Assembly (NCBI GenBank): GCA_030690415.1 | Contig: JAUYGZ010000008.1 | Span: forward strand, 1 to 64,000 | Length of the DNA: 64,000 nucleotides | Direction of reading: 5' to 3' | Source of the DNA: a bacterium | Lineage (GTDB): Bacteria; Patescibacteriota; Gracilibacteria; JAUYGZ01 | Shown: one piece after another, positions 1-64,000 of the stretch | How the letters are laid out: every line of letters begins with the position of its first letter | Numbering within the stretch: position 1 is the stretch's first letter | The notes under the pieces: generated by a model | What the model saw: only the letters and a program-made list of their open reading frames with translations | Database searches by the model: none | What the model was told of the DNA's origin: nothing | Made by a program: the position numbers and the translations under genes

Positions 1-1
1 T

Positions 2-145
2 CATCCTCCAAATCTTTTCCATGAGTTTTTTCAAAAGAAACGCTCGGAAGGCAAACCATATAGGGTAGCTTTGTGTGCCGTAATGAGAAAGATGGTGCAT
101 GTTATTTACGCTGTTTGGACGAGAGGAACGCCGTTTGTTTCTTGA
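2..145 (+). CDS. IS110-family transposase, C-terminal end (partial)
   Basis: The reading frame is open from the window edge to a TGA at 143-145. Its 47 residues include GKPYRVALCAVMRKMVHVIY, which has the look of the C-terminal Transposase_20 domain of IS110-family enzymes (a GK, an A-x-MRK block and a hydrophobic tail ending in PF). These DEDD transposases move circular intermediates, and some members (the IS1111-attC group) insert specifically into integron attC sites. That fits the attC-like core at 210-216. Only the tail is in the window, so catalytic residues cannot be judged. A bidirectional terminator follows directly. Confidence 0.72.
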   Translation, partial: HPPNLFHEFFQKKRSEGKPYRVALCAVMRKMVHVIYAVWTRGTPFVS

Positions 146-155
146 GTTTTTAATT

Positions 156-190
156 AAAAGGGGCAATTGTTAAAAATTGCCTCTTTTATT
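156..190 (+). terminator. Intrinsic terminator after the transposase
   Basis: GGCAATT at 162-168 pairs with AATTGCC at 175-181. The stem extends outward through A/T pairs to 156/187 and is followed by TTTTATT. It ends the transposase transcript. The A-run on its other side would let it also work on the minus strand, where it would stop read-through from the defence operon. Confidence 0.7.
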
Positions 191-209
191 GTTGACTGCG
201 ATATAGGTA

Positions 210-279
210 GTTAGCTGATGTATTCCTTTTCTTTTCCGACGATAGTCGGTTGTTTTAAAAATTTTCAAATTTCTTTTTC
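210..279. repeat. Left extended inverted repeat with cassette-start box GTTAGCT
   Basis: This 70-nt segment begins GTTAGCTGATG and is the near-complement of 8621-8692 at the far end of the defence module. Both copies carry a small hairpin at the same place, CCGAC-GATA-GTCGG here and TTGGGC-TATC-GCCCAA there. Stem bases differ but pairing is kept. The first seven bases match an integron R' box (G^TTRRRY-like), and the far end carries the matching R'' box AGCTAAC. No attC arms lie upstream; they may have been displaced by the IS110 insertion. Confidence 0.7.
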
Positions 280-296
280 CGTTTTTGGTGGTGGGC

Positions 297-404
297 AGAG
301 GGGAATTAAAGGGGTGAATGACCATCACCCAAAACACCTATTCTTGGTTCGAGGGAGGGGCAAGAGGGGAACAAAAGGGGTGAATTGCCCCGATCGAAAA
401 CAAT
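297..404. repeat. Two divergent GGGGAA direct repeats downstream of the Shedu gene
   Basis: Two copies of AGAGGGGAAYWAAAGGGGTG occur near 297 and 372. Each is followed by a short hairpin (GGGTGA/TCACCC and GGGGTGAATT/GCCCC-type). The segment is gene-free and lies just inside the left inverted repeat. Similar GGGGAA-hairpin units occur inside the right end (8490-8620, opposite orientation). Function unknown. Confidence 0.45.
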
Positions 405-1805
405 CTATGTTTTTATGTTCTCTACATATCTTTCAGCCATATTTAAAATTTCATCAAAAGTGAATATTTGTATATTGTGAATACTATTTCTTAACTTAGT
501 GAAATCCTTTTTTAGTCTCTTTTTCTGATCCTCGCTTAGTATATTCTGATTCTTGCAAATCTTACCGTAAGAAGAGATGATAATAATTCCTCGTGGTCTG
601 TATAGATTCTGATCGATATTAAGATAGCTTAGAAGATCTTTTTTATCTTTTGTTTTCTTAAATTTCTCGTCAGTTATTGCATCCATGTAATTTATCGATT
701 GGATAATTGCCTTGCTCATTTCGGAAGAAAAAGCGAAGTTGTCATGGGAATTATCCCAAACTAAAACATTTTTCAGGTGTGTTTTGATTTCAATAATATC
801 AACTCCGTCATAGTGATTTACTCCGACAAAATCAGGGTACTTCTTGTCTAGGTTTTCAAGATCTTTAAGTTCAACCTTAGGAATAATCTTTTTATAGGAG
901 AAAAACAAATATAGGAGATATTTTTCAAAGTATTTTTGCCAAACAGTTTCGAGTTGCCCAATGTTTTCTGAAAAATGTAATTTTATTAACTTTTTCGCTT
1001 GTTTTGTTTTTACATTACTACTTTTAAGTGCGAGGATTTCTTTTCCTGCTTGAATAATGTCTTCAAGTTTTTCTTTTATAAAGTAGTCATCCAGTTTTCT
1101 TAGATACTCCTCGTCAAATACCTCTTTTTTGATCATTTCCTCGAAGAGAGAGCCGAGTGACGTTATGTCATCCGGGTTTAAATACTGTTGAAAATCCTTT
1201 TTCTTCTTTTTTGTGTTTAGATTGAGTCTATTGATGAGAAAGTCAAATTCACCCTTTGTAATACTCGTAGTTTTTTGAGTTCTTTTATTTAGGAAAGTAA
1301 ATTTTGTTTGATTAATTAAAAAATTAAGAAGGCTTGTTTTTGAGGATTTTGCTCTTTTATCTATTTTTGTTATTTCCGCTTGTACCTCTTTGAATTTTTC
1401 AGGCTGTATCAATAGGTTTTTTGCTCTTTTTTGAAGTTCTGTTTTGTAGTTTGCTGAAATTTTTACAATATCAATGCCCTCAAATATTTTTTTAAAAATC
1501 CAGTGTTCTTTAGAAAAATTATATCCAAAGCTATTTCTTTCTTCATTTGACCAGTATTTTATAAAATCCAAAGCGTTTAAATCCTCATGAATAAGCAACG
1601 TAAGGTAATTTTCTCTTTTTATAATACTTCTCTCTATCGTATCAAAGTCATAAAAGTTTATTTTCATAAAGCCCTGTTCTTTCATGAGAATGTATTCCTC
1701 TGAATCAGCTATTTTAATGTGGTTATTTTCTTCGTTAATATCTAAAAAAGTGCTCCATGGGAACTTTTGAAATAACTGATATATGTTTGTAATCTGATCG
1801 GGCAT
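405..1805 (-). CDS. Shedu-like nuclease, DUF4263 C-terminal domain
   Basis: The 466-residue protein is Lys- and Glu-rich. Its last third, from about residue 290, reads as the DUF4263 (SduA) nuclease: YPDFVG, then DGVDIIEIKTH, a PD-(D/E)XK-like D...E-I-K signature, then helical segments. The first 290 residues are an unrecognised alpha-helical region. In known Shedu systems SduA acts alone as an oligomeric anti-phage nuclease. Here it is the last gene of a four-gene operon, 7 bp after the methylase stop codon, so it is probably co-expressed with the restriction genes. Base composition is AT-rich, like the rest of the module and unlike the core genes. The nuclease domain is fairly secure; its job in this operon is inferred. 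Confidence 0.65.
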   Translation of the reverse strand: MPDQITNIYQLFQKFPWSTFLDINEENNHIKIADSEEYILMKEQGFMKINFYDFDTIERSIIKRENYLTLLIHEDLNALDFIKYWSNEERNSFGYNFSKEHWIFKKIFEGIDIVKISANYKTELQKRAKNLLIQPEKFKEVQAEITKIDKRAKSSKTSLLNFLINQTKFTFLNKRTQKTTSITKGEFDFLINRLNLNTKKKKKDFQQYLNPDDITSLGSLFEEMIKKEVFDEEYLRKLDDYFIKEKLEDIIQAGKEILALKSSNVKTKQAKKLIKLHFSENIGQLETVWQKYFEKYLLYLFFSYKKIIPKVELKDLENLDKKYPDFVGVNHYDGVDIIEIKTHLKNVLVWDNSHDNFAFSSEMSKAIIQSINYMDAITDEKFKKTKDKKDLLSYLNIDQNLYRPRGIIIISSYGKICKNQNILSEDQKKRLKKDFTKLRNSIHNIQIFTFDEILNMAERYVENIKT

Positions 1806-1812
1806 GTTGTGG

Positions 1813-4800
1813 TTACTTTATAGAGGAATCCTCAACAATTTTAATTTCTTCACTCGTAAGACCATAAAGTTGATATACAAGTTGGTCAATTTGCGCCTCA
1901 TACTCCTTGGAAAACGCCTGTTTCTTCGCGTTTAAAGCATGATCCCCATCACTTTTTATAGATGTTATCAAATTTACCAGATCAATAAATGGTTTTTGCT
2001 TTGATTCCGATGCTTCGTGTATTGGAAACTGATCGAGGTGCCTTCTTTTAATATATGGAAATACCTCTGGATTAGTTATAAAGAATTTATTGTAGATATA
2101 GGTAAATAATTTTGAGTTCAATAGCGCCAAAAGATATTCCTCTTTATATTTTTTATCTTTAGTCACGATGTTGTATAAAGATTGTATGGTATAAAATTGT
2201 TTTTCGTCCAAACATGCTGTTAATTTTCGGCCTGTCTTCCTAAGAAGTATCTTTCTGTTTGCTAAATAAACTTTTTCGTTATCATTGCTATGAATTAACG
2301 ATTTATCGAAATTCACATAGTTCCCTCTATCAAACAGTATCCATTTGTCTATATCTTTTCCGCCAAGAACCGGCTTGCTGTTTTGAAAAATTGGGCTTTT
2401 TGAAATCATATCTTTTTGTCCGCCAGTCATAATCCCAATGTAATTTAAGGCCAGATCTCCTAGCGGTTTAGAGAAGAGCTTCATTTTGTCTAAAATATTG
2501 TTTGCCTCATTATCATTAGTTAAATTGAAAATATATTTATCATTTTGTAAATATTTTTTTTGCTCGATAAATATTTGGTTATCTTTGTTTAATAGGTCAT
2601 CTATAAGTATTTTATTGCTGGTGTTGTCATTACTTTTTTGAAAAATTGAAATAACATTATCAACCACAATGGTGCCAAATACCTTCGGTGGTAGTTTCAT
2701 GAATAGTCTGATTTTTGTATTGTCCAACAAAAATTTCCGTATCTTGAAGGAATAAAAATTCGATAAAAAATTCCATGGTGTGATAAATGTTACCAGCCCA
2801 TCATTTTTTAGTATTTTTACAGCCTTTTCAATAAACAAAACATATAAATCTAATTTATCGTAAGCTGTCTCGAAATTTTCTTGATAAATTCTTTTAAACT
2901 CATTCGATATTTTGCCATATTTTGTTGTTACATACGGAGGGTTGGCGATTGCAATATCAAACCCCTCTTTAACTCCAAACATCCATTCTGGATCAAACCA
3001 AGAGGATGCTTGATGGCTAAATGGGTCCCAGGTTGTGAGTTTGGAAGTGAGCTCGGCGTGACCTCTTATATCGCTTTGAATCAAATGATCTAGCATCTTT
3101 TTTTGAACTTGCACAAATTCAAATTTCAATTTGTCTCTTTCGGCTCCGGTTGAGCTAAAGAACAAGTCTCTTAACTCTTGCAGTTCAGTAATTCCGGCTT
3201 CATCTTCGAAGAGATTGGCTTGCTCCTTTGAATTAGATGATTGAGGCAGTACGATTAGGGTGTTTGCTGTAACGAATTTGAAATCCAAGTTAGGCAACGG
3301 CTCAATCCCTCTGTTTTCCGCATTGTCGTCAATGCTTTCATCTACGATAAGAGTCAAAAAGCATCGTAAGCGAGAAATTTCCGTTGCAATGGGCTGAATA
3401 TCCACGCCAAAAATATTTTCTCGGATAATTCCAAGTTTGCGAATATAGTCAAAATTTTTGTTTTCAAATTCACGCTCAATTGCTCGGCGAATTTCCGGAG
3501 ATGCATGTTGAATTTGTTTTTTAAACCAGTTTTTTCCGTCCGGGTCGGTTTGTTGAAGAATAAAGACAATCTTTTGGAGCATTCCCATAGGGAAAGCACC
3601 GGAACCGCAAGCGGGGTCTAGTATTTTAATCTGATGAAGCGCCTCGGTGATGTTTTTTTGCTCTTCTTCGGTTAAAGGATATTCCGTATCATCGCCTAAA
3701 TCATAGCTAATGACTGCTCGTATTTTTTCCTCACCAATGCCGGTTTTATTGCTTAGGTAAGCATAAAGGCTCTCATCGACCATATAGTCGACAATAGTCC
3801 TTGGGGTGTAGTAGCTTCCTGTGCTTTTTCGAGCCGATTCTCCGGTTTCGGGATTAATCTCGGCAAGGAGATTTTCAAAAATGCGTCCAAGCATTTCCGG
3901 ATCAATAGAAAGTTCCTCATCAAAACTGATGTTTTCATCAATAGTGAAGTTGTAGGTTTCTAAGAATTCAAAAAATTCTTGTAACCAGGTGTCAGGAACC
4001 CTAACAATGTTATTAAAAATAGCCTGCTTTCCTTCGTTATAATTAAAAAAGTCGTCATAATGTGGTGTAAAAAGACCGCCATTGAGATAAGGTATGGAAT
4101 TAAATCCATTTTGAGTATACATTTCTTTTCGTTCTTTTATCGGTTTATTGAGAACTTCAAAGAATATCGGTTCAAGAACGCTATGATAGTAATTTCCATT
4201 AGCCAGTGCCGCTTCATGAGATAGAAGTGATAACGGCATTAAGGCTATTTCATCCTTACTTTTCTTTTCTCGCAAAAACCAGCAAAAAATAACGCGACCA
4301 ATTAGCCGGACGGCAAATTCAAGTGAGGTTTGGCTTTTATCCTGAATCGAGGGGAGTTTTAGGAGCGGTTCATATTCATTTTTACTTTTTCTATTGCCGA
4401 CAGTGCCACCAACCAGTTTGGTAAACAGTTCCGATATTTTTTTATAAAAGTCTTTATTTACAACCTCAAGCGAAAACCGACTTTGTAAATCTTCAAAATT
4501 AGAGACTGACCCTTTGCTGATCAGGAATTTCTCAGGCGTTGCTGTTTTGCTGTTTGGCCCAAGAATAAAAGAATAGCGTTTTGGGCTAGATCGTTCAATC
4601 GTGAGTTTTGCTTTCTCATTTCTTTTGGGCGTAAGCGTCATTAATGAAAAACGCCATTGATCATCATCTTCTGAATAAAACGCAATAAGAGCTCGAAACG
4701 CGCCACTTCTCCTCATGATTTGAAACCCTCCCAATGTGAGCCCAACTCGTCTTTTGGATGTACCTGTATGTTTAATTTCAAAAACTTTGAGGTCTAGCTC

Positions 4801-4950
4801 TCTGTTTTCACCTAGCAAGTACGCAGATTCAATATCGCTAGATTTTGTTTCTGTTGTCTTTATTTCCCGTTCATCAACATATAAGTCAGGTAAAAATTCT
4901 GTGACAAAATTAATAAATCGTTCTCTATTATAGGTTTTTCTCAATATCAT
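1813..4950 (-). CDS. Eco57I-type restriction enzyme-adenine methyltransferase (type IIG-like)
   Basis: This 1045-residue protein has the layout of a combined restriction and modification enzyme. Near residues 50-60, ELDLKVFEIKH may be a PD-(D/E)XK nuclease core. The methyltransferase has SAM motif I DPACGSGAFPMG at about residue 445 and catalytic motif IV ANPPYV at about 665. A target-recognition region follows. It would methylate adenine N6. The gene overlaps the helicase stop codon by 4 nt (ATGA), so the two are translationally coupled and likely form one complex. It could equally be the modification subunit of a DISARM- or BREX-like system. I saw no drmA, drmB, pglZ or brxC homologues nearby. 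Confidence 0.8.
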   Translation of the reverse strand: MILRKTYNRERFINFVTEFLPDLYVDEREIKTTETKSSDIESAYLLGENRELDLKVFEIKHTGTSKRRVGLTLGGFQIMRRSGAFRALIAFYSEDDDQWRFSLMTLTPKRNEKAKLTIERSSPKRYSFILGPNSKTATPEKFLISKGSVSNFEDLQSRFSLEVVNKDFYKKISELFTKLVGGTVGNRKSKNEYEPLLKLPSIQDKSQTSLEFAVRLIGRVIFCWFLREKKSKDEIALMPLSLLSHEAALANGNYYHSVLEPIFFEVLNKPIKERKEMYTQNGFNSIPYLNGGLFTPHYDDFFNYNEGKQAIFNNIVRVPDTWLQEFFEFLETYNFTIDENISFDEELSIDPEMLGRIFENLLAEINPETGESARKSTGSYYTPRTIVDYMVDESLYAYLSNKTGIGEEKIRAVISYDLGDDTEYPLTEEEQKNITEALHQIKILDPACGSGAFPMGMLQKIVFILQQTDPDGKNWFKKQIQHASPEIRRAIEREFENKNFDYIRKLGIIRENIFGVDIQPIATEISRLRCFLTLIVDESIDDNAENRGIEPLPNLDFKFVTANTLIVLPQSSNSKEQANLFEDEAGITELQELRDLFFSSTGAERDKLKFEFVQVQKKMLDHLIQSDIRGHAELTSKLTTWDPFSHQASSWFDPEWMFGVKEGFDIAIANPPYVTTKYGKISNEFKRIYQENFETAYDKLDLYVLFIEKAVKILKNDGLVTFITPWNFLSNFYSFKIRKFLLDNTKIRLFMKLPPKVFGTIVVDNVISIFQKSNDNTSNKILIDDLLNKDNQIFIEQKKYLQNDKYIFNLTNDNEANNILDKMKLFSKPLGDLALNYIGIMTGGQKDMISKSPIFQNSKPVLGGKDIDKWILFDRGNYVNFDKSLIHSNDNEKVYLANRKILLRKTGRKLTACLDEKQFYTIQSLYNIVTKDKKYKEEYLLALLNSKLFTYIYNKFFITNPEVFPYIKRRHLDQFPIHEASESKQKPFIDLVNLITSIKSDGDHALNAKKQAFSKEYEAQIDQLVYQLYGLTSEEIKIVEDSSIK

Positions 4951-7900
4951 ACTCGGTGTTCTTGGCTAAGAAGTATTATTTCATGCTCATCCTCGAATTT
5001 ATTTACACGCTTGTTTATAACCTCAATTTGATATTCAGGGATGATTAGTTGTAGCTCTTGAAAGGCCTTTTCAATATCTTTTATTTCCAGCTGAGCAATG
5101 TCTTTCATTGCTCCTTCACTGAGATCATCGTATTTTTCAATAATGTCTTTTAAATCGTCGCAATAATTTTTTGCCTTAGGCAGCTCATTTTTAATGAGCT
5201 GTATTTTTTCAAGCGCTTTTTGTCTTCTGCCCTGAATTTTAGGGAGTTCGTGTTTCTTAAAAAGTTCATCTCGAATAAGTGCAAAAGTTTCGTCGTAGCT
5301 TTTATCTCCATTTTCTCCCACATCTCCGGGTTCGGCGGAAAAATAGTGAAGCGCGTCTTCGGCTGAGCAAATTCTTATACCCTCGTCATCTGTGCCAACC
5401 GCAAAAATGCTATGACTGCCTTTTTTACCAAAACCAACCATTGCAGGCTGTGGCATTTGTGGACGAATAACTCGACTTCTAGAAGGTATATCTATCACGA
5501 GTTTCATTAGATCCTTATCATCTTTTGACTGTTCGTAAATTTCCCTATACGGCGCGTCCCACGATAGCTGCTCTTGTCGCTCTTCACTTTTTTTGTATTG
5601 TTCAATAAAAAAGCTTCTTACTTCTTCGTCGTTGGTGAGAATTTGCGTGTCTGTTCCAATTACCGAATTAATGAGCCTCATTTTCAGAGTGGAAACCTCT
5701 TTAATGCGAGCTGTTTTTTCTCCAATATGAGTTGGGAAATAGTTATAAATATATAACTTATCAAACACTTTCTTATTAATACGGTTTATACGTCCAATAC
5801 GCTGAATAACACGTGTGGGGTTATACGGAATATCATAATTGATAATGATGCCAGCTCGATGGAGGTTGTAGCCTTCACTTATGGCGTCAGTAGCCAACAA
5901 CACATCATAATCATCGCTTTGGGTATCGTCTGGAACGCTTGCATCAAAATTTTTCTTTAAAATATCGTTACTTTGCTTGCTTTTATCTTCGGAGGTGTAT
6001 TTCAATAGCCTTAAGCCGCTTTTTTCTGAGAGAACGTCATAAAGATATTTAACCGTATCTGCGTAACTGGAAAATACTACGATTTTTCGTTTTGGATCCT
6101 CTCGTAGAAGCTCGGAGAGCGTTTCAGTTAATCCTATAACTTTGGGATCATGACCTGCTTTTTTATCACTTCCAAACCAGTTGGTTTGTATTTCATGAAG
6201 TACCGCAATATCGTGCTCAAGTTCGGTAATAAAATTTTCACTTAGGCTTGATGCATCAATCGCTATAAGACCTTTTGAAGTTCTCAATTTTTCTAGCTCG
6301 TCTTCAAATAAGTCTTTTTTCAATTCTTCATCGATTGAATCTGAGTTTTCAAGCAAAAAATCAGGATCAGGAATTTTACCTTTTTTATAAATTGGGACTT
6401 TCCCAACTTCATGATACCAACGTTTGATTAACTCGTTAGAATAAATAATATTTTGTAGCGTTTTTCTGAATGCTTCTTTTGAGCTTTCAAAACGCATCAC
6501 GAGCAATCTTTTCATGAATGAAGCCAGGTTTGTTTGAGCTGTCTTTAGGTCACTTTCATCTAAATCTTCACTATACTTTTTAAGAAAGTCAGAAATGTCG
6601 TCAATATATGTTGTTGGCTTATAACGTGCCCCAATAAAGCCAGTTTCTTTATTCGTAAGTTTTTCTAGAGTGTCTAAATATAATTCGGTAAGTTCTCCCA
6701 GTTCGTATTCTTTAAGCTCCGGGCCGGCAACTTCTGCAAATTTAATGTTTTGTCTTTCAAGATCTTTTTTGTACTTGGAAATATAATCAAGATCCAGTCT
6801 TGACCTGCGTATAACTACTGTTTCTATAAGCCGTCGAAGCTCTTTTGCAATAATGTCCGCTTCACTGGCAATCTGATATTCTGTTAATTTTTCTTTTGCT
6901 CTAGCGCGATTTAATTTCTTATATCTTGTGATGAGCTCTCTAAACCGCAAACTTAGATTGTCGATAGAGCGAATTGTTGAGCGTCCGGGGGTTTGAAATA
7001 GCTTTATAAGAGCAAAAACATCCTTTGGATCATTATTGAATGGAGTTGCCGTAAGTAGAAGTATTTTGTGATCAGGGTGACTTCTCGTTACCTGCCAAAG
7101 TTTTTTATAATCATCTGTATCTTCGTTTCTAAATCTGTGAGCCTCGTCAATAACAATAAGAACAGGCTCTTTGCATTTATGATATTTTTCGTAAACTTGT
7201 TTAATATTCCCAGAGCTGAAAATTTGAGTTCCTGGAATTTTGAATTCAGCTTGATAGTCTTCCCACTGATTTTTCAAATGAGGTGGTGCGATTATAACTG
7301 TTCTCATGCCCATGTTATGAGCTACGGCAGAGGCAATAATACTTTTACCCAGCCCAACTACATCAGCAACAATAACACCGTCATACTTATCTATTTTTTC
7401 GATTGCCGATTTAATAGCGTCTACTTGATATTGAAGATCAATATATTGACCATTGGTAATTTTTTCAGGTGTTTCAATATCCGCAGCTTCGTCATCAAAA
7501 CTGAATAATTCATGTAGTACTCGTAAGTACATGATGTATGGATCAACTTTTGCATGAATCCATAACTGCGTATCAAGCGCATCTAAAAACTCATCTCGGG
7601 AGTCCGGAGTAACCACGTTAATACTCTCTGCGTCATTCCATGATTTTTGGAAATGTTTCGAGTATTCGATAACTCTCTCTGTGTTGTCAAACTGTTCGTT
7701 AAGCTCTCCTTGAGCTATCAGCCCGTTATAGGTGAAATTACTTGAACCCATGAAAACTGTTCCAGTGTTATCCTCTTTATTGCTATGTAAAATATACAAT
7801 TTTTCATGACTGGATTTTTTTGTCATTTTTATTTCCAAAGTACCGTTCTGTATTTTCTGTTCAAAAAGCATTAATGCTTCTTGTTGGTCGGTATTATCAA

Positions 7901-8249
7901 AAATTGAGGATTCGTTGAATATTTCAATAAAGCTTTTGATATAATCTTGTTTTTTGCCAGTTCTTGAGGTTGCTGGATTTCGTGGGGCATATCGCGCAAG
8001 CTCGACTTCTCCACCTTCTCTACGCGATGCTGACAGCATTTCTTTTACCACATTTGGATCAATGTAATTTCCAACAACGATTCTGACGGGTATATCTTTT
8101 AGATATTTAGCTAATAATTGCCAGCCTGAAAAATAAAAAAATGCGACAGAAATATCGATACTTGTAATATTTTTTTGTTCCAAGACATTTGCGAGTGCTT
8201 GGTACATGGTGCTTTCCCTGTTGTTTATGATTTTGAGATTATTTGCCAT
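4947..8249 (-). CDS. PLD-nuclease/SNF2 helicase fusion
   Basis: The N-terminal 250 residues form a phospholipase-D-like nuclease module with an HxK motif (HEKLYI) followed by GSSNFT. A SNF2-type helicase follows: Walker A DVVGLGKS, Walker B DEAHRF, motif III LLLTATPFNN, and a C-terminal RecA lobe with QRIGRINR. It is expected to translocate on DNA and cut it, or license cutting, with the downstream methylase. I chose ATG 8249 (MANNLKIINNRES) because PLD-helicases start near this motif. It lies 4 bp past the regulator stop. ATG 8270, inside the regulator gene, has an AAGG upstream and is possible. The architecture recalls DISARM DrmD plus DrmC in one chain, but that is only analogy. Confidence 0.82.
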   Translation of the reverse strand: MANNLKIINNRESTMYQALANVLEQKNITSIDISVAFFYFSGWQLLAKYLKDIPVRIVVGNYIDPNVVKEMLSASRREGGEVELARYAPRNPATSRTGKKQDYIKSFIEIFNESSIFDNTDQQEALMLFEQKIQNGTLEIKMTKKSSHEKLYILHSNKEDNTGTVFMGSSNFTYNGLIAQGELNEQFDNTERVIEYSKHFQKSWNDAESINVVTPDSRDEFLDALDTQLWIHAKVDPYIMYLRVLHELFSFDDEAADIETPEKITNGQYIDLQYQVDAIKSAIEKIDKYDGVIVADVVGLGKSIIASAVAHNMGMRTVIIAPPHLKNQWEDYQAEFKIPGTQIFSSGNIKQVYEKYHKCKEPVLIVIDEAHRFRNEDTDDYKKLWQVTRSHPDHKILLLTATPFNNDPKDVFALIKLFQTPGRSTIRSIDNLSLRFRELITRYKKLNRARAKEKLTEYQIASEADIIAKELRRLIETVVIRRSRLDLDYISKYKKDLERQNIKFAEVAGPELKEYELGELTELYLDTLEKLTNKETGFIGARYKPTTYIDDISDFLKKYSEDLDESDLKTAQTNLASFMKRLLVMRFESSKEAFRKTLQNIIYSNELIKRWYHEVGKVPIYKKGKIPDPDFLLENSDSIDEELKKDLFEDELEKLRTSKGLIAIDASSLSENFITELEHDIAVLHEIQTNWFGSDKKAGHDPKVIGLTETLSELLREDPKRKIVVFSSYADTVKYLYDVLSEKSGLRLLKYTSEDKSKQSNDILKKNFDASVPDDTQSDDYDVLLATDAISEGYNLHRAGIIINYDIPYNPTRVIQRIGRINRINKKVFDKLYIYNYFPTHIGEKTARIKEVSTLKMRLINSVIGTDTQILTNDEEVRSFFIEQYKKSEERQEQLSWDAPYREIYEQSKDDKDLMKLVIDIPSRSRVIRPQMPQPAMVGFGKKGSHSIFAVGTDDEGIRICSAEDALHYFSAEPGDVGENGDKSYDETFALIRDELFKKHELPKIQGRRQKALEKIQLIKNELPKAKNYCDDLKDIIEKYDDLSEGAMKDIAQLEIKDIEKAFQELQLIIPEYQIEVINKRVNKFEDEHEIILLSQEHRV

Positions 8250-8253
8250 ATCA

Positions 8254-8463
8254 TTAATTAATAAGTTCATCCACGCTGACCTTGAGTGCCTCAGCAATTT
8301 TTTTTAGTGTTTCGATTGTTGGATTTGTATTTGCTCCACTTTCAACAGTAACTACTGTATTTAAAGAAAGGTCTGCTAATTTAGAAAGTCGATCTTGCGA
8401 TAGATTTTGCTCTGTTCGCAGCCGTTTGATGTTCTTTCCAATGGTATTCTTAGGGTTTGGCAT
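8254..8463 (-). CDS. Xre-family helix-turn-helix regulator
   Basis: This 69-residue protein is a single Cro/C1-type HTH domain: IGKNIKRLRTEQNLSQDRLS, a turn, then SLNTVVTVESGANTNP and ALKVSVDELI. I used ATG 8463 because the product then spans exactly one domain; the frame is open further upstream through repeat sequence. It is the first gene of the defence operon and is followed at once by the helicase, which suggests autoregulation of the whole unit. Small Xre controllers like this commonly delay restriction expression until methylation is complete. A sigma70-type promoter lies just upstream at 8491-8519. Confidence 0.85.
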   Translation of the reverse strand: MPNPKNTIGKNIKRLRTEQNLSQDRLSKLADLSLNTVVTVESGANTNPTIETLKKIAEALKVSVDELIN

Positions 8464-8489
8464 ACCAATATAATGTATAGATTTGATTG

Positions 8490-8620
8490 TATGGTACTGC
8501 TTTGAAATTCCCCTGTCAAAAAGAGTGTTTCGCCGATAGGCGGAATTCCATATATTCCCCTCATCAAATAAGCGTTTCCGGAGTGTAGCGGAGGAAACAC
8601 CATATTTCCCCTCCTCAAAA
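8490..8620. repeat. GGGGAA-hairpin direct repeats upstream of the regulator
   Basis: On the plus strand, TTCCCCT-N-TCAAA occurs three times at roughly 50-bp spacing. The first two are followed by different hairpins: CGCC-GATA-GGCG near 8533, and TTTCC-N-GGAAA near 8573. The stems differ while the pairing is kept, so structure rather than sequence seems conserved. The array overlaps the operon promoter. No gene is supported here. Confidence 0.5.
8491..8519 (-). promoter_or_regulatory. Promoter of the defence operon
   Basis: Read on the minus strand, TTGACA (8519-8514) is separated by exactly 17 bp from TACCAT (8496-8491). The Xre start codon is 28 bp further on. The -35 box lies inside the first GGGGAA repeat, so that repeat array could be the operator. 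Confidence 0.5.
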
Positions 8621-8692
8621 GAAAAAGAAATTTGAAAATTTTTAAAACAATTGGGCGATAGCCCAAAAAAGAAAAGGAATATGTCAGCTAAC
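8621..8692. repeat. Right extended inverted repeat of the defence module
   Basis: The reverse complement of this segment starts GTTAGCTGACATATTCC and continues through a TTGGGC-TATC-GCCCAA hairpin to TTTCTTTTTC. It matches 210-279 nearly throughout. Its last seven bases, AGCTAAC (8686-8692), form the R''-like box of the attC-like site that follows. Confidence 0.7.
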
Positions 8693-8768
8693 GTTTGCGG
8701 CCTATGCGACGAATCGCGGTGGTATAATTGTTGAACCACGTGATATGTCGTATAGGCCGCTGTTGTGG
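8686..8768 (+). other. attC-like recombination site 1
   Basis: Order on the plus strand: R'' box AGCTAAC (8686-8692), spacer GTTT, arm GCGGCCTATGCGAC (8697-8710), inner hairpin GTGG/CCAC (8719-8739), arm GTCGTATAGGCCGC (8747-8760), T, R' box GTTGTGG (8762-8768). The arms pair at 13 of 14 positions. R'' is the complement of the box at 210-216, where this cassette starts. R' is the complement of R'' in the next site. This alternation is the hallmark of integron cassette arrays. The site fits the loose attC consensus, not the strict one. Confidence 0.6.
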
Positions 8769-8778
8769 GATGAATAAT

Positions 8779-9009
8779 TTAGCCTTCAATTCCCCATACT
8801 CTCATGACCTGTTCTTTGAAATCAGAGCAAGTGTCATCGAGGCTTTCAAGAAGAGGTTCGACAGCGTCTCTGTCTGTAAGTCTTACGACGCGGTCAATTA
8901 ACTTTCTTGTAGGGTGGTTTTCTGGTAAAGCATGATAAATCCTCTGAGCTGAATTGAGGTATCCAAGCGTTGCTATTCTGCCATCAAGCTTGTCTTGCAT
9001 TTCTTCCAT
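8779..9009 (-). CDS. Small hypothetical protein carried by the second cassette
   Basis: A 76-residue, mostly helical and acidic protein with no motif I recognise. It is the only gene between the two attC-like sites, which makes it a typical one-gene cassette. It runs against the array direction, so it needs its own promoter, and a good one is present at 9034-9061. There is no Shine-Dalgarno sequence before ATG 9009. Small cassette genes are often antitoxins or toxin inhibitors, but nothing in the sequence shows that here. Confidence 0.6.
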   Translation of the reverse strand: MEEMQDKLDGRIATLGYLNSAQRIYHALPENHPTRKLIDRVVRLTDRDAVEPLLESLDDTCSDFKEQVMRVWGIEG

Positions 9010-9033
9010 GAGAGTTGGTTAGGTTGTGATGAT

Positions 9034-9061
9034 ATATTACAATTTATTTATAAAAAGTCAA
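9034..9061 (-). promoter_or_regulatory. Promoter of the small cassette gene
   Basis: On the minus strand, TTGACT (9061-9056), a 16-bp spacer and TAATAT (9039-9034) lie about 25 bp upstream of ATG 9009. A dedicated promoter explains how a gene against the array direction is expressed. Confidence 0.5.
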
Positions 9062-9086
9062 ATATTTTAGGGCTAAATTATATGTC

Positions 9087-9232
9087 CCACAACGTTCGCG
9101 GTATATCCGATGTGCGGAGGGAAATGGAGGCGGTATAATATTTGCGAAGCAACCGCCGGAATGACCGGAGCATATGGGTGGAGCTGAGGGGGTATTTCGA
9201 GGTGGGCGGAACCGGATATACCGCTGATCTGT
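9087..9232 (+). other. attC-like recombination site 2 (large, degenerate R')
   Basis: R'' box CCACAAC (9087-9093) is the complement of R' of site 1. Then come spacer GTTC and arm GCGGTATATCCGA (9098-9110), which pairs 12 of 13 with CCGGATATACCGC (9212-9224). An inner hairpin GGCGGT (9129-9134)/ACCGCC (9152-9157) lies within. The spacing R''-GTTY-GCGG and CCGC-T-G is identical to site 1. The 3' box reads GATCTGT instead of GTT-something but is still followed by GATG, as at the other two boundaries. The array seems to end here. Confidence 0.55.
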
Positions 9233-9417
9233 GATGTCCGCCTTCTTCTTTTTTGTATCCATTCGGCGGGCTCAGGACATGTTTTGTATTCTTACTCTGC
9301 TTTAAGGAATTTTGGACAGGATTTTTTTATAGAGGCGAGCGGCAGAGGGTAGGGTGAATGCCGTGAAGCCATTATTTTTATCAAACTGGTAAATCTTTAT
9401 CTGTCATTTTTTGGTTC

Positions 9418-9446
9418 TTGACCTATTGACAAAATAATGATATTAT
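9418..9446 (+). promoter_or_regulatory. Orphan sigma70 promoter
   Basis: TTGACC (9418-9423), a 17-bp spacer and TATTAT (9441-9446). The predicted start, 7 nt on at about 9453, is the first base of a foldable segment. The next genes are on the opposite strand. Confidence 0.5.
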
Positions 9447-9452
9447 TTCTTT

Positions 9453-9509
9453 GTAGGATCAAGTGGGGAGACCCTCCCAATAAATGAGGCTTTCAAACCG
9501 CTTTCCTAC
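9453..9509 (+). ncRNA. Candidate small structured RNA
   Basis: GTAGGA (9453-9458) pairs with TCCTAC (9504-9509) and closes a 57-nt segment. Inside, GGGAG/CTCCC forms a tight hairpin. The 5' end of the fold coincides with the predicted transcription start. No T-run follows, so the 3' end is uncertain. I do not recognise a family. Confidence 0.3.
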
Positions 9510-9525
9510 TATTTACATCAACTCA

Positions 9526-10254
9526 TTACAAAATATAGATAGGATCCCAGTCTTGGTCCTTCTTTTTTTGTGCGTATTTCGTTCGTAGCTCTCTAAAGCG
9601 TTTTACCAGATCGAGTTTTGGCCTGCTTTTGAGATGTTTCTTTTCGAGTTCGTAAACGGTTAACCCCAAGAGAAGATCGGCGAGTTGAATGAGATCGTGT
9701 ACTCTGCTATCCAATCGATAACACCGTGAGAGGTTATTTCTCTTGCGAATATCTTCTTCGAACTTATAACCAGCCGGGGTATTGAAAGAATCGAGAAAGA
9801 AAACGGATTGCGTGTGCTGTCTTTGTTTGAGGGCTCCGAGATCCAGTTCATCCAATTTGTCGAAAAAGTTATTGATGGACGTTTGATGATCGTCGATGAA
9901 AGGTGCGTTGAAAAACATGATGGGCAACGGGCCTTTTGACCAGTATTGAAAGAATTGTTGAATGAATTCTTGAGCGATAAATGACCTGATGAGATTGAGG
10001 CTTGACCACTTGATCTCTCTCATCTGCTTGTTCAACATGTTGATTTCTTCTGATCTTTGCTGAACGGTCAGTCCTTTTTTGGTCTCGATTCGTTGTTTAT
10101 GAAACATATCAGCGTTTTGCCTTACCCTGAAGAATGCTTGGGTTAAAGCTGGTGCAAGTCGTTTTTCCATCACGAGCACTCCAATTCTTCTGGAGCGTGT
10201 TTCTTCGTCCATGAAGAAGTCGAATTCTATCGGTTCGCCGTCGAAGGTGATCAT
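9526..10254 (-). CDS. DUF3800-like protein
   Basis: A 242-residue protein resembling DUF3800, an RNase H-like fold frequent in defence islands. The first strand ends in an acidic FFMDEE near residue 15, replacing the family's usual DESG. A VFFLDS strand lies near residue 150 and the C-terminal SRVHDLIQLADLLLG helix near 185-200, which is the most family-like part. It is the last gene of a minus-strand run of five. The unusual N-terminal motif could mean a divergent or inactive member, so the family call is moderate. Confidence 0.5.
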   Translation of the reverse strand: MITFDGEPIEFDFFMDEETRSRRIGVLVMEKRLAPALTQAFFRVRQNADMFHKQRIETKKGLTVQQRSEEINMLNKQMREIKWSSLNLIRSFIAQEFIQQFFQYWSKGPLPIMFFNAPFIDDHQTSINNFFDKLDELDLGALKQRQHTQSVFFLDSFNTPAGYKFEEDIRKRNNLSRCYRLDSRVHDLIQLADLLLGLTVYELEKKHLKSRPKLDLVKRFRELRTKYAQKKKDQDWDPIYIL

Positions 10255-10322
10255 GTTTTCTTTTGTTTATCAGGGGCTTTACGATAGCAGTCACTCTTGT
10301 CTTTGAAAATCGGATTTGTTCT

Positions 10323-11873
10323 TCAGACATTTTTTACAGTTTTAGCTTGCGAGTACATGATTTTCACGGGTTGCATTGGCTTCTCCAGCACTTCAAAGAT
10401 TTTCACCATCGCCAAAGTGTCCAGTTTACAGTATTCCAATAGATCCTTTTTCAGCGATTCTTTTTCCGATTCATCAGAAGTTTCAAACATCATTTTTTTC
10501 CATCCGTTCATCGCCATGGAGCCATCTCGTATGTTCAAATTGGCGTAGGTCATTTGCGGTACCAGGACGGGCAAGACGTCCTTAATGGAAAAGCCTCCTT
10601 TGAAGTCAGGATGGAGATAGAGGTGTTTGGAAAAAATTTCCATCAGGTCAAAGAGCCTCTGGTTATAGTCACGAAAAGACTCAGCGCCATCTGGCATCAG
10701 ATCAGCAAGATCTTCGTTGCATTTTTCTTCAAATTTCTTGTTCCAAACGATGATGTTTCCTTCCTTCCCCATCATGTTCGTCAGGGTGTTTGCCAGTGCA
10801 ATCATCGGGTGGGATTCTGGATCTGTGTGGAGGTATTCATAGTGCTCCAATGTGCCACCTGGTCCTCTCAGGACGTGCAATGAAAACTGAAAGGGGACTT
10901 GTTGATAGGGAGCGCAGCCGTCGTAGATCGGCACGGCGGTAGGGTAGGTTTCGTAGTCCAAAAAATAGAGGGGGTACTCCAGTTCATCGAATGCTTTCTG
11001 GATTTCTTGGGGCTTGATAATGGGAATGTTCGTTTGAGCTACCTGCACATGGTTTCGTTGGTACTCCGTCAGTTCAAAATCTTCAGGAACCTCTTCGAGA
11101 GCATAGTGGCCGTCCTCTACCAGCGCTTCCAATCGTTTGGGGCTCAGTCCGATGCGGACAATGTCGTGAACCGAGTAGTCGGGGACATCGGGGTACAAGT
11201 ATTTGAAAGCCGGGCAGTGGTTATTGCGCGATTTGTAGATGCAATCGCAGGGAAGTGGTTCTCTCTCCTGTTCGATCAGGTGCTGCATGCCGGGGATCAA
11301 GAGCTGGACCTCTTTTTCCAGTTCTTTCACGTTTTCGGTAATGTCGGTGATTTTCAGGAGTTCTCGGGGCTTGATCTCCCCGTGCTTGCGGAATTCTTTG
11401 TTTAATTCGATCAGGTTCACTCGTCCGACATCGAGTCCGGCCTTTTTGGCCACGATGTATTGAAAAGTTGCATCATTGAGCTGTTCTTCTTTCTTTTTCT
11501 CTTTGCTGCTGGTGGCTTTTACTTCATTGATGATCCAATGTCCAAGGCTCTCATCCCACTCTAAAATATCCACCATGGCATAGAGGTTCTCGGCTTGGAA
11601 TGTGGCCTGAAAAATGGCTTTGTTCTCTTCCGCGAGGAGTTTTTGAGTTTCTTTGATGGCGGCAGCTTCTCTACTGTTCACCAGAACGCCTCTGGGAAAT
11701 AATTTCCTGGCCCAGAGTTCTACTTCCTTCCCATTTTTAATGAGTTCTTTATCAAAGTCGCTCAGTTCTTGTTCCCTGAGCACTTGTGGTTTTTTCTTGA
11801 AGAACCAGAAGTATGCGGGGCATTCAAGGTAACGGAGGAAGTCGGATTTGGTGATGGGGGAGGTGGGGGTCAT
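10323..11873 (-). CDS. DUF2779 nuclease: Cas4-like domain plus RNase H-like exonuclease
   Basis: The 516-residue chain starts with a helical ITKSDFLRYLECPAYFW segment typical of RecB/Cas4-type nucleases, followed by an EVKAT core near residue 118 and a cysteine cluster (CDCIYKSRNNHCPAF) near 210 that could bind an iron-sulfur cluster with an upstream Cys. From about residue 295 a DEDD-type exonuclease begins: YFLDYET is its first acidic motif and a late YCKLDTLAM its last. This arrangement is the DUF2779 family, of unknown physiological role but often near mobile or defence genes. It sits third in the same minus-strand run, 43 bp from its upstream neighbour. Confidence 0.72.
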   Translation of the reverse strand: MTPTSPITKSDFLRYLECPAYFWFFKKKPQVLREQELSDFDKELIKNGKEVELWARKLFPRGVLVNSREAAAIKETQKLLAEENKAIFQATFQAENLYAMVDILEWDESLGHWIINEVKATSSKEKKKEEQLNDATFQYIVAKKAGLDVGRVNLIELNKEFRKHGEIKPRELLKITDITENVKELEKEVQLLIPGMQHLIEQEREPLPCDCIYKSRNNHCPAFKYLYPDVPDYSVHDIVRIGLSPKRLEALVEDGHYALEEVPEDFELTEYQRNHVQVAQTNIPIIKPQEIQKAFDELEYPLYFLDYETYPTAVPIYDGCAPYQQVPFQFSLHVLRGPGGTLEHYEYLHTDPESHPMIALANTLTNMMGKEGNIIVWNKKFEEKCNEDLADLMPDGAESFRDYNQRLFDLMEIFSKHLYLHPDFKGGFSIKDVLPVLVPQMTYANLNIRDGSMAMNGWKKMMFETSDESEKESLKKDLLEYCKLDTLAMVKIFEVLEKPMQPVKIMYSQAKTVKNV

Positions 11874-11916
11874 GACTTAGTTGTTTTTTGTGGGTAAAGT
11901 TGGTTTTTTCCTCAAT

Positions 11917-12588
11917 TTAAAAAACAAACGGTTCGGAATTAATCTTTCTTGGACCAGACTTGGGGTTATTTATATGCCACAGTGGCCAATCTAACTCTTT
12001 CCAAAGTTCAAAGTATTGTATATCAAATTTAATCGGCTGACCTTGATTTATTCCTAAAACGACCAATTTTCCTTTTGTTCGATAGCGATTTCCGGTTTGA
12101 ACAATAGGTTGAATTTCGAATGGTATGAGAATTTTTTCTTGGAAGTTTACAAAACTTTCACATCTGTAGTCTTTTCCAAAAGTGGTTCTTCCATATTTAT
12201 CAAACATAGCCTCGTCCGAGCCTACCTCAGCCATAAAAGCGCAATCATGTGCTTGAAAACGTTCATTATATTTATCAAAAAAACTTTTTATATCCATCTC
12301 ATAGTTTGTAAAAAGTGCTTGCGCTCGCCATTCAGAAGTCCACCAAGAATAGAGATCCCTTCCTATTCCAAAAAGTCCATAAGTTAAAAAAGACAAAATT
12401 ATCAAACCAGCAAAGATCGTTGATCCTTTACTCCAGATAGACTTGGAATTTTTCCAATGCTTAACAAAATTTTTAAACAGATCTACTAAAGATTCCCAAA
12501 AAACAAGCATTATAATGCCGCAAAACATTTCCCATAACCCCGGAAAAAATTTTTCTGAGCCATTTCGAATGTTTTTAAAAGATTTCAA
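11917..12588 (-). CDS. Hypothetical membrane protein
   Basis: This 223-residue protein probably has two hydrophobic segments near the N-terminus (about residues 18-38 and 56-77), followed by a roughly 140-residue soluble domain with two cysteines. The first codon is TTG at 12588, with no ribosome site; an in-frame ATG 20 codons on would remove the first segment, so the start is uncertain. It lies 23 bp after the TIR-like gene and may work with it, for example as a membrane partner. No family recognised. Confidence 0.55.
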   Translation of the reverse strand: MKSFKNIRNGSEKFFPGLWEMFCGIIMLVFWESLVDLFKNFVKHWKNSKSIWSKGSTIFAGLIILSFLTYGLFGIGRDLYSWWTSEWRAQALFTNYEMDIKSFFDKYNERFQAHDCAFMAEVGSDEAMFDKYGRTTFGKDYRCESFVNFQEKILIPFEIQPIVQTGNRYRTKGKLVVLGINQGQPIKFDIQYFELWKELDWPLWHINNPKSGPRKINSEPFVF

Positions 12589-12611
12589 ACGATTTTTTTA
12601 TAGTGCTCAAA

Positions 12612-13481
12612 TTAGTGGATTTCTGAAATGCTAACAGGATTTAAAATCCCCTCAATTGTCGAATCTAGGTCTGATTCCAATACTTGTTTACCTTTAATAG
12701 AATTCTTATATTCGATTCTTCTTATATGTGAAATATCAAATGGGAACTTCGGTTCAGGGGTCTTTTTTTGATATATCATTATGGTTTCTTTTCCTAAGGT
12801 ATGAGCAATTCCTAACTCATACATCACATTCGGATTCAGGCTAGTTAAATCAGCAATTACTATTCTGGCTTCACATAGAGCTTTCCATATATCATTTAAT
12901 ACTACTTTGTTGGTTTTGAAATCGTCCGCTCTTCTACATATTAGATCCTTGCTTTCAACGGTAGGCTTGATGATTGATTTATAATTTTTTGTTAACTTTT
13001 TTTCAAATGGCATTAAAACAAATACAAGTTTCGGATCAATTTTGTAACTTGCAGGTCCAAAGACTGGTGATACTTGTATGAGTGACATAGTTTCTACAAC
13101 TCTATTAAATTCTGATTCTACATGAGATTTTGCTACTGCTGCAATTACACCTGCTCTCTCTTGTTCGCTTTTTTCAATAATTTCTTTAGGAAATGAAATT
13201 ACAAAAGGTTCATCAAATCCAAATTCCCATTTTGCTTGATTCAAAGCTTGCTGAATTGAAAATTCTTTTTCTGGTAAATCAAAATAAATGGTTGTAGGCA
13301 TTCCTGCACTTTTGGTAGCTAATACAAAAATATTTTTTTTATCAATAAAGATAACCAAATTACAAGCGAGTTGGCTTCGTACAACTGCTCTTTGTAACTT
13401 TCTTTGATTCGATTCCTTTTGAACTTCTAATGCAAACTGGTCCAGTATTTCAAGAACTTTTTTTTGATTTTCGGCATCCAT
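12612..13481 (-). CDS. TIR/nucleoside-deoxyribosyltransferase-fold protein
   Basis: The C-terminal half (from about residue 150) has VFVLMPF, then RRADD, a DIWKALCEARIVIADLT helix-strand, NPNVMYELGIAH and GKETIMIYQ. That is the order seen in nucleoside 2-deoxyribosyltransferase-like and TIR-like folds, where the Glu of the YELG motif is the catalytic candidate. The N-terminal half is unrecognised. ATG 13481 was chosen because AGGAGG lies 4 nt upstream, one of the few clear Shine-Dalgarno sequences in the window. It starts 38 bp after the methylase stop, so it looks like a restriction-linked gene, perhaps a nucleotide-degrading effector. That role is inferred. Confidence 0.6.
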   Translation of the reverse strand: MDAENQKKVLEILDQFALEVQKESNQRKLQRAVVRSQLACNLVIFIDKKNIFVLATKSAGMPTTIYFDLPEKEFSIQQALNQAKWEFGFDEPFVISFPKEIIEKSEQERAGVIAAVAKSHVESEFNRVVETMSLIQVSPVFGPASYKIDPKLVFVLMPFEKKLTKNYKSIIKPTVESKDLICRRADDFKTNKVVLNDIWKALCEARIVIADLTSLNPNVMYELGIAHTLGKETIMIYQKKTPEPKFPFDISHIRRIEYKNSIKGKQVLESDLDSTIEGILNPVSISEIH

Positions 13482-13519
13482 TTGGCCTCCTGTTGTGCGT
13501 GCGCCCTTATGAAACATAA

Positions 13520-16500
13520 TTAATCCACTAATGATATTTTATCAATCTCCTTCATAATCCGATCCGTCTCCACCAAAGCCACAATCATCTTTTGGTAATG
13601 CTCAATCTCTTCATTTGAAAGAGCTCTTCCTTTTCGATCTTTAAGCCACTTCTGAGCCGGTTGGTAGCCTCCGATATAGAAATTCCAAGCTATCTCTGGC
13701 ACGTTCCCAAAGTATTGTTTCGAGTTAATAAAAGCCTTTTCATCCATGTAGGCGATCTTTTCAACAGCATTTTCTCCATCTTCGGGGTAAGTGGTGATGA
13801 ATTTATTAAGCACTGAAGATTTCAACAGATGTAATTCCCGTAATTCTTGTCCCATGGCAACGAGCGCGTCGAATTGTTGCTTGTTTTTGGGGTATGGAAT
13901 ACGGGGAAAATCGATTTTTAGAAACTCTTTATATTTTTTTCTATAACCAGGTGAGTGAAGTACAGCGTAAATGTAATCGAAAGTATCTTCTGGAGATATT
14001 TTTCCAACATTTTTTTCAATCTCATTAACGATTTTCTTTTCTAGATTAGGAGTTTTTGATCCATTCTCATCAAAAATGTAAAGTGGAAGAAGGTAAGTAG
14101 CTTCGCGCGTTTGCATTGAAATAGAATTTCGATCAACTATATTATTTGAAACCAAAACATGTTGAAATCCAAAAGTACTTTGCTGACGAGAAACCTGAAA
14201 ACCAATGTTATTGTGACCCACAAAATTTTTCATTGTTTCAGGCCTTGGCCTTTGAAAAACACCTTCACTATTTGAAGAGTATAATGTGTATCTGATATCA
14301 AATGGTCTATATGAAATAGGTGTATATTCTTGAATAACATTATTCAAATCCTTTTTGACATTAATTATTTTTTTCTCATCAATTTCATATTTTTGAGTTA
14401 CTTCTTGGACAGAGAAGTTATTTAGATGATTTCGAAGATCCTTCAATTCATTAACAGAAAATTTGATCAAAAAATCATCTTTTCCCGTAGATGCTCCAGG
14501 TGACCATTTTTGAAATAACTCAGTTAGTTTAAAGCCTGAATTGTAATCATGTTCTGATGAAAAATCCTTTTTAACAAAAAAATAATAAGGATCAGTATAT
14601 TTTAATTTCTCCCATTTAATTGAATCAATTTTGTTCTCATTAAGAAAAGAGAACTTTTCTGATCTTCTGCCATATAAGTCCATATGGAAAACTTTTCCTA
14701 ATCCATTCATTTTGCTCTTTTTTTTGATAAAGATACAAATAGCTACTCCTTGTTGAATTGCAAACACATTCTCATCTTTTCCGCCATTAGCTGAAGTTTC
14801 TTTCTTTTTGGCATTTCCGTGTAGATCCAAAACATAGATCTCATCGAATGTTTCAAGCACATGCTTTCTCATTTGACGATGAATTATTCCATCCAAAAAT
14901 GAATTATTGGTTATCATAGCAACAATTCCAGTCCCATTTCTTTCAATAAAATGTTCAGCGTATCGAATAAATTTTATATAGTCATCTGAAAGCGGCTGAA
15001 TATTTCTCTCTTCTAGGCCATTTTTGTAATCTTTTATTAAATTTGTAATCCAGTCGCCTTTATTCGAAGAACTAACACTGTAAGGTGGATTTCCTGTGAT
15101 AACCATTATTGGCGTTTGATTCTTAATTTCCGAAGCGCTAATGGCTTCCTCTGCGATACTTTGTGAAAGTCCGAATGAAAACAGATCATTTCCCGTTAGA
15201 TGGCCTTCTTCCAGAGAGTTGGTGAGATAAATTCCCAATCTTCGAGAAAAGGCAGTGTAGCCAGTATCTCTCAAAGTCATTCCAAGTTTGAGATGAGCAA
15301 TGGTGTAAGGAGCCATCATTAGCTCGAAACCATGTAAACGCGGAAGAAGATCAGTGTCGACGTAGCTGCGCCATCTGCCTTCTTGTCCTGAAAAATTTTT
15401 GTGGATCTCTTGAACAATCTCATTCAAAAATGTCCCAGTGCCAACAGCCGGATCTAGAATTTGCACTTGGTGAACCATTTCCTTTCGCTTTTTCCCTTGG
15501 ATATCTCTTTCCACTTCGATTTTCGAAGTATCGGCAAGTCCATTTGCTAATCCAAAGGTGCTTTTCAGAATGTGATCGATTGAACGAACAATAAATCGAA
15601 CGACGGGTACCGGGGTATAGAAGGCTCCTAGTTTTTTCCTTTGAGCAGAGTCGTATTCCTTCAAGAAGTCCTCATAGAAATGGATAACAGGATCCGGTCC
15701 TAAATCTTCATGTCCTTTCGAGTCTTTTTCAAAGTATTGGTGCATCAGCGAGCGAACATCCGCGTGTGCGAAGACCTCGCAAAGCTCATTCACAATATAT
15801 TCAAGACGTTTATCAAAATTCGGCCCGACGATATGATCAAAGAAGTGCTGCAAGAGGGGATTTGAGGCAGGAACTAGGTCTCGAGCTTCTTGGCGCGAGA
15901 AAGTTTCAGGGGTTTCATCATGAAAACGTGCAACAAAAAGTCCGTATACGAGAGTTTGAGCATACATATCTGCAAAGTCCGGAAGCTCTAGATCATGAAC
16001 TAAGAGTTCTTTAATCACATCGTACACTCGTTTCAATTCTTGGCTTCTGTCAGGCTCATTTTGCAGGGTGAATGAAACATTGTCTCGAATACGGCGTGCC
16101 TTTCCTCCCATGATTTTCGCCAATTTTGATCCACTCTTGATGTTTTCGGGAGTACCTGTGAGAAAGTCTTTGAGGGTGTCAGCTAATGCAGAAAATCGAT
16201 CCGGGCGAGGAATAATAGTATTTCCCTGCAATTCGGCAATAACTATTGGATCACCATATCTTTCACCATTCCTAAAAAAACGAAACTCAAGATAGTTGGT
16301 AAGAATGAGGTTCGAATAGCCAAAATATCGTTCTAGCTGTTCGCTTTTTTCCACCTTATCAAGGTTGATATTCACGTCTTTTGTTTCAGCATAACCAGCA
16401 ATGAGCTGCTTCCGCATAAAAATGAAATCCGGAGCGCCATGTTCAGATTTCTTCGGATCATTTATGGACTGGAGCAAGGGATCGATGACTTTTATGAGAT

Positions 16501-16627
16501 CCTCAAATGCGGGTCGATACGCATGCTCACGAGCATGTTCCGTGCTGAATTTGTTTACCAAAGCTGTCACATACGAAGCAACTCCCTGCTGGGAATCTGG
16601 TTTTACTGCCAAAGTGCTCATATTCAT
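13520..16627 (-). CDS. Type ISP/IIG restriction-modification protein without helicase
   Basis: About 1035 residues. Near the N-terminus, APDFIFMRK and AGYAETKDVN give a PD-(D/E)XK core (D...ETK). A helical spacer follows, then an N6-adenine methyltransferase with FYTPVPVVRF, motif I DPAVGTGTFLNE at about residue 385 and NPPYSVSS at about 500. The remainder is a target-recognition region. This is the nuclease-methylase-TRD layout of enzymes annotated as type ISP, minus the translocase of LlaGI. It probably methylates and cuts as a single chain. ATG 16627 has a GGGAA 11 nt upstream; starts at 16648 or 16621 are possible. It heads a five-gene minus-strand run. Confidence 0.75.
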   Translation of the reverse strand: MNMSTLAVKPDSQQGVASYVTALVNKFSTEHAREHAYRPAFEDLIKVIDPLLQSINDPKKSEHGAPDFIFMRKQLIAGYAETKDVNINLDKVEKSEQLERYFGYSNLILTNYLEFRFFRNGERYGDPIVIAELQGNTIIPRPDRFSALADTLKDFLTGTPENIKSGSKLAKIMGGKARRIRDNVSFTLQNEPDRSQELKRVYDVIKELLVHDLELPDFADMYAQTLVYGLFVARFHDETPETFSRQEARDLVPASNPLLQHFFDHIVGPNFDKRLEYIVNELCEVFAHADVRSLMHQYFEKDSKGHEDLGPDPVIHFYEDFLKEYDSAQRKKLGAFYTPVPVVRFIVRSIDHILKSTFGLANGLADTSKIEVERDIQGKKRKEMVHQVQILDPAVGTGTFLNEIVQEIHKNFSGQEGRWRSYVDTDLLPRLHGFELMMAPYTIAHLKLGMTLRDTGYTAFSRRLGIYLTNSLEEGHLTGNDLFSFGLSQSIAEEAISASEIKNQTPIMVITGNPPYSVSSSNKGDWITNLIKDYKNGLEERNIQPLSDDYIKFIRYAEHFIERNGTGIVAMITNNSFLDGIIHRQMRKHVLETFDEIYVLDLHGNAKKKETSANGGKDENVFAIQQGVAICIFIKKKSKMNGLGKVFHMDLYGRRSEKFSFLNENKIDSIKWEKLKYTDPYYFFVKKDFSSEHDYNSGFKLTELFQKWSPGASTGKDDFLIKFSVNELKDLRNHLNNFSVQEVTQKYEIDEKKIINVKKDLNNVIQEYTPISYRPFDIRYTLYSSNSEGVFQRPRPETMKNFVGHNNIGFQVSRQQSTFGFQHVLVSNNIVDRNSISMQTREATYLLPLYIFDENGSKTPNLEKKIVNEIEKNVGKISPEDTFDYIYAVLHSPGYRKKYKEFLKIDFPRIPYPKNKQQFDALVAMGQELRELHLLKSSVLNKFITTYPEDGENAVEKIAYMDEKAFINSKQYFGNVPEIAWNFYIGGYQPAQKWLKDRKGRALSNEEIEHYQKMIVALVETDRIMKEIDKISLVD

Positions 16628-16751
16628 TAAAAAAAGCATTCCCATCATAACGATTGGGAAATGAAAAGCTAATGCTTAATTATTTCTTCATCTAACTTAT
16701 AAACTATGGAACTAAAAAAAATTGGATATACTCAATTTAATTAAATACTTC

Positions 16752-17213
16752 ATGCAAAAAGGAATCATAGGTGTTGCTGGCGAATATTTTGCAGCTGCAG
16801 AGCTGTCCCAAATGGGAATTGTCGCCACACTAACGCTTAAAAATACTCCGAGCATCGATATTCTGGCAACCAATCTTGAGAATGGAAAATTTGCTAATAT
16901 TCAGGTAAAAACAATGTCTCCAGGCAATAAACAAGGCTGGCGCTTGTCAAAAAAAGACGAAGAAAAATCAACAATCAAAAATCATTACTATGTCTTAGTG
17001 AATCTACAGGATGTTGGGAAACTACCTGAGTATTATATTATCCCTCAGGCAAAATTAGCCAAATATCTCTATGATGATCATAGGGGATGGCTAGCAGGAA
17101 ATATAAAGAGAAAAGACACGACCATGAGGATATTTGATCCATATAGAAAAAAGATACCAAAGGAATTTGGTGAGAAATACAAAAATAATTGGAAGATTCT
17201 GGATTTATTTTGA
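16752..17213 (+). CDS. PD-(D/E)XK-like small protein
   Basis: A 153-residue protein with GVAGEYFAAAELS, SIDILAT and FANIQVKTMS: the E...D...QxK spacing of a compact PD-(D/E)XK nuclease fold, seen in many unnamed endonuclease-like proteins. It is transcribed divergently from the type ISP enzyme, about 125 bp away, and could act with it or stand alone. ATG 16752 was preferred over an upstream in-frame TTG at 16722. Neither has a ribosome site. Nuclease activity is inferred from motifs only. Confidence 0.6.
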   Translation: MQKGIIGVAGEYFAAAELSQMGIVATLTLKNTPSIDILATNLENGKFANIQVKTMSPGNKQGWRLSKKDEEKSTIKNHYYVLVNLQDVGKLPEYYIIPQAKLAKYLYDDHRGWLAGNIKRKDTTMRIFDPYRKKIPKEFGEKYKNNWKILDLF

Positions 17214-17293
17214 AGCATCACACGCTACATACCTCGGCGCTCCGAAGCCGTGACTACTATACATTCCACTCCAAAACAGCTATTCTGTCTTCG

Positions 17294-17397
17294 TTCTCAT
17301 CGAGAGACGGCGAGAGGCATGACTCTACGACCCGTCAGCAACCTGCTTTGAATGCTTAAACCATTCGGGGAAAGGTGCTCCACTCACGCGGGATGAA
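17294..17397 (+). ncRNA. SAM-I/SAM-I-IV clan riboswitch
   Basis: The aptamer core is visible in order: P1 strand TCATC, GAGAG, P2 GACGG...CCGTC around a GAG/CTC stem, the conserved AGCAACC, then P3 and AAAGGTGCTCCA, and the closing P1 strand GATGA (17392-17396). Those are the S-adenosylmethionine-binding landmarks of the SAM-I clan. The P4 arm seems very short, which resembles SAM-I/IV variants. It should switch off a methionine- or SAM-related gene. No clear terminator with a long T-run follows, so control may be translational. Confidence 0.72.
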
Positions 17398-17451
17398 TTG
17401 CAGATCATTCGAATCGATGAAGGAATATTTTTTTATTCTTCATCTTTGTTT

Positions 17452-17868
17452 ATGGATACTTCATCCTACGATTCACCGGGAAAATGGTTTACGGATGCGA
17501 GGGAGAAAGGATATCGAATTCCGCCAGCCATGATGCAAGGCATCTGCCAGACCATGGAGAGACTGGCTATAGACTTTCCAAAAGCATTCGAAGTCCTGGA
17601 GAGACATGGAAAGATCATGCTGACGGAAAAAACATATATCTTCAATCTCGACTATGAAGGACTGCTTGATCTAACTGAAAGGCAGAGGGAGCTGATTTTG
17701 AAGTATCGTGATAGGGTTCCTACAAAAAAATGGGCAGCCTGGGCCACCAAAGTTACAGGGAATCCGGAAGTGGAGTGGTGGCTCCAGGGAATGTTCTATT
17801 TAACTGAAGTTGAGGACATTGAACACGAAGACGCGAAGGTAATCATGCGTGAGAACTGGGACAATTGA
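17452..17868 (+). CDS. Hypothetical protein downstream of the SAM riboswitch
   Basis: A 138-residue soluble protein with a charged, mostly helical profile, rich in Trp near the end (KKWAAWATKV, VEWWLQGMFYL). I do not recognise a family, and it resembles no methionine-pathway enzyme I know. I chose ATG 17452, about 55 nt past the riboswitch; an in-frame TTG at 17398 would start inside the aptamer. Being the only gene after the switch, it is the likely target, so it may bind, transport or use methionine or SAM. That is inference from position alone. Confidence 0.55.
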   Translation: MDTSSYDSPGKWFTDAREKGYRIPPAMMQGICQTMERLAIDFPKAFEVLERHGKIMLTEKTYIFNLDYEGLLDLTERQRELILKYRDRVPTKKWAAWATKVTGNPEVEWWLQGMFYLTEVEDIEHEDAKVIMRENWDN

Positions 17869-17885
17869 CTGATAAAATAAGATAT

Positions 17886-17906
17886 ACGCCTTTCACTGGC
17901 GTTTTC
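17886..17906 (+). terminator. Weak intrinsic terminator
   Basis: ACGCC (17886-17890) pairs with GGCGT (17898-17902) and is followed by TTTTC. It sits between convergent genes. The stem is short, so efficiency is doubtful. Confidence 0.4.
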
Positions 17907-17925
17907 AAAGAGCGGATACCCCAGA

Positions 17926-20900
17926 TCACAGACTCGTCCGTATCTGAAGAGCTTTTGAATCCAGAAGAATCATAAGATTGTAGATGAACTGGGCGCGGGA
18001 GACAGGTCGAGAAAGCTCGTCCACTTCAGAGGGGATCGGGAAATCTCCTCCCGAGTTATTCAAAATCCGAACGTACGGCGCGAACCACTGGTCTCCCGTG
18101 TAGGTATTTGCCGGTACGGTTTCCTGGTCTGTAAAAGCTTCCGGCTTGAGCTCCAGAAGGGTATTGACGATGACCTTCGCGGCTTCTGCCAGGATGAGCG
18201 CGTTCGCGGGACGGAAACTCTTGTCCGGGTACCCATCAAATATTCCAAGCCTGCTCACCGTCTCGACAAATCCAAAGAACCAGTCCGCCATTTTGGTATC
18301 CGGAAAGGTTTGTGAAGAAAAGGCCTGGTTCAGTCGGCTGATCTCAGCTTCGGTCACGATTTCCAGAATCACAATGGGACCTGACACGAGGATCTTACTG
18401 ACTTCCGCCCGGTTGATGGAATTGTTCGGAAGGAACAGTCCATTACTCCCTGAAATGATGTTGAACTCCTTGGCCAAACAAATGGCTTCCTGATACTCGA
18501 ACGGTTGATCTCCGATATCCGGGAAGCAGTTGAATTCAGTGGCAGCTGGCTTGTCCGGGATCACTGGCGGCTCTGTATCAGGCACTTCCTCTGGGACTGT
18601 GGCCTCTCCGATCTGAATCGGAAGCAGGAGGTTTCGGACATTGGTATAGTCCTGGATCAAAAGAGTGATTTCCTGACTTTCCAGAGGTGTTGTCCCACTC
18701 AGCTGGGATCCTCTTTGGGTCAGAAAATCTGGAATTTGAGGAATAACAATATTCTGACTTGCGGGAGCGTAGGTCTTCACGTCTAATATAATGTTTTTTC
18801 CGGCTGAAAGGATTATGGGGTCCAGGGTGATCGTTTCCGCTTCGTAGAGCTGAAGATGAAACCTAACTCGTACCCTGGTTTCAAGCGAAGACGTCCTGAC
18901 TTCAGTTCGGGTATCGAATTGCTCAAAACCGGTCGGTGAAACGGCGTCCCTTTCCAAAAGAGCCGAAAAACTTTGGTCCTGAAGGTCTACTGTGGCGAAG
19001 AGGGTCACGATGTTGTCAATATCAGGCTCGTGTTCTCCCGGAAGTGTATCCAAAGAAATCGTGAGCGTTGAAAGCTCCAATTCGCTGAAGCCCTGTTCTG
19101 AGAGAATTCGCGGGACATCAATCCGATTAGGAAAATCCTGAGCCAAAGGAATGATGATCTCCTGATCTTCAACCGGAAGAAATTGCAATTCAAAAAGCAC
19201 AATATTACCGGTACCCCTGTCAATTGCCCGGATGAAGCGTGATGTCGTCTTCGTCAGCCCGGTACCGCTTCCGGTCATCACAAAGGCTTGTTGGGGAAAA
19301 TCGTAGCTGATGGAGAGAGCACCAATCCCCTCAATCAATCCAGCCTGACTGCTCTTGGGAATAAAATCAGAGCTTGTCTCGAAGACGTTCTCCAGTGGGT
19401 GTTGGGAATAAATGTTTTGGCTGACGCTGTCGGTGTTTTTTGGAATTGGGACCGGGATGAGCTGGACCTGGATCTCCGGTCGATCACGAAGGGGGATGAC
19501 AAAGCTTGAGACAGCACTCACCTCGACATCTCCAAAGTCTTCCTTCATGAGATAGCGGTAGGCGAGCTGAAGGAAGCAGGATTGTAGAGTTGAATCGCCG
19601 GGTACTGACCCGGTCAGTTCTCTTTTTGCTTTATTGAAAGTAAAGAATGCTGCGCACTGAGTGGAAGGGAAACCGCTCTCCAGAACTTCGAATCCCTGAT
19701 ACGTTTCGAGAGCTCCGAAATCGATGACTTCAGTATAGCTGGAGCCTGGAGCTGCTGATCTCAGCAGAAGGGGGTCGAGCAGGGTTGACTGAGGAAGGGA
19801 CGAAGGATGCTCAGTATTGAGCATCAGCTGAGTTTTCAGAGTTGCTATCCCAATGTCGGCCGGCAGAGGAGTCGGGGGGAAGGTCAGTGCGTACCGGCTG
19901 GTATCTGTGGGGAGGGGAAGTTCTATTTTTAGAGGGATGCTGATCTGACCGGACAGGTTTTCGGCCGTGAAAAAAAGGGTCTGTTCATCAAATCGGATGC
20001 CTTCCTGAATCGACTGTTGAGAGGTGATATCCGATCTCACCAAGGGTTTGAAGAGTATTTTTACCTGGCTGTTCCGTGGAAGCTCCAGATTGACCTGAAG
20101 GGGACGCGTGAGCAGCTCTTCCGGAGGAATAATCCTGATCGTATTGGGTGTGCTCAGGGTGTTGCCAAATCCCGGAAAAAGAAGGGTTTCATTAATCGGT
20201 GCCGGTGCAGGAATACTCTGCTCGAGAGCGTTGTTTTCTCCCATTTTTTTCAGAACAACATTTCCCCTCGTCACCGGAACGAGAGTCGTCTTGGAATCGA
20301 GGGAACTGATCTGATAACTGGTCTGGAGAGGTGTCGGGAGCGTTCCTTCCTTCTTCGGTTCACTACGAAAGGACAGGTCGTCCTGTACCACCAGATGGCT
20401 GTGCTCAAAAGTAAGGGCGCTCGATGAGAGGAGATGAAGAGCTGATGGTTTTAGTCGGGCAAAATGCTTTTGAGGAGGGATCGTGATGACACTGTTTCGA
20501 TAGCCATTGGTACTGATGACCATCGTTTCCGTGGGAAGAAATGCTGAAGTACTCACGAAGTCAGACCAGCCCGGCGCTGCTCCTGATCCTGATTCGGTTG
20601 GCAAAACGCGTTCGTAACAACCGCTATTTGGCTGGTAGTTCAGATCTATGATTTCTCCGCTGTTCTTCCTGATCTGAAAATGAAGATCTTCTGCCTGAAA
20701 GAGATTTTTGAAAAGTGGGCTATTCACGAAGCACAGGTCAAGCAGGGGGTCCGGAGACTCGGAATAAATGATGGTATCTGACGCTGTCGCCAGCACTAAG
20801 GAATCGCTATTCTCCAGAAGGATCAGCACTTTGAGAAAACATGTCCCCGGACAGCCTGAAAGAGAGGGGATTCCGTAGGTGCTGGTCGTGATCTGATTCG

Positions 20901-22683
20901 CGACAGCCCTGTTAAACGAGGAAAACTGATGGCTGGGACTCGAAAGGATTTGAATGCCTTTGCTGGTGCTGGAGAGTCCTTCATTGAGGGTAATAATCCC
21001 TGATACCGGGTCAAACTGAGTTACTATCGGAGTTTGCCGACTCATGGATGGGGAAAATTCATAAGAACGCGAAGCCTCCAGCTTCTCTGTCGCTGCCCGA
21101 TACACCACCGGAAAAAGCTTTCCTCGCTCAAAACCGGCACGTCTGGCGCTTTTCAGACAGTCTGAGCTGAGAGCCAGGTCGCCGGAAAGGACGCCGAGAG
21201 AAAAGTCGCCCTCTTCGGTGTGAAGCAGACACAGCAGTCTGTCTCCAGACAGGGGATATATGATTTCCAGCTCGGCCTGGAGATTTGAGGCGGCGAGAGG
21301 GAGAGGGGAAAAGTTCTGATTCAGAAAATCCAGATGTTGTCCATTCACTTCCTGGCTCCAGACCTGATCGACTTTTCCCACAAGATTGAACCAGGGGAGG
21401 GAGTGGGGATCACTCACCCGTGTCCTGAGAGATTTGCTGGTCTCGTCAAAAATGACGATGTTTTGTGTCGTGCTCAGGAGCTCAACTGCCGACTTGAGTG
21501 TCTTGAGTGGCGCGCGGCTGAGCACCCCGATGAAGAGGGAGTCTGTGTGACCACTCACGCTCACCTTGAGGTCCAGACTCAGCGCATTCTTATTTTTCAC
21601 CAGCTCCGGCATGAGAGACTCATAGGCCGTCCTGTAAAAGACAGGGTATTCTCCATTGTCTAATAAACTGTTCAGGGGATATTCCGGATTGAGTGTCGGT
21701 AAAGCATCGCTGAGCAAGGAGAAGCTGTACTCTATCTCCGTAAAGAAGTCGAGCATGGCATCAGTGGGGACAGGGAGTGTCAAATCCTGCCCCGCGAGAA
21801 GAGAAAAACTCGAGTACTTCCAGGGCTGGCTTCCTGTCCGGTACCGTATCGTCAGGGCATTGAGGTCTCTTTGAGGAATTCTTGGAAGCACGAGGTGGCC
21901 CTGCTCGACACGGAGTGTCGGAGTTGCTTTGCTGATCGGCTCACTGATCAGTGTCGCGGTGCCAAGAGCCTGGTGTGGCTGAAGAGTACTGGTCTGATTG
22001 GCCAGAAGAAGTGCTCCAAATGGGATCTGTGGTGTTGTTGTGAGGATTATTTGAAAGGGAGACATGAGCGCGTGCGTAGAAGGTGTGCTCACGTACAGAA
22101 GCTCCTGAGTAGGATTTTGGAAAAGAAAATAATTGACCGGAGCTCCGGTGGCATCGGTCAATAAATCAGAGGGAAGGGGATTGTCGATCAGGGTTGAGCT
22201 GACCCCATTGATAGTCACGTCGTACTCCAGGCTGAGATACTGATTCGCGGGGAGTGTCGTGAGCAGAGTGCCGAGCTTTGTTGTGGAAAGGGATCGGATC
22301 CCCCTGATCGTGATCAGCTGCTGATTTTGTGTGTTGATGATTTCTTCGGTCCCAGTCGCAAGTACCGCTCCTGTGATCATCTGAGTCGAACTGATCAATT
22401 TTCCTCCATCTGTTTGCAAACCCTTGATCAGGGTTATTTTCAGATCAGGCGGTTGTACTGAGCTGAGCTGTTGGTAATAAATATCAAAGGCGAGCATTCC
22501 ATTGCTCTGCTCCTGGGGGATCAGCTTCGCCTGACTGATGATCTGGGGAGGGCTCAAAACCTGAGACTTCAGTAAGCCACTAAGGTCCATGAAGATACTC
22601 ACGACGGCTACCAGGATGAGTGCTCCGGCGAGGACGAGATGATTGGGGCGCTCCTTCATGTTCACGGAATATATTACTGTCAT
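17926..22683 (-). CDS. Giant SLH-domain surface protein
   Basis: About 1585 residues. An N-terminal hydrophobic segment (VLAGALILVAVVSIFM) exports or anchors the chain. More than 1300 residues of beta-rich, Ser/Thr-rich sequence follow with few charges, as in adhesins. The last 150 residues carry three SLH repeats, recognisable by FPDIGD, FPDTKMADW, GIFDGYPDKSFRP and RAQF. SLH repeats attach proteins to secondary cell-wall polymer, so this is probably an S-layer or adhesion protein. The start is uncertain: ATG 22683 and ATG 22659 (before the hydrophobic segment) and TTG 22710 are all in frame. It is divergent from the Rel-like gene. Confidence 0.8.
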   Translation of the reverse strand: MTVIYSVNMKERPNHLVLAGALILVAVVSIFMDLSGLLKSQVLSPPQIISQAKLIPQEQSNGMLAFDIYYQQLSSVQPPDLKITLIKGLQTDGGKLISSTQMITGAVLATGTEEIINTQNQQLITIRGIRSLSTTKLGTLLTTLPANQYLSLEYDVTINGVSSTLIDNPLPSDLLTDATGAPVNYFLFQNPTQELLYVSTPSTHALMSPFQIILTTTPQIPFGALLLANQTSTLQPHQALGTATLISEPISKATPTLRVEQGHLVLPRIPQRDLNALTIRYRTGSQPWKYSSFSLLAGQDLTLPVPTDAMLDFFTEIEYSFSLLSDALPTLNPEYPLNSLLDNGEYPVFYRTAYESLMPELVKNKNALSLDLKVSVSGHTDSLFIGVLSRAPLKTLKSAVELLSTTQNIVIFDETSKSLRTRVSDPHSLPWFNLVGKVDQVWSQEVNGQHLDFLNQNFSPLPLAASNLQAELEIIYPLSGDRLLCLLHTEEGDFSLGVLSGDLALSSDCLKSARRAGFERGKLFPVVYRAATEKLEASRSYEFSPSMSRQTPIVTQFDPVSGIITLNEGLSSTSKGIQILSSPSHQFSSFNRAVANQITTSTYGIPSLSGCPGTCFLKVLILLENSDSLVLATASDTIIYSESPDPLLDLCFVNSPLFKNLFQAEDLHFQIRKNSGEIIDLNYQPNSGCYERVLPTESGSGAAPGWSDFVSTSAFLPTETMVISTNGYRNSVITIPPQKHFARLKPSALHLLSSSALTFEHSHLVVQDDLSFRSEPKKEGTLPTPLQTSYQISSLDSKTTLVPVTRGNVVLKKMGENNALEQSIPAPAPINETLLFPGFGNTLSTPNTIRIIPPEELLTRPLQVNLELPRNSQVKILFKPLVRSDITSQQSIQEGIRFDEQTLFFTAENLSGQISIPLKIELPLPTDTSRYALTFPPTPLPADIGIATLKTQLMLNTEHPSSLPQSTLLDPLLLRSAAPGSSYTEVIDFGALETYQGFEVLESGFPSTQCAAFFTFNKAKRELTGSVPGDSTLQSCFLQLAYRYLMKEDFGDVEVSAVSSFVIPLRDRPEIQVQLIPVPIPKNTDSVSQNIYSQHPLENVFETSSDFIPKSSQAGLIEGIGALSISYDFPQQAFVMTGSGTGLTKTTSRFIRAIDRGTGNIVLFELQFLPVEDQEIIIPLAQDFPNRIDVPRILSEQGFSELELSTLTISLDTLPGEHEPDIDNIVTLFATVDLQDQSFSALLERDAVSPTGFEQFDTRTEVRTSSLETRVRVRFHLQLYEAETITLDPIILSAGKNIILDVKTYAPASQNIVIPQIPDFLTQRGSQLSGTTPLESQEITLLIQDYTNVRNLLLPIQIGEATVPEEVPDTEPPVIPDKPAATEFNCFPDIGDQPFEYQEAICLAKEFNIISGSNGLFLPNNSINRAEVSKILVSGPIVILEIVTEAEISRLNQAFSSQTFPDTKMADWFFGFVETVSRLGIFDGYPDKSFRPANALILAEAAKVIVNTLLELKPEAFTDQETVPANTYTGDQWFAPYVRILNNSGGDFPIPSEVDELSRPVSRAQFIYNLMILLDSKALQIRTSL

Positions 22684-22791
22684 CCTATCGTTTCTTTTCT
22701 CTTCAAACAACTTGCTGAAATGAGTTCCTATGGCTTGGACACTGTCGGATTCTCGAAGAAATGGAATTGCTCATATTGGCTTTAAGGAGTA

Positions 22792-25611
22792 GTGTTGGGA
22801 TTATCTTGTCACGATGATATGGGGATAACTGATCTCATCAACGCTGCGAAACAGTACTCAAAGGTGAACGAAAAAAAGCTTCGGGAAGCTTATGCATTTG
22901 CTGAGATGGCTCATTCTGGGCAAACCCGAATGAGTGGCGAACCCTACATTACGCACCCACTAGCGGTTGCCATGTTACTGGCCAGTTATAAAGCCGACGA
23001 GGACAGTCTGGTCGTAGCTCTTCTTCACGATGTCATCGAAGACACCCCTCATGAGCTCAAAGAAATCGAAGCACAGTTTGGAAAATCCGTTGCCAGGATG
23101 GTGGATGCCATGACCAAGCTCCCGAGTGCGAATTTAATTCAACCACCACAGGCCTCACATTTTGACTCTCGAATCGAGAGTATTCGAAAAATTTTCGAGG
23201 TCATGCAGGAAGACGTGCGGGTGATTGTGATTAAGCTCTGTGACAGGCTTCATAATATGGAGACTCTTAGTCATTTTCGAAGCGAGAAGCAAAAACGGAT
23301 TGCCCAGGAAACACTTGATATTTATGTGAAAATTGCGGAGAGGCTCGGGATTGGTGATTTGAGGGAGAAACTAGAGAATTTGTCCAACCAATATCTATTC
23401 CCTGAGGAATATAAAAATATTCAAGCAGCTACCCAGAGAGAACACCAGAAGTTTGGTGCGCTGAGCAAAAAAATCATGACTCTGTTACGATCGGACCATT
23501 TTCTTTCTTCTGCTCAAAAAATTCATATCCGGCATATGTTCTCGTATGAGAAGGTATTTTCAGAGGGGATCCAGGAGACACCACCGGATGCTGTCGTTTC
23601 CCTTCTTTTTGCCCGCGAGGAGGATTGCTATCTAGCTCTCAGGTCAGTTCACTCTTTGTGGAAAGTCGTGAGGGGAGGGGTGCAGGATTACATCGCACTA
23701 CCGAGATCAAACGGATATCAGGCCTTGGAAACATCGACAATCAAGAATGAAGGTGGCGTCATCAAATTCGTCCTCCAAACCCAGCGAATGTATGATTATT
23801 CTCAGTTTGGGATAATGCTCCAGTGTTTTTCGGATGAAAAGAGTGATAAAATAGTCGTCCTGCCTTGGGTACAGCATCTCAAGAAAGTTCATCACGGTAC
23901 TCGTCAAAGCAGCAATGATTATATGCTAGCCCTGGAATCGGATGTCCTGAAGGGTTCGATTATTGTCTATACCGATGATAATAAAACAATTTTCCTGCCT
24001 CCTCAGAGTACTGCACTAGACGCAGCTTTTTTTCTCCTCGGAAAGAAGGCGAGGAATATTACTAGAATTTTTATCAACGAAAAAGAACATATCTTATCCA
24101 CCTTTTTGGGAGACGGCGACAAGGTCCGATTTCAAATGGGATCCAGGGATAATCTGCATTTTGACTGGATTGAGAACATCAATACCGCTTATTCAAAATA
24201 TATTATTCATGAAATTATTCAGGAAATGGGCCATCACAAAAGGGTTGTGGTAGGGGAACAGCTCCTGCAAATTGAGCTCAATAAGAGAAAATTCGGATAT
24301 CTTGAGGAAATTGATGATAAGACTATCAAAAAGCTTTTTTCTTCCTATCACATCAGCTCCCGGAATGAGCTCTGCCTCCAATTGGCTGAAGGGAATCTCT
24401 CCGTTTCACAGGCCTGTGACATTATATTTTCCGTCAAGAAGAATCAGAAGCCCCATACCTACCTCCTGGAAATTGAAACCCACCCGAACAAATATGATGC
24501 CCTTTCTTCCATCTTTTCTCTTTTGAACGGGAAAAAAATATCTCTTGAAAGTTTTTCTGTGCTGAATCACGGACATGATAGTCTCCTTGTGAAGGCCTTT
24601 GTGTCCTTCCCTTATCAACATTACACATCTGTTCTCAAATCTCTAAAAGGAATCCCTGATTTACGCTCAATCCGACTTCAGGACTCCCGAAGAATTAATC
24701 TGGCCAGAGGGCTCATTGTTCTTTTTATTATCCTAGTCGCTCTTGATCCTATAGTGACCTACTACATGATCAATACTCTTCAGGTCTACTTTCTTGATCT
24801 GTTGACCATTCGATTCTGGTCCATTTTCCTTGTTCTCTCCCTGATCCTTTTCATCAAACGTGCGGTAACTAAGTCACCCCTGGAATCGCCTGTTCGCTAT
24901 TACGATAAGGACTTTGTTATCTCGGCTGTCGCATTATTTTCAACTGCTTTTTTTACGTATCTTGCTTTCGACAGTCACATCACTCCCTTTTACTATCAGC
25001 TGGCCATATATCTCCTGCTGTTTCCATTCGTTTTGTTTTCTGAACAACATCGAAACATTTTGGCGTTTCTCGCGGTTATAGCTCTCAATACGCTGCTTTA
25101 TTTTTACATCTTTAGACTTCTCATGACAGAGGTCTTCAGCTATCACCTGACTCTCTATGCACTATTTGCCTCCGTTTCCTTCATCCTTTACACATATTTC
25201 AGCCTAGAATTTCAAAAAAAAGAGCACATTCATCGCCGTTATCTTTCTTTTTTCAAAACACTGGCGCTCTACGGTGCTCTACTTTCGGTGCTTCCTCATT
25301 TATTTAGATCTGCATTTGAAATTCCTTCACTCCCTAACATAATTATTTCATTTTCATTCTCAGTTATCTTTATTCTTGTCCCCTACATTCTCTATTTTAT
25401 CATCTCTGGTCTCTATGAATACAACGTCCCAATTTGGAGGAAATTTATTATGGTATTACTTCTCGTAAAAATAGCAGAAAACCTTTTCCTTGGCTTTCCT
25501 TGGAGTACAGCAGATTTTGCTATTACTATGATATTTATCATGGGGTATTGGATCTATTCATCTGTAGTACTTCCAAGGCGCTCTTCTATTTCTCCTCAGC
25601 CTGAAATTTGA
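22792..25611 (+). CDS. Membrane-anchored Rel/SpoT-like protein with degenerate synthetase
   Basis: 939 residues. Residues 1-190 are an intact (p)ppGpp hydrolase HD domain: ITHPLAV, LLHDVIEDTP, KLCDRLHNME. Residues 190-330 correspond to the synthetase, but only its second half is recognisable (EEDCYLALRSVHSLW, QDYIALPRSNGYQAL). The catalytic EIQIRT strand reads KFVLQT, without the acidic residue. A TGS-like domain follows (about 385-450), then an ACT-like domain (about 560-630). From 640 there are about ten transmembrane helices, which normal Rel proteins lack. It may be a membrane-tethered alarmone hydrolase. GTG 22792 or TTG 22795 start behind AAGGAG. Its 3' end overlaps the next minus-strand gene by 26 bp. 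Confidence 0.75.
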   Translation: MLGLSCHDDMGITDLINAAKQYSKVNEKKLREAYAFAEMAHSGQTRMSGEPYITHPLAVAMLLASYKADEDSLVVALLHDVIEDTPHELKEIEAQFGKSVARMVDAMTKLPSANLIQPPQASHFDSRIESIRKIFEVMQEDVRVIVIKLCDRLHNMETLSHFRSEKQKRIAQETLDIYVKIAERLGIGDLREKLENLSNQYLFPEEYKNIQAATQREHQKFGALSKKIMTLLRSDHFLSSAQKIHIRHMFSYEKVFSEGIQETPPDAVVSLLFAREEDCYLALRSVHSLWKVVRGGVQDYIALPRSNGYQALETSTIKNEGGVIKFVLQTQRMYDYSQFGIMLQCFSDEKSDKIVVLPWVQHLKKVHHGTRQSSNDYMLALESDVLKGSIIVYTDDNKTIFLPPQSTALDAAFFLLGKKARNITRIFINEKEHILSTFLGDGDKVRFQMGSRDNLHFDWIENINTAYSKYIIHEIIQEMGHHKRVVVGEQLLQIELNKRKFGYLEEIDDKTIKKLFSSYHISSRNELCLQLAEGNLSVSQACDIIFSVKKNQKPHTYLLEIETHPNKYDALSSIFSLLNGKKISLESFSVLNHGHDSLLVKAFVSFPYQHYTSVLKSLKGIPDLRSIRLQDSRRINLARGLIVLFIILVALDPIVTYYMINTLQVYFLDLLTIRFWSIFLVLSLILFIKRAVTKSPLESPVRYYDKDFVISAVALFSTAFFTYLAFDSHITPFYYQLAIYLLLFPFVLFSEQHRNILAFLAVIALNTLLYFYIFRLLMTEVFSYHLTLYALFASVSFILYTYFSLEFQKKEHIHRRYLSFFKTLALYGALLSVLPHLFRSAFEIPSLPNIIISFSFSVIFILVPYILYFIISGLYEYNVPIWRKFIMVLLLVKIAENLFLGFPWSTADFAITMIFIMGYWIYSSVVLPRRSSISPQPEI

Positions 25612-26665
25612 TCATCGGAATTGCAAAATGAACATACCCACGTCTTGTCATTACAGGCTTACCGTCCTGAGACAGAAGTGGCACTTCCACATCATTCTGT
25701 CCGTCCCCATTTTTCACTATTTGAGGAACGGGAGATGGCATGCGCGGAATGGTAAATCCAATCTCAGTACCCAAGAGTTTCGCTCCAGCGATTGATGAGG
25801 CAACATTCTGCAGTGCTTCTAGAGCTGGCTTATCATCTTCTCCTTCTCTAAATATAGACATAAACCAATTAACATAATACCAAATAGACCACTTTTCTAA
25901 TTCGTTTGGATGAATTACCCTGTTTTTCTCAGGAAGCCCCTCCTCATATCTAAGCATTTGCTTTATTATCTCTCGAAATAACCCTTGATGGGTAATGTCA
26001 GACTTAAAAAATATATCTCTTGCCGCAAGGATATGGGAGTAGTTGTCTCGGATCACATGCTCCATCCATGGCCAGCCTTTTTCATGGAATTTGATTTCTT
26101 TTAATTCGTCCCCAATATTTTTGCTCTCGTCGCTGTCTGATGACAAATAATATGAAATAACTCCTACAATCTCTCCACCTGTGTTTTTCATCACCAGTAC
26201 TCGCTCTTCCTTAATTCTTCTTTCCCACTCTTCACGAGAAATAACATTGAGCTCTCCTCCGCTTGTTACAGCTTCGATAGCTCTATGTACCTCCTCTGGA
26301 CTTCTTCTGTCTCTTTCTGCAAGAACAAGAAAGGCATCCCGGTCGTAATAGTGTCCTCGATAGATTTCTGAAATTTCACGAATAACACTTTCCAGTTCTG
26401 GAGATTCAGCTGAGACCGGCGCGACGGTGAAGTGGGGGGTGGTGGGAGGGACCGCTTTCATCAATTCTGTGCCACTTAGTGACAATAGATCAACAATCTG
26501 TTTTCGACCTTCGCTAAATTCGCAGAAAATACGACTCTCTTCAGGTGACTCGGGAGGTTTAGTTTTTGGCGCATTTTGTGCCACACTTTCTCTCATCAAG
26601 CCATTACAAAAATTTTTCCTCGCAGAGCCCACTTGTTTTGAAGACTCAGTTTCTTCTTTAGCCAT
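25586..26665 (-). CDS. Hypothetical protein, possible GNAT-like core
   Basis: 359 residues: a disordered N-terminus rich in Pro, Glu and Ser, then a mixed alpha/beta region. The stretch LVMKNTGGEIVGVISYYL looks like the central strands of a GNAT acetyltransferase, but I see no clear acetyl-CoA loop, so the family is unproven. It is the third of three adjacent minus-strand genes (29076 to 25586) sharing a similar style: a disordered Pro/Ser-rich head and a helical body. No signal peptide or membrane segment. Confidence 0.6.
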   Translation of the reverse strand: MAKEETESSKQVGSARKNFCNGLMRESVAQNAPKTKPPESPEESRIFCEFSEGRKQIVDLLSLSGTELMKAVPPTTPHFTVAPVSAESPELESVIREISEIYRGHYYDRDAFLVLAERDRRSPEEVHRAIEAVTSGGELNVISREEWERRIKEERVLVMKNTGGEIVGVISYYLSSDSDESKNIGDELKEIKFHEKGWPWMEHVIRDNYSHILAARDIFFKSDITHQGLFREIIKQMLRYEEGLPEKNRVIHPNELEKWSIWYYVNWFMSIFREGEDDKPALEALQNVASSIAGAKLLGTEIGFTIPRMPSPVPQIVKNGDGQNDVEVPLLSQDGKPVMTRRGYVHFAIPMIKFQAEEK

Positions 26666-26701
26666 TGTTTAAGCATCATTTAAGCCTATGCCCTCGTTGC
26701 C

Positions 26702-27916
26702 CTAAGCTGAGGACGCCATGCTATCAGAATATTGATCCTTGTAAATTGCATAATTTCGTGCGGCCATGATTGCCGGATTTATTGAATCTCTAATTACTCC
26801 TTCAATATGTCGAACAATGGCTTCTAATGACACTGTCTTAGGATCAAGTTCTTTTGTCAAGATGTCGAGAACATTGTCTATGACTTGCAAAAAAATTGAA
26901 GGCTGCATTGTACGATCCTTTACCAGATGCATCAATTGTGAACAATCCATGAACCTGGCGATAAAGGTAAATAGTGGAATTGTAGTTTTTTCATTTCCAC
27001 TGATCGAAAGTAGAGTCACAACCGGATCGGCTTGCATCAGATACCGATAGAGACTGTTTTTGTCTTTTTCATCAGATGTGTCAGGCGAACGATTCAAACT
27101 TTTCTCGAGCATATTTTTGATATTATATTCGAGCCATCTCTCAGCAACCTGTGGCTCCTTTTTAGCTGAGTCTCGTATACACGGAATAAACTTACCTTCT
27201 CCGCCATTAGATCGATGTTCTACAATCAATGCCGAATTAATGTAAAGGAGATTAAGCCTCTTGAGTAAGGGATTCAGGATATTATTTTCTGGAGAATTGA
27301 TATTCCTTAAAATTTGGTCAATTTTCGCCTTACTCAATTTTTTTCTATTATAAAAGCGGGGCGGAGTGACGTTTTCAAAGAGCAATGCGCAGGCATATCG
27401 AAACACAATGCGTATGACTTCAGGGTTCGGATCAAGTCTTAGTGCAGAAATCACCTCGACGTGGTACTCCAAAAAATAATCTCCCAGGCTCACACCAAAT
27501 TTTTTTTTGATAGGCATGAGACGAGCTCCATGAGGAAATTCCTCCTTTGAATGCATTACCAAATCATCCAAGTCTTCACATTTGAGTGCTTCTAACTTCA
27601 GTTTGTACTGATATTCTATTTCTCCTTCTGCGTCCTTTGTTCCAGTATCCCCAAGCAAGATGATCGCAATCCTATTCCCTGTTTCCTGAGCAATTCTTGT
27701 AATTTCCTGCTCTATTGTCTCTTTGAGCAGCGGATCGACGTTAATCAGATTGAACGCGGGGAGGGCATCAGAGGAGTCTAAAGGGGATTTCGGTGACTGT
27801 GGAGCAGGTCGCTCTTCATGAAAAAACCTATTTATCACGTTTCCATCTGTGATGGGAACAATTCGCTCTTCGCTCTCGCCTGTGGATGGGCCAGAATTCT
27901 GCATTGTCACTGACAT
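26702..27916 (-). CDS. Hypothetical helical protein
   Basis: 404 residues with a disordered acidic head of about 45 residues, then an alpha-helical body containing one hydrophobic strand (RIAIILLGDTG). No known motif. It begins 8 bp after the upstream gene's stop codon, so the two are co-transcribed. A second in-frame ATG at 27904 could be the true start. Function not recognised; probably lineage-specific. Confidence 0.6.
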   Translation of the reverse strand: MSVTMQNSGPSTGESEERIVPITDGNVINRFFHEERPAPQSPKSPLDSSDALPAFNLINVDPLLKETIEQEITRIAQETGNRIAIILLGDTGTKDAEGEIEYQYKLKLEALKCEDLDDLVMHSKEEFPHGARLMPIKKKFGVSLGDYFLEYHVEVISALRLDPNPEVIRIVFRYACALLFENVTPPRFYNRKKLSKAKIDQILRNINSPENNILNPLLKRLNLLYINSALIVEHRSNGGEGKFIPCIRDSAKKEPQVAERWLEYNIKNMLEKSLNRSPDTSDEKDKNSLYRYLMQADPVVTLLSISGNEKTTIPLFTFIARFMDCSQLMHLVKDRTMQPSIFLQVIDNVLDILTKELDPKTVSLEAIVRHIEGVIRDSINPAIMAARNYAIYKDQYSDSMASSA

Positions 27917-27924
27917 AAAAGGTA

Positions 27925-29076
27925 TTATGATATGTATTCTTCTAACGATATAATACCACCATGCGCAAGTTTTAGAAGGGAATAGAGTATGGGGTCACGC
28001 TGATTTTTTATGTTATGTGCAATATTACTCAAAAACTTAGGGGATAATGACCAATCGCTTTGTCCCTGTAAAATAGCTTTATACTTCACTTTAGCGGGCG
28101 GGCACCTTCTGTTGCTCTCAAGTGTCATTTGAATTGACTCTATGAGTGGCTGAAGGTCAACTTTACTTTTTTTCAGATTTGACTTTCGATATGCTCGGCC
28201 AATTATGCTGCTAACAGCATTTCTCAGCATGAGCTTCAAAAAATCCTTATCTATATGCTCTCCTTTTCCTGGTTTTTTCTGCAAACTCAGTGCATAAGCA
28301 TAATTGATGTACTCTGTCATAAGTGAACGGATAAGGATCCTTAACTCTTTTCCCTGAAAATCTACACAGACTCGAGTTCGATCGATCATTTCTGGATCCA
28401 GCAGAAGAAGATAATAATAAATAGCTTCCTTTTTATCGCCTCCGACTGAATTGTCCAACGCAGCGAAAAATATGGGATCCAGTAATTCTGCAGATGGTAT
28501 ACGATAAATATCCTCCTCTCTCCTCGTATCATCGCTCACCTGCCTTCTCATAAACGTTTCGCATTTTTCCCTTTCGTATCTGTCCTCAAGTATCTGATAT
28601 CTCGTTCTGATGCAAAAAGGGTCTTTGCTATTTGCTCGTTCTTCAATTTTTTCTACATCGTGGTCGTTGAGTTCTTTTGCATTTCTGAATTCAAGATTCA
28701 AGATATCGAGAGCAGCGCCGATCGCCCCATCGTATCCCTGCACATTCTCTTCAAAACCTCCTTTCTCCAGACAGTTTCTGATAAGATTACGGAAAAAGAA
28801 TTCGACGCGCGTGCATTCACCTTTCTTGAAAGGATTCTCAAGACTGATGATTTCCTGACAATCAGCAATCGCTTTTCTCGTGTTAGAAATCAGATCATGG
28901 GGTTCCCTTGAAATTACACCGTCCAAATAGAAAACTGCAGGGTCGTTTCTCACTTTCCGTGCGAGATCAGTGTAGGAAAGTCTCTTGTGTTTACCTTTTC
29001 CTCCTTTTCCTTCTTTTCCTTCTTTTCCTTCTTTCCTCGAATCCGGTGATTCTTCACTTTGAAATGGCATATTCAT
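27925..29076 (-). CDS. Hypothetical helical protein with KEG repeat head
   Basis: 383 residues. Residues 15-30 are a low-complexity KEGKEGKEGKGGKG run encoded by a short tandem repeat; the rest is helical and charged with no family I recognise. It is the first gene of the three-gene unit and has a good promoter with an overlapping palindrome (29099-29134). In-frame ATGs at 29076 and 29070 are both possible starts. The repeat head could vary in length between strains. Confidence 0.6.
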   Translation of the reverse strand: MNMPFQSEESPDSRKEGKEGKEGKGGKGKHKRLSYTDLARKVRNDPAVFYLDGVISREPHDLISNTRKAIADCQEIISLENPFKKGECTRVEFFFRNLIRNCLEKGGFEENVQGYDGAIGAALDILNLEFRNAKELNDHDVEKIEERANSKDPFCIRTRYQILEDRYEREKCETFMRRQVSDDTRREEDIYRIPSAELLDPIFFAALDNSVGGDKKEAIYYYLLLLDPEMIDRTRVCVDFQGKELRILIRSLMTEYINYAYALSLQKKPGKGEHIDKDFLKLMLRNAVSSIIGRAYRKSNLKKSKVDLQPLIESIQMTLESNRRCPPAKVKYKAILQGQSDWSLSPKFLSNIAHNIKNQRDPILYSLLKLAHGGIISLEEYIS

Positions 29077-29098
29077 CCTGTGAAATAAATGGTATATA

Positions 29099-29134
29099 TT
29101 GATAGATTATTATGTCTACTTTGTCAAGACAAAG
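29099..29134 (-). promoter_or_regulatory. Promoter with operator-like palindrome
   Basis: On the minus strand, TTGACA (29127-29122), a 17-bp spacer and TATCAA (29104-29099). The -35 box lies inside a near-perfect palindrome, CTTTGTC-AA-GACAAAG (29119-29134). A repressor bound there would block the three-gene unit downstream. Confidence 0.55.
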
Positions 29135-29209
29135 AGGAGTAACCGATTCTATAATCTTATTTCAATAAAAACCCCATCTTCAGGATCCTTATATTCTTTC
29201 AGGCTATAA

Positions 29210-30151
29210 TTATGCTCTCTCCGGTTTCGGCAACTTTGCCTTCTCCGTAAAAACCTCGATGGGAAATGGAATGATGATATTTTCTTTATCGAATGCTTCT
29301 TTCACAGCCTGAATCCGCTCTGAGCGGACATTGACCCAGCTCTTTGACTTGTCCTGGGGATCCATCCAGAATCTCACATTGAGGTTGATGAATGAATCAC
29401 CGACCTCCTGCAGTATCACCTGTGGTTTCGGCTTGAGAAGAATAGAGGATTCCACCTTCAAGACTCTTAAAATGATTTCTTTTGCCTTGGTAATGTCGGA
29501 TTCAAAACTGATTCTCATCGTAAAGGTGATTCGACGCGAACGGTGCGCGGTATAGTTCGTTATCTGTTTCACCAGGAGGTCCGCATTGGGGATAATTATT
29601 TCCGTTCCATCAATTCCCTTCAGAATGGTTGTTCGCGTTTGGATTTCCTTGATCTTCCCTCGAGTTCCATTGGTGCCAATTTGAATGAAATCTCCGATAT
29701 GGATGCGGTTTTGGATGACAATAACGGCTCCCGCGATCAGATTAGACAGCAAGTCCTTGAACGCGAAAGAAATCCCAAGACCGAAAAATCCAATCACCTG
29801 AATGAAATCCAGCTTAAATACAAACTGAACAGCGACAGCTATTCCCACGAAGAGTGATCCCACCACCGAAAAGCGCTGGATAAGGATGACCATGTCCGGA
29901 TACAGACTCTCACCCTTCGCATGTCTTAGCCCTCGGATTACTCTACGGGCCAGTAATTTCCCAATCAGATAAAAGACTCCTATGATCAGGATAGAGAGCA
30001 ACACATTTTTGAAGATGTCCAGCGAGCTCAGGAGCGTATCGAGAAACACGCTCGTGCTTTCGCTCGCTTTTTCGGCGGCACTGGTGCCGGCCTGACCCAC
30101 CGCGGTCGTAAATTGTGCTAGGAGATTTTCCTTCATAATGCTCAGTAACAT
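29210..30151 (-). CDS. MscS-family mechanosensitive channel
   Basis: 313 residues with three predicted transmembrane segments (about 47-65, 88-112, 118-140) and the MscS beta domain: the pore-helix region GFFGLGISFAFKDLLSNLIA, then GDFIQI, and IPNADLL. The C-terminal alpha/beta domain follows. It would release solutes during hypo-osmotic shock. The length is typical of small MscS channels. ATG 30151 and ATG 30136 are both possible starts; neither has a ribosome site. The upstream neighbour is divergent. Confidence 0.87.
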   Translation of the reverse strand: MLLSIMKENLLAQFTTAVGQAGTSAAEKASESTSVFLDTLLSSLDIFKNVLLSILIIGVFYLIGKLLARRVIRGLRHAKGESLYPDMVILIQRFSVVGSLFVGIAVAVQFVFKLDFIQVIGFFGLGISFAFKDLLSNLIAGAVIVIQNRIHIGDFIQIGTNGTRGKIKEIQTRTTILKGIDGTEIIIPNADLLVKQITNYTAHRSRRITFTMRISFESDITKAKEIILRVLKVESSILLKPKPQVILQEVGDSFINLNVRFWMDPQDKSKSWVNVRSERIQAVKEAFDKENIIIPFPIEVFTEKAKLPKPERA

Positions 30152-30214
30152 CCCATAATTGTACCTTATTTTGAGTGTTTTATCAAGAATTGGACACCTC
30201 GCTCCGGAGGACTT

Positions 30215-30244
30215 ATGCTGTCATTATCATCATTTCTTCCATGA
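30215..30244 (+). CDS. Possible 9-codon leader peptide coupled to the SLH gene
   Basis: ATG 30215 follows a strong CCGGAGGAC. The frame encodes MLSLSSFLP and stops at TGA 30242-30244, which overlaps the next gene's ATG as ATGA. The SLH gene has no ribosome site of its own, so ribosomes may reach it by termination-reinitiation from this leader. Confidence 0.35.
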   Translation: MLSLSSFLP

Positions 30245-31629
30245 AACGGATTTCCTTTGTTTTCGCCTTTCTCCTCATTTTCTTGAGGATTGCTGTCGCT
30301 CAGGCCGCATTGTACTCAGACCCTGAATCTGAACTTCTTTTTGAGTTTCCCGATGGCTATGCCGTGCAGGATGAGAGCACAGGGGGAGAAATAGTATGGC
30401 CTGCCGCCCTTCACCTCATTCGTTCCTTTGATGTGGGACAGGGGGTTTTTGAGGTCGGATTTCTAAGTACTACGGCTTCGAAGGCCCTTGAGGAGCTGCA
30501 ACTTCGTGAAATCAGCACGACTCAGCTCGTCAATCGGGAGGTCTTGGGAAAAACTGCCGTTGAACTGATTGGTGCAGACTTTACCAGTGGTGACCCCAGA
30601 CGTGCCCTCGTCCTGGGGCTGGACACTGAAACCCTTGTCATCATTTATACCGGTCATGAGGAGCTGGAGTACGAAGCTTTCGTACGAGGTCTTAGACTTT
30701 CCGGTGGATTTATCGATGTCGCAGGTATATCACTTCAGAAGGAAATTGAAGATGTCACGACACGAGGCATTTTTCAGGGATATCAGAGTCCTGAAAGCAA
30801 TGTAAATGAATTTAAACCCCAACAACTCATTAATCGGGCTGAGTTTTTGAAGGTCTTGACCCTTTCCACTCCTGGCATTGACCAGCAGGTGATTGATGAT
30901 TTTTATGCCCGGACCAAACTCCCCCTGGGAGCCCTCCAGGATCTTGATCGCACAGCCTGGTTCACTCCTTATGTCGCCTATGCGTTTGCGCAAGGTTGGG
31001 TCGATGGGTATCCCGATGGAAATTTTCGTCCCGGTGATCCGGTGAATATCGCCGAAGCGGTGAAGGTCATCACCCGATCCCGTAATATCGACATCGATGC
31101 AAATCTCGAGGTGTGGTTCCAGCCCTTCCTGAATGTTTTCCTCGAGCGAAATATTCTTTACTCAGATGGAAATACGTATCAATTTACTTTTACTGATGAA
31201 TCTTTTTTGGCTCACCATTCTGCCACCCGTGCTCACGTGGCCGGCTTCCTTTCACGTCTGATCTGGCTCGATGAACACACGGAATTTCGACGTTTTGTTC
31301 GCCTCGAGTCTTCTCCAGAATTTTCTTTTTCCATGGATCCCGAGGCACTGATATATTCCCTCGGAATGGGTGAGTACGAACGAAGTACTGAGACTTATCG
31401 GATTTTTCGGGGGGATGATTATCTCGTCACGATTCATGCTTTCCTTCCAGAAGTGTGGAAAGAGATAGAAAAGGGTGGCGCAACCGACCCTTCTGATGGT
31501 CCTCTCCTCTATCTGGGAGCAAGTCATTCCCTTGCCTACGCGTTCCCGCGGCAATGCTATGGACCGCAAGCCTGTGCGCCGGATCAGTTTAAAGAGACTT
31601 TTGCGCAGAGTTTTGAAATAAAGGATTAG
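30241..31629 (+). CDS. Secreted SLH-domain protein
   Basis: 462 residues. A classic signal peptide (MKRISFVFAFLLIFLRI, cleavage after AVAQA) is followed by a 130-residue beta-rich domain, then three SLH-like repeats: GIFQGYQSP with NRAEFLKVL; GWVDGYPDGNFRPGDP; and a weaker third with SATRAHVAGF. A C-terminal domain of about 110 residues contains two cysteines near the end. It would be exported and bound to the wall. The SLH block is central rather than terminal, unlike the giant protein at 17.9-22.7 kb. Confidence 0.8.
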   Translation: MKRISFVFAFLLIFLRIAVAQAALYSDPESELLFEFPDGYAVQDESTGGEIVWPAALHLIRSFDVGQGVFEVGFLSTTASKALEELQLREISTTQLVNREVLGKTAVELIGADFTSGDPRRALVLGLDTETLVIIYTGHEELEYEAFVRGLRLSGGFIDVAGISLQKEIEDVTTRGIFQGYQSPESNVNEFKPQQLINRAEFLKVLTLSTPGIDQQVIDDFYARTKLPLGALQDLDRTAWFTPYVAYAFAQGWVDGYPDGNFRPGDPVNIAEAVKVITRSRNIDIDANLEVWFQPFLNVFLERNILYSDGNTYQFTFTDESFLAHHSATRAHVAGFLSRLIWLDEHTEFRRFVRLESSPEFSFSMDPEALIYSLGMGEYERSTETYRIFRGDDYLVTIHAFLPEVWKEIEKGGATDPSDGPLLYLGASHSLAYAFPRQCYGPQACAPDQFKETFAQSFEIKD

Positions 31630-31704
31630 GGTCACCAGTCATCTCTTGCATTAGCTATCAAATCTCTTAGTATGACTCCGTGATTTATTTAAACCTTCCT
31701 CCTC

Positions 31705-32589
31705 ATGGCTTCTCTTTATATTCTTCCCTTTGATCATCGAGGATCATTTCACAAGATGCTTTTCCCTGATTCCCCAGAGCTCAGTGATGATCAACATGCG
31801 ACGATCAAAGACTACAAGCACGTGATCTACGAGGCCATGAAGCTGGTGGGAGAGAAAAGGGGCTATGGTGATCTGGCCATTCTGGTGGATGAACAGTACG
31901 GCACTGATATTCATGCTGATTGTGAAACACAAGGCATCCGTCATCTCCTGACCACGGAGAAGTCCGGAGAAGCCGTCTTTACCTTTGAATACGAAGACTG
32001 GAAGGAGCATATTCTTCGGATCAAACCCACTTATGCTAAGGCCCTGATCCGAGTCATGATGGGTGAAGATAATTCGGTTCAGAATGCTCGACTGAAGGAG
32101 CTGGGAGATTTCTGCACGGAGCAGGGGATTGGATTTTTGATTGAACCACTTGTTCAGCCTTCAGCCGGTGACCTTGAGTCGGTAGAAGGAAACAAGGACC
32201 GCTTTGACGGGGAAATCAGACCTCGACGATTTGCCCAAGCCGTAGCCGAGATGCATGCCTCCGGTGTCACCCCGGATGTCTGGAAGATCGAAGGAACCGA
32301 GACCAAAGAGGGGATGGATATCTGTTCAGAGGCTGCTTTCAACGGAGGCAAAGAGGATGTTCAGATTGTGATCCTGGGAAGAGGCGCGACTCAGGAAAAA
32401 GTTGATCATTGGTTAGTCGCCGGTGCGAAGTCAAAAGGTGTCACCGGGTTCGCAGTGGGACGCACCATCTTTTCAGATGCGATTGAAAAGCTCCATAGGG
32501 GCGAACTTTCACGGAAGGAGGCTTCACGAGAAATCGCCAATCACTATGAGCATTGCATCGAAGTCTTTGAGAAGGCACAACTGTCTTAA
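31705..32589 (+). CDS. DUF2090 aldolase-like protein (IolC C-terminal type)
   Basis: 294 residues matching the DUF2090 TIM-barrel domain found at the C-terminus of some IolC proteins. The landmarks are LPFDHRGSF at the start, AILVDEQYG, FLIEPLV, and VWKIEGTE near residue 195, whose Lys would be the Schiff-base candidate. Family members are predicted class I aldolases related to 2-deoxy-5-keto-D-gluconate-6-phosphate aldolase. Here it stands alone, without inositol genes, so its substrate is uncertain. It lies 8 bp before the malic enzyme gene. The start follows a pyrimidine tract, CCTTCCTCCTC. Confidence 0.75.
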   Translation: MASLYILPFDHRGSFHKMLFPDSPELSDDQHATIKDYKHVIYEAMKLVGEKRGYGDLAILVDEQYGTDIHADCETQGIRHLLTTEKSGEAVFTFEYEDWKEHILRIKPTYAKALIRVMMGEDNSVQNARLKELGDFCTEQGIGFLIEPLVQPSAGDLESVEGNKDRFDGEIRPRRFAQAVAEMHASGVTPDVWKIEGTETKEGMDICSEAAFNGGKEDVQIVILGRGATQEKVDHWLVAGAKSKGVTGFAVGRTIFSDAIEKLHRGELSRKEASREIANHYEHCIEVFEKAQLS

Positions 32590-32597
32590 CCCTTACC

Positions 32598-33752
32598 ATG
32601 GACTATTACGAGGAATCGTTGAGACTTCATCGTGAGAAGAAGGGTAAGATTGAGGTCTGTTCGAAAGTCCCCCTGGAGACTCAGAATGATCTTTCGCTCT
32701 CCTACACCCCGGGTGTAGCGGAACCTTGCCGAAAGATCGCTGAAAATGCTGAGGAGGTCTATACTTACACTTCCAAGGGAAATCTGGTTGCGGTCGTCAC
32801 GGATGGATCGGCAGTCCTTGGCCTGGGAAATATCGGACCCGAAGCGGCGTTACCCGTCATGGAAGGTAAGGCTATTTTATTTAAACGATTTGCCGGAATT
32901 GATGCCTTCCCAATCTGTCTCGGCACTCAGGACACGGAGGAAATTATTCAGATTGTGAAGGCACTGGAGCCAACCTTCGGAGGCATCAATTTGGAAGATA
33001 TTTCGGCACCTCGGTGTTTTGAGATCGAAAGACGACTCAAGGAAGACATGAATATCCCCGTTTTCCATGATGATCAGCATGGGACGGCCATCGTCGTTCT
33101 GGCAGGCCTGATCAATGCCTTGAAGGTGGTGCAGAAACAATTGTCGGAAATTCGTATTGTAATTTCCGGATCAGGTGCCGCCGGTATTGCCATTTCGAAT
33201 CTGCTCAGTCTGGCTGGAGCAAATGACATCATTATCTGTGATTCTCAGGGTGCCATCTGTCCGCTGCGGCAAAACCTGAATTCCAGTAAGGAAGAAGTCT
33301 TGAAGCGAAGTAATCCCAGGGATCTCTGTGGAAGTCTTTCCGAGGTCATCGAAGGTGCTGATCTCTTTGTCGGTGTCTCAGCACCTGATGTCATGACTGC
33401 GGATGATGTTCGAAAAATGGCTGACAAATCCATCGTCTTTGCCATGAGTAATCCGAGTCCTGAGATTATGCCTGAGGAGGCAAAGAAGGGAGGGGCCTAC
33501 ATCGTCGCCACGGGGAGGAGTGATTTTCCCAATCAACTCAATAATGTGCTTGTCTTTCCCGGTATCTTCAAGGGTGCGCTCCAGGCACGGACCCAGATCA
33601 CGGACGAGATGAAGTTAGCTGCCGCTCAGGCACTGTCAGACTTGGTTCATATGCCAAATCCTGATAAGATCATTCCCCATCCCCTGGATAAGGGCATTGC
33701 TGAAGCCGTCGCTGAAGCCGTGATTCGGGTGGCGCGTAAACAGGAGTTATGA
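32598..33752 (+). CDS. NAD(P)-dependent malic enzyme
   Basis: 384 residues, the short bacterial form without a phosphotransacetylase domain. Landmarks are [10 protein letters not shown] with the catalytic Tyr, [16 protein letters not shown], the metal-site [17 protein letters not shown], and the dinucleotide-binding SGSGAAGIA. It oxidatively decarboxylates malate to pyruvate. It is followed, with a 4-bp ATGA overlap, by fumarase alpha, so together they would take fumarate to pyruvate. The coenzyme cannot be decided from sequence by eye. Confidence 0.93.
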
Positions 33753-34594
33753 GACTCATTCACGCTCAGGAAATTATTGATCCGGTAAAACAGATCTGCA
33801 TCTCTTCGAACTATATTCTCGACGAAGGGACTCTTCGGATCTTGAAGAGTTCTCGAAACAAAGAATCCTCCGATATGGGACGATATGTTCTCGAGGAAAT
33901 CCTTGATAATGCTGAGATTGCCTCACAAGAAAGTATGCCCCTGTGTCAGGATACCGGAGTTTCCGTCTTTTTTGTGAAATGGGGTCAGGAGTGCGTCCTG
34001 GAGGGTATGTCGCTGCAGGAGGTTTTGAATGAGGCTGTCCGTCAGGCCTATCAGGAGGGATTTCTTCGGAAGTCTTTGCTCCGTGACCCCATTTTTGATC
34101 GGTCGAACACCGGTGACAATACTCCGGCCCTCATCCATTTGGAGCAGGTCTCAGGGGATAAGGTTGAAATCACTTTTCTCGCCAAGGGTTCGGGTGCGGA
34201 TAACTGCAGCCAGCTGACCATGCTGAAGCCATCTGACGGACTGGAAGGGGTCAAAGGCTTCATTTTGAAGGTTTGTCGAGAAGCGGGAGCCAGCTCTTGT
34301 CCGCCCTGGATACTGGGAATAGGGATTGGTGGAACTTTTGACACCGTCGCGGGGCTGGCGAAAAAAGCGATTGTCCGAGATATCGGAGTGCCTCATAAAG
34401 ACCCGAACTATGCGAAGCTGGAGGAAGAAATCCTCGATGAGGTCAATCTGCTTGGTGTTGGCCCCCAAGGGCTGGGAGGGAATATTTCCGCGCTCGCCGT
34501 CCTCATCGAGGCCAAGCCCTGCCATGCCTCTTCACTTCCTGTCGCGGTGAATATTCAGTGCCACAGCAATCGGAAGGGGATGGTGGTGATCTAA
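33749..34594 (+). CDS. Class I fumarate hydratase, alpha subunit
   Basis: 281 residues, the usual length for the alpha subunit of two-subunit class I fumarases (also tartrate dehydratases). Cysteines in PLCQDTGV, DNCSQLTML and SSCPPW are the expected 4Fe-4S ligands. It hydrates fumarate to malate with the beta subunit, which is not adjacent but at 45242-45790. The start codon overlaps the malic enzyme stop. The gene converges with ilvE with a 4-bp overlap of the 3' ends. Confidence 0.88.
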   Translation: MRLIHAQEIIDPVKQICISSNYILDEGTLRILKSSRNKESSDMGRYVLEEILDNAEIASQESMPLCQDTGVSVFFVKWGQECVLEGMSLQEVLNEAVRQAYQEGFLRKSLLRDPIFDRSNTGDNTPALIHLEQVSGDKVEITFLAKGSGADNCSQLTMLKPSDGLEGVKGFILKVCREAGASSCPPWILGIGIGGTFDTVAGLAKKAIVRDIGVPHKDPNYAKLEEEILDEVNLLGVGPQGLGGNISALAVLIEAKPCHASSLPVAVNIQCHSNRKGMVVI

Positions 34595-35487
34595 ATCCGG
34601 CTCAAATACCTCTCATACTTCTTGTTTTTCCCTTTCACAACATCCATGTAGGCCTGTTGAATTGTTGTAGTAACCGGACCCATTTTGCCATTTCCAATTT
34701 TTTTTCCATTGATGGATCCAATGGCGGTCACTTCTGCGGCGGTTCCGGTGAAGAAGGCCTCGTCGCCTTTCAGGACATCGGTAGGTTTTAGGGTTTTTTC
34801 AAGAACCTTGAGTCCATGATCAGCAGCCAGCTGAAATATGGTATCCCTGGTAATGCCGGCCAGGATCGTGCCCAGCTTTGGGGTGTAGAGAACGCCCTTT
34901 TTGACCATAAAAAAATTCTCTCCCGGTCCCTCGGCAATATTGCCTTTGAAATCGAGCAAAAGCGCCTCGTCAAAGCCTGGGTCCAGACTCAACACCGCCA
35001 TAATACTATTCGTATAGTGTCCTGAAATCTTAGCATCGGTGACGCTGGATTTAGGGTGAATTCGGACGATATCACTGATTTGAACCCGGATAGGACGGTC
35101 GTCCAGATACTTTCCCCAGGGCCAGCATGCAATGACCATCTCCACGGGTGCACCAATAGGATTCAGCCCCATCTTGCCGTAACCATAGTAGATGATGGGT
35201 CGGATATAGCCCTGCTTCAGCTTATTTCGACGGACTGTTTCGAGGGTGGCCATATTGATCTCCGCTTCTGAGTAAGGGACATTCATTCCCATGGTTTTGG
35301 CGGAATAGAGAAGCCTCTTCGTGTGATCTTTCAAACGGAAGATCGCAGGACCTTGTGGTGTTTTGTAAACCCGGGTCCCCTCAAAAACTGCTGAACCATA
35401 GTGCAGCCCGTGCGTGAGGACGTGAGTTTGTGCCTTCTCCCAGGGAAGAAGCTTGCCGTTCATCCAGATCAGGTCAGTGGTTTCCAT
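34591..35487 (-). CDS. ilvE: Branched-chain amino acid aminotransferase
   Basis: 298 residues, a fold-type IV PLP aminotransferase. It starts with IWMNGKLLPWEKA and continues with THGLHYGSAVFEG; the PLP lysine is in DAKISGHYTNS near residue 160, and EGPGENFF and GITRDTI follow. It interconverts Leu, Ile and Val with their keto acids. It lies 3 bp downstream of leuS on the same strand, so the two may be co-transcribed, linking leucine supply and charging. Confidence 0.9.
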   Translation of the reverse strand: METTDLIWMNGKLLPWEKAQTHVLTHGLHYGSAVFEGTRVYKTPQGPAIFRLKDHTKRLLYSAKTMGMNVPYSEAEINMATLETVRRNKLKQGYIRPIIYYGYGKMGLNPIGAPVEMVIACWPWGKYLDDRPIRVQISDIVRIHPKSSVTDAKISGHYTNSIMAVLSLDPGFDEALLLDFKGNIAEGPGENFFMVKKGVLYTPKLGTILAGITRDTIFQLAADHGLKVLEKTLKPTDVLKGDEAFFTGTAAEVTAIGSINGKKIGNGKMGPVTTTIQQAYMDVVKGKNKKYERYLSRI

Positions 35488-35490
35488 GGT

Positions 35491-37962
35491 TTAACGGACA
35501 ACTAAATTCACAATTTTCCCTGGCACAAAAATCTCCTTCAAAATTTCCTTGTCCTTCAGGTACTTCGCGACAACCGGCTGAGTTTTGCTCAGATCCAGCG
35601 CTTCCTCCCTACTGATGTCAGCGTCGACCTTGATAGTTCCCCTGAGTTTTCCATTCACCTGAATAGGAAGGGCAATCAGATCTTCTTTAGCCAGTTTAGG
35701 ATTATACTTTGGCCACTTTTGTTCCATAATCATCTTCTTGTTACCCATCTCTTCCCAGAGCTCTTCAGCGAGATGAGGAGCAAAGGGGTAGAGGCAAATC
35801 AGAAGCATTTCGAGAGCTTCTCCCGGAATTTTTTCCAGTCTTTGGAGGTGATTGACGAGGATCATCATCTGAGAAACAGCTGTGTTGAATTTGAAATCTT
35901 CAATATCATGCGTCACCTTCTTCAGCGTCTGATGCAGCATCTTGGTAGTGGTGGCCTGTGGTTTCCCCTTCGTCTTGGGCGTCTCCACGGCCAAACGCCA
36001 GACTTTTTGGAGGAAGCGATAGACTCCCAGGACTCCTTTCATACTCCAGGGTTTCATTTGCTCAAAGGGTCCCATAAACATCTCATAGATCCTCAGAGTA
36101 TCGGCCCCGTACTGCTCAATGATCGTGTCAGGGTTGATCACATTACCTCTTGATTTGCTCATTTTTTCCCCATCCTCACCTAAGATCATCCCCTGGTGAC
36201 GGAGCTTCATGAAAGGCTCATCATACTGAACCATGCCGTGCCGGTGCAAGGCTTTGGTGAAGAATCGAGCATAAAGGAGATGAAGAACGGTGTGTTCCGC
36301 GCCGCCCACATAGAGGTCAATTGGCCCCATTCTGTTGATGATCTTTTTGTCGGCGAAAGCCTTCTTATTCTTGGGGTCCATGAAGCGCCAGAAGTACCAG
36401 GACGAACAGACGAAGGTGTCCATCGTATCAGACTCACGCCGAACCAGGGTTCGGTCCTTTGGCATGACACCGGACTTCTTCAACTTGCGCTCGATTCGCA
36501 TCAGGTCTTTGGGGTTGTGAAATGACTTGGAATGCACAAGGGGTGATTCCCCTGTGGGATTGAAGTCAACGTCCGTGGGAAGTTTGACCGGCAACTCCTC
36601 CTCCGGCACCAGATATTCGTTTTCTTCATTGTCATAAACAATCGGGATCGGTGCTCCCCAGTAGCGTTGTCGGGAAACCAGCCAGTCACGGAGGCGATAG
36701 GTTTCTGTTTTTTTTCCTATTTTTTGTTGTATAATCCATTCTTTCATTTCCTTGATCAGCTGCTCACTGATTATTTTTCCGCTAAAAGGACCTGAGTCCT
36801 TCAGTGTACCTTCGTTGCCATGAGCATTAACAGGTTCAAGCTCATTTACCCGGTCTACCACTTCTTTGAGAGGGATGTGATACTTTGATGCGAATTGGTA
36901 GTCGCGAATATCATGAGCTGAACATCGGATGATACCAGTACCGAAATCCATTAATGCAAAGTTAGCCACCCAAATGGGCATTTTGGATCCCTGGTTGAAA
37001 GAATCTAACGCATAGCTTCCGGTAAATACACCCTTTTTTTCAAGGTTCTCTTCACTTCTTTCTTGAGTACTCATTTTCTTACATTCTTTCACAAAATCGT
37101 TAACGGCATTTTCGTGAGACACCCCCCTAACAAGTTCTTTTAATAAAGGATGCTCAGGGGCAATAACGATAAAAGTATCCGCAAAGAGCCAGGCAGGATA
37201 GGCACTGAATGTATCAAGCTGGATGTTTGTTCCTTCAACCTGATGATGAATGATCACCCCCTCCTTCTTCCCAATCCAATTGCGCTGTCCAATTTTGGTG
37301 GATTCAGGCCAATCGATCTTATCCAAACCCTTCAAAAGTCCTGAAGTACCTTTCTTCGTTTCGATGAAGTCAGTAATGCGAAAAAACCATTGAGCCAGCT
37401 TTTTTTGAATCACGACTTTTTTACAACGGTCACAGTGACCGTTAATGACCTGCTCGTTGGCCAGGACCGTACGGCAGTTTTTACACCAGTTCACGGGAGC
37501 TTTTTTCTTGTAGGCAAGGCCGTTTGTGTAAAGAAAACGAAAGAACCATTGCGTCCAGCGGTAATACTCGGGCAAACAGGTCGCAATCTCACGATCCCAG
37601 TCGTAGCTAAAGCCCAGCTCCTGAATTTGTCGCTTAAAGGTCTTGATATTGTTCAGGGTACTGGTTTCAGGATGAATTTTGGTCTTAATTGCGTAATTTT
37701 CCGCAGGAAGGCCAAAGGCATCCCAGCCCATAGGATGGATGACATTGTATCCCTTCATTCGCATGTACCGGGAAACAATATCCGTGGCTGTATAGCCCTC
37801 CGGATGGCCCACATGAAGACCGGCTCCTGAGGGGTAGGGGAACATGTCCAGGATGTAGTACTTTGGCTTCCGGCTCGAGTTTTCGGTTTTAAACAGCTTT
37901 TTTTTCTGCCAATGCTTTTGCCACTTGTCCTCAATGCTTTGGTGATGGTAGGGTTTTTTCAT
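35491..37962 (-). CDS. leuS: Leucyl-tRNA synthetase
   Basis: 823 residues, normal length. HVGH (residues 50-53) is the HIGH signature, followed by the zinc-like CKNCRTVLANEQ...CDRC module, the editing domain from about residue 230, a late YWGAPIP, KMSKSRGN near 595, and the anticodon-binding and C-terminal domains. It charges tRNA-Leu. The start ATG follows a T/C-rich tract rather than a Shine-Dalgarno sequence. Confidence 0.96.
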   Translation of the reverse strand: MKKPYHHQSIEDKWQKHWQKKKLFKTENSSRKPKYYILDMFPYPSGAGLHVGHPEGYTATDIVSRYMRMKGYNVIHPMGWDAFGLPAENYAIKTKIHPETSTLNNIKTFKRQIQELGFSYDWDREIATCLPEYYRWTQWFFRFLYTNGLAYKKKAPVNWCKNCRTVLANEQVINGHCDRCKKVVIQKKLAQWFFRITDFIETKKGTSGLLKGLDKIDWPESTKIGQRNWIGKKEGVIIHHQVEGTNIQLDTFSAYPAWLFADTFIVIAPEHPLLKELVRGVSHENAVNDFVKECKKMSTQERSEENLEKKGVFTGSYALDSFNQGSKMPIWVANFALMDFGTGIIRCSAHDIRDYQFASKYHIPLKEVVDRVNELEPVNAHGNEGTLKDSGPFSGKIISEQLIKEMKEWIIQQKIGKKTETYRLRDWLVSRQRYWGAPIPIVYDNEENEYLVPEEELPVKLPTDVDFNPTGESPLVHSKSFHNPKDLMRIERKLKKSGVMPKDRTLVRRESDTMDTFVCSSWYFWRFMDPKNKKAFADKKIINRMGPIDLYVGGAEHTVLHLLYARFFTKALHRHGMVQYDEPFMKLRHQGMILGEDGEKMSKSRGNVINPDTIIEQYGADTLRIYEMFMGPFEQMKPWSMKGVLGVYRFLQKVWRLAVETPKTKGKPQATTTKMLHQTLKKVTHDIEDFKFNTAVSQMMILVNHLQRLEKIPGEALEMLLICLYPFAPHLAEELWEEMGNKKMIMEQKWPKYNPKLAKEDLIALPIQVNGKLRGTIKVDADISREEALDLSKTQPVVAKYLKDKEILKEIFVPGKIVNLVVR

Positions 37963-37967
37963 AGGGT

Positions 37968-38000
37968 GAAAAAAATGCTGTCAGAGCCTTCTGACAGCAG
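37968..38000 (-). terminator. Intrinsic terminator of the secreted-protein gene
   Basis: On the minus strand, CTGTCAGA-AGGC-TCTGACAG is followed by CATTTTTTTC. It ends the transcript of the gene at 38042-39430, just before leuS begins. Confidence 0.65.
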
Positions 38001-38041
38001 TTCATCACAGATAATTGCCATCTTCAAGCTCCGAAGGGTGA

Positions 38042-39430
38042 TTAGAGAGTGAGATTCCTCAGAACGCCTCTGATCATTCTGGTTCGTGCCCGTGCTTCTG
38101 TTGAGCTGATTTCATCAAGATCCTGAAGCCATTTTAACTCATTGAAGAGTGTCCTGGCTTCCCGCCTCAAGCACTGCTCGTCGTAGCCACACATCATGAG
38201 CAAATAATCGGAGATCTGGATTTCATCCCCGAGAGAGTTCCATCCCGTCTCATTGAGAGTAATTCCTGGGAATTCTGTTGTTGGCAGTTCGTAGGAAGGT
38301 TCGTAGAAGGCCTCCTGGGTCATTTCACTGATCGTCATTACTCCATCAAGCACTCTGTTGAGATCAATGATTCGGTTCTCGTCCAGAGTACCGGAGAGCT
38401 GAAAGCCCGAGCTCGTATCAAAGGTGGTATTTTGGATGAGGATCAGTGGAACTCCAAGACTGTTGAGGTCCAGATTCATCTTCAGCGTTTGAATGAGATC
38501 ATTCCTGGTTTCGATTATTATCTGTATGGCGTTCTCATTCAGCATGCTCAGGAGTCCGTTGATACCATCTCGGAGTGATTCCGGTGTTTCAGAAGCAATT
38601 TTGTCCGCAGCTAATTGTCCCATTGCAGGAACAAGCCTGGTCACGAATTCCTGGAGACTGACCTGCAGTATCTTTGCCTGCTGGGTCGTAATGGAGCTTC
38701 CAAGTGTCAGTATATGGGTATTCCCCAATCCGCTCTCGCGTCTTCGTCGCCCTTGCTCGTCAAGCATGTCTTCCCGCAGAACTCCGGTCGTAATCAGATC
38801 ATCCAGCAGTGCTCCGAATGTTCCCATCATCTGATCAATACTTTGCTGAGCCGAAAAAGCCTGAAGAAGCTCTTTTTCATCAACACCGAATTCATTCATC
38901 CCCAGAGTCGTCTGCAGTGAGCTCATCAGATCCTGCTGAGAGAATCGAACTGAGAGCCCATTCAGAACTTTGAGAAACTGGTTCATCATATCGAATATCT
39001 TTCCCAGCTTCACACTATCGGTCCAGAGCTTCGTCTCTGAAATCCCGGCAAGAGCCATCTGATTGAGTTCCTGATAGGCACCCCAATAGCTCAGCTCTCC
39101 CACTGCCGTTGTCAAATCACTGAAATCGGAAGGGAGGTCTTGCACTTCAGTGGCTTCCGCCCAAATTTTTCCCTGCTTGCTGTACTGATGATTCTGTTTC
39201 CCACCGTTTTCCTGAACTCTTACTTCGAGATGAAAGGGAAGATCTGATTCTCCTCCCTGCTCAACGCTGAGTTCCGTTCGAGACTGATAATTGAGCTGGG
39301 GACTAGCAAAGGTATTGGCAAGAATCTGCTCGATATCAGCTGCTGAAACGGCTTGAACGGATTGCGTAAAGAGTCCGAAGAGAACTACAGTGGAGAAAAG
39401 ACTGGAAATTTTCAGACGAGAGAAGATCAT
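38042..39430 (-). CDS. Secreted hypothetical protein
   Basis: 462 residues with a signal peptide (ISSLFSTVVLFGLFTQSVQA). The mature part is largely helical with acidic and Gln-rich stretches and a basic RGRRRR-like patch (GRRRRES) near residue 230. Two cysteines in MMCGYDEQCLRR near the C-terminus could pair. I recognise no family. It lies just downstream of, and on the same strand as, the SLH protein at 39493-41223, so the two may be made together and act at the cell surface. Confidence 0.65.
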   Translation of the reverse strand: MIFSRLKISSLFSTVVLFGLFTQSVQAVSAADIEQILANTFASPQLNYQSRTELSVEQGGESDLPFHLEVRVQENGGKQNHQYSKQGKIWAEATEVQDLPSDFSDLTTAVGELSYWGAYQELNQMALAGISETKLWTDSVKLGKIFDMMNQFLKVLNGLSVRFSQQDLMSSLQTTLGMNEFGVDEKELLQAFSAQQSIDQMMGTFGALLDDLITTGVLREDMLDEQGRRRRESGLGNTHILTLGSSITTQQAKILQVSLQEFVTRLVPAMGQLAADKIASETPESLRDGINGLLSMLNENAIQIIIETRNDLIQTLKMNLDLNSLGVPLILIQNTTFDTSSGFQLSGTLDENRIIDLNRVLDGVMTISEMTQEAFYEPSYELPTTEFPGITLNETGWNSLGDEIQISDYLLMMCGYDEQCLRREARTLFNELKWLQDLDEISSTEARARTRMIRGVLRNLTL

Positions 39431-39492
39431 AGTATGAGGTAATGAGTAGTAATGAGCTGCTATTTTTCTTCATTTTTCTTCTTTTGTCAACA

Positions 39493-41223
39493 CTAGGGAG
39501 CCATCCAGACCGGTCCTGTTTCATTGCCAAAATGACATGCCGTGGGGTCAGGGTCGTTGACTCCCTTTGTTCCATCCAGATTCGTGACTGGATCGGATAT
39601 AGAGCGGTAATGAGCCGTACTACAGTTGGCGTCGGCAGACTGGCTCGAAAATTGGCTGAGATCATAACAATACCCATTCGAGAGCTTAATCACATCAACT
39701 CTGACTCCTCCGTTGATGGGCTCTTCGTAGGTCACATTATCTTGACATCCGAGAGGATTGAGACCAGACCCTTCTACTGTGATGACGTCCTGACCCTGCT
39801 CTCCTGCTGTTGAAGGACAGTTAAAGCGGTCACTAATTACGGTGACCATGACGTTTGATGTCGATGGGCTTCCATCGATGTCTACTGCCACACTCAGGGT
39901 GAAGCTCAGCTTCCCCGCTGCTCCCGAAACATTCGTCCCGCAGGTAAAGGCTCTGTCTTGAAGAGACGTCTGATCGGGAGCGAGTGAAAAGGGTGATAAG
40001 TGGTAATTGACTGGACTAAAAACTTCTTCCGGGATCGTCGTCAGAAGCACATTGGAAAAGTTGAGGCTTTGCATCACCAGCGTTTTCCCTGTCGTGTCGA
40101 TCACGGTTTCGAGACTTTTTCCTTCAAATCCGACGCGTGCGTTGACGGTCGTACCGGAGACGCTTTGAACGACCGGTCCGATCGTCAAGACCTCAGAAAG
40201 ACTGATCCCCATCTGGCTAAAGTGGAGGAGATCCACAGTCAGTGATGCGATATTGGTCGCCTGGTCTATTTGAATAATGGGGTCGGGGAGCATGTTAAAT
40301 TCTCCTCCTGAAACGAGGAAAACCAAGGGAATGGTATTTTGATCAATGGGAAGGTTAATTTGCACCGTGATCGGCTGCTTGAAGACAAAACCGTCCGGTC
40401 CCAGATCATAAAATATCATGGGAGCACCATTCACCGTTCCCAAGGGGTTTTCTTCTTCCTGCATTCGACGGATACTGAACGTATCCAAGCTTACCCCTTC
40501 CGGCAGGGCGCTTTCGGATATTTTCATGGTCAGAGCTCCATCAGATGAGACGACTTCGTCCTGAATATTTCTCAGCCGGTACACAATCTCTGCCATCTCA
40601 CCTCGGGTTATTTCCATGATCCCTCTTTGAGTAGGATCCCCAATTCGAGCGAGACTATCAGGTACCGCACTTCTTTCCTCCAGCTCGTTGAGATAAGGTA
40701 TAAACCAGGGGTCTCCCGTCCCTACTTCCAGGCCATAGCTTTCCACACTTATCTTGGCGGATTCCGCGAAGTTGATCAGTCGTGTCCCTTGAAAGGTTCC
40801 ATCGGGATAGCCCGCTATGACTCCTTTCTTTTTCGCAAAGCATACATACTTTTCGAACCAGACTCCCGGCTCGATATCGGAGAGGACTTTCTTTTGATAG
40901 AACTCCGGTGATCCTACACAGCTTTCTATTTCTCCTTGGCTGAATCGTGCTGCAATCATAATCTTTGCGAACTCCGCCCTATTGAGGATGCGATCAGGTT
41001 GAAAACTTCCGTCCGGATATCCCCCTACAATACCTTGTTCTTGAGCGTAATTGATTGCTGCACTATTGGGATGTGTGGCAGGGACATCGAAGAAGGCGGC
41101 TGAGGTCCCATGACTCATGGTCATGAAAAAAACCAACATGATCGAGAAGATCGAAAAGGAGGCAAGTATCAGGGAAAGTCCATTTTTTTGCATGAGATAT
41201 GGGAGTTTAATTACTGGTATCAT
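39493..41223 (-). CDS. SLH-domain surface protein with N-terminal repeats
   Basis: 576 residues. A signal segment (SIFSIMLVFFMTMSHG) is followed at once by three SLH repeats: FFDVPATHPNS with GIVGGYPDGSFQP, GVWFEKYVCFAKKKG with GYPDGTFQG, and WFIPYLNELEERS. The remaining 370 residues are beta-rich, without a family I can name, and end in a segment with several cysteines. It would be attached to the wall by its N-terminal part. In-frame starts exist at 41223 and 41193; neither has a ribosome site. Confidence 0.82.
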   Translation of the reverse strand: MIPVIKLPYLMQKNGLSLILASFSIFSIMLVFFMTMSHGTSAAFFDVPATHPNSAAINYAQEQGIVGGYPDGSFQPDRILNRAEFAKIMIAARFSQGEIESCVGSPEFYQKKVLSDIEPGVWFEKYVCFAKKKGVIAGYPDGTFQGTRLINFAESAKISVESYGLEVGTGDPWFIPYLNELEERSAVPDSLARIGDPTQRGIMEITRGEMAEIVYRLRNIQDEVVSSDGALTMKISESALPEGVSLDTFSIRRMQEEENPLGTVNGAPMIFYDLGPDGFVFKQPITVQINLPIDQNTIPLVFLVSGGEFNMLPDPIIQIDQATNIASLTVDLLHFSQMGISLSEVLTIGPVVQSVSGTTVNARVGFEGKSLETVIDTTGKTLVMQSLNFSNVLLTTIPEEVFSPVNYHLSPFSLAPDQTSLQDRAFTCGTNVSGAAGKLSFTLSVAVDIDGSPSTSNVMVTVISDRFNCPSTAGEQGQDVITVEGSGLNPLGCQDNVTYEEPINGGVRVDVIKLSNGYCYDLSQFSSQSADANCSTAHYRSISDPVTNLDGTKGVNDPDPTACHFGNETGPVWMAP

Positions 41224-41284
41224 ACGAAAATAAGCCCAATCTCACAATCTATCTCGGGTTGCCTGGGGTTCTGAATTGCCGTAG

Positions 41285-43252
<1,968 letters not shown>

Positions 43253-43271
43253 TACACCCTAACCCTTCCTC

Positions 43272-44261
43272 ATGAGAATCATCCCTTACAAGCGTTTCTG
43301 GCTCACCTTCTCAGCAGTTTTAACCATTTCCAGCATCGCTGTCTATGTCCTATTCGGTTTGCGATTTTCAGCCGATTTCATCGAGGGGACACTTATATCA
43401 TTTAAGTTTCTTCCCCCTGTTGAGACTACGACAGACGCGGAAGGTCAGGATCCTTCTTTAGAGGGCGGCACTGACCCTGTGGTGCTGCCTGTTGATATCA
43501 CTCAGGACAAACTGAGAAGCGTCCTCAATTCATACCAGTCGTCAACTACCGCTTCCTCATTGGGAAATATGGAAATAAAGGAAAGTATTGATGGTACCTT
43601 CATTCTCCGATTCCGAAGAATCAGCGCGGAAGAGGCTGAAAGCCTTCTTGAATTTATCCGAACAAAGCTCGGTCCATTTGAGATCCTCCAGTCCCGGGAC
43701 GTGTCACCACTCTATGCTCAGGCATTTCGCGCAAAGGCAACTATCGCCATCCTGCTTGCGATTGTGATGATTATCCTATACATCACCTATGCCTTCCGTC
43801 GTGTATCACGGGGTATCAAGTCCTGGAAGCTTGGATTAGCCGCTATCATTGCATCAGTCCATGATGTCCTTGTCACCGTTGGGGTTTTCGTTGTACTTGG
43901 AGTGCTTTTTAAGGTTGAGATCGACGCGCTTTTCATCACGGCTCTTCTGAGCGTACTGGGGTACTCTGTCCATGACACGATCGTTGTTTTTGATCGACTC
44001 CGAGACAATCTGCTCACGAAACATCATGCTGAAACCTTTGAACAGGTTGCTGAACGCAGCATTCAGCGAACCCTTGCACGATCGGTTAATACTTCATTCA
44101 CCACCCTGCTGGTCTTGGTCCCTCTCCTTATTTTTGCCGCTTCGGAGATTTATTTCTTTATCTTTGCTCTCCTGATCGGAATCGTGGTGGGAACCTACTC
44201 ATCGATCTTCCTGGCAACGCCACTTCTGTGTGTTCTCGAAAAATATGAGAAGAATCACTAG
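43272..44261 (+). CDS. secF: SecF protein-export subunit
   Basis: 329 residues. A first transmembrane helix and an extracytoplasmic domain of about 110 residues are followed by five helices with the SecF motif SVLGYSVHDTIVVFDRLRDN and RTLARSVNTSFTT. It works with SecD and SecYEG to pull exported proteins across the membrane. secD is not adjacent, which is unusual. The extracytoplasmic loop has an extra acidic insert near residues 50-75. It lies 19 bp after gyrB, with CCCTTCCTC right before the start codon. Confidence 0.88.
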   Translation: MRIIPYKRFWLTFSAVLTISSIAVYVLFGLRFSADFIEGTLISFKFLPPVETTTDAEGQDPSLEGGTDPVVLPVDITQDKLRSVLNSYQSSTTASSLGNMEIKESIDGTFILRFRRISAEEAESLLEFIRTKLGPFEILQSRDVSPLYAQAFRAKATIAILLAIVMIILYITYAFRRVSRGIKSWKLGLAAIIASVHDVLVTVGVFVVLGVLFKVEIDALFITALLSVLGYSVHDTIVVFDRLRDNLLTKHHAETFEQVAERSIQRTLARSVNTSFTTLLVLVPLLIFAASEIYFFIFALLIGIVVGTYSSIFLATPLLCVLEKYEKNH

Positions 44262-44282
44262 TCGTCTCTAACACGGTCCTCT

Positions 44283-45242
44283 ATGAAGCGAGTATTATCC
44301 GGTATCCAGCCTTCAGGAAACCTTCATTTGGGCAATTATTTTGGTGCGCTCCGACAATGGCTCCAGCTTCAGAATGATCATGAGTGCTTTTTTTTTCTTG
44401 CTGACCTTCATTCTTTGACGACCGTAAGGAATGGCGATGAACTCAGGAGTTTAACCCTTGAGGCCGCCATTACGTATTTGGCCTGTGGTTTGGATCCCGC
44501 AAAGTCGGTTTTATTTCGGCAGTCGGATGTGTCCTATCACACTGATCTGGCCTGGATTTTGTCGACAATTATTCCTAAGGGCCTGATGGAACGGGCACAT
44601 TCGTACAAGGATAAAGTCGCCAAAGGAATTTCCGCCACTGTTGGACTCTTCACCTACCCTGTCCTGATGGCGGCTGATATTTTGCTCTATCGAACTGATC
44701 TGGTCCCCGTTGGAAAGGATCAAAAACAGCATGTTGAGATAGCACGGGATATCGCTGAAAAATTTCATCATCTCTATGATGAAGCCTTTGTCTTGCCCGA
44801 ACCCTATATCCCCGAGGATGTGGCGGTTATTCCAGGAACCGATGGGCAGAAAATGAGTAAGAGCTATCACAATACGATCCCCATTTTCACCGATGAAACT
44901 CAGTTGATGAAAACCGTCATGGGTATTGTCACCGATTCCACCGGAGTGGATGAAAAAAAGGTTCCTGAAGGCAACATCGTTTATGAACTTTATAAATTGG
45001 TGGCTCCTGCTCAGTCTGATGAAATGGCGGCGAAGTTTCGAGAAGGCGGGTATGGTTATGGTGATGCCAAGAAAGATCTTTTATCAGGTTTGAAGCATTT
45101 CCTGGAACCGATCTGGGAGGAGAGAAGAAAGATTGAGGCACGAAAAGGGTATGTCGAGGAGGTACTCGATGATGGAGCACATAAGGCACAAGCAGAAGCT
45201 GAGATGGTGATGGCGAAAGTGAGGGGCTTGGTGGGCATCTAA
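44283..45242 (+). CDS. trpS: Tryptophanyl-tRNA synthetase
   Basis: 319 residues, normal length. It begins with SGIQPSGNLHLGNYFG (HIGH-like HLGN), then FFFLADLHSLT, YPVLMAADILLY and GKDQKQHVE, and the KMSKS loop near residue 195. It charges tRNA-Trp. The stop codon touches the start of the fumarase beta gene (1-bp overlap), so the two are co-transcribed. Confidence 0.96.
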   Translation: MKRVLSGIQPSGNLHLGNYFGALRQWLQLQNDHECFFFLADLHSLTTVRNGDELRSLTLEAAITYLACGLDPAKSVLFRQSDVSYHTDLAWILSTIIPKGLMERAHSYKDKVAKGISATVGLFTYPVLMAADILLYRTDLVPVGKDQKQHVEIARDIAEKFHHLYDEAFVLPEPYIPEDVAVIPGTDGQKMSKSYHNTIPIFTDETQLMKTVMGIVTDSTGVDEKKVPEGNIVYELYKLVAPAQSDEMAAKFREGGYGYGDAKKDLLSGLKHFLEPIWEERRKIEARKGYVEEVLDDGAHKAQAEAEMVMAKVRGLVGI

Positions 45243-45790
45243 TGTATTGTGTGAATCAACTTTCTTTCACTCTACCGTTTCAGTCCGATGATCTTCTTCA
45301 GATCCATTCCGGAGATCGGCTTTTATTAACAGGAACTCTCTATGTCGCCAGAGATGAGGCCCATAGGCGTTTAGTTGATCTAAAAAGGGCTGGTAAACCC
45401 TTACCTATAGATTTACAGAACCAGGTGATCTACTATGCCGGTCCGGCCCCTACCAAACCGGGACAAGTGATCAATAGTATTGGTCCTACAACGGCAAAGC
45501 GAATGGATAAGTACACTGCCGATATGCTGGAATTGGGGGCGGTGGGCATTATCGGAAAGGGAGAAAGGGGAACTGAAACTCGAAAACTCCTGAAAGGAAA
45601 AGGAATCTATATGGCAGCGCTGGGGGGAGTAAGTGCGAAACAAGCCAGGTGTATCATCAAGCAGGAGATTGTGGCCTTCGAGGAAATAGGAATGGAGGCA
45701 CTCAGAAGACTCAGCGTGGTAAATTTTCCCGTTATCTGTATCAACGATCTCGAAGGTCGTGATGCCTATGAATTCGTCCTTTCTTCATGA
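45242..45790 (+). CDS. Class I fumarate hydratase, beta subunit
   Basis: 182 residues matching the C-terminal or beta chain of class I fumarases. SGDRLLLTGTLYVARDEAHRR starts the family-like part, then YYAGPAP, SIGPTTAKRMDKY and IIGKGER. It completes the active site with the alpha subunit encoded 10.6 kb upstream (33749-34594). The pair is normally adjacent or fused. It overlaps trpS by 1 bp and the next gene by 4 bp. A tartrate dehydratase role cannot be excluded. Confidence 0.87.
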   Translation: MYCVNQLSFTLPFQSDDLLQIHSGDRLLLTGTLYVARDEAHRRLVDLKRAGKPLPIDLQNQVIYYAGPAPTKPGQVINSIGPTTAKRMDKYTADMLELGAVGIIGKGERGTETRKLLKGKGIYMAALGGVSAKQARCIIKQEIVAFEEIGMEALRRLSVVNFPVICINDLEGRDAYEFVLSS

Positions 45791-46116
45791 GTTTTTTTTC
45801 TCTCAAAGATCTTGTACCGAAGGCAGCTGGAAAGTTTCAGCTCCAGGGTGAGCTCTTGGCCGCATTGGTGATTAATCGTGCATCCGCGCTGATCAAAGAG
45901 GTCTTTGACGAGGATGTTGAACGGGAGATTCGTGTGAAGAAATTCACGAACGGAGTCCTGTGGTGTTCGGTCAGCAACGCTTCTGTCGCCCAGTCGATGA
46001 TGATGAAGGCCTTTCTCATGAGGAATCGGTTGAACGAATCCCTGGGAGAAGAGCTGGTGAAGAATATTCGAACATTTCAGGAAGATTCGCTTCCTGAAGA
46101 GATTCACTCAGGGTAA
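45787..46116 (+). CDS. DciA-like (DUF721) protein
   Basis: 109 residues resembling the DUF721 domain of DciA, the helicase loader or operator used by bacteria without DnaC. It has a helical start, then EIRVKKFTNGVLWCSVSNASVAQSMMM with the strand-turn-strand of the family, and a closing LRNRLNESLG-like helix (here RNRLNESLGEEL). It sits in the gyrB neighbourhood, which is common for dciA. The protein is short and the match is by pattern, so the call is moderate. Confidence 0.55.
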   Translation: MSFFSLKDLVPKAAGKFQLQGELLAALVINRASALIKEVFDEDVEREIRVKKFTNGVLWCSVSNASVAQSMMMKAFLMRNRLNESLGEELVKNIRTFQEDSLPEEIHSG

Positions 46117-46117
46117 T

Positions 46118-47038
46118 ATGTCGCCTCTTATTTGTTCCATGGGCTATCTCAACGACTGTGAGCAGGAATCATTGGTGAGCTCAGAAAATGATTATCTTTG
46201 GACACCATATGCTCCTGTGCAGTACACGATACCAGAGGGAAAGGAGGGAAGTGGCATCAGGAAAGGACTTTTGAAGGATGTCATTCAAATTGCACATGCA
46301 GAATCACCAGGAGGAGCGGATTGTGAATTGATGGATGCAATCCGAAAGGAACTCATTGTCATTATCAGCGGGGTAGGCACCCGTAAACTCCCTCCCCAGG
46401 AAATCCTCTTGGGCTCCGGAATACTGTTGCCGGATTTTCCACACCGACATCCATTAGACAAAAAGAATGGGGAACTCGTTGAGACGGAAGATATCCAGCT
46501 GACCCTTCTGGGGACAAGACGGGGAATCATCCGTCAGTCTTTCACCTACTGGATCCCGGATGCCGTTATCATCCCACTGCTCTTCAACTCGTATTGTACA
46601 TTGATTGACAAGCATCCATCCCTCTCCCCAAAAGGCTACGAGAGACCCTCCTTGCTCGTGAATCAGATGGAACCCTCAAGCGAAAAAGAGTCGTTTTTGA
46701 GCTGGGCTAATTGTCTTGATTCCCGGAGTCCAATTCAGAAAACTCTGACCTATTTCATGGAATATGTTAGAGCTCAATATAAAAGGGTGTGCGAAAGGGT
46801 AATGGATAACCTCACTCTCTATGCTGATTTGGACCAACTCTTTTTTGATGTTTTGAATAATCCTGAGTCTCTGAATGCCAGAATTATTCATGCCTGGAGC
46901 GCGAATGAGATCGTTATTTTCAATTCTTTTGTCCCACATGGGAGAATTCCCATTGCCTATGATCCCGAACTGAAAGGGGGACTTTTGTACGGTATTCGAC
47001 ACTTCAATGCGAGAAACTATGGGAGGAATTCAGCCTGA
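46118..47038 (+). CDS. Hypothetical protein
   Basis: 306 residues, soluble, without signal peptide or membrane segments and without a family I recognise. The first half contains a beta-rich stretch (LLGSGILLPDFPHRHP), the second is helical. It starts 1 bp after the DciA-like gene's stop, so it belongs to the same transcript. Composition and style resemble the other lineage-type hypotheticals near 26-29 and 57-59 kb. Confidence 0.6.
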   Translation: MSPLICSMGYLNDCEQESLVSSENDYLWTPYAPVQYTIPEGKEGSGIRKGLLKDVIQIAHAESPGGADCELMDAIRKELIVIISGVGTRKLPPQEILLGSGILLPDFPHRHPLDKKNGELVETEDIQLTLLGTRRGIIRQSFTYWIPDAVIIPLLFNSYCTLIDKHPSLSPKGYERPSLLVNQMEPSSEKESFLSWANCLDSRSPIQKTLTYFMEYVRAQYKRVCERVMDNLTLYADLDQLFFDVLNNPESLNARIIHAWSANEIVIFNSFVPHGRIPIAYDPELKGGLLYGIRHFNARNYGRNSA

Positions 47039-47071
47039 ATTTCACTGAAGAGAGTAGGGTATTGAAGTGAT

Positions 47072-47100
47072 TTCTTGTACCATTGAAGAGCTTTTATACC
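47072..47100 (+). promoter_or_regulatory. Promoter of the dxr-isp group
   Basis: TTGAAG (47072-47077), a 17-bp spacer and TATACC (47095-47100). The expected transcription start (about 47106) coincides with the dxr ATG at 47105, so this message could be leaderless. Confidence 0.4.
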
Positions 47101-47104
47101 TTTT

Positions 47105-48130
47105 ATGGAAAGAATAGTCCTCCTTGGCGCAACCGGATCGATCGGGGACCAAACCCTCGACATCATCAGTCGCTACCCAGAGCTTTTCCAGGTCGTGGGC
47201 ATGTCCTGTAAATCTAATGTCACGAAGCTGGCCGAACGGGCTCAGCAATTTTCCTGTGAACGTCTTTTTGTCGCTCGTGGAATGCAAGGCGACAAGCGGT
47301 CTGTCCGAATGCTCAGTGATCTCATCGACGAATCAGTCGATCACGTGATCGTCGCTGATCACGGCCTGGAAAGCTATGAGGCGACTTTGAAAGCGATTGC
47401 ACTCCGAAAAAAGCTTTCTTTAGCCAATAAGGAACTGATCATCGCTCATGGCAAAGACCTGATATATTTTGCACAGGAACAGCGTGTCCAGGTAATTCCG
47501 CTCGATAGTGAACACAATGCCTTGTTTCAGTGCTTGCAAGGAGAACAGATTTCGGATGTTCGTCGTCTGATTATTACGGCATCAGGAGGGCCGTTTTTAA
47601 ATAAAAGAAGCGAGGAACTGAAGAACGTTTCTGTCGAGGATGTTTTATGTCATCCGAATTGGTCAATGGGGAAGAAGACCACAGTCGACAGCGCGACCCT
47701 GGTGAACAAGGCCTTCGAGGTCATTGAAACGCATATTCTGTTTGATATCCCTTACGAACAGATCGAAGTCCGTCTACATCCCGAAAGTATCATTCATGCC
47801 ATCATCGAATTTAAGGATGGAAGCTCCAAAATGCTCGCGTATCAACCGGACATGCGCTTCGCCATCGGTTATGCGCTCTTTTATCCGAACAGGGCTCCTG
47901 AGTCGCTCAGTGGAAGTGAAAGAGATTTTTTTGACTACGATCGGGATCTTCACTTGAGTCGAATCGAGGAAGGACAGTTTCCCTGCTTTGATCTGGTGAT
48001 GGAGTCTGCGAAAATGAAACCACGGAGTTTAAGAAGACTAATAGAAAATGATATGCTTGCCGTTGATCAATTTTTATCTGGTGATATAGACTTTCCTCAC
48101 ATATTGCAATCTTTAAAGCAGAATCTATGA
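47105..48130 (+). CDS. dxr: 1-deoxy-D-xylulose 5-phosphate reductoisomerase
   Basis: 341 residues, shorter than the usual 380-400, mostly by a reduced C-terminus. NADPH-binding GATGSIG lies at the start, then DSEHNALFQC, TASGGPF, HPNWSMGKKTTVDSATLVNK and HPESIIHA, which hold the metal and substrate residues. It converts DXP to MEP, the first committed step of the non-mevalonate isoprenoid route. ispDF and ispE follow on the same strand. It overlaps the next small gene by 4 bp. Confidence 0.93.
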   Translation: MERIVLLGATGSIGDQTLDIISRYPELFQVVGMSCKSNVTKLAERAQQFSCERLFVARGMQGDKRSVRMLSDLIDESVDHVIVADHGLESYEATLKAIALRKKLSLANKELIIAHGKDLIYFAQEQRVQVIPLDSEHNALFQCLQGEQISDVRRLIITASGGPFLNKRSEELKNVSVEDVLCHPNWSMGKKTTVDSATLVNKAFEVIETHILFDIPYEQIEVRLHPESIIHAIIEFKDGSSKMLAYQPDMRFAIGYALFYPNRAPESLSGSERDFFDYDRDLHLSRIEEGQFPCFDLVMESAKMKPRSLRRLIENDMLAVDQFLSGDIDFPHILQSLKQNL

Positions 48131-48600
48131 GTTTTCGGAGAATCTTTGAAACTATGAAGCATTTTTATTTCTTTGAGTGGAGAGGGAGTGAGAGACCCAG
48201 TCCAGCCTTTCAAGGGGAAGTAATTCAGATCTCTCGCTCGGCTTGGAATCATATTACTTCTTCTCCAAAGCGCTCACGATCAGAGATTCTCGTGAGACTT
48301 ACTTTATTACCATTAGCACGAGAACTTATTGAGAAGAGCACTTTTATCCAGACGTATCGATGTGAGGAAAAGTATGAATACTGGTCTCTCCAAGGCCTTT
48401 TTGATGAATTGCCAGTGAGAGTCGTCGTTCGATCTCTCAACAAAGGCCCCAAACACCTCTACAGCGTCTTCAGGCCACTCCCAAATCTTCATTCTCGAAG
48501 ACACAAAAAAGAGCCCCTCTCCCGCTTGGCTCCGCGGAGCGGAGTTGGCGGTGCCGAGCATTTAAGCTCCGGGGCCGAAGTAAATCTAACACATGACTAA
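48127..48600 (+). CDS. Hypothetical protein, possible nuclease-toxin-like domain
   Basis: 157 residues, start overlapping the dxr stop as ATGA and stop overlapping the ispDF frame. Residues 55-115 (LARELIEKSTFIQTYR, then EYWSLQGLFDELPVRVVVRS and LYSVFR) resemble, in pattern only, phage Barnase-EndoU-ColicinE5/RelE-like domains. The last 30 residues are encoded by a GC-rich inverted repeat (GGCTCCGCGGAGC, near 48530) and may not be natural protein. An unusual gene to find between dxr and ispDF. Confidence 0.45.
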   Translation: MSFRRIFETMKHFYFFEWRGSERPSPAFQGEVIQISRSAWNHITSSPKRSRSEILVRLTLLPLARELIEKSTFIQTYRCEEKYEYWSLQGLFDELPVRVVVRSLNKGPKHLYSVFRPLPNLHSRRHKKEPLSRLAPRSGVGGAEHLSSGAEVNLTHD

Positions 48601-49738
48601 CCATTTTTCAATGAATTCAAGCATTATCATCGTCGCCGCGGGATCCGGATCCCGATTTGGACAACCGAAGCTCTTTGTTCAGCTCGCCGGTAAGACCCTG
48701 CTGGAATGGAATCTGGAGGTGATTCAGCACCTGAACTTCGAAAAAGAAGTGGTGATCGTCCTCCAACCGGAGCACCGTGAGAAGGTTCGGGTAATTGTAG
48801 ATCGGTTTCCTGAACTGGACGTAAAGTTTGCAGATGGAGGAAAGGAGCGCATTGATTCCTCTCGTAACGGACTTGCGGCGAGTTCTGGGGATATCGTCAT
48901 GCTCCACAACGTGGCCAACCCGATGGTTCAGCCACAAGATTATCAGCAACTTCATGATCTTCTCGTCAAACAGGACGCCGCTTGTTTTGTCGGGATCAAG
49001 GCCGTAGATACCCTGAGAAGAATTCAGGGAGGGGAATCTCAGACGATTGATCGAACTGATGTCTGGAGAGTCCAGACCCCTCAGGGATTTCGTCGGTCAA
49101 TCCTGATCAAGGTTCTTGAAACGAAATCTGATCATGCCACGGACGAAGTCATGATGTTTGAAGGTAGCGATATTCCGATTCGGGCCTTTGAAACTTCACC
49201 GTTGAACCAAAAGATCACTTACCCCGCTGATCTCGAGCTGCTTGAGCGGTATTTGACGAATGATGTTCTGGTCGGGATTGGTGAGGATTCCCATCGATTT
49301 GGAGAAGCTGGGATACTCATCCTCGGCGGAATTGAAGTTGAAGGGATGCCTCGTTTATTCGGAAATTCTGATGCCGATGTCATCCTCCACGCACTCTACA
49401 ACGCGATTAGTTCAGCACTGGGTGAGCGATCGATAGCTGTCGTCTCGGACCCAATGTGCCTGGAGGAGGGGATTACGGATTCATCTGAATATCTCCAGGT
49501 TGTTCTAGCTCGCGTAAGGGAGTTGGGATATCGCTTCAACAATATCTCGATCAGCCTGGAATGCCAGAAGCCGAAAATCGAACCCCTCGTCGATCGTATG
49601 AAAGAGCGATTATCTGAATTACTCGACCTTGATCCTGCTCGAATTGGGATCACGGCCACAAGTGGGGAGGGGATGAGTCGTGAAGGGATGGGAGAGGGCA
49701 TTCGGTGCAGCTCAACGGTCTCTTTAATTCGACTCTGA
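48593..49738 (+). CDS. ispDF: Bifunctional IspD-IspF
   Basis: 381 residues. The first 215 are IspD (MEP cytidylyltransferase): VAAGSGSRFGQPKLF and RVQTPQGFRRS. The rest is IspF (MECDP synthase): GIGEDSHRF with the metal-binding D-x-H, GNSDADVILHAL, and GITATSGEGM. The fusion carries steps three and five of the MEP route, while IspE, step four, is encoded next. In-frame ATGs at 48593 and 48611 are possible; the second begins directly at the IspD fold. The stop overlaps the ispE start as TGATG. Confidence 0.93.
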   Translation: MTNHFSMNSSIIIVAAGSGSRFGQPKLFVQLAGKTLLEWNLEVIQHLNFEKEVVIVLQPEHREKVRVIVDRFPELDVKFADGGKERIDSSRNGLAASSGDIVMLHNVANPMVQPQDYQQLHDLLVKQDAACFVGIKAVDTLRRIQGGESQTIDRTDVWRVQTPQGFRRSILIKVLETKSDHATDEVMMFEGSDIPIRAFETSPLNQKITYPADLELLERYLTNDVLVGIGEDSHRFGEAGILILGGIEVEGMPRLFGNSDADVILHALYNAISSALGERSIAVVSDPMCLEEGITDSSEYLQVVLARVRELGYRFNNISISLECQKPKIEPLVDRMKERLSELLDLDPARIGITATSGEGMSREGMGEGIRCSSTVSLIRL

Positions 49739-50490
49739 TGCCTCATCTCAACTCTCCCTCTAAAATAAACCTGACGCTTGATGTGATGGGACGCGACGAA
49801 CGAGCCGGAAAGCATTTTGTGAATACCGTTTTTTATATTGATGAAACCATTTTTGACGAGATTGAAGTCAGGCCTAAATTGGGTGGTGTGAAGAATCTGA
49901 TTCACTGCGATTATCCAGCAGTTCCGCTGGACGAGACAAACACGATTTCTAAGGCTTTGGAACTTCTTGGGATAAGAGGAGCTGAGGTCATGATAAGAAA
50001 ACGAATTCCTATTAAGGCCGGACTGGGAGGAGGGAGCAGCAATGCGGCAGCGGTCTTGAAGCACTTTGGCGAACAAAAGGGGATTCCACTCTTCCAACTT
50101 CAGGAGCTTGCCACACAGATCGGAGCAGACGTGCCCGTCTTCCTTGCAGAGGGAAATGTCGTGTACTGCGAGGGCTTCGGCGACAAGATTATTCAGAGCT
50201 GGCAGATCAACCCGCTAAAGATTAAGTACCTGGAAACTGGCATGGAAGTCTCCACACCTGAAGCCTATGCCCGACTTGATCTCGATCAGTGCGGCCGGAA
50301 TTCCGTGAAGACAGAGGCTCTCATTCAGGTGCTGAACGCTCCTTCTGGAATTACTGCAAAGGAGCTCGCTTCCTATGTTCACAATGATTTTGAAGATTCT
50401 TTCTTTGAGGCCAGTCCCCAGTGGAAAGGAAAGGGGAATCTCTGTGGGAGTGGGGGGATGCTGTGGAGCATTCAGCATAATGGAAGATGA
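49738..50490 (+). CDS. ispE: 4-diphosphocytidyl-2-C-methyl-D-erythritol kinase
   Basis: 250 residues, about 30 shorter than usual. GHMP-kinase motifs are present: SPSKINLTLDVMG at the start, KAGLGGGSSNAAAVL in the centre (ATP loop), and GSGG near the C-terminus. It phosphorylates CDP-ME in the MEP route. I placed the start at ATG 49738, which overlaps the ispDF stop (TGATG), because the conserved N-terminus begins there. Confidence 0.9.
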   Translation: MPHLNSPSKINLTLDVMGRDERAGKHFVNTVFYIDETIFDEIEVRPKLGGVKNLIHCDYPAVPLDETNTISKALELLGIRGAEVMIRKRIPIKAGLGGGSSNAAAVLKHFGEQKGIPLFQLQELATQIGADVPVFLAEGNVVYCEGFGDKIIQSWQINPLKIKYLETGMEVSTPEAYARLDLDQCGRNSVKTEALIQVLNAPSGITAKELASYVHNDFEDSFFEASPQWKGKGNLCGSGGMLWSIQHNGR

Positions 50491-50556
50491 CTAGAAAATG
50501 AGAAGATGTGAAGAATAGGAGGGGGCGAGTGGAACGAGTAGGGCGGTGGAGGGGGG

Positions 50557-50584
50557 CCGCAAAAACGTTCCCACGTTTTTGCGG
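50557..50584. repeat. Perfect 12-bp hairpin
   Basis: CCGCAAAAACGT and ACGTTTTTGCGG flank a TCCC loop without a mismatch. No T-run follows on either strand, so it is not a normal terminator, although it lies 66 bp after ispE. Confidence 0.6.
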
Positions 50585-50655
50585 AGAGGAGTCCGAAAAC
50601 AAAATTGAAGAAGCCTTCGAAGAAGGATTCGGAAATGGAGATTTCGTGACGACGA

Positions 50656-50674
50656 TGGTGGGCAGTGAGGGACT
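50656..50674 (-). repeat. Duplicated tRNA-Tyr 3' tail
   Basis: These 19 bp (TGGTGGGCAGTGAGGGACT) are identical to 50770-50788, the CCA end, acceptor strand and part of the T arm of tRNA-Tyr. The copy starts exactly at the CCA and lies 114 bp downstream of it in the tRNA's direction. Confidence 0.75.
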
Positions 50675-50769
50675 TCTCTCGACTTCACTCCGTTCCGCTC
50701 GAGACAGGCTTCTCGTCCCTCACTGGTTTAAGGGTTGTCACCCTGAGCGAGTGCTAGCAAGTCGAAGGG

Positions 50770-50855
50770 TGGTGGGCAGTGAGGGACTCGAACCCCCGTA
50801 GGCGTAAGCCAGCAGATTTACAGTCTGCCCCATTTGACCACTCTGGTAACTGCCC
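50770..50855 (-). tRNA. tRNA-Tyr (anticodon GTA)
   Basis: On the minus strand the acceptor stem GGGCAGT (50855-50849) pairs with ACTGCCC; the D arm, the anticodon stem GCAGA-CTGTAAA-TCTGC with anticodon GTA, a long variable arm (class II) and the T arm GGGGGTTCGAGTCCCTC follow. Discriminator A and an encoded CCA end at 50770. It matches the adopted tyrosine tRNA structure. Confidence 0.95.
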
Positions 50856-50881
50856 GGGCACGATATTGCCCTGAGAGGGTA

Positions 50882-53800
50882 TCAAATATCTGTCCCCTGA
50901 GGAAGAGTTTTTTCTGTATTCACTCCTTCAGCAAAACGCTCATAAAGCATTGGAACGAAAATCAATGTGAGGACGGTCGCAAAAGTCAGACCAAAAATGA
51001 TCGTGAAGCCCAGTGGTCCCCAGATAGGTTCGCTTAGGGTCAAAGGCAAGATACCAAAAACAGTCGTCACGGTCGTGAGGATCACCGGTTGAAGTCGGGA
51101 TACGGCTGCCTCTACCACGGCCTTGTGGCGAAGCATCCCCGCTCTGAGATTGTTGTTCATCTGATCGATCAGAATAATGGCATCATTTACGACGATCCCC
51201 ACGAGAGCTACAATCCCAATAAAGGCCGGGAAGCTCAGAGATTGGCCTGTAATGGCCAGTCCTGGAAAGACTCCGATCATGGCAAAAGGTAGAGATACCA
51301 TAATGAAGAATGGCTGTCGAAAAGAATTGAACTGGAGCACCAGAATACTGGCGATCAGAAAGACTCCGATGATCATCGCCCGGTACATATCTCCGAAAGA
51401 TTGCTGGACTTCCTCTCTCTCTCCTCCAAAGCTCACCTGGTATTCTTCTGGGATATCGAGTTCGTCTTCTCTCTGCTCAAATGCAGACACTATATCTCCC
51501 GGGTTGGCACCCGGGGTAGTCTGAGAAGTCACTTTTGAAATTCGGTCCCCCTCTTCATGCTGAATACTGTTTTGACTTCTTTGAAGGCTGGTATCCAATA
51601 GTGAGGCCAATGGGATTGTACCCCGTGGTGTTTGCATGGCGAGAAGTTGAATGTGATCAACTGAAGTCATCGTGCTTTCATGAGTGTCGCTGCTGGAATG
51701 GTTGAGGTTCATCTTCACCAGAACCTCGACATCATTGCTTTCGATCTTGAGCGTCGTCGCATTCACTCCGAAGACTGCTGTTCGAATAAATTGGGCGATC
51801 TCGATTGGCGTCACTCCCACTTGTATGGCCTTTTGACGATTGATGTGAAAGGCATATTCGAAGGGACTATCCTTGATCGAACGATCAATGTCTGCTGTTC
51901 CCTCGATACTTTCGAGAAGAGCTTCTCCTTCCTTCATCAAAGATTCCAGCTTGTTCAGATCCGGCCCACTGAAGGTGATTTCGACCGGAGCTCCTTGTGG
52001 AGGCCCTGCGTCTTGTTGACTCACGGTGACTCTGACCTGAGGATAGGATTTCATCTTTTCTCTATATTCTTCAACAATAAGCTCACTCGGTTCCCGATCT
52101 CCAGCCTCTACGAGGTTGACGGTAAACCTCGCGAGATGGCCACTCGACCCGCTCGAAGACGTGGACTGTCCACCAGCCGATCCAACCGTGCTCACGAAGG
52201 AAAGAATTCGTATATCTTGATAAAGGAGGTTTTCGAGCTCCCGAGTATACTGATCGGTCTGCTCCACAACTGTCCCAATCGGAGCCTCAATCTGTATTGA
52301 AAACTGGTCCAGATCCGGGGTGGGGAACAACTCAATTTTGACCGCACCTAAAAAGGGAAGTGACATAGCAAATACGAAAGCTCCAACCATGAGTACTGAA
52401 AAGATTCTCTTCTCCTTTTTGTTCCCCAAAAAATGTTCCAATCTTACCCTGTACCAGGTTGCCATGTGATCGATGAAGACCACCCTCTTCTTTTTTTCAG
52501 AAGGTTTATCGTGCTTGAAGAGACCTTTGAGAAATCGTGAGCCCAACACAGGAGTGACTCCCAAAGCTACAAAAAGAGAGGATATCAGCACAATGCTGAC
52601 GGTCACGGGGATGGTTCGAATAAACTGACCCGTCACACCCGAGGCGAAGATCATGGGAAAAAAGGCTGAAACGGTCGTCATAACCCCTGAGATAATAGGC
52701 CATTGGAATTCATGAATGGTATCCTTTGCTGCCTGAATCGCTGATTTTCCCCGGTTAATTTGTTCGTGCATACCCTCCACCATCACGATCGCGGCATCGA
52801 CCAGAATCCCGAGAGAAAGGATCAGCGAAAAGAGCGTGAGAAAATTGAGGGTAAATCCCAAAGCTGAAAGTGCCGTCAAAGCGATCAGAAAAGTAAATGG
52901 AATACTCATTCCCGCGAGCCCCGCTTCACTCAGGCCCAGGAAGAAAAAGAGCAGCAAAAATACGATAATCACCGTTTGTGTCCCGTTCCAAAGCAGATTG
53001 TTCAAACTTTTTCGGATCTCTTTGGCCTGGTTGAATGAAACGAAGACTTCAGCAGTGCTGAGTGCTCCCTTTTGAAGCTCAGCAACCGTCGACTCAACCT
53101 GATCGAGCACCCTGAGGATGTCGGCACCGTCTTGCTTAAAAATCTCTATCCCCACGGATGATTGCGCTGGCCGCCCCTCCACGCTGAGTCGGGAAATCGT
53201 CGTAATGTCTTTCAGCCCATCGGTCATCGTCGCCAGGTCCTGAACCAGGACAGGAAATCCGCCTCGGGTCGTCACCGGAATGAAAGGTATAATGCCCGTG
53301 TCTTTCAGGCCTCCTTCGAAACGGAGCGTGTATTGCGTGTTATTTTGCTCGATACTTCCCAGGGGAAACTGCGCGTCATTTTGCTGGATGGCTCTGACGA
53401 TCTCCGAGAGTGATACCTCATAGTGCTCCAGTTTGCTCTGGTCAACGATGATTTGAATTTCCCGGTCTCTTGCTCCGGTGATCTTGGCTTCCTGAATCCC
53501 TGAAATTTTTTCTACTGCGTTTTGAAATGTTTCCGCCATATCTTTGAGATCCACTTCGGTGACCGGAGCGGACAATGAGAAGATCATGATCGGTTGATCG
53601 GAAAAACTGACCTGCTGAACATTTGGAGTTTCAGCATCCTGAGGGAGATCCGGCATTGCACTGTCTACGGCATCTTTAAGCGCCTGAATACGGTCCCTGA
53701 TCTCCGCGTCAGCATTGAATTCCACCACAATCGATGAAAAACCTTCTGTAGAAGTTGAGGTGTAGCTTTTGACATCATCAAGATTCTCGATTTCCTTTTC

Positions 53801-54004
53801 GATTTCATTGGTGATCAATTCCTCCACATCAAGCGCACTGGCTCCCGGGTAGTGCGTATTGACGACTCCCACGGGAACAATGACCTGAGGATCGGATTCC
53901 TTGGGCATCATCATGATCGAGAAGGTCCCCAAAAGAACTATCGACGCGATGATCACGTAGCTGAATCGAAAATGGTCGATAAAGAAGTTCCAGAGGTGGT
54001 TCAT
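50882..54004 (-). CDS. RND-family efflux transporter (AcrB/MexF-like inner-membrane pump)
   Basis: 1040 residues with the RND layout: an N-terminal helix, a large loop, a block of six helices with SLGILVDAAIVMVEGMHEQ (the proton-relay region), a second loop, and a second helix block with GIVALVGIVVNDAIILID. It exports drugs or lipids using the proton gradient. It is encoded 20 bp after its periplasmic adaptor gene on the same strand. No outer-membrane channel gene is present. Confidence 0.93.
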   Translation of the reverse strand: MNHLWNFFIDHFRFSYVIIASIVLLGTFSIMMMPKESDPQVIVPVGVVNTHYPGASALDVEELITNEIEKEIENLDDVKSYTSTSTEGFSSIVVEFNADAEIRDRIQALKDAVDSAMPDLPQDAETPNVQQVSFSDQPIMIFSLSAPVTEVDLKDMAETFQNAVEKISGIQEAKITGARDREIQIIVDQSKLEHYEVSLSEIVRAIQQNDAQFPLGSIEQNNTQYTLRFEGGLKDTGIIPFIPVTTRGGFPVLVQDLATMTDGLKDITTISRLSVEGRPAQSSVGIEIFKQDGADILRVLDQVESTVAELQKGALSTAEVFVSFNQAKEIRKSLNNLLWNGTQTVIIVFLLLFFFLGLSEAGLAGMSIPFTFLIALTALSALGFTLNFLTLFSLILSLGILVDAAIVMVEGMHEQINRGKSAIQAAKDTIHEFQWPIISGVMTTVSAFFPMIFASGVTGQFIRTIPVTVSIVLISSLFVALGVTPVLGSRFLKGLFKHDKPSEKKKRVVFIDHMATWYRVRLEHFLGNKKEKRIFSVLMVGAFVFAMSLPFLGAVKIELFPTPDLDQFSIQIEAPIGTVVEQTDQYTRELENLLYQDIRILSFVSTVGSAGGQSTSSSGSSGHLARFTVNLVEAGDREPSELIVEEYREKMKSYPQVRVTVSQQDAGPPQGAPVEITFSGPDLNKLESLMKEGEALLESIEGTADIDRSIKDSPFEYAFHINRQKAIQVGVTPIEIAQFIRTAVFGVNATTLKIESNDVEVLVKMNLNHSSSDTHESTMTSVDHIQLLAMQTPRGTIPLASLLDTSLQRSQNSIQHEEGDRISKVTSQTTPGANPGDIVSAFEQREDELDIPEEYQVSFGGEREEVQQSFGDMYRAMIIGVFLIASILVLQFNSFRQPFFIMVSLPFAMIGVFPGLAITGQSLSFPAFIGIVALVGIVVNDAIILIDQMNNNLRAGMLRHKAVVEAAVSRLQPVILTTVTTVFGILPLTLSEPIWGPLGFTIIFGLTFATVLTLIFVPMLYERFAEGVNTEKTLPQGTDI

Positions 54005-54024
54005 GAGGAGGGGGGGGGGAAGGA

Positions 54025-55986
54025 CTATTGGGAAGGTTGGGAAGGTTGGGAGGGTTGGGACTGTAAGGAAAAAGAGGAAGATTTAGCCTCTTCAATGGTC
54101 ACCTCTTCACCTTCTCGAAGGCCTGATACCTTCGGAATAATAAGCTGATCATCTGTGATTCCCTCTACTTCCACCAAGTCTCCTCTGACGCTTTTAACCG
54201 TGATTGAGATCGCCTGAACTTCGCTTTGATCGTTTACCGTGAAGACAAAAGACTGATCCTGCGTTACTTTCAACGCTGAAATAGGCACATATCGATTGTC
54301 AGGACTGAGCTGAGTCGCAAACTCGAGGAACACGGTTTGTCCTATGAGCAGTAGCTCATAGCCTTCCGCTAGACTCACGGTGACTTCCACTTTTTTGGTC
54401 TCTGTATCAACCGCTGGAGAAATCAAAGTCACTTTTCCTTTGGCATCTGAACCCTGGATGCGGACTTGTATTCCGGCAGTGCCCAGAAGCTCCGTGTCCG
54501 TCTCAGGAATAAAGGTCTGAACTTCAATTGCTCCTTCATTCGCGATGAGCGCGATCACCTCTCCAGTGTTGACATAGTCACCATAATCAATCTTGAGGCT
54601 CATGACTGATCCGCCGATCGGTGTGGAAATAATGCTCATATTCCGACTGATGGTCGCAAGTGACACTTCCGCCCGCGCCTGCTGTACAGATGCTTCCTGG
54701 GCCCGTACATCTTCATCCCGGGCTCCTTTCTGAGAAATCTCGAGCTGCAGCTCCATCTGACGAATATTACTTCGCTGAATCTCAAGCTGCTCTTCTGTCG
54801 CGCTTACTTTCTTCAGATCCAACTCTCTTTCGAGCAAGTGAACTGCATTTTCTCTTTCGCTCACGAGATTCTCAGCGTTGTCGAGGCTCGTCGTGTTTAG
54901 AACCACTTGCGTTTTTAAGGTTTCAAGATGACTTCTGAGGATAGACAGTTCTGATTCAATCTCTGATTGTGCCGTAGTGACCTGCATTTTCAATGCTGCT
55001 AATTCATCATTTGATATTTGACGGTCCCTGAAATCAACAATGATGGAATAAGTTCCTTTCACCATCTCAAAGACCTGCGTCAGAAAGCTCTGAATTTTTT
55101 CGAGCTCTTCCAGAGTTGTTTCCAGCTTGTCCACAGCTTCATCAGTTTCGAGACTACGAGATATTTCGTCAGCAAGAACCTGAACTTTGAGTGAAGCCTG
55201 CCAAGCATCATTGCAGGCTTGGACGATATTTCCGGAATAAACAGATAAAACATGAAGCCTGCAGTTGAGAGTTCCTGGGAAGGCATCCGGATAGATGATC
55301 TCCTGAAGGGTTTGTCCCAAAATCTTCTTCACGGTCGAGCTCGCTGAACGGATCCTGTCAGGAGTGTTCACCAACAGGGTGTGAAGACTCCGCTCATTCG
55401 TCTGACGGGCGTTTTCAAGACTTTTCCTGGCATCGACAAGACTCTGTTGCGCATTCTTCAACTGCGTAAGCGTGATTTCCACTTCTTCAGGTCGCGCCCC
55501 TCGCTCGAGCTCTGAAAGTCGCTGCTGCTCTGAATTCAGTTTTTCCTGAAGAATTGCTATCTCCTCGGGGCGATCTCCCATTCGGAGCCTGTCCAGGCTA
55601 GCCTGAGCTGAGCTAAGTCTGGCCTCTGCCTGGAGGACTTGGGCATCAAGTGTCTGGTGGTCGATCTCAGCAATCAGTCCTCCAGCTCCAATGCGATCAC
55701 CTTCCCGCACAAACAAACCGGTAATTTTTCCATTGCTTTCCGCTCTGATCTCTACCTGCTGCGCCGACTGAACGGTCCCAATGGTTATCACTTTGGCCGG
55801 CTCCTGGATAAAGGAGCTGACTTGAACCAGCGAGACGGATTTTAGTGTTTTCTCTGGCTCTGTGACGAGGATCTCCTCTGTTTGAACTGAATACGCCACA
55901 ATACCCCCTAAAAGAGCAAGAATGAAAGCTCCTGAAACGAGTTTCTTCCGCTGACGGAAGAAGGGAATGGCTGAAATAAGACGCAT
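54025..55986 (-). CDS. RND periplasmic adaptor (membrane-fusion protein), extended
   Basis: 653 residues, long for the family (usually 350-450). One N-terminal transmembrane helix (VSGAFILALLGGIVAYSV) is followed by a split lipoyl domain (VEIRAESNGKITGLFVREGD near residue 80, its second half near 460), a coiled coil of over 300 residues, a beta-barrel and a membrane-proximal domain. The C-terminus ends in SQPSQPSQPSQ from a 9-bp tandem repeat. It joins the RND pump to an outer partner or spans the wall. The extra length is in the coiled coil, which may suit a thick envelope. Confidence 0.9.
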   Translation of the reverse strand: MRLISAIPFFRQRKKLVSGAFILALLGGIVAYSVQTEEILVTEPEKTLKSVSLVQVSSFIQEPAKVITIGTVQSAQQVEIRAESNGKITGLFVREGDRIGAGGLIAEIDHQTLDAQVLQAEARLSSAQASLDRLRMGDRPEEIAILQEKLNSEQQRLSELERGARPEEVEITLTQLKNAQQSLVDARKSLENARQTNERSLHTLLVNTPDRIRSASSTVKKILGQTLQEIIYPDAFPGTLNCRLHVLSVYSGNIVQACNDAWQASLKVQVLADEISRSLETDEAVDKLETTLEELEKIQSFLTQVFEMVKGTYSIIVDFRDRQISNDELAALKMQVTTAQSEIESELSILRSHLETLKTQVVLNTTSLDNAENLVSERENAVHLLERELDLKKVSATEEQLEIQRSNIRQMELQLEISQKGARDEDVRAQEASVQQARAEVSLATISRNMSIISTPIGGSVMSLKIDYGDYVNTGEVIALIANEGAIEVQTFIPETDTELLGTAGIQVRIQGSDAKGKVTLISPAVDTETKKVEVTVSLAEGYELLLIGQTVFLEFATQLSPDNRYVPISALKVTQDQSFVFTVNDQSEVQAISITVKSVRGDLVEVEGITDDQLIIPKVSGLREGEEVTIEEAKSSSFSLQSQPSQPSQPSQ

Positions 55987-56047
55987 AAATTGAAATTTTT
56001 ACGAGCCAATATTTGACCATAATATGTATTTTATTGCAAGTGTTTTG

Positions 56048-56068
56048 TGGAGCCACCTATCGGACTCG
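56048..56068 (-). repeat. Duplicated tRNA-Thr 3' tail
   Basis: These 21 bp (from TGGAGCCACC to GGACTCG) are identical to 56145-56165, the CCA end, acceptor strand and T-arm part of tRNA-Thr. As at the tyrosine tRNA, the copy starts exactly at the CCA; it lies 97 bp further downstream. Confidence 0.75.
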
Positions 56069-56144
56069 TTCTCCTTCGCTCCCAACTATTGGCGGAATCC
56101 TCCGTAGCTCGAACTGTGGAATCAGGAGGTGGAGCGGAGGAGGA

Positions 56145-56220
56145 TGGAGCCACCTATCGGACTCGAACCGATGACCCACGGTTTACAAAACCGTTGCTCT
56201 ACCAACTGAGCTAAGGTGGC
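56145..56220 (-). tRNA. tRNA-Thr (anticodon TGT)
   Basis: On the minus strand: acceptor GCCACCT/AGGTGGC, D arm GCTCAGTTGGTAGAGC, anticodon stem ACGGT-TTTGTAA-ACCGT with anticodon TGT, T arm ATCGGTTCGAGTCCGAT, discriminator T and an encoded CCA. All stems pair. The gene lies between the efflux operon and a hypothetical gene. Confidence 0.96.
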
Positions 56221-56290
56221 ACTCTCTTCCTTCTCGAGTACGCTAGCAAAAAACCTTCCGGGAGGAAAGGTTTCTTGATGATAATCGTTC

Positions 56291-56701
56291 CTATTGCTGA
56301 AGGCGTTGTTTCATCACAGCACTCTCAACTTCCCGTCGTACCTCTTCATAATTAACGATGACGACCTCCGCTACTTCTCCAAACGTCAGCACAGTGCTGA
56401 TATTCTGAGAGAGGCGATTGAGCATGAGGGATCGCAGCTGATAGAAGATTCTGGTGGAGGCCAACTCAGCAGCTCTTTCCACAAGATCCACACAGTCCCC
56501 ATGAGCTCGTTCACTCATCAGGATTTTTATCGTTTCCGTGACTCGAACGACATAATCAATTGGAGATGGGATTTCGCTTTCATATGGAACAAAATCATTA
56601 AAGCTTTCGCACGAAAAATTATTATTCTGAGAAAAAAAACTGTTCAGCGTTTTTTGTTCTTCTGGTGTGTAGACCTCAAAGAGAGGAGCTTCTTCTTGCA
56701 T
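56291..56701 (-). CDS. Small hypothetical protein
   Basis: 136 residues, helical and acidic, no recognised motif and no membrane segment. The opposite strand is also open over the same span, but this frame has the more protein-like composition and a promoter (56725-56752) upstream. It is divergent from murB. Confidence 0.5.
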   Translation of the reverse strand: MQEEAPLFEVYTPEEQKTLNSFFSQNNNFSCESFNDFVPYESEIPSPIDYVVRVTETIKILMSERAHGDCVDLVERAAELASTRIFYQLRSLMLNRLSQNISTVLTFGEVAEVVIVNYEEVRREVESAVMKQRLQQ

Positions 56702-56724
56702 GGATTTTGATGTGAAAGGGTGTC

Positions 56725-56752
56725 ATTATTAGTAATGTGATACTCTTGTCAA
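56725..56752 (-). promoter_or_regulatory. Promoter of the small hypothetical gene
   Basis: On the minus strand, TTGACA (56752-56747), a 16-bp spacer and AATAAT (56730-56725), about 24 bp before the start codon at 56701. Confidence 0.45.
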
Positions 56753-56765
56753 GATTATTCAATTC

Positions 56766-57665
56766 ATGGCTGTCGCTGATTTCATACAACACTCCGTTCC
56801 CCTCAAATCCCTCACCTGGATGAAAGTTGGTGGTTTCGCAGACTATTATGCTGAAATTAGGACAAAGGAGGAACTCCGGAAGGCTTTTGAGTTTGCTTCA
56901 GATCGGAAACTTCCCATCGTGTACCTGGGCCAGGGAAGTAATATGATCCTGCCCGACGAGGGAATCAGAGGTCTGATTCTAAAACTGATGAATGACCAGG
57001 TCGAAGTTGATGTGAATTACTCGGCTGAGCTGGCAGCCGTGAATGTCGGTGGCGGCATGGTGCTTGCCCGGTTGATTCGGGACTGCAGAAAACAGAGCTT
57101 GAATGGTCTGGACAATTTTGTGGGGATTCCGGGGACCGTTGGTGCCGCGGTTCGAGGGAACATCGGCATTCCGGAGGAGGAGTTCGGTGAGCTGGTGAGG
57201 CAAGTAGAAATCTTCGACGGTCAGAAGTTTCGAATACTTCAGCCGGAAGAGTGTGAGTTTGTTTACCGTGGCAGCCGAATCAAAGATCAATATTGGTTGG
57301 TCTGGTCGGTTGAACTGATGGTCCGAAAAGGCGATCCGCCTCATCAGGACGAGTGGTTGCTTGAGCGGGTGACGAAACAACCAAAAGGACACAGCTGCGG
57401 GTCATTTTTCAAGAATCCGGATCCGGAAAAGGGAGTGTTCGCTGGGCGGGTCATCGAGGAGTGCGGACTGAAAGGAAAGAAGATTGGTGGGGCCTTTGTT
57501 TCCGAGAAGCACGCGAATTTTTTGATGAATGACGGCACGGGAAGCGCGGCTGAGATTTTGGAACTCGCAAGGAAAGTAAAGCAGACCGTGAAGGAGCAGA
57601 AGGGGATTGAGCTGGAGAATGAGGTGCTGATGTATGATGAGAGGAGGGGGCTGATAAGGCTGTAG
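56766..57665 (+). CDS. murB: UDP-N-acetylenolpyruvoylglucosamine reductase
   Basis: 299 residues. The FAD-binding part shows TWMKVGGFADYY and LGQGSNMILPDEGIRG; the substrate domain shows GIPGTVGAAVRGNIG and SCGSFFKNPDP with the catalytic Ser; HANFLMNDG lies near the C-terminus. The features are those of the type II (shorter) enzymes. It reduces the enolpyruvyl group to form UDP-MurNAc, the step after MurA, which is encoded 1.4 kb downstream. This shows that the cell makes peptidoglycan. Confidence 0.95.
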   Translation: MAVADFIQHSVPLKSLTWMKVGGFADYYAEIRTKEELRKAFEFASDRKLPIVYLGQGSNMILPDEGIRGLILKLMNDQVEVDVNYSAELAAVNVGGGMVLARLIRDCRKQSLNGLDNFVGIPGTVGAAVRGNIGIPEEEFGELVRQVEIFDGQKFRILQPEECEFVYRGSRIKDQYWLVWSVELMVRKGDPPHQDEWLLERVTKQPKGHSCGSFFKNPDPEKGVFAGRVIEECGLKGKKIGGAFVSEKHANFLMNDGTGSAAEILELARKVKQTVKEQKGIELENEVLMYDERRGLIRL

Positions 57666-57668
57666 GTC

Positions 57669-57697
57669 TTGGATTTGAGGCCGTTTTGAGGTATAAT
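57669..57697 (+). promoter_or_regulatory. Promoter with overlapping inverted repeat
   Basis: TTGGAT (57669-57674), a 17-bp spacer and a perfect TATAAT (57692-57697). An 11-bp inverted repeat with one mismatch (57695-57705 against 57710-57720) starts inside the -10 box and covers the transcription start, so it is a possible operator. Confidence 0.55.
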
Positions 57698-57724
57698 GAT
57701 GAGAATATTTTCTCATTATTTTTT

Positions 57725-58465
57725 ATGGCGCAAAGAAGAGAAGCAGAAACTGATGAACTTGAGGAAGACCTTGAGGCACAGTCTCCGAATTTTATTCTTC
57801 AATTGGGAAAAGAAACTGCTGAGCCCAGTCCAGAATCTGATACGACACATTTTTCTGCCACAGAGATCAGAGCAGCCATGCACGAGGGAAACATTTCAAG
57901 AGAAGTTAGACAGCACATTGACGACCTTGAATGTATAGATGTTCCTCTGCTCTACACTCTTCCTCTGAAAGAAATGGTACAGGAAGCTGATGAAGATCGA
58001 TTCCTGGCGAAAGTTTTTTCACACTATTGGAAAAGTGAGGATCTGGAACCACTCCTGAGACCTGAAGCTGAAGAAGGCCTTCAAAAGGCTATTGATTTTC
58101 TTTCCCGGGATCGGAAGTGGGATCTTATGCGAATTTTGAGAGATGTATTTCAGATACAAGTTGCGAAAAATGCGACACCGGTATCATTGAAATCCGAATT
58201 AGAGCAAAAATATCGAGTCCTTCAAAACTACTACAATCCTCAAGGAGAACTCAAAGGGAATAATTTCCCCTCATGGGCCTATTCCTACGAAAGAGATCTC
58301 CGAAAGCAGGGACGTCCTACAACTCAAAAATCAATTCAGACTCTGGCACACGAGGCAGGGCTTCAGGCTCAACAAAAGGCAGTCCGTATTTGCTGGGGTT
58401 TTCAGGATGCGCTTGATCGGGTCACTCGGATTGCGGTTCAGCTGCTGGATTCTCCTTCTTCTTGA
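57725..58465 (+). CDS. Hypothetical protein
   Basis: 246 residues, acidic head (DELEEDLEAQSP) and helical body, no family recognised. ATG 57725 was chosen because it follows the promoter closely; there is no ribosome site. The 3' end overlaps that of the convergent gene at 58422-58979 by 44 bp. It resembles the other lineage-type hypotheticals in style. Confidence 0.6.
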   Translation: MAQRREAETDELEEDLEAQSPNFILQLGKETAEPSPESDTTHFSATEIRAAMHEGNISREVRQHIDDLECIDVPLLYTLPLKEMVQEADEDRFLAKVFSHYWKSEDLEPLLRPEAEEGLQKAIDFLSRDRKWDLMRILRDVFQIQVAKNATPVSLKSELEQKYRVLQNYYNPQGELKGNNFPSWAYSYERDLRKQGRPTTQKSIQTLAHEAGLQAQQKAVRICWGFQDALDRVTRIAVQLLDSPSS

Positions 58466-58979
58466 TCTCGACCTCAGAGAGCGTCTGCTTCCTGATGAGT
58501 GTTTCAGCGAGACTTACTAATCTGGAATCGTCTTTGAATCCGTTTGATTCGGACAGAAGTGAAAGCGTTTCAAAATTGATGGTATAGACCGACTTCTGCC
58601 CATCACTGTCTTCGGACTTGGCGCGATACTGATAGTGCTTTTCATTTTCTGAGAGAAATAAATCCAATATATCGGGGAACATTTCGACGAAAAGGTTTTT
58701 TAAATCCCCCTGTAAAGGGATTTCATTTTTTTGCTCTAATAGCGTATGAATTTTTCCCCTGATTCTTCGAGTCCAGGTAGAAACATAAGTTAAAATGAGT
58801 CGTTGTGTTTTGCTCTCATCAGCATTTGACTGAGTCGTAAAGCGAGGGATGTAGCTCGCTGCCAAAACGAGGAATATGAGCACGTATCGGTCTTCCAGCG
58901 CTTCAGTCGGTCCGTCGACCGGAAGCGACGAAAAATCTGCCGGCACAAAATCGTCTGAGAATATTCGGGTTTTTTCCAT
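58422..58979 (-). CDS. Hypothetical protein
   Basis: 185 residues, soluble, charged and helical, ending in KKKENPAAEPQSE. No motif recognised. A promoter lies upstream at 59004-59031. Its tail overlaps the convergent gene by 44 bp, so the two transcripts would be antisense over that stretch. Confidence 0.55.
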   Translation of the reverse strand: MEKTRIFSDDFVPADFSSLPVDGPTEALEDRYVLIFLVLAASYIPRFTTQSNADESKTQRLILTYVSTWTRRIRGKIHTLLEQKNEIPLQGDLKNLFVEMFPDILDLFLSENEKHYQYRAKSEDSDGQKSVYTINFETLSLLSESNGFKDDSRLVSLAETLIRKQTLSEVEIKKKENPAAEPQSE

Positions 58980-59003
58980 TATGATGGTAAAGTGCAGAAA
59001 GGC

Positions 59004-59031
59004 ATCGTACTCTTATTGTGCCTTTTGTCAA
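59004..59031 (-). promoter_or_regulatory. Promoter of the 58.4-59.0 kb gene
   Basis: On the minus strand, TTGACA (59031-59026), a 16-bp spacer and TACGAT (59009-59004), 25 bp before the start codon at 58979. Confidence 0.45.
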
Positions 59032-59068
59032 TTCCTGTTTTTTGCTCTGTTCGCTCCGATTCAAAGCA

Positions 59069-59077
59069 TGCTATAAT
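59069..59077 (+). promoter_or_regulatory. Extended -10 promoter of murA
   Basis: TGCTATAAT is an extended -10 element with a perfect TATAAT (59072-59077). It lies 30 bp before the murA ATG. No good -35 is seen, as is common for extended -10 promoters. Confidence 0.5.
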
Positions 59078-59106
59078 TTCATTCCAGTTTCATTGATATC
59101 CTCCCC

Positions 59107-60459
59107 ATGCGCTTCATCGTCAAAGGTGCTCGTCCTCTCAAGGGTGATATCACCGTATCGGGATCCAAGAACGCCGCGCTTCCCATCATCGCGGCAACGC
59201 TGCTGAGCGAAGAGGAGTTTACGATCTCCAATATTCCGGATATTCAGGATGTGCGAACGCTACTCGAGATCATGCGGCATTTGGGGAGTCAGTTCACCTT
59301 CGATGACAATACCTTGAAGATCTGCACTCCCGCAATCCGGACAACGGATATCCCCAAAGAGATGGTCAAGACCATGAGAGCATCGATTTTGCTGGTGGGG
59401 CCGCTACTCGCACGTGCGAAGCAGATCCGCATCGGGTACCCTGGAGGATGCGTACTGGGGAAACGACCTGTGGACACGCACCTAGATGCTTTGCGCGAGC
59501 TGGGAGTCCGGGTGAGAGAAGATGGCGATATGATCTTTCTTGATTCGGGTGACGCGAAGGCGGGAAAAGTCATTCTCAAAGAAATTTCCGTCACTGCGAC
59601 CGAAAACCTCCTGATGTTCGCCTCGGGACTCACAGAGGAGACTGAGATCCGTCTGGCAGCTCAGGAGCCCCATGTCCAGGATCTTTGCCGATTTTTAATC
59701 GCCATGGGAGTGTTTGTGAATGGTGTCGGAACGCATGTGGTCACGGTGAGGGGTGGTGGAGTGCTTCGGGGTACAGAGCACCGGGTAGTATCGGATTATC
59801 TCGAAGTCGGGACTATGGCCATCGCGGCAGCGGCAACCTGCGGAGATGTGACCATTCACGATGTCCATCGGCATGATCTCGATGCTCTCTGGCAAAAAAT
59901 GTGCGAGGCCGGGATTATCATTGATTTCGATAAAGAACATCAGGTGAGAGTCAGGGGAGTGAAGAGCATGGACTCGATCGCCAAAGTGGATACGGGCATT
60001 TTTCCAAAATTTCCCACGGATCTTCAGGCACCATTTATGGTCATGCTCACCCAGGCTAATGGGGTCTCGAAGGTTTTTGAGACGCTTTTCGAGGGACGAC
60101 TCAACTATTTATTTGAGCTGGAGAAATTGGGAGCACGTTTTGAGTTTTTGAATCCTCACCAGGCAATTATCCTCGGACCAACGCCTCTCTATGGTGCCCC
60201 CATAGCTTCCTGTGATATCCGAGCGGGAGCAGGAATGATCATCGCCGCTTTGATCGCAGAAGGCACCACTGAGGTCAGCAATATCAACTATATCGATCGA
60301 GGATATGAAGCCCTGGATGAAAAATTCCGCCAGCTGGGAGCCTATATCGTCCGCAGCCAGTCTCCTGAAGATCTTCCGAACGAACAGCGATCTCTTCACC
60401 AAATGGAAGATCGTGAAAGAAGCGGGGAGCTGAGGCCGGAGGTGCCGGTGTCGTTTTGA
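59107..60459 (+). CDS. murA: UDP-N-acetylglucosamine 1-carboxyvinyltransferase
   Basis: 450 residues, about 30 longer than usual because of a charged C-terminal tail. GSKNAALPIIAATLL is at the N-terminus. The fosfomycin-target Cys is residue 115 in YPGGCVLGKRPVDTHL, so the enzyme should be fosfomycin-sensitive (some lineages carry Asp). KFPTDLQAPFM and DIRAGAGMI hold further active-site residues. It starts peptidoglycan synthesis by adding enolpyruvate to UDP-GlcNAc. The start follows TCCTCCCC. Confidence 0.95.
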   Translation: MRFIVKGARPLKGDITVSGSKNAALPIIAATLLSEEEFTISNIPDIQDVRTLLEIMRHLGSQFTFDDNTLKICTPAIRTTDIPKEMVKTMRASILLVGPLLARAKQIRIGYPGGCVLGKRPVDTHLDALRELGVRVREDGDMIFLDSGDAKAGKVILKEISVTATENLLMFASGLTEETEIRLAAQEPHVQDLCRFLIAMGVFVNGVGTHVVTVRGGGVLRGTEHRVVSDYLEVGTMAIAAAATCGDVTIHDVHRHDLDALWQKMCEAGIIIDFDKEHQVRVRGVKSMDSIAKVDTGIFPKFPTDLQAPFMVMLTQANGVSKVFETLFEGRLNYLFELEKLGARFEFLNPHQAIILGPTPLYGAPIASCDIRAGAGMIIAALIAEGTTEVSNINYIDRGYEALDEKFRQLGAYIVRSQSPEDLPNEQRSLHQMEDRERSGELRPEVPVSF

Positions 60460-60549
60460 ACGAGGAAACAAGGAAACGAGGAAATAGCATTTAGGCCACT
60501 CTTTCGTTCCTCGTTTCCTCGTTTCCTCGTTTCCTCGTTTCCTCATTTC
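60459..60549. repeat. Facing tandem repeats of AACGAGGA/TCCTCGTT
   Basis: Three 8-bp units of the type AACGAGGA run from 60459 to 60484. After about 20 bp, five complementary units (TTTCCTCG) run to 60549. The two runs can form a long hairpin between murA and truB. Copy number could vary by slippage. Confidence 0.75.
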
Positions 60550-60567
60550 CTTCTTCCCTTGTTTTTT

Positions 60568-61308
60568 ATGGATGGAGTATTACTCATTGATAAACCCAGC
60601 GGCATTACCTCCTTTGATGTGATTCGACAGCTCAGAAAGTGTCTTGGAGTTCGTAAAATGGGCCACCTTGGGACTCTTGATCCTCTTGCAACCGGACTTT
60701 TAGTGGTCTTCCTGGGAAAGGCGACGAAATTGATCCCATATTTGACTGAGGCTGAAAAAGAATATGTTGTAGATCTTGAGTTGGGAAAAACTTCGGACAG
60801 CTATGATGTGACGGGTGAGGTTAAGAGCATGAAGGGTTTTCGGATGCCGACTCAAGAGGAATTTTCAGATGCTGTTCAGAGCTTTCTGGGCCCCCAACTC
60901 CAGATTCAACCACCTTTCTCGGCAATCCGAATTCAAGGCAAGCGCGCTTATGAATTGGCTCGAGACGGAAAACAGGTTGACTTGGGAAAAAGGCAGGTGA
61001 GCCTTTTTGAAATTCAGATAATGGACTTCACCCCACCATTCGTCCAACTCAGGCTCCACTGCTCAAGTGGAACCTATGTCAGGTCATTTGTTCACGAGCT
61101 TGGGGAGAAGCTGGTGACTGGTGCCATCATGACTCAATTGATGAGAACCAGGGTGAATAAATTCTCTCTTGAACAGGCCCATAGGCTTGATCACGTTGGT
61201 GAGAAAAACGTTCTCGATCCCCTCTTCGTGGTAGATGAATACGGCATTTGGGAGGGAAAGTCAGACCAGGAAAAGGCTTACCTGAAAACAAAACTTTCTC
61301 AAAAATGA
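60568..61308 (+). CDS. truB: tRNA pseudouridine-55 synthase
   Basis: 246 residues. GVLLIDKPSGITSFD opens the fold, the catalytic Asp lies in GHLGTLDPLATGLL (residue 38), and YVVDLELGKTSDSYD and SGTYVRSFVHELG follow. It makes pseudouridine 55 in the T loop of tRNAs. I chose ATG 60568; an in-frame TTG at 60559 lies in T-rich sequence. The C-terminal PUA-like region is short. Confidence 0.94.
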   Translation: MDGVLLIDKPSGITSFDVIRQLRKCLGVRKMGHLGTLDPLATGLLVVFLGKATKLIPYLTEAEKEYVVDLELGKTSDSYDVTGEVKSMKGFRMPTQEEFSDAVQSFLGPQLQIQPPFSAIRIQGKRAYELARDGKQVDLGKRQVSLFEIQIMDFTPPFVQLRLHCSSGTYVRSFVHELGEKLVTGAIMTQLMRTRVNKFSLEQAHRLDHVGEKNVLDPLFVVDEYGIWEGKSDQEKAYLKTKLSQK

Positions 61309-61433
61309 GGGCTTCCCAATATATATGTCCTAATATTGTGCTCAAAACATGTCAACGTCATTTCATTTCAGGGCTTGCAGAAAGCCGATTGATTACCTAC
61401 ACTTTTGTTAACCTAGTCTTAAAATTTTCAAAA

Positions 61434-61829
61434 ATGAGTAAATCGCTTCGACCGTTGGTGCTCATGTCTACAATTCTTGTCCTTGGAATGGCACTCTTCA
61501 ATACCGTGAGTATAGAAGCCTTTGCTCAGACTGGGACCGGATTCGGAGTTGGCCAAAACATTGTTCCCGGAGAAATCGTTTCCGCGACGGGTGGTGAGAC
61601 CAGTCTCATCGATCTGGTTCGGACCATTTTAAATTATTTCCTCGGATTCCTCGGTATTCTCACTCTCGCCATCGTCATTTACGGAGGCTTCATGTATGTG
61701 ACAGCAGGAGTAAATGAATCCGGGGCTGAAACAGGGAAGAAAGTCCTGACCTATGCCGCGATTGGAATCATTGTGATTTTGCTTTCCTTCGTGATAGTGA
61801 ATACCTTGCTGCAGGCGGCGGTGCAGTAG
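61434..61829 (+). CDS. VirB2/TrbC-like pilin
   Basis: 131 residues. A signal peptide (about residues 8-32, ending near EAFAQT) is followed by two transmembrane helices (FLGFLGILTLAIVIYGGFMY and AAIGIIVILLSFVIVN) around a short loop, VTAGVNESGAETGKK. This is the Mbov_0395-like, VirB2-related pilin pattern frequent in Patescibacteria. Such subunits build conjugative or type IV secretion pili. No other secretion genes lie in the window. ATG 61434 begins right before the signal peptide. Confidence 0.72.
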   Translation: MSKSLRPLVLMSTILVLGMALFNTVSIEAFAQTGTGFGVGQNIVPGEIVSATGGETSLIDLVRTILNYFLGFLGILTLAIVIYGGFMYVTAGVNESGAETGKKVLTYAAIGIIVILLSFVIVNTLLQAAVQ

Positions 61830-61831
61830 GG

Positions 61832-61851
61832 GAGGTTGTAGGTTGTAGGTT
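61832..61851. repeat. Left run of the CAACCTA/TAGGTTG inverted tandem repeat
   Basis: Three 7-bp units of TAGGTTG type follow the pilin stop codon. They are the exact complement of part of the five units at 61950-61982. The two runs face each other across the terminator. Confidence 0.7.
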
Positions 61852-61882
61852 ATAGAGAGTGGGTTGTGAGAAATATAAAATG

Positions 61883-61910
61883 CCCCAGGTTTTATGATCT
61901 GGGGTTTTTT
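61883..61910 (+). terminator. Intrinsic terminator of the pilin gene
   Basis: CCCCAG (61883-61888) pairs with CTGGGG (61899-61904) and is followed by TTTTTT. This is the clearest terminator in the window. Confidence 0.85.
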
Positions 61911-61949
61911 GATACATCAGGATCAATTATAATATTCTTAACAACCGAC

Positions 61950-61982
61950 AACCTACAACCTACAACCTACAACCTACAACCT
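61950..61982. repeat. Right run of the CAACCTA tandem repeat
   Basis: Nearly five 7-bp units of CAACCTA type end 7 bp before the nadD start codon. Changes in copy number would change the nadD leader. Confidence 0.75.
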
Positions 61983-61989
61983 CATTCCA

Positions 61990-62619
61990 ATGACCTCTTC
62001 TCTCGAACTATTCATCGGGCACCCCATCGGCTCCGTTAGATCCCTTGGCTGGTTTGGCTTCGCGGCTGATCCTCCGACTCTTGCTCATCGGGCAGTCGTT
62101 GATGCTGTCCTGGGATCTGGCCTGGTGGAAAAGGTGATCGTATTCCCATCAGGGCGTCTGGACTACAAGGAATTTCAGTGCACCGACTGGCAACGAGCTG
62201 AAATGGTTGAGCTCTGGAAAGCTGCAGCTGACTACGGAGATGATGTCCTCGTGAGCCGCTTTGACCTGATCAGGGACAGGGCTTTTTACTGGTATGATCT
62301 TTGGAGACACCTACATCAAATCGCACCGAAAATTGAGCATTTTTTTGTTCTTGGCTCGAAAGAATATGCTGAAATAGAAAGGAAATGGGATAGAGGTGTT
62401 GAACTCATGTTTAATGCCCGATTTATCGTCATCCCACGGAGTGGATACCCCCTCAAGAGCATTCAAAGCAAGGATTATCTCCTTCCTCTCCCTCCCATTT
62501 CTGGATCCAGTACACAGGCGAGGAAGGGAGAGCGTACCCTCCTCGATGAGCAGGTCAGAAAGTACATTGTAGAACATCATCTCTATAGCTCTCATGCCTC
62601 TCTCCTCTCAACAGCTTGA
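61990..62619 (+). CDS. nadD: Nicotinate-nucleotide adenylyltransferase
   Basis: 209 residues. The nucleotidyltransferase signature appears as FGFAADPPTLAH near residue 22 (normally GGTFDPPHxGH), and the second motif as ISGSSTQAR near residue 170 (normally ISSTxIR). It adenylates nicotinate mononucleotide to deamido-NAD. The nucleotide site is altered from the usual sequence but keeps the His. It overlaps nadE by 26 bp, so the last two steps of NAD synthesis are coupled. Confidence 0.85.
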   Translation: MTSSLELFIGHPIGSVRSLGWFGFAADPPTLAHRAVVDAVLGSGLVEKVIVFPSGRLDYKEFQCTDWQRAEMVELWKAAADYGDDVLVSRFDLIRDRAFYWYDLWRHLHQIAPKIEHFFVLGSKEYAEIERKWDRGVELMFNARFIVIPRSGYPLKSIQSKDYLLPLPPISGSSTQARKGERTLLDEQVRKYIVEHHLYSSHASLLSTA

Positions 62620-63478
62620 ATCTGTCATCACAAAAGCTTCTCACGCACTTGCGGAATACTGCATGAATGCTGAGATTCACACGACGGTGACCGGAATCTC
62701 GGGGGGTTTGGACAGCGCGGTAACCCTTGCTCTAGCCAAAAGAGCCAGTCAGAATGCCATTTCTCAGGGTTTTGAGCTGCGAGCACTCGGACTCATATTA
62801 CCCTGTCACTCCGATCCGGATCATGCTATTTTGGCCAAACAATTGATTCAACAGGTCGGAGCTGAGTTGATCGAAGTTGATCTGACGGGTGTGTATGATC
62901 ACATCGAAGCAGGGGTTCTCAAGCCACTTGCTGAACGATTGCTTGAATATCAGGATACGGATCAGGAGGGGCGGTATAGGACCTCACAGGGGAATGTGAA
63001 AGCTCGACTAAGAATGGCTCTTGGCACCTATTATGTAGCTAATATGGTCAATGGTTTGGTCCTCTCGACCGACAATTATTCAGAATACTGGATGGGTTTT
63101 TGGACATTACACGGTGATGTGGGAGATTTTGGGATGATTCAGGAGCTCTGGAAGGGGGATGAGCTCATTCAGATCGCTGAGTATCTTGATATCCCCAGAG
63201 AAATCCTCGCCGCAGCTCCGACAGATGGACTCGGAGTCCAACCAGGAGGAGACGAAGCTCAGCTTGGGGCCCCTTATCCGATTGTTGATCGGGTTTTGAA
63301 AGATTTATTGGGGAAGGGGATTGATCTGAATGGGGATGAAAAACAACTAGATAAACTCCCTCAAATCGATGGGATTGAATCGGAATTGGTAAAGAAAATA
63401 GCTAAAAGAGCCTTGAATAATGCTTTTAAGAGGAGACATTCGGTGAATTTGAGCAGGAAGGACTTGGGACTAGAGTAA
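62594..63478 (+). CDS. nadE: NAD synthetase (ammonia-dependent type)
   Basis: 294 residues, without a glutaminase domain. The PP-loop SGGLDS is at residues 36-41; STDNYSEYWMGFWTLHGDVG holds the NAD- and metal-binding residues. It amidates deamido-NAD to NAD using ammonia. It overlaps nadD and is followed by about 120 bp with a promoter for the next gene. Confidence 0.93.
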   Translation: MPLSSQQLESVITKASHALAEYCMNAEIHTTVTGISGGLDSAVTLALAKRASQNAISQGFELRALGLILPCHSDPDHAILAKQLIQQVGAELIEVDLTGVYDHIEAGVLKPLAERLLEYQDTDQEGRYRTSQGNVKARLRMALGTYYVANMVNGLVLSTDNYSEYWMGFWTLHGDVGDFGMIQELWKGDELIQIAEYLDIPREILAAAPTDGLGVQPGGDEAQLGAPYPIVDRVLKDLLGKGIDLNGDEKQLDKLPQIDGIESELVKKIAKRALNNAFKRRHSVNLSRKDLGLE

Positions 63479-63534
63479 GATTGTCATTGAGGACCCTGAA
63501 TCTGATTTCTTCTCTATTTGAGCGGTTTTTCTGA

Positions 63535-63563
63535 TTGACATGGTATATTTTATCATATATAGT
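63535..63563 (+). promoter_or_regulatory. Sigma70 promoter before the last gene
   Basis: A perfect TTGACA (63535-63540), a 17-bp spacer and TATAGT (63558-63563). The start codon of the next gene is 37 bp further on. Confidence 0.65.
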
Positions 63564-63600
63564 AATATGAATTGTTTATTTGTCAATTACCGCCAAAATT

Positions 63601-64000
63601 ATGGAAGATCTCTTGCTGCTACCCCCGCCAAGTGGCAAAAAAGAGGAGAGGAGGGTGCTCAAAAATCGTGTCATCGGAGTTGTTTTTGGCCTCCTGGTCT
63701 TCGTCGGAGGAACAGGCACTCTTTATTCAGCCCTGGCCGGTAGACTGGGAGGAGACACAGAGGTATTACGGGCCAATTTTGTCCTCGAGCCGGAGCTAAA
63801 CGACCAGGAAAATATCGCAAATAAGATCGCCGAGGTACTTCCCCCCAATGCACCTTCAAAAACTCTTATTCGAACTTCTGAAGCACCAACCACTCTCACA
63901 TTAGCTGTTCAAAAGAATAATCAACTCGTCACAGTACTGGTCGACGGGAAATCAAACAGCGAACAATCTCTAGATGACCTTGGCATATCTTTCCAACCCC
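63601..64000 (+). CDS. Membrane-anchored hypothetical protein (cut by window end)
   Basis: The frame is open from ATG 63601 to the edge (133 codons). A cytoplasmic head of about 22 residues (LLLLPPPSGKKEERR) is followed by one transmembrane helix (VIGVVFGLLVFVGGTGTLY) and an extracytoplasmic part rich in Asn, Glu and Leu. No motif is recognisable in the visible part. A strong promoter lies upstream, so it begins a new transcription unit. Confidence 0.6.
   Translation, partial: MEDLLLLPPPSGKKEERRVLKNRVIGVVFGLLVFVGGTGTLYSALAGRLGGDTEVLRANFVLEPELNDQENIANKIAEVLPPNAPSKTLIRTSEAPTTLTLAVQKNNQLVTVLVDGKSNSEQSLDDLGISFQP

What the first reader, a model, noticed from the sequence alone, without database searches (positions are those of the whole stretch)
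210..8768. A four-gene defence operon packaged as an 8.5-kb integron-like super-cassette
The module begins with GTTAGCT (210-216) and ends at a folded site whose first box is the exact complement, AGCTAAC (8686-8692). The next unit begins GTTGTGG and its end site begins CCACAAC. That alternation is what integron recombination leaves behind. Known cassettes usually carry one small gene in the array direction; this one carries about 8 kb, four genes (Xre, PLD-SNF2 helicase, IIG-like methylase, Shedu nuclease) on the opposite strand, and its own promoter. If real, a complete restriction or abortive system would be moving as a single cassette.
Basis: partly seen in the sequence, partly recalled or inferred. 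Interest (0 to 1): 0.85.

Follow-up and report, generated by a model that had tools for sequence, protein, structure and literature searches.

The report
Integron-like defence super-cassette in Patescibacteria
A tiny, uncultured bacterium carries a whole four-gene antiviral operon as one exchangeable cassette of an integron-like gene-capture system that runs on an unusual integrase and seems not to have been described in these bacteria; the same cassette ends carry other complete defence systems in other families.

Summary
Unit 210-8692 carries Xre, PLD-SNF2 helicase, IIG-like methylase and Shedu nuclease. Its ends match over about 70 bp, not 7 bp. Units in 288 related genomes obey one rule: a cassette starts GTT-N4-GA[A/C]A and ends CATC-N4-AAC, and the N4 pairs within the cassette (48/80 perfect; 5% expected), not across the hairpin site between cassettes (4/122). 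The hairpins covary strongly. Arrays lie beside a tyrosine recombinase (both present in 67 genomes, p=5e-24). An attI-like site precedes that gene and cassette genes point away from it. So this is an integron-type system, in Patescibacteria (Gracilibacteria class inferred).

Unit 1's own attC, seen in relatives left of this end, is replaced here by an IS110-like element (1-209). The integrase lacks the patch III insert that defines IntI and lies outside the patch-III IntI clade. Cassettes have about 22-bp cassette-specific inverted repeats with a fixed 2-nt mismatch.

The same ends (94-99% identical) in other families carry Type III R-M, IIG, CBASS+methylase or HNH cargo, up to 10.8 kb. Recombination itself is untested.

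The parts
210..8692 (-). Super-cassette (unit 1) of 8483 bp, read on the minus strand in the integrase-defined orientation
   Evidence: box and TIR match at both ends; same ends with other cargo in other genomes
210..279 (.). Left terminal inverted repeat (GTTAGCTGATGTATTCC...); the 81-bp end 210-290 is found at 94-99% identity in seven other genomes and at 89-94% in two more
8621..8692 (.). Right terminal inverted repeat (RC: GTTAGCTGACATATTCC...)
405..1805 (-). Shedu-like nuclease (SduA_C, DUF4263)
   Evidence: Pfam PF14082 64.9 bits, PADLOC SduA 2.6e-15
1813..4950 (-). Type IIG-like adenine methyltransferase (Eco57I, TaqI_C)
4947..8297 (-). PLD-SNF2 nuclease-helicase
   Evidence: pair with the methylase conserved in G578, G596, G019, G094
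8254..8463 (-). Xre/Cro-type regulator
   Evidence: HTH_3 55 bits
8491..8519 (-). Sigma-70-like promoter match upstream of the operon (at chance level: 1 found, 1.7 expected)
1..209 (+). 3' end of an IS110-like element occupying the place of unit 1's own attC; it ends exactly at the GTT box in two copies
   Evidence: N-terminal part on contig C8 (PF01548, 20 bits, below cut-off)
8693..8761 (-). attC-like hairpin; belongs to unit 2 in the integrase-defined orientation
   Evidence: 87.6 bits with model R1 (built from sites including this one); fold z -4.1/-5.8; polarity
8762..9093 (-). Cassette 2 (332 bp, one small ORF of about 76 aa on the minus strand), 28-nt TIR
9094..9225 (-). attC-like hairpin of unit 3; a near copy lies on contig C8 (94% over 141 bp)
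   Evidence: 103.8 bits with R1
9226..16688 (-). Unit 3, probably a second super-cassette: DUF3800, DUF2779, hypotheticals, Type ISP restriction-modification gene (13520-16648). Its right end is seen only on contig C6, beside attI and the integrase
   Evidence: left end GATCTGTGATGTCC matches the C6 right end; the ISP gene start is 96.8% identical over 378 bp to C6

Best explanation
Unit 210-8692 is one cassette of an integron-type gene-capture system that is widespread in this class of Patescibacteria. A single-copy tyrosine recombinase (about 275 aa, related to IntI and Xer, without the IntI patch III insert) lies usually 50-190 bp from an attI-like site (AAC|TCSTTTYTATACGAA...TATACGAA). Beyond it stand cassettes, each starting GTT-N4-GA[A/C]A and ending CATC-N4-AAC followed by a hairpin attC. 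Recombination at GTT swaps whole cassettes, so the N4 and the following ~11 nt stay matched within a cassette and not across an attC. Large cassettes with long (~70 bp) ends of the GTTAGCTGATGTATTCC family carry complete defence operons and move between families. In the window this cassette brings a PLD-SNF2/IIG methylase module with Shedu and a regulator. It has probably been immobilised, because an IS110-like element sits where its own attC should be. Shown by sequence: anatomy, box rule, covariation, linkage to recombinase and attI, same ends with other cargo. Inferred: that this recombinase performs the reaction, that the substrate is a folded single strand, that the IS blocks excision, and that the operon is antiviral.
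For: Box rule 48/80 perfect vs 5% random and 4/122 same-site. TIR by position: 0.9-1.0 at positions 0-8, 0.08-0.15 at positions 9-10, ~0.7 at 11-21, background beyond ~25. Stem covariation: 96.2% paired, score 0.596 vs 0.148+-0.009, 10/12 pairs with double changes. Sites upstream of and on the same strand as the recombinase, up to ~18 per locus. Co-occurrence 67/18/33/170, p=4.6e-24. attI-like motif directly after the last cassette in about 18 loci, also in Paceibacterota and Magasanikbacteria. Longest ORFs point away from the recombinase in 46 of 54 units. Same ends and same attC (92-94%) with different cargo and different right flanks in G008, G421, G484, G021, G097. Catalytic R, K, H, R, H, Y invariant.
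Against: No recombination has been observed. In this genome the array, the integrase and neighbouring cassettes lie on four contigs (C6, C7, C8, C30), so their physical linkage is inferred. 33 of 288 genomes have sites without a detected recombinase, and 18 the reverse. Some units do not match at N4, through missed sites, box mis-parsing or real decay. Unit 1 has no visible attC of its own now. Model R1 was built from 14 sites that include the window's. The classical control for TIR length is a single class 1 cassette.
Confidence: 0.88

Rival explanations
1. Unit 1 is a DNA transposon or transposon-borne defence island with ~70-bp terminal inverted repeats that happens to sit beside hairpin sites.
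For: Long TIRs shared by elements with different cargo in several other families. Subterminal repeats at 297-402.
Against: No transposase among the cargo genes read. Most matched units in the arrays, small or large, have cassette-specific TIRs that begin at the same GTT box next to an attC. The attC travels with the left end. No target duplication was noticed.
Confidence: 0.05
2. This is a degraded or acquired classical integron (CALIN); the nearby recombinase is an ordinary housekeeping Xer protein that plays no part.
For: Score below the IntI cut-off (191 vs 265 bits). NCBIfam matches it to XerA/XerC/XerD and integron integrase models at once, none over cut-off.
Against: The genome has a separate XerC/D-like protein (P0003, 248 bits). 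The recombinase co-occurs with sites (p=4.6e-24), adjoins them with an attI-like site, and forms a clade with other array-linked copies (98%). Only 1 of 380 phylum genomes has an IntI-model hit at 1e-60, below cut-off.
Confidence: 0.05
3. Unit 1 is several ordinary cassettes fused by loss of internal attCs, not a single mobile module.
For: Median matched cassette is only ~690 bp and three exceed 3 kb. Shedu is absent from the related SNF2-methylase loci, so it may have been added.
Against: The outermost boxes and 70-bp repeats match each other, the four genes overlap or abut as one operon, and same-end units of 5.3-10.8 kb carry single complete systems elsewhere.
Confidence: 0.08
4. The modules are Xer/dif-type (pdif) modules rather than integron cassettes.
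For: Xer-like recombinase without patch III; ~22-bp repeats with a 2-nt centre resemble two 9-11-bp binding arms.
Against: Arms differ in each cassette and pair only within it; the joining sites are 65-155-nt covarying hairpins; one attI-like platform lies beside the recombinase.
Confidence: 0.06

Closest known systems
Integrons with IntI integrases (class 1 and sedentary chromosomal integrons)
   Same: Recombinase gene, attI beside its 5' end with direct repeats, cassettes with genes pointing away from it, hairpin attC, GTT crossover box, box matched within a cassette
   Different: Integrase lacks the ~42-residue patch III insert (interblock 63 vs 105 residues) and lies outside the patch-III IntI clade; a ~22-bp cassette-specific repeat with a fixed 2-nt mismatch instead of the 7-bp R boxes of classical integrons (the latter from general knowledge); very short outer spacer on one side of the attC; multi-kb multi-gene cassettes
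Integron defence cassettes of Vibrio (Darracq 2025, Getz 2025, as reviewed in PMC12409362)
   Same: Defence genes as cassette cargo
   Different: That review reports that integron-borne systems are streamlined and that systems of more than two genes are notably absent; here complete multi-gene systems of 5-11 kb ride in single cassettes
Shedu (SduA) and PLD-SNF2/IIG-type modification modules (DISARM-like parts)
   Same: Domain content: SduA_C; SNF2 near DrmD; methylase near IIG and DrmMI
   Different: No DrmA/DrmB gene in the unit; helicase and methylase form a two-gene core elsewhere and Shedu is an addition here
IS110/IS1111 elements that target attC sites (known from general knowledge)
   Same: IS110-like end abuts the GTT box of a cassette in two copies
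   Different: Host array is not a classical integron; attribution rests on a weak Pfam match

Membership tests
Integron (IntI type) | Tyrosine recombinase with the IntI-specific patch III domain | tested here: not met
   TIGR02249 191 bits vs cut-off 265, profile positions 180-220 unmatched; interblock length 63 vs 105 residues; gap of about 42 residues against IntI4 2A3V. Patch III as defining: PMC9668308
Integron (IntI type) | attI beside the recombinase gene | tested here: met
   Conserved TCSTTTYTATACGAA motif directly after the last cassette box, usually 50-190 bp from the gene, in about 18 loci
Integron (IntI type) | attC sites: imperfect palindromes with terminal boxes ...AAC and GTT... 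| tested here: met
   Sites align and covary: 96.2% of cells paired, score four times the shuffled mean
Integron (IntI type) | Boxes change together with the cassette, not across an attC | tested here: met
   48/80 perfect within units vs 4/122 across sites
Integron (IntI type) | attC recognised by the IntegronFinder covariance model | not tested
   Model not available
Integron (IntI type) | Integrase-dependent excision and insertion | not testable with these tools
   Needs an assay
Integron (IntI type) | Integrase inside or sister to the IntI clade | tested here: inconclusive
   Patch-III IntI form a 100% clade and the array-linked recombinases fall in a separate 98% clade, but an AU test does not reject a joint clade (p=0.57)
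Transposon with TIR | Own transposase and target-site duplication | tested here: not met
   No transposase among the four genes of unit 1 or the cargo genes scanned in same-end units; target-site duplication was not searched systematically
Shedu | SduA_C nuclease domain | tested here: met
   PF14082 64.9 bits, cut-off 27
DISARM | DrmA and DrmB genes | tested here: not met
   No DrmB hit shown; DrmA/DrmD models match only the SNF2 part

The most novel reading that the evidence does not exclude
Patescibacteria possess their own lineage of integrons: a recombinase without patch III and cassettes recognised through 22-bp to ~70-bp cassette-specific inverted repeats. Because of these long ends the system can mobilise whole multi-gene defence systems (Type III R-M, IIG, CBASS plus methylase, Shedu/SNF2) as single 5-11-kb cassettes, which recently spread between families and which classical integrons are reported not to carry.
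Probability: 0.6. Interest if true: 0.92.

Novelty: new variant of a known kind. Interest (0 to 1): 0.86.

Why it matters
Integrons are known as small-cassette platforms run by patch-III integrases. A second form in the Patescibacteria would show which parts of the integron mechanism are essential, and gives a natural experiment on cassette size and origin: one set of ends with many cargos. It also gives very small genomes a way to exchange complete immune systems. The recombinase, attI and attC can be tested directly in E. coli. No paper in the searched open library reports integrons in Patescibacteria, Peregrinibacteria or Gracilibacteria; subscription papers and preprints were not searchable.

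Tried and rejected
Classical IntI in the genome or phylum: none over cut-off. Rfam: only tRNAs. The exact 29-nt end in IMG/VR: no match. Class 1 cassettes as control: only aadA2 could be paired automatically (12-nt match, no 2-nt mismatch), too few to count. Site 9094-9225 judged by folding alone is not exceptional; homology and covariation carry it. Independent origin of the recombinase was considered from the tree but not kept, because the AU test does not reject a common clade with IntI. A conserved-pattern search with 2-3 mismatches gave mostly chance hits outside the few clusters. Model R1 did not find sites in Moranbacteria, Paceibacterota or Magasanikbacteria loci although the attI motif is present in the last two, so the range beyond the class is open.

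Full report
OBSERVATION. The window is the first 64 kb of a 165-kb contig (C7) of a 1.45-Mb, 98.8% complete genome in 30 contigs. The end match is far longer than seven bases: 26 nt at 92% followed by 30 nt at 100%, with a short hairpin between them whose stem differs at the two ends, about 70 bp in all. The next unit, 8762-9093, has a 28-nt match.

SITES AND A MODEL. A pattern from the two hairpins found the same kind of site clustered in a second genus of the family (G001) and in several genomes of family f10. Fourteen sites were aligned and made into a covariance model. The model finds arrays of up to about 18 sites in stretches upstream of recombinase genes; within each locus the array sites lie on the strand of the recombinase gene. 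Stem pairs covary strongly: 96.2% of cells paired, covariation score 0.596 against 0.148 for shuffles and below 0.08 for slid partners.

BOX RULE. For 80 consecutive pairs of sites I compared the four variable bases after GTT at the start of each unit with the complement of the bases before AAC at its end. They agree perfectly in 48 and at three or four positions in 61; random pairs agree perfectly in 5%, and the two boxes of one site in 4 of 122. Beyond the box, 65 units with N4 agreement show a repeat of about 22 bp: identity 0.9-1.0 over positions 0-8, 0.15 and 0.08 at positions 9-10 (GATG at one end, GAAA or GACA at the other), about 0.7 over 11-21, then background.

RECOMBINASE AND attI. 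The best candidate in this genome (C6, 278 aa) has orthologues in 85 of 288 genomes of the class; sites occur in 100; both in 67 (Fisher p=4.6e-24). Many of these genes lie within 100-650 bp of a contig edge on the array side, as repeats would cause. In about 18 loci the cassette next to the gene ends with a good match to its own start and is followed at once by TCSTTTYTATACGAA and a second TATACGAA, usually 50-190 bp from the start codon: an attI-like platform with direct repeats. The motif also stands before recombinases of Paceibacterota and Magasanikbacteria. In this genome the C6 gene is preceded by such a site and by the end of a cassette whose sequence continues, at 96.8% over 378 bp, into the Type ISP gene of window unit 3. 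The array therefore probably runs unit 1, unit 2, unit 3, attI, recombinase, but the join is inferred.

ORIENTATION. The recombinase defines the polarity: in the window the array reads from right to left. The longest ORF points away from the recombinase in 46 of 54 units (p=1.4e-7), so the cargo is not 'opposite' but classical. Each cassette carries its attC at the window-left end. This is confirmed independently: the 140 bp left of the unit-1-type left end are 92-94% identical in G008, G421, G484, G021 and G097, while the sequences right of the right end are unrelated. The hairpin 8693-8761 is thus the attC of unit 2. Unit 1's own attC is missing: the 209 bp before it are the end of an IS110-like element. 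A second copy on contig C30 ends at exactly the same base, GTT, before another cassette; the other half of an IS110-like gene is at the edge of C8.

SAME ENDS, OTHER CARGO. The left 81 bp of unit 1 occur at 94-99% identity in seven other genomes (G421, G021, G097, G484, G008, G052, G387) and at 89-94% in G577 and G502, nine genomes in seven families in all, none of them the window's family. Where both ends are held they bound 10.8 kb with Type III R-M and IrrE-like (G484), 6.1 kb Type III R-M (G484), 6.0 kb IIG plus DUF6119 (G008), 5.3 kb Type III R-M (G097) and 1.6 kb HNH (G052). Left ends alone adjoin a CBASS cyclase with a C5 methylase (G421), Type III R-M with an SMC-like ATPase and DUF2130 (G021), a C5 methylase (G387) and a PtuA-like ATPase (G421). 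In G002, of the window's own family, a right end of this type sits directly at an attI-like site beside the recombinase. The SNF2-methylase pair also occurs without Shedu in four other genomes of the class; no attC-like site was found in three of those stretches and one about 3 kb away in the fourth. Typical matched cassettes are about 690 bp and only three exceed 3 kb, so these are a special class.

WHAT IT IS, AND MEMBERSHIP. It works like an integron. It is not filed as an IntI integron: the recombinase lacks about 42 residues at the patch III position, which the literature treats as defining (PMC9668308), and scores 191 bits against a cut-off of 265. Patch-III IntI proteins form a 100% clade and the array-linked recombinases lie in a separate 98% clade made up, but for one Spirochaetes row, of Patescibacteria, but an AU test does not exclude that the two are sisters. 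The class name is therefore an inference.

MECHANISM. Inferred steps: the attC strand folds, the recombinase pairs two sites at GTT, and cassettes leave or enter at attI. In a circular cassette the two inverted ends would flank the attC and lengthen its stem; the fixed 2-nt mismatch could mark polarity as extrahelical bases do in classical attC (PMC8946536). Unit 1 is probably locked in place by loss of its attC. The cargo most likely restricts or aborts phage infection: methylase and SNF2-PLD helicase as a restriction-modification core, Shedu as an added nuclease, Xre as regulator. None of this has been tested.

NOVELTY. A review of Vibrio integrons states that integron-borne defence systems are streamlined and that systems of more than two genes are notably absent (PMC12409362). 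The cassettes here break that rule. No paper on integrons in these bacteria was found in the open library, which does not prove that none exists.

Noticed in passing
attC-like sites, e.g. window 8716-8725 and 9118-9128: 53 of 122 sites carry a GGTATAAT-like extended -10 motif reading towards the recombinase, antisense to cassette genes (2 in the other direction; 1.4 expected after shuffling). Possibly a promoter that opens the site or silences cassettes.
   Followed up: partly
window 190-216; L160 (G000:C30) 115-150: An IS110-like element ends exactly at the GTT box of a cassette in two copies, so it appears to target attC sites of this system.
   Followed up: partly
left ends of several units in L089, L106, L115, L123, L124: A REP-like palindrome (CCCGAGCG... 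or GGGTGAGCG...) is inserted directly after GTTNNNNGA, ending the inverted repeat at that base.
   Followed up: no
window 280-405; L160 4490-4612: Subterminal hairpin repeats (AGAGGGGAATTAAAGGGGTGAA...) of unit 1 recur behind a different outer end on contig C30, so cassette ends look modular.
   Followed up: no
G000 contigs C6, C8, C30 (L003, L011, L160): More cassettes at contig edges: an apparently Fic-like gene (C8), and DUF3800-like, apparently SIR2-like and Mrr-type restriction genes (C30; only Mrr_cat shown by Pfam). The whole array is split by assembly.
   Followed up: partly
L045 5105-6526 (G001:C5): A reverse transcriptase (RVT_1) gene is cargo of a cassette near the recombinase.
   Followed up: no
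L153 around 4918 (G484:C30): A unit-1-type cassette ends at TCGCTTTTAGGCGA, an attI-like sequence away from the recombinase: a possible secondary insertion site.
   Followed up: no
L044 (G231:C5): Another Patescibacteria recombinase has a different insert near the patch III position and 235 bits to the IntI model, below cut-off.
   Followed up: no

Follow-up and report, generated by a model that had tools for sequence, protein, structure and literature searches.

The window, the whole stretch of 64,000 nucleotides analysed here, covers the start of contig C7 (its first 64 kb) in a 1.45-Mb genome of 30 contigs. It carries three consecutive putative gene cassettes (A, B and C) and two attC-like sites (S1 and S2) on its minus strand, and the end of an insertion sequence lies at its very start. 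A tyrosine recombinase gene lies on another contig, C6. The features are as follows, in window coordinates unless a contig is named, with a slash marking a junction between two sequences.

1-209, no strand assigned: end of an IS110-like element, inserted directly after an R'' box
210-220, minus: R'' box CATCAGCTAAC at the end of cassette C; an attC-like site starts here and is cut at once by the IS end
210-8692, minus: cassette C, 8483 bp, with ends GTTAGCTGACATATTCC... and ...GGAATACATCAGCTAAC
405-1805, minus: SduA-like (Shedu) protein in cassette C (PF14082, E 1e-17; PADLOC SduA)
1813-4950, minus: type IIG-like restriction-methyltransferase in cassette C (Eco57I / TaqI_C; PADLOC REase_MTase_IIG)
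4947-8231, minus: PLD-SNF2 helicase in cassette C (profile and PADLOC matches)
8682-8772, minus: attC-like site S1 (covariance model 29.8 bits, E 1e-4), with R'' CATCCCACAAC at 8772-8762, spacer A, L arm GCGGCCTATACGAC, inner hairpin, arm' GTCGCATAGGCCGC, spacer AAAC and R' GTTAGCTG from 8692 down
8762-9093, minus: cassette B, 332 bp, between S2 and S1, from G/TTGTGGG to ...CCCACAAC
8779-9009, minus: 76-aa ORF in cassette B, with no family matches
9083-9236, minus: attC-like site S2 (covariance model 46.8 bits, E 5.6e-9), with R'' CATCACAGATC at 9236-9226, spacer A, L arm, two inner hairpins, spacer GAAC and R' GTTGTGGG from 9093 down
9226-16688, minus: in-window part of cassette A, from a type IIG restriction-modification (R-M) gene to DUF2779 and DUF3800
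13520-16648, minus: type IIG restriction-methyltransferase in cassette A (PADLOC E 4e-278)
C6:39432-40265, minus: tyrosine recombinase gene, about 280 aa (PF00589, E 2.5e-40)

S1 and S2 had been described in an earlier note as two attC-like sites with differing arms and the same architecture, and both are present as described: the S1 arms GCGGCCTATGCGAC and GTCGTATAGGCCGC pair at 13 of 14 positions, the S2 arms GCGGTATATCCGA and CCGGATATACCGC at 12 of 13, and each site encloses an inner hairpin with GGTATAAT on the plus strand. The plus-strand reading of the boxes has to be reversed, as the cassette sense is the minus strand, on which the boxes run CATCCCACAAC-A-arm ... arm-AAAC-GTTAGCTG, and the general layout of a site is R''(..AAC)-A-L arm-inner hairpins-arm'-GRAC-GTT(R'). 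Since the covariance model (E-values for 123 kb) was built on 31 sites, all from genomes other than the source genome, and nevertheless scores both sites, S1 and S2 stand beyond chance. The folding energy of S1 is far below that of shuffled sequences on the two strands (z -4.9 and -6.1), the effect for S2 is modest (z about -1.7), and in both sites the window plus strand, which is the cassette bottom strand, forms the more stable fold (-22.4 vs -17.9 kcal/mol for S1, -20.8 vs -17.2 kcal/mol for S2). Further copies in the source genome, which the note had proposed to look for, were found: a third site on the minus strand of C30 (4425-4291) that reaches 89 bits by the covariance model, a copy of S2 with 94% identity at C8:434-573, and, at window 210-220 and about position 150 of C30, sites that are interrupted or only half present. 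The site at C30:4291-4425 is well kept, yet its R' core is GCGATGTG rather than GTT, and it is possibly inactive or located beside a deletion scar. A pattern search for the box AACGTTNNNNGACATAT returned exact matches only at the two window sites, with near misses no more frequent than in the reversed control, and an Rfam search returned tRNAs only and no family for the sites.

The boxes delimit units whose two ends belong together. Cassette B has the terminal inverted repeat GTTGTGGGACATATAATTTAGCC and GTTGTGGGATGAATAATTTAGCC, in which 20 of the first 23 bases match, and the cassette starts with GTTGTGGG, to which the R'' of S1 (CCCACAAC) is complementary. Cassette C begins at the R' of S1 (GTTAGCTG) and has its other end, CATCAGCTAAC, at window 220-210, 8.5 kb off, with 24 of the first 26 bases of its terminal inverted repeat matched and a CA/TG mismatch at positions 10-11, positions that are unpaired in cassettes A, B and C alike. 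Its cargo comprises an HTH regulator, the PLD/SNF2 helicase, the type IIG R-M protein and the SduA-like protein, and the window array carries entire anti-phage modules in cassettes of 7-8 kb. The 5' end of cassette A, GATCTGTGACATCCGCC, sits on contig C6 beside an attI-like site, and 31 of 33 bases of the inverted repeat match between C6 (L008:1845) and window 9226-9258, for which reason S2 is taken to end the first cassette after attI. The missing TT of S2 (GATCTGT) had been regarded as the mark of a decayed array end; the same GATCTGTG is found at the other end of the cassette on C6, adjoining attI and 79 bp from the start of the tyrosine recombinase gene. Decay of the array end was rejected for S2, whose odd box CACAGATC is complementary to the far end of the cassette that S2 closes.

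The end of C6 (L008 2034-2412) and window 16311-16688 overlap by 378 bp at 96.8% identity, and as the link between the window and C6 consists of matching ends and this overlap, the two may represent two copies, a strain variant or a misassembly. C6 ends within this 96.8% copy of the window type IIG gene, and beyond window 16688 its sequence diverges.

The attI-like core beside the C6 recombinase reads ..TTCAGATATCCAGGA/GATCTGTG. For other arrays, attI was predicted by taking the R'' of the integrase-nearest site as the 5' end octamer of the first cassette, and in most arrays examined this octamer lies upstream of the integrase gene, 60-180 bp from its start, adjoining a conserved motif, AAAA-A-TTCGCATAAAAACGA/GTT. 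In about a dozen genomes the predicted end sits at this motif, which is similar to the right half of an attC-like site. No clear attI was seen in L041, L044, L052, L059, L141 and L236, where the first site is spurious or distant. An attI beside the integrase, which is a criterion for an integron, is thereby present by sequence prediction.

The same cassette rule holds across arrays. Among 145 sites matched by the model in 27 loci, all sites of a locus lie on one strand and no locus is mixed. Across 100 cassettes, the six variable R'/R'' bases agree between the two ends of the same cassette at an average of 5.22 of 6, vs 3.40 +/- 0.10 after shuffling (5000 rounds, maximum 3.81), giving arrays of one orientation in which each R'' is complementary to its own R', as in integrons. 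The inverted repeat of the cassette ends extends to about position 23 (identity 0.5-0.8 vs 0.27), with identity at positions 10 and 11 falling to 0.10 and 0.05, under chance, in these 100 cassettes. The longest ORF follows the cassette sense in 72 of the 84 cassettes that have an ORF of at least 80 aa, and the cargo of relatives' cassettes includes R-M, Fic, macro, GNAT, NUDIX, HNH, GmrSD, APH and isochorismatase proteins. Upstream of the recombinase, arrays hold 8-10 sites in G052, G073 and G097, and more in G273 and G298.

Cassette C has a counterpart in a genome of another family, G097, where a 5.3-kb cassette (L049 12740-18017) shares its last 193 bp at 94.8% and its first 140 bp at 86.7% and carries a type III R-M system in place of the cassette C cargo; a third cassette with the same ends is present in G052 (L045, 10306). 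Because the ends of these three cassettes agree, like ends frame unlike cargo in different families, and such common ends, as compared at the sequence level, support exchange between families, whatever the enzyme. In these cassettes of different families, about 140-190 bp at the ends are alike and the restriction/defence modules differ, as if the cargo had been swapped inside a fixed frame.

Base-pair covariation, which the note had suggested as a check, is pronounced. In the 31-site alignment 90.8% of cells are paired, vs 67.9% after shuffling and 29% when the partner is slid by one column, and over the 145 sites the figure is 88.7% vs 64.6% in the control, so that the sites are, like attC, conserved by structure over sequence. 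Covariation of the L arm (99%) arises partly by construction, since the first sites were selected on that arm; helices 3 and 4, which form the inner hairpin, played no part in site selection and show changes on both sides in 9 of 10 pairs. Cells with G-U are lacking in helices 2-4 of the 31 sites and make up about 1% in the 145 sites, and this near absence suggests that pairing acts on DNA rather than RNA. Pairing of R'' with R' inside one site is moderate, with two pairs at half or less, as would be expected if pairing is perhaps optimised in the circle. Classical attC sites have 5-7-nt unpaired spacers on both sides and a classical L box with extrahelical bases. That architecture is not found here, where spacers of 1 nt and 4 nt flank an 11-13-bp L arm followed by a 2-nt bulge; in Flavobacterium sites the spacers are 1 and 5 nt. 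A ATTATACC in the inner hairpin (TATAAT on the other strand; columns 116-125 of alignment A1, window 8719-8730 and 9130-9141) is conserved, as is the linker CNCCCAWAT, and the two are possibly a promoter-like or protein-binding feature.

The C6 protein carries the tyrosine recombinase signature (R..K..H-x-x-R..H..Y), with R139, H228, R231, H254 and Y263 invariant in alignment A2, and lacks the IntI-specific additional domain (I2) that a strict definition of an integron demands. The distance from KDR to HxLRH is 61-63 residues in the Patescibacteria recombinases (exception L060, 49) and about 61-66 in relatives from other phyla, vs 103 in canonical IntI, apart from a few rows with shorter counts owing to truncation or partial alignment. 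Against TIGR02249 the protein scores 191 bits (cut-off 265), with a match that splits at the insert, and its AlphaFold model (pLDDT 90.9) has no helix at the I2 position. Its best structural match is VchIntIA, the integron integrase of Vibrio cholerae (PDB 2a3v; E 3.8e-16, TM 0.78), also the best PDB sequence match, and its best NCBIfam score is with NF040815 (XerA_Arch), at 199.9 below the cut-off of 220. Relatives with 40-58% identity are present in about one third of 99 related genomes, mostly one per genome and often near contig ends, and no integrase relative was found in the viral contigs searched. In a tree rooted on host Xer proteins, the recombinase is separate from host XerC/D, the Patescibacteria recombinases (support 95) and canonical IntI (support 99) each group together, and I2-less recombinases neighbour canonical IntI; how IntI, the Patescibacteria group and the remaining sequences branch relative to one another is not supported, and values of 80-84 do not establish the I2-less recombinases as a single clade.

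Sites were detected in 112 of 288 genomes of the same class, which includes TGA-recoding members, and in 65 of 380 genomes drawn from the phylum; the host itself is most likely a Patescibacterium. Sites and recombinase co-occur (among G000-G098, sites were detected in 29 of 33 recombinase-bearing genomes vs 12 of 66 lacking the gene), and the named recombinase hosts include Peregrinibacteria, Gracilibacteria, Moranbacteria, Paceibacterota, Magasanikbacteria and Falkowbacteria. At the TIGR02249 cut-off, no canonical IntI was found in 287 of the 288 class genomes, more than 100 of these with sites, nor in 9 array-bearing or related genomes or records from outside Patescibacteria. The sole canonical IntI among the 288 (L107, G222:C21:2406-3344, 460 bits) lies on a 4-kb contig of a 120-contig genome and may be contamination. 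Outside the phylum, an array of 12 sites follows directly downstream of an I2-less recombinase gene (L183:10001-10804) in the cultured Flavobacterium difficile. The cassette rule holds there for 10 of 11 pairs of neighbouring sites, repeat position 11 is mismatched throughout, and the first cassette abuts TTGCGTATATAAACAA/GTT, 157 bp past the recombinase gene. L156 (Nitrospirae) and L172 (Arundinibacter) also pass the cassette rule; by automatic attC counting, clear arrays outside Patescibacteria occur only in these three, with weaker matches, by eye or weak model scores, in Rufibacter, Pontibacter and Saccharibacillus. An I2-less recombinase with an array is probably present in other phyla as well. 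A single strong site (64.6 bits) lies near an I2-less recombinase in L202 (Candidatus Methanoperedenaceae archaeon GB37, 11060-11155).

The IS110-like end in the window lies exactly behind the R'' of a site, and the same end follows the R'' of a different site on C30 (L009, about 150), giving the junctions CATCAGCTAAC/TACCTATATCGC and CATCACAGAAC/TACCTATATCGC; the other end of the element lies before AGCGG on C8 (L007, 1-430). C8 also encodes the N-terminal part of a transposase of IS110 type, with a PF01548 match that stays below the gathering threshold (E 6e-4), and a PF02371 search of the source genome found no complete IS110 transposase, with fragments at contig ends only. This insertion sequence seems to target attC-like sites. 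In classical integrons, IS1111-attC elements target attC sites.

Taken together, S1 and S2 very probably serve as 3' recombination sites for the mobile gene cassettes of an integron-like platform, a reading drawn from comparative sequence analysis. The structure-based attC interpretation of the earlier note is supported by copies across the phylum, covariation, the cassette rule, the attI-like site and an integrase; the system is not a canonical integron. In the layout, the I2-less recombinase gene and the attI-like core come first; cassette A follows with S2 at its end, then cassette B with S1, and last cassette C with the IS-interrupted site. A single cassette strand would fold into a hairpin, recombinases would sit to the two sides of the asymmetric 1/4-nt loop, at the R box and at the 11-bp L arm, and cleavage would take place at the GTT core. 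Cassettes would leave as circles, the joined ends of which form a complete site, and would then insert at attI. The near-constant mismatches (R repeat positions 10-11 and a bulge of 2 nt next to the L arm) may determine strand choice and polarity, and may replace the contact between extrahelical bases and I2 of classical IntI.

The cassette logic and the GTTRNNY core are shared with classical integrons, and one of 288 genomes does hold a canonical IntI (G222:C21, 460 bits), so the array could be imagined as a transferred classical integron, or an integrase-less attC cluster, moved by a canonical IntI in the genome or the community. We regard this as very unlikely: the other 287 class genomes and the 9 non-Patescibacteria genomes or records have no such enzyme, the covariance model gave no match up to E 1 in class 1 integron DNA (L229, L106), and the 1/4 spacer and conserved inner hairpins differ. 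The lack of I2 and the XerA-like family score (NF040815, 199.9 against a cut-off of 220) would instead suit a Xer-type recombinase acting on double-strand sites, as in dif and pdif modules, with the palindromes merely serving as binding sites. Recognition of double strands does not, however, need arms that vary while pairing is kept free of G-U, the sites stand in direct orientation with the two ends of each cassette complementary, and the best structural match is an integron integrase (2a3v) and not a Xer protein, which leaves very little likelihood for this explanation.

Strong intergenic hairpins, with a z of about -5 to -6 for S1, might also be terminators or regulatory hairpins acting as RNA between genes. 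That is hardly credible given the near absence of G-U in 145 sites, the complementarity of cassette ends, the lack of an Rfam match and the fixed spacing to GTT and to the attI-like site. The terminal inverted repeats of about 23 bp and the presence of an IS110-like element recall MITE or TIR elements, transposon-like units that depend on a transposase for movement; these repeats, however, vary between cassettes and match only inside a cassette, the cassettes abut head to tail at one core, and they enter at a conserved motif next to a tyrosine recombinase, all of which makes transposition extremely improbable as the explanation.

We class the integron-like platform as an integron variant outside the strict IntI definition, because its predicted working is integron-like but I2 is missing. 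That such I2-less integrons form a separate, widespread branch (Patescibacteria, Bacteroidota, Bacillota and others), in which folded sites are recombined without I2 and polarity is perhaps set by mismatches, has in our estimate about an even chance of being right. In the accepted account, gain of I2 let integron integrases recombine single-stranded hairpins (PMC7790495); I2 is known from no other protein, IntI1 loses its activity when I2 is deleted, and intermediates are said to be lacking (PMC7790495). The present integrase, without the extra helix thought essential, bears on integron evolution: if the interpretation is true, the folded-cassette system would be older than, or independent of, the acquisition of I2 held to have founded integrons, and an I2-less platform with integron cassette logic would make that account directly testable and be a candidate intermediate. 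Patescibacteria, which are ultra-small and missing from the list of integron-bearing phyla in PMC8618304, would thereby gain a gene-capture system. Our search of the open literature, with subscription papers and bioRxiv outside it, turned up neither integrons described from Patescibacteria nor an I2-less integrase associated with a cassette array.

Among known systems, archaeal integrons (PMC9668308) also lie outside the classical taxa, although archaeal IntIs carry the IntI-specific domain, which was used there as a search criterion, unlike the recombinase described here; surveys demanding that domain would overlook such platforms. Insert-less members of the 'integron-like' tyrosine recombinase subgroup (Smyshlyaev 2021, PMC8138268) are not tied to cassette arrays in the available part of that paper. 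XerA and archaeal Xer proteins are alike in size and in the missing insert, but the family cut-off is not reached and the recombinase stands apart from host XerC/D in the tree. VchIntIA (2a3v) has the C-terminal SPL end in common, and its aligned gap is 63 residues with the insert vs 20 residues here. The sites differ from classical attC in the 11-13-bp L arm, the conserved inner hairpin containing ATTATACC, the linker CNCCCAWAT and the R repeat of about 23 bp with its constant 2-nt mismatch, and the system as a whole differs from classical integrons in the recombinase without I2 and in spacers of 1/4 nt rather than 5-6/5-7. What is shared with integron cassettes and attC, both of class 1 and of sedentary chromosomal integrons, is the head-to-tail arrangement, an R'' complementary to the cassette's own 5' end and the GTTRNNY core, together with an attI-like site by a tyrosine recombinase, covarying palindromes and a bottom strand that folds better.
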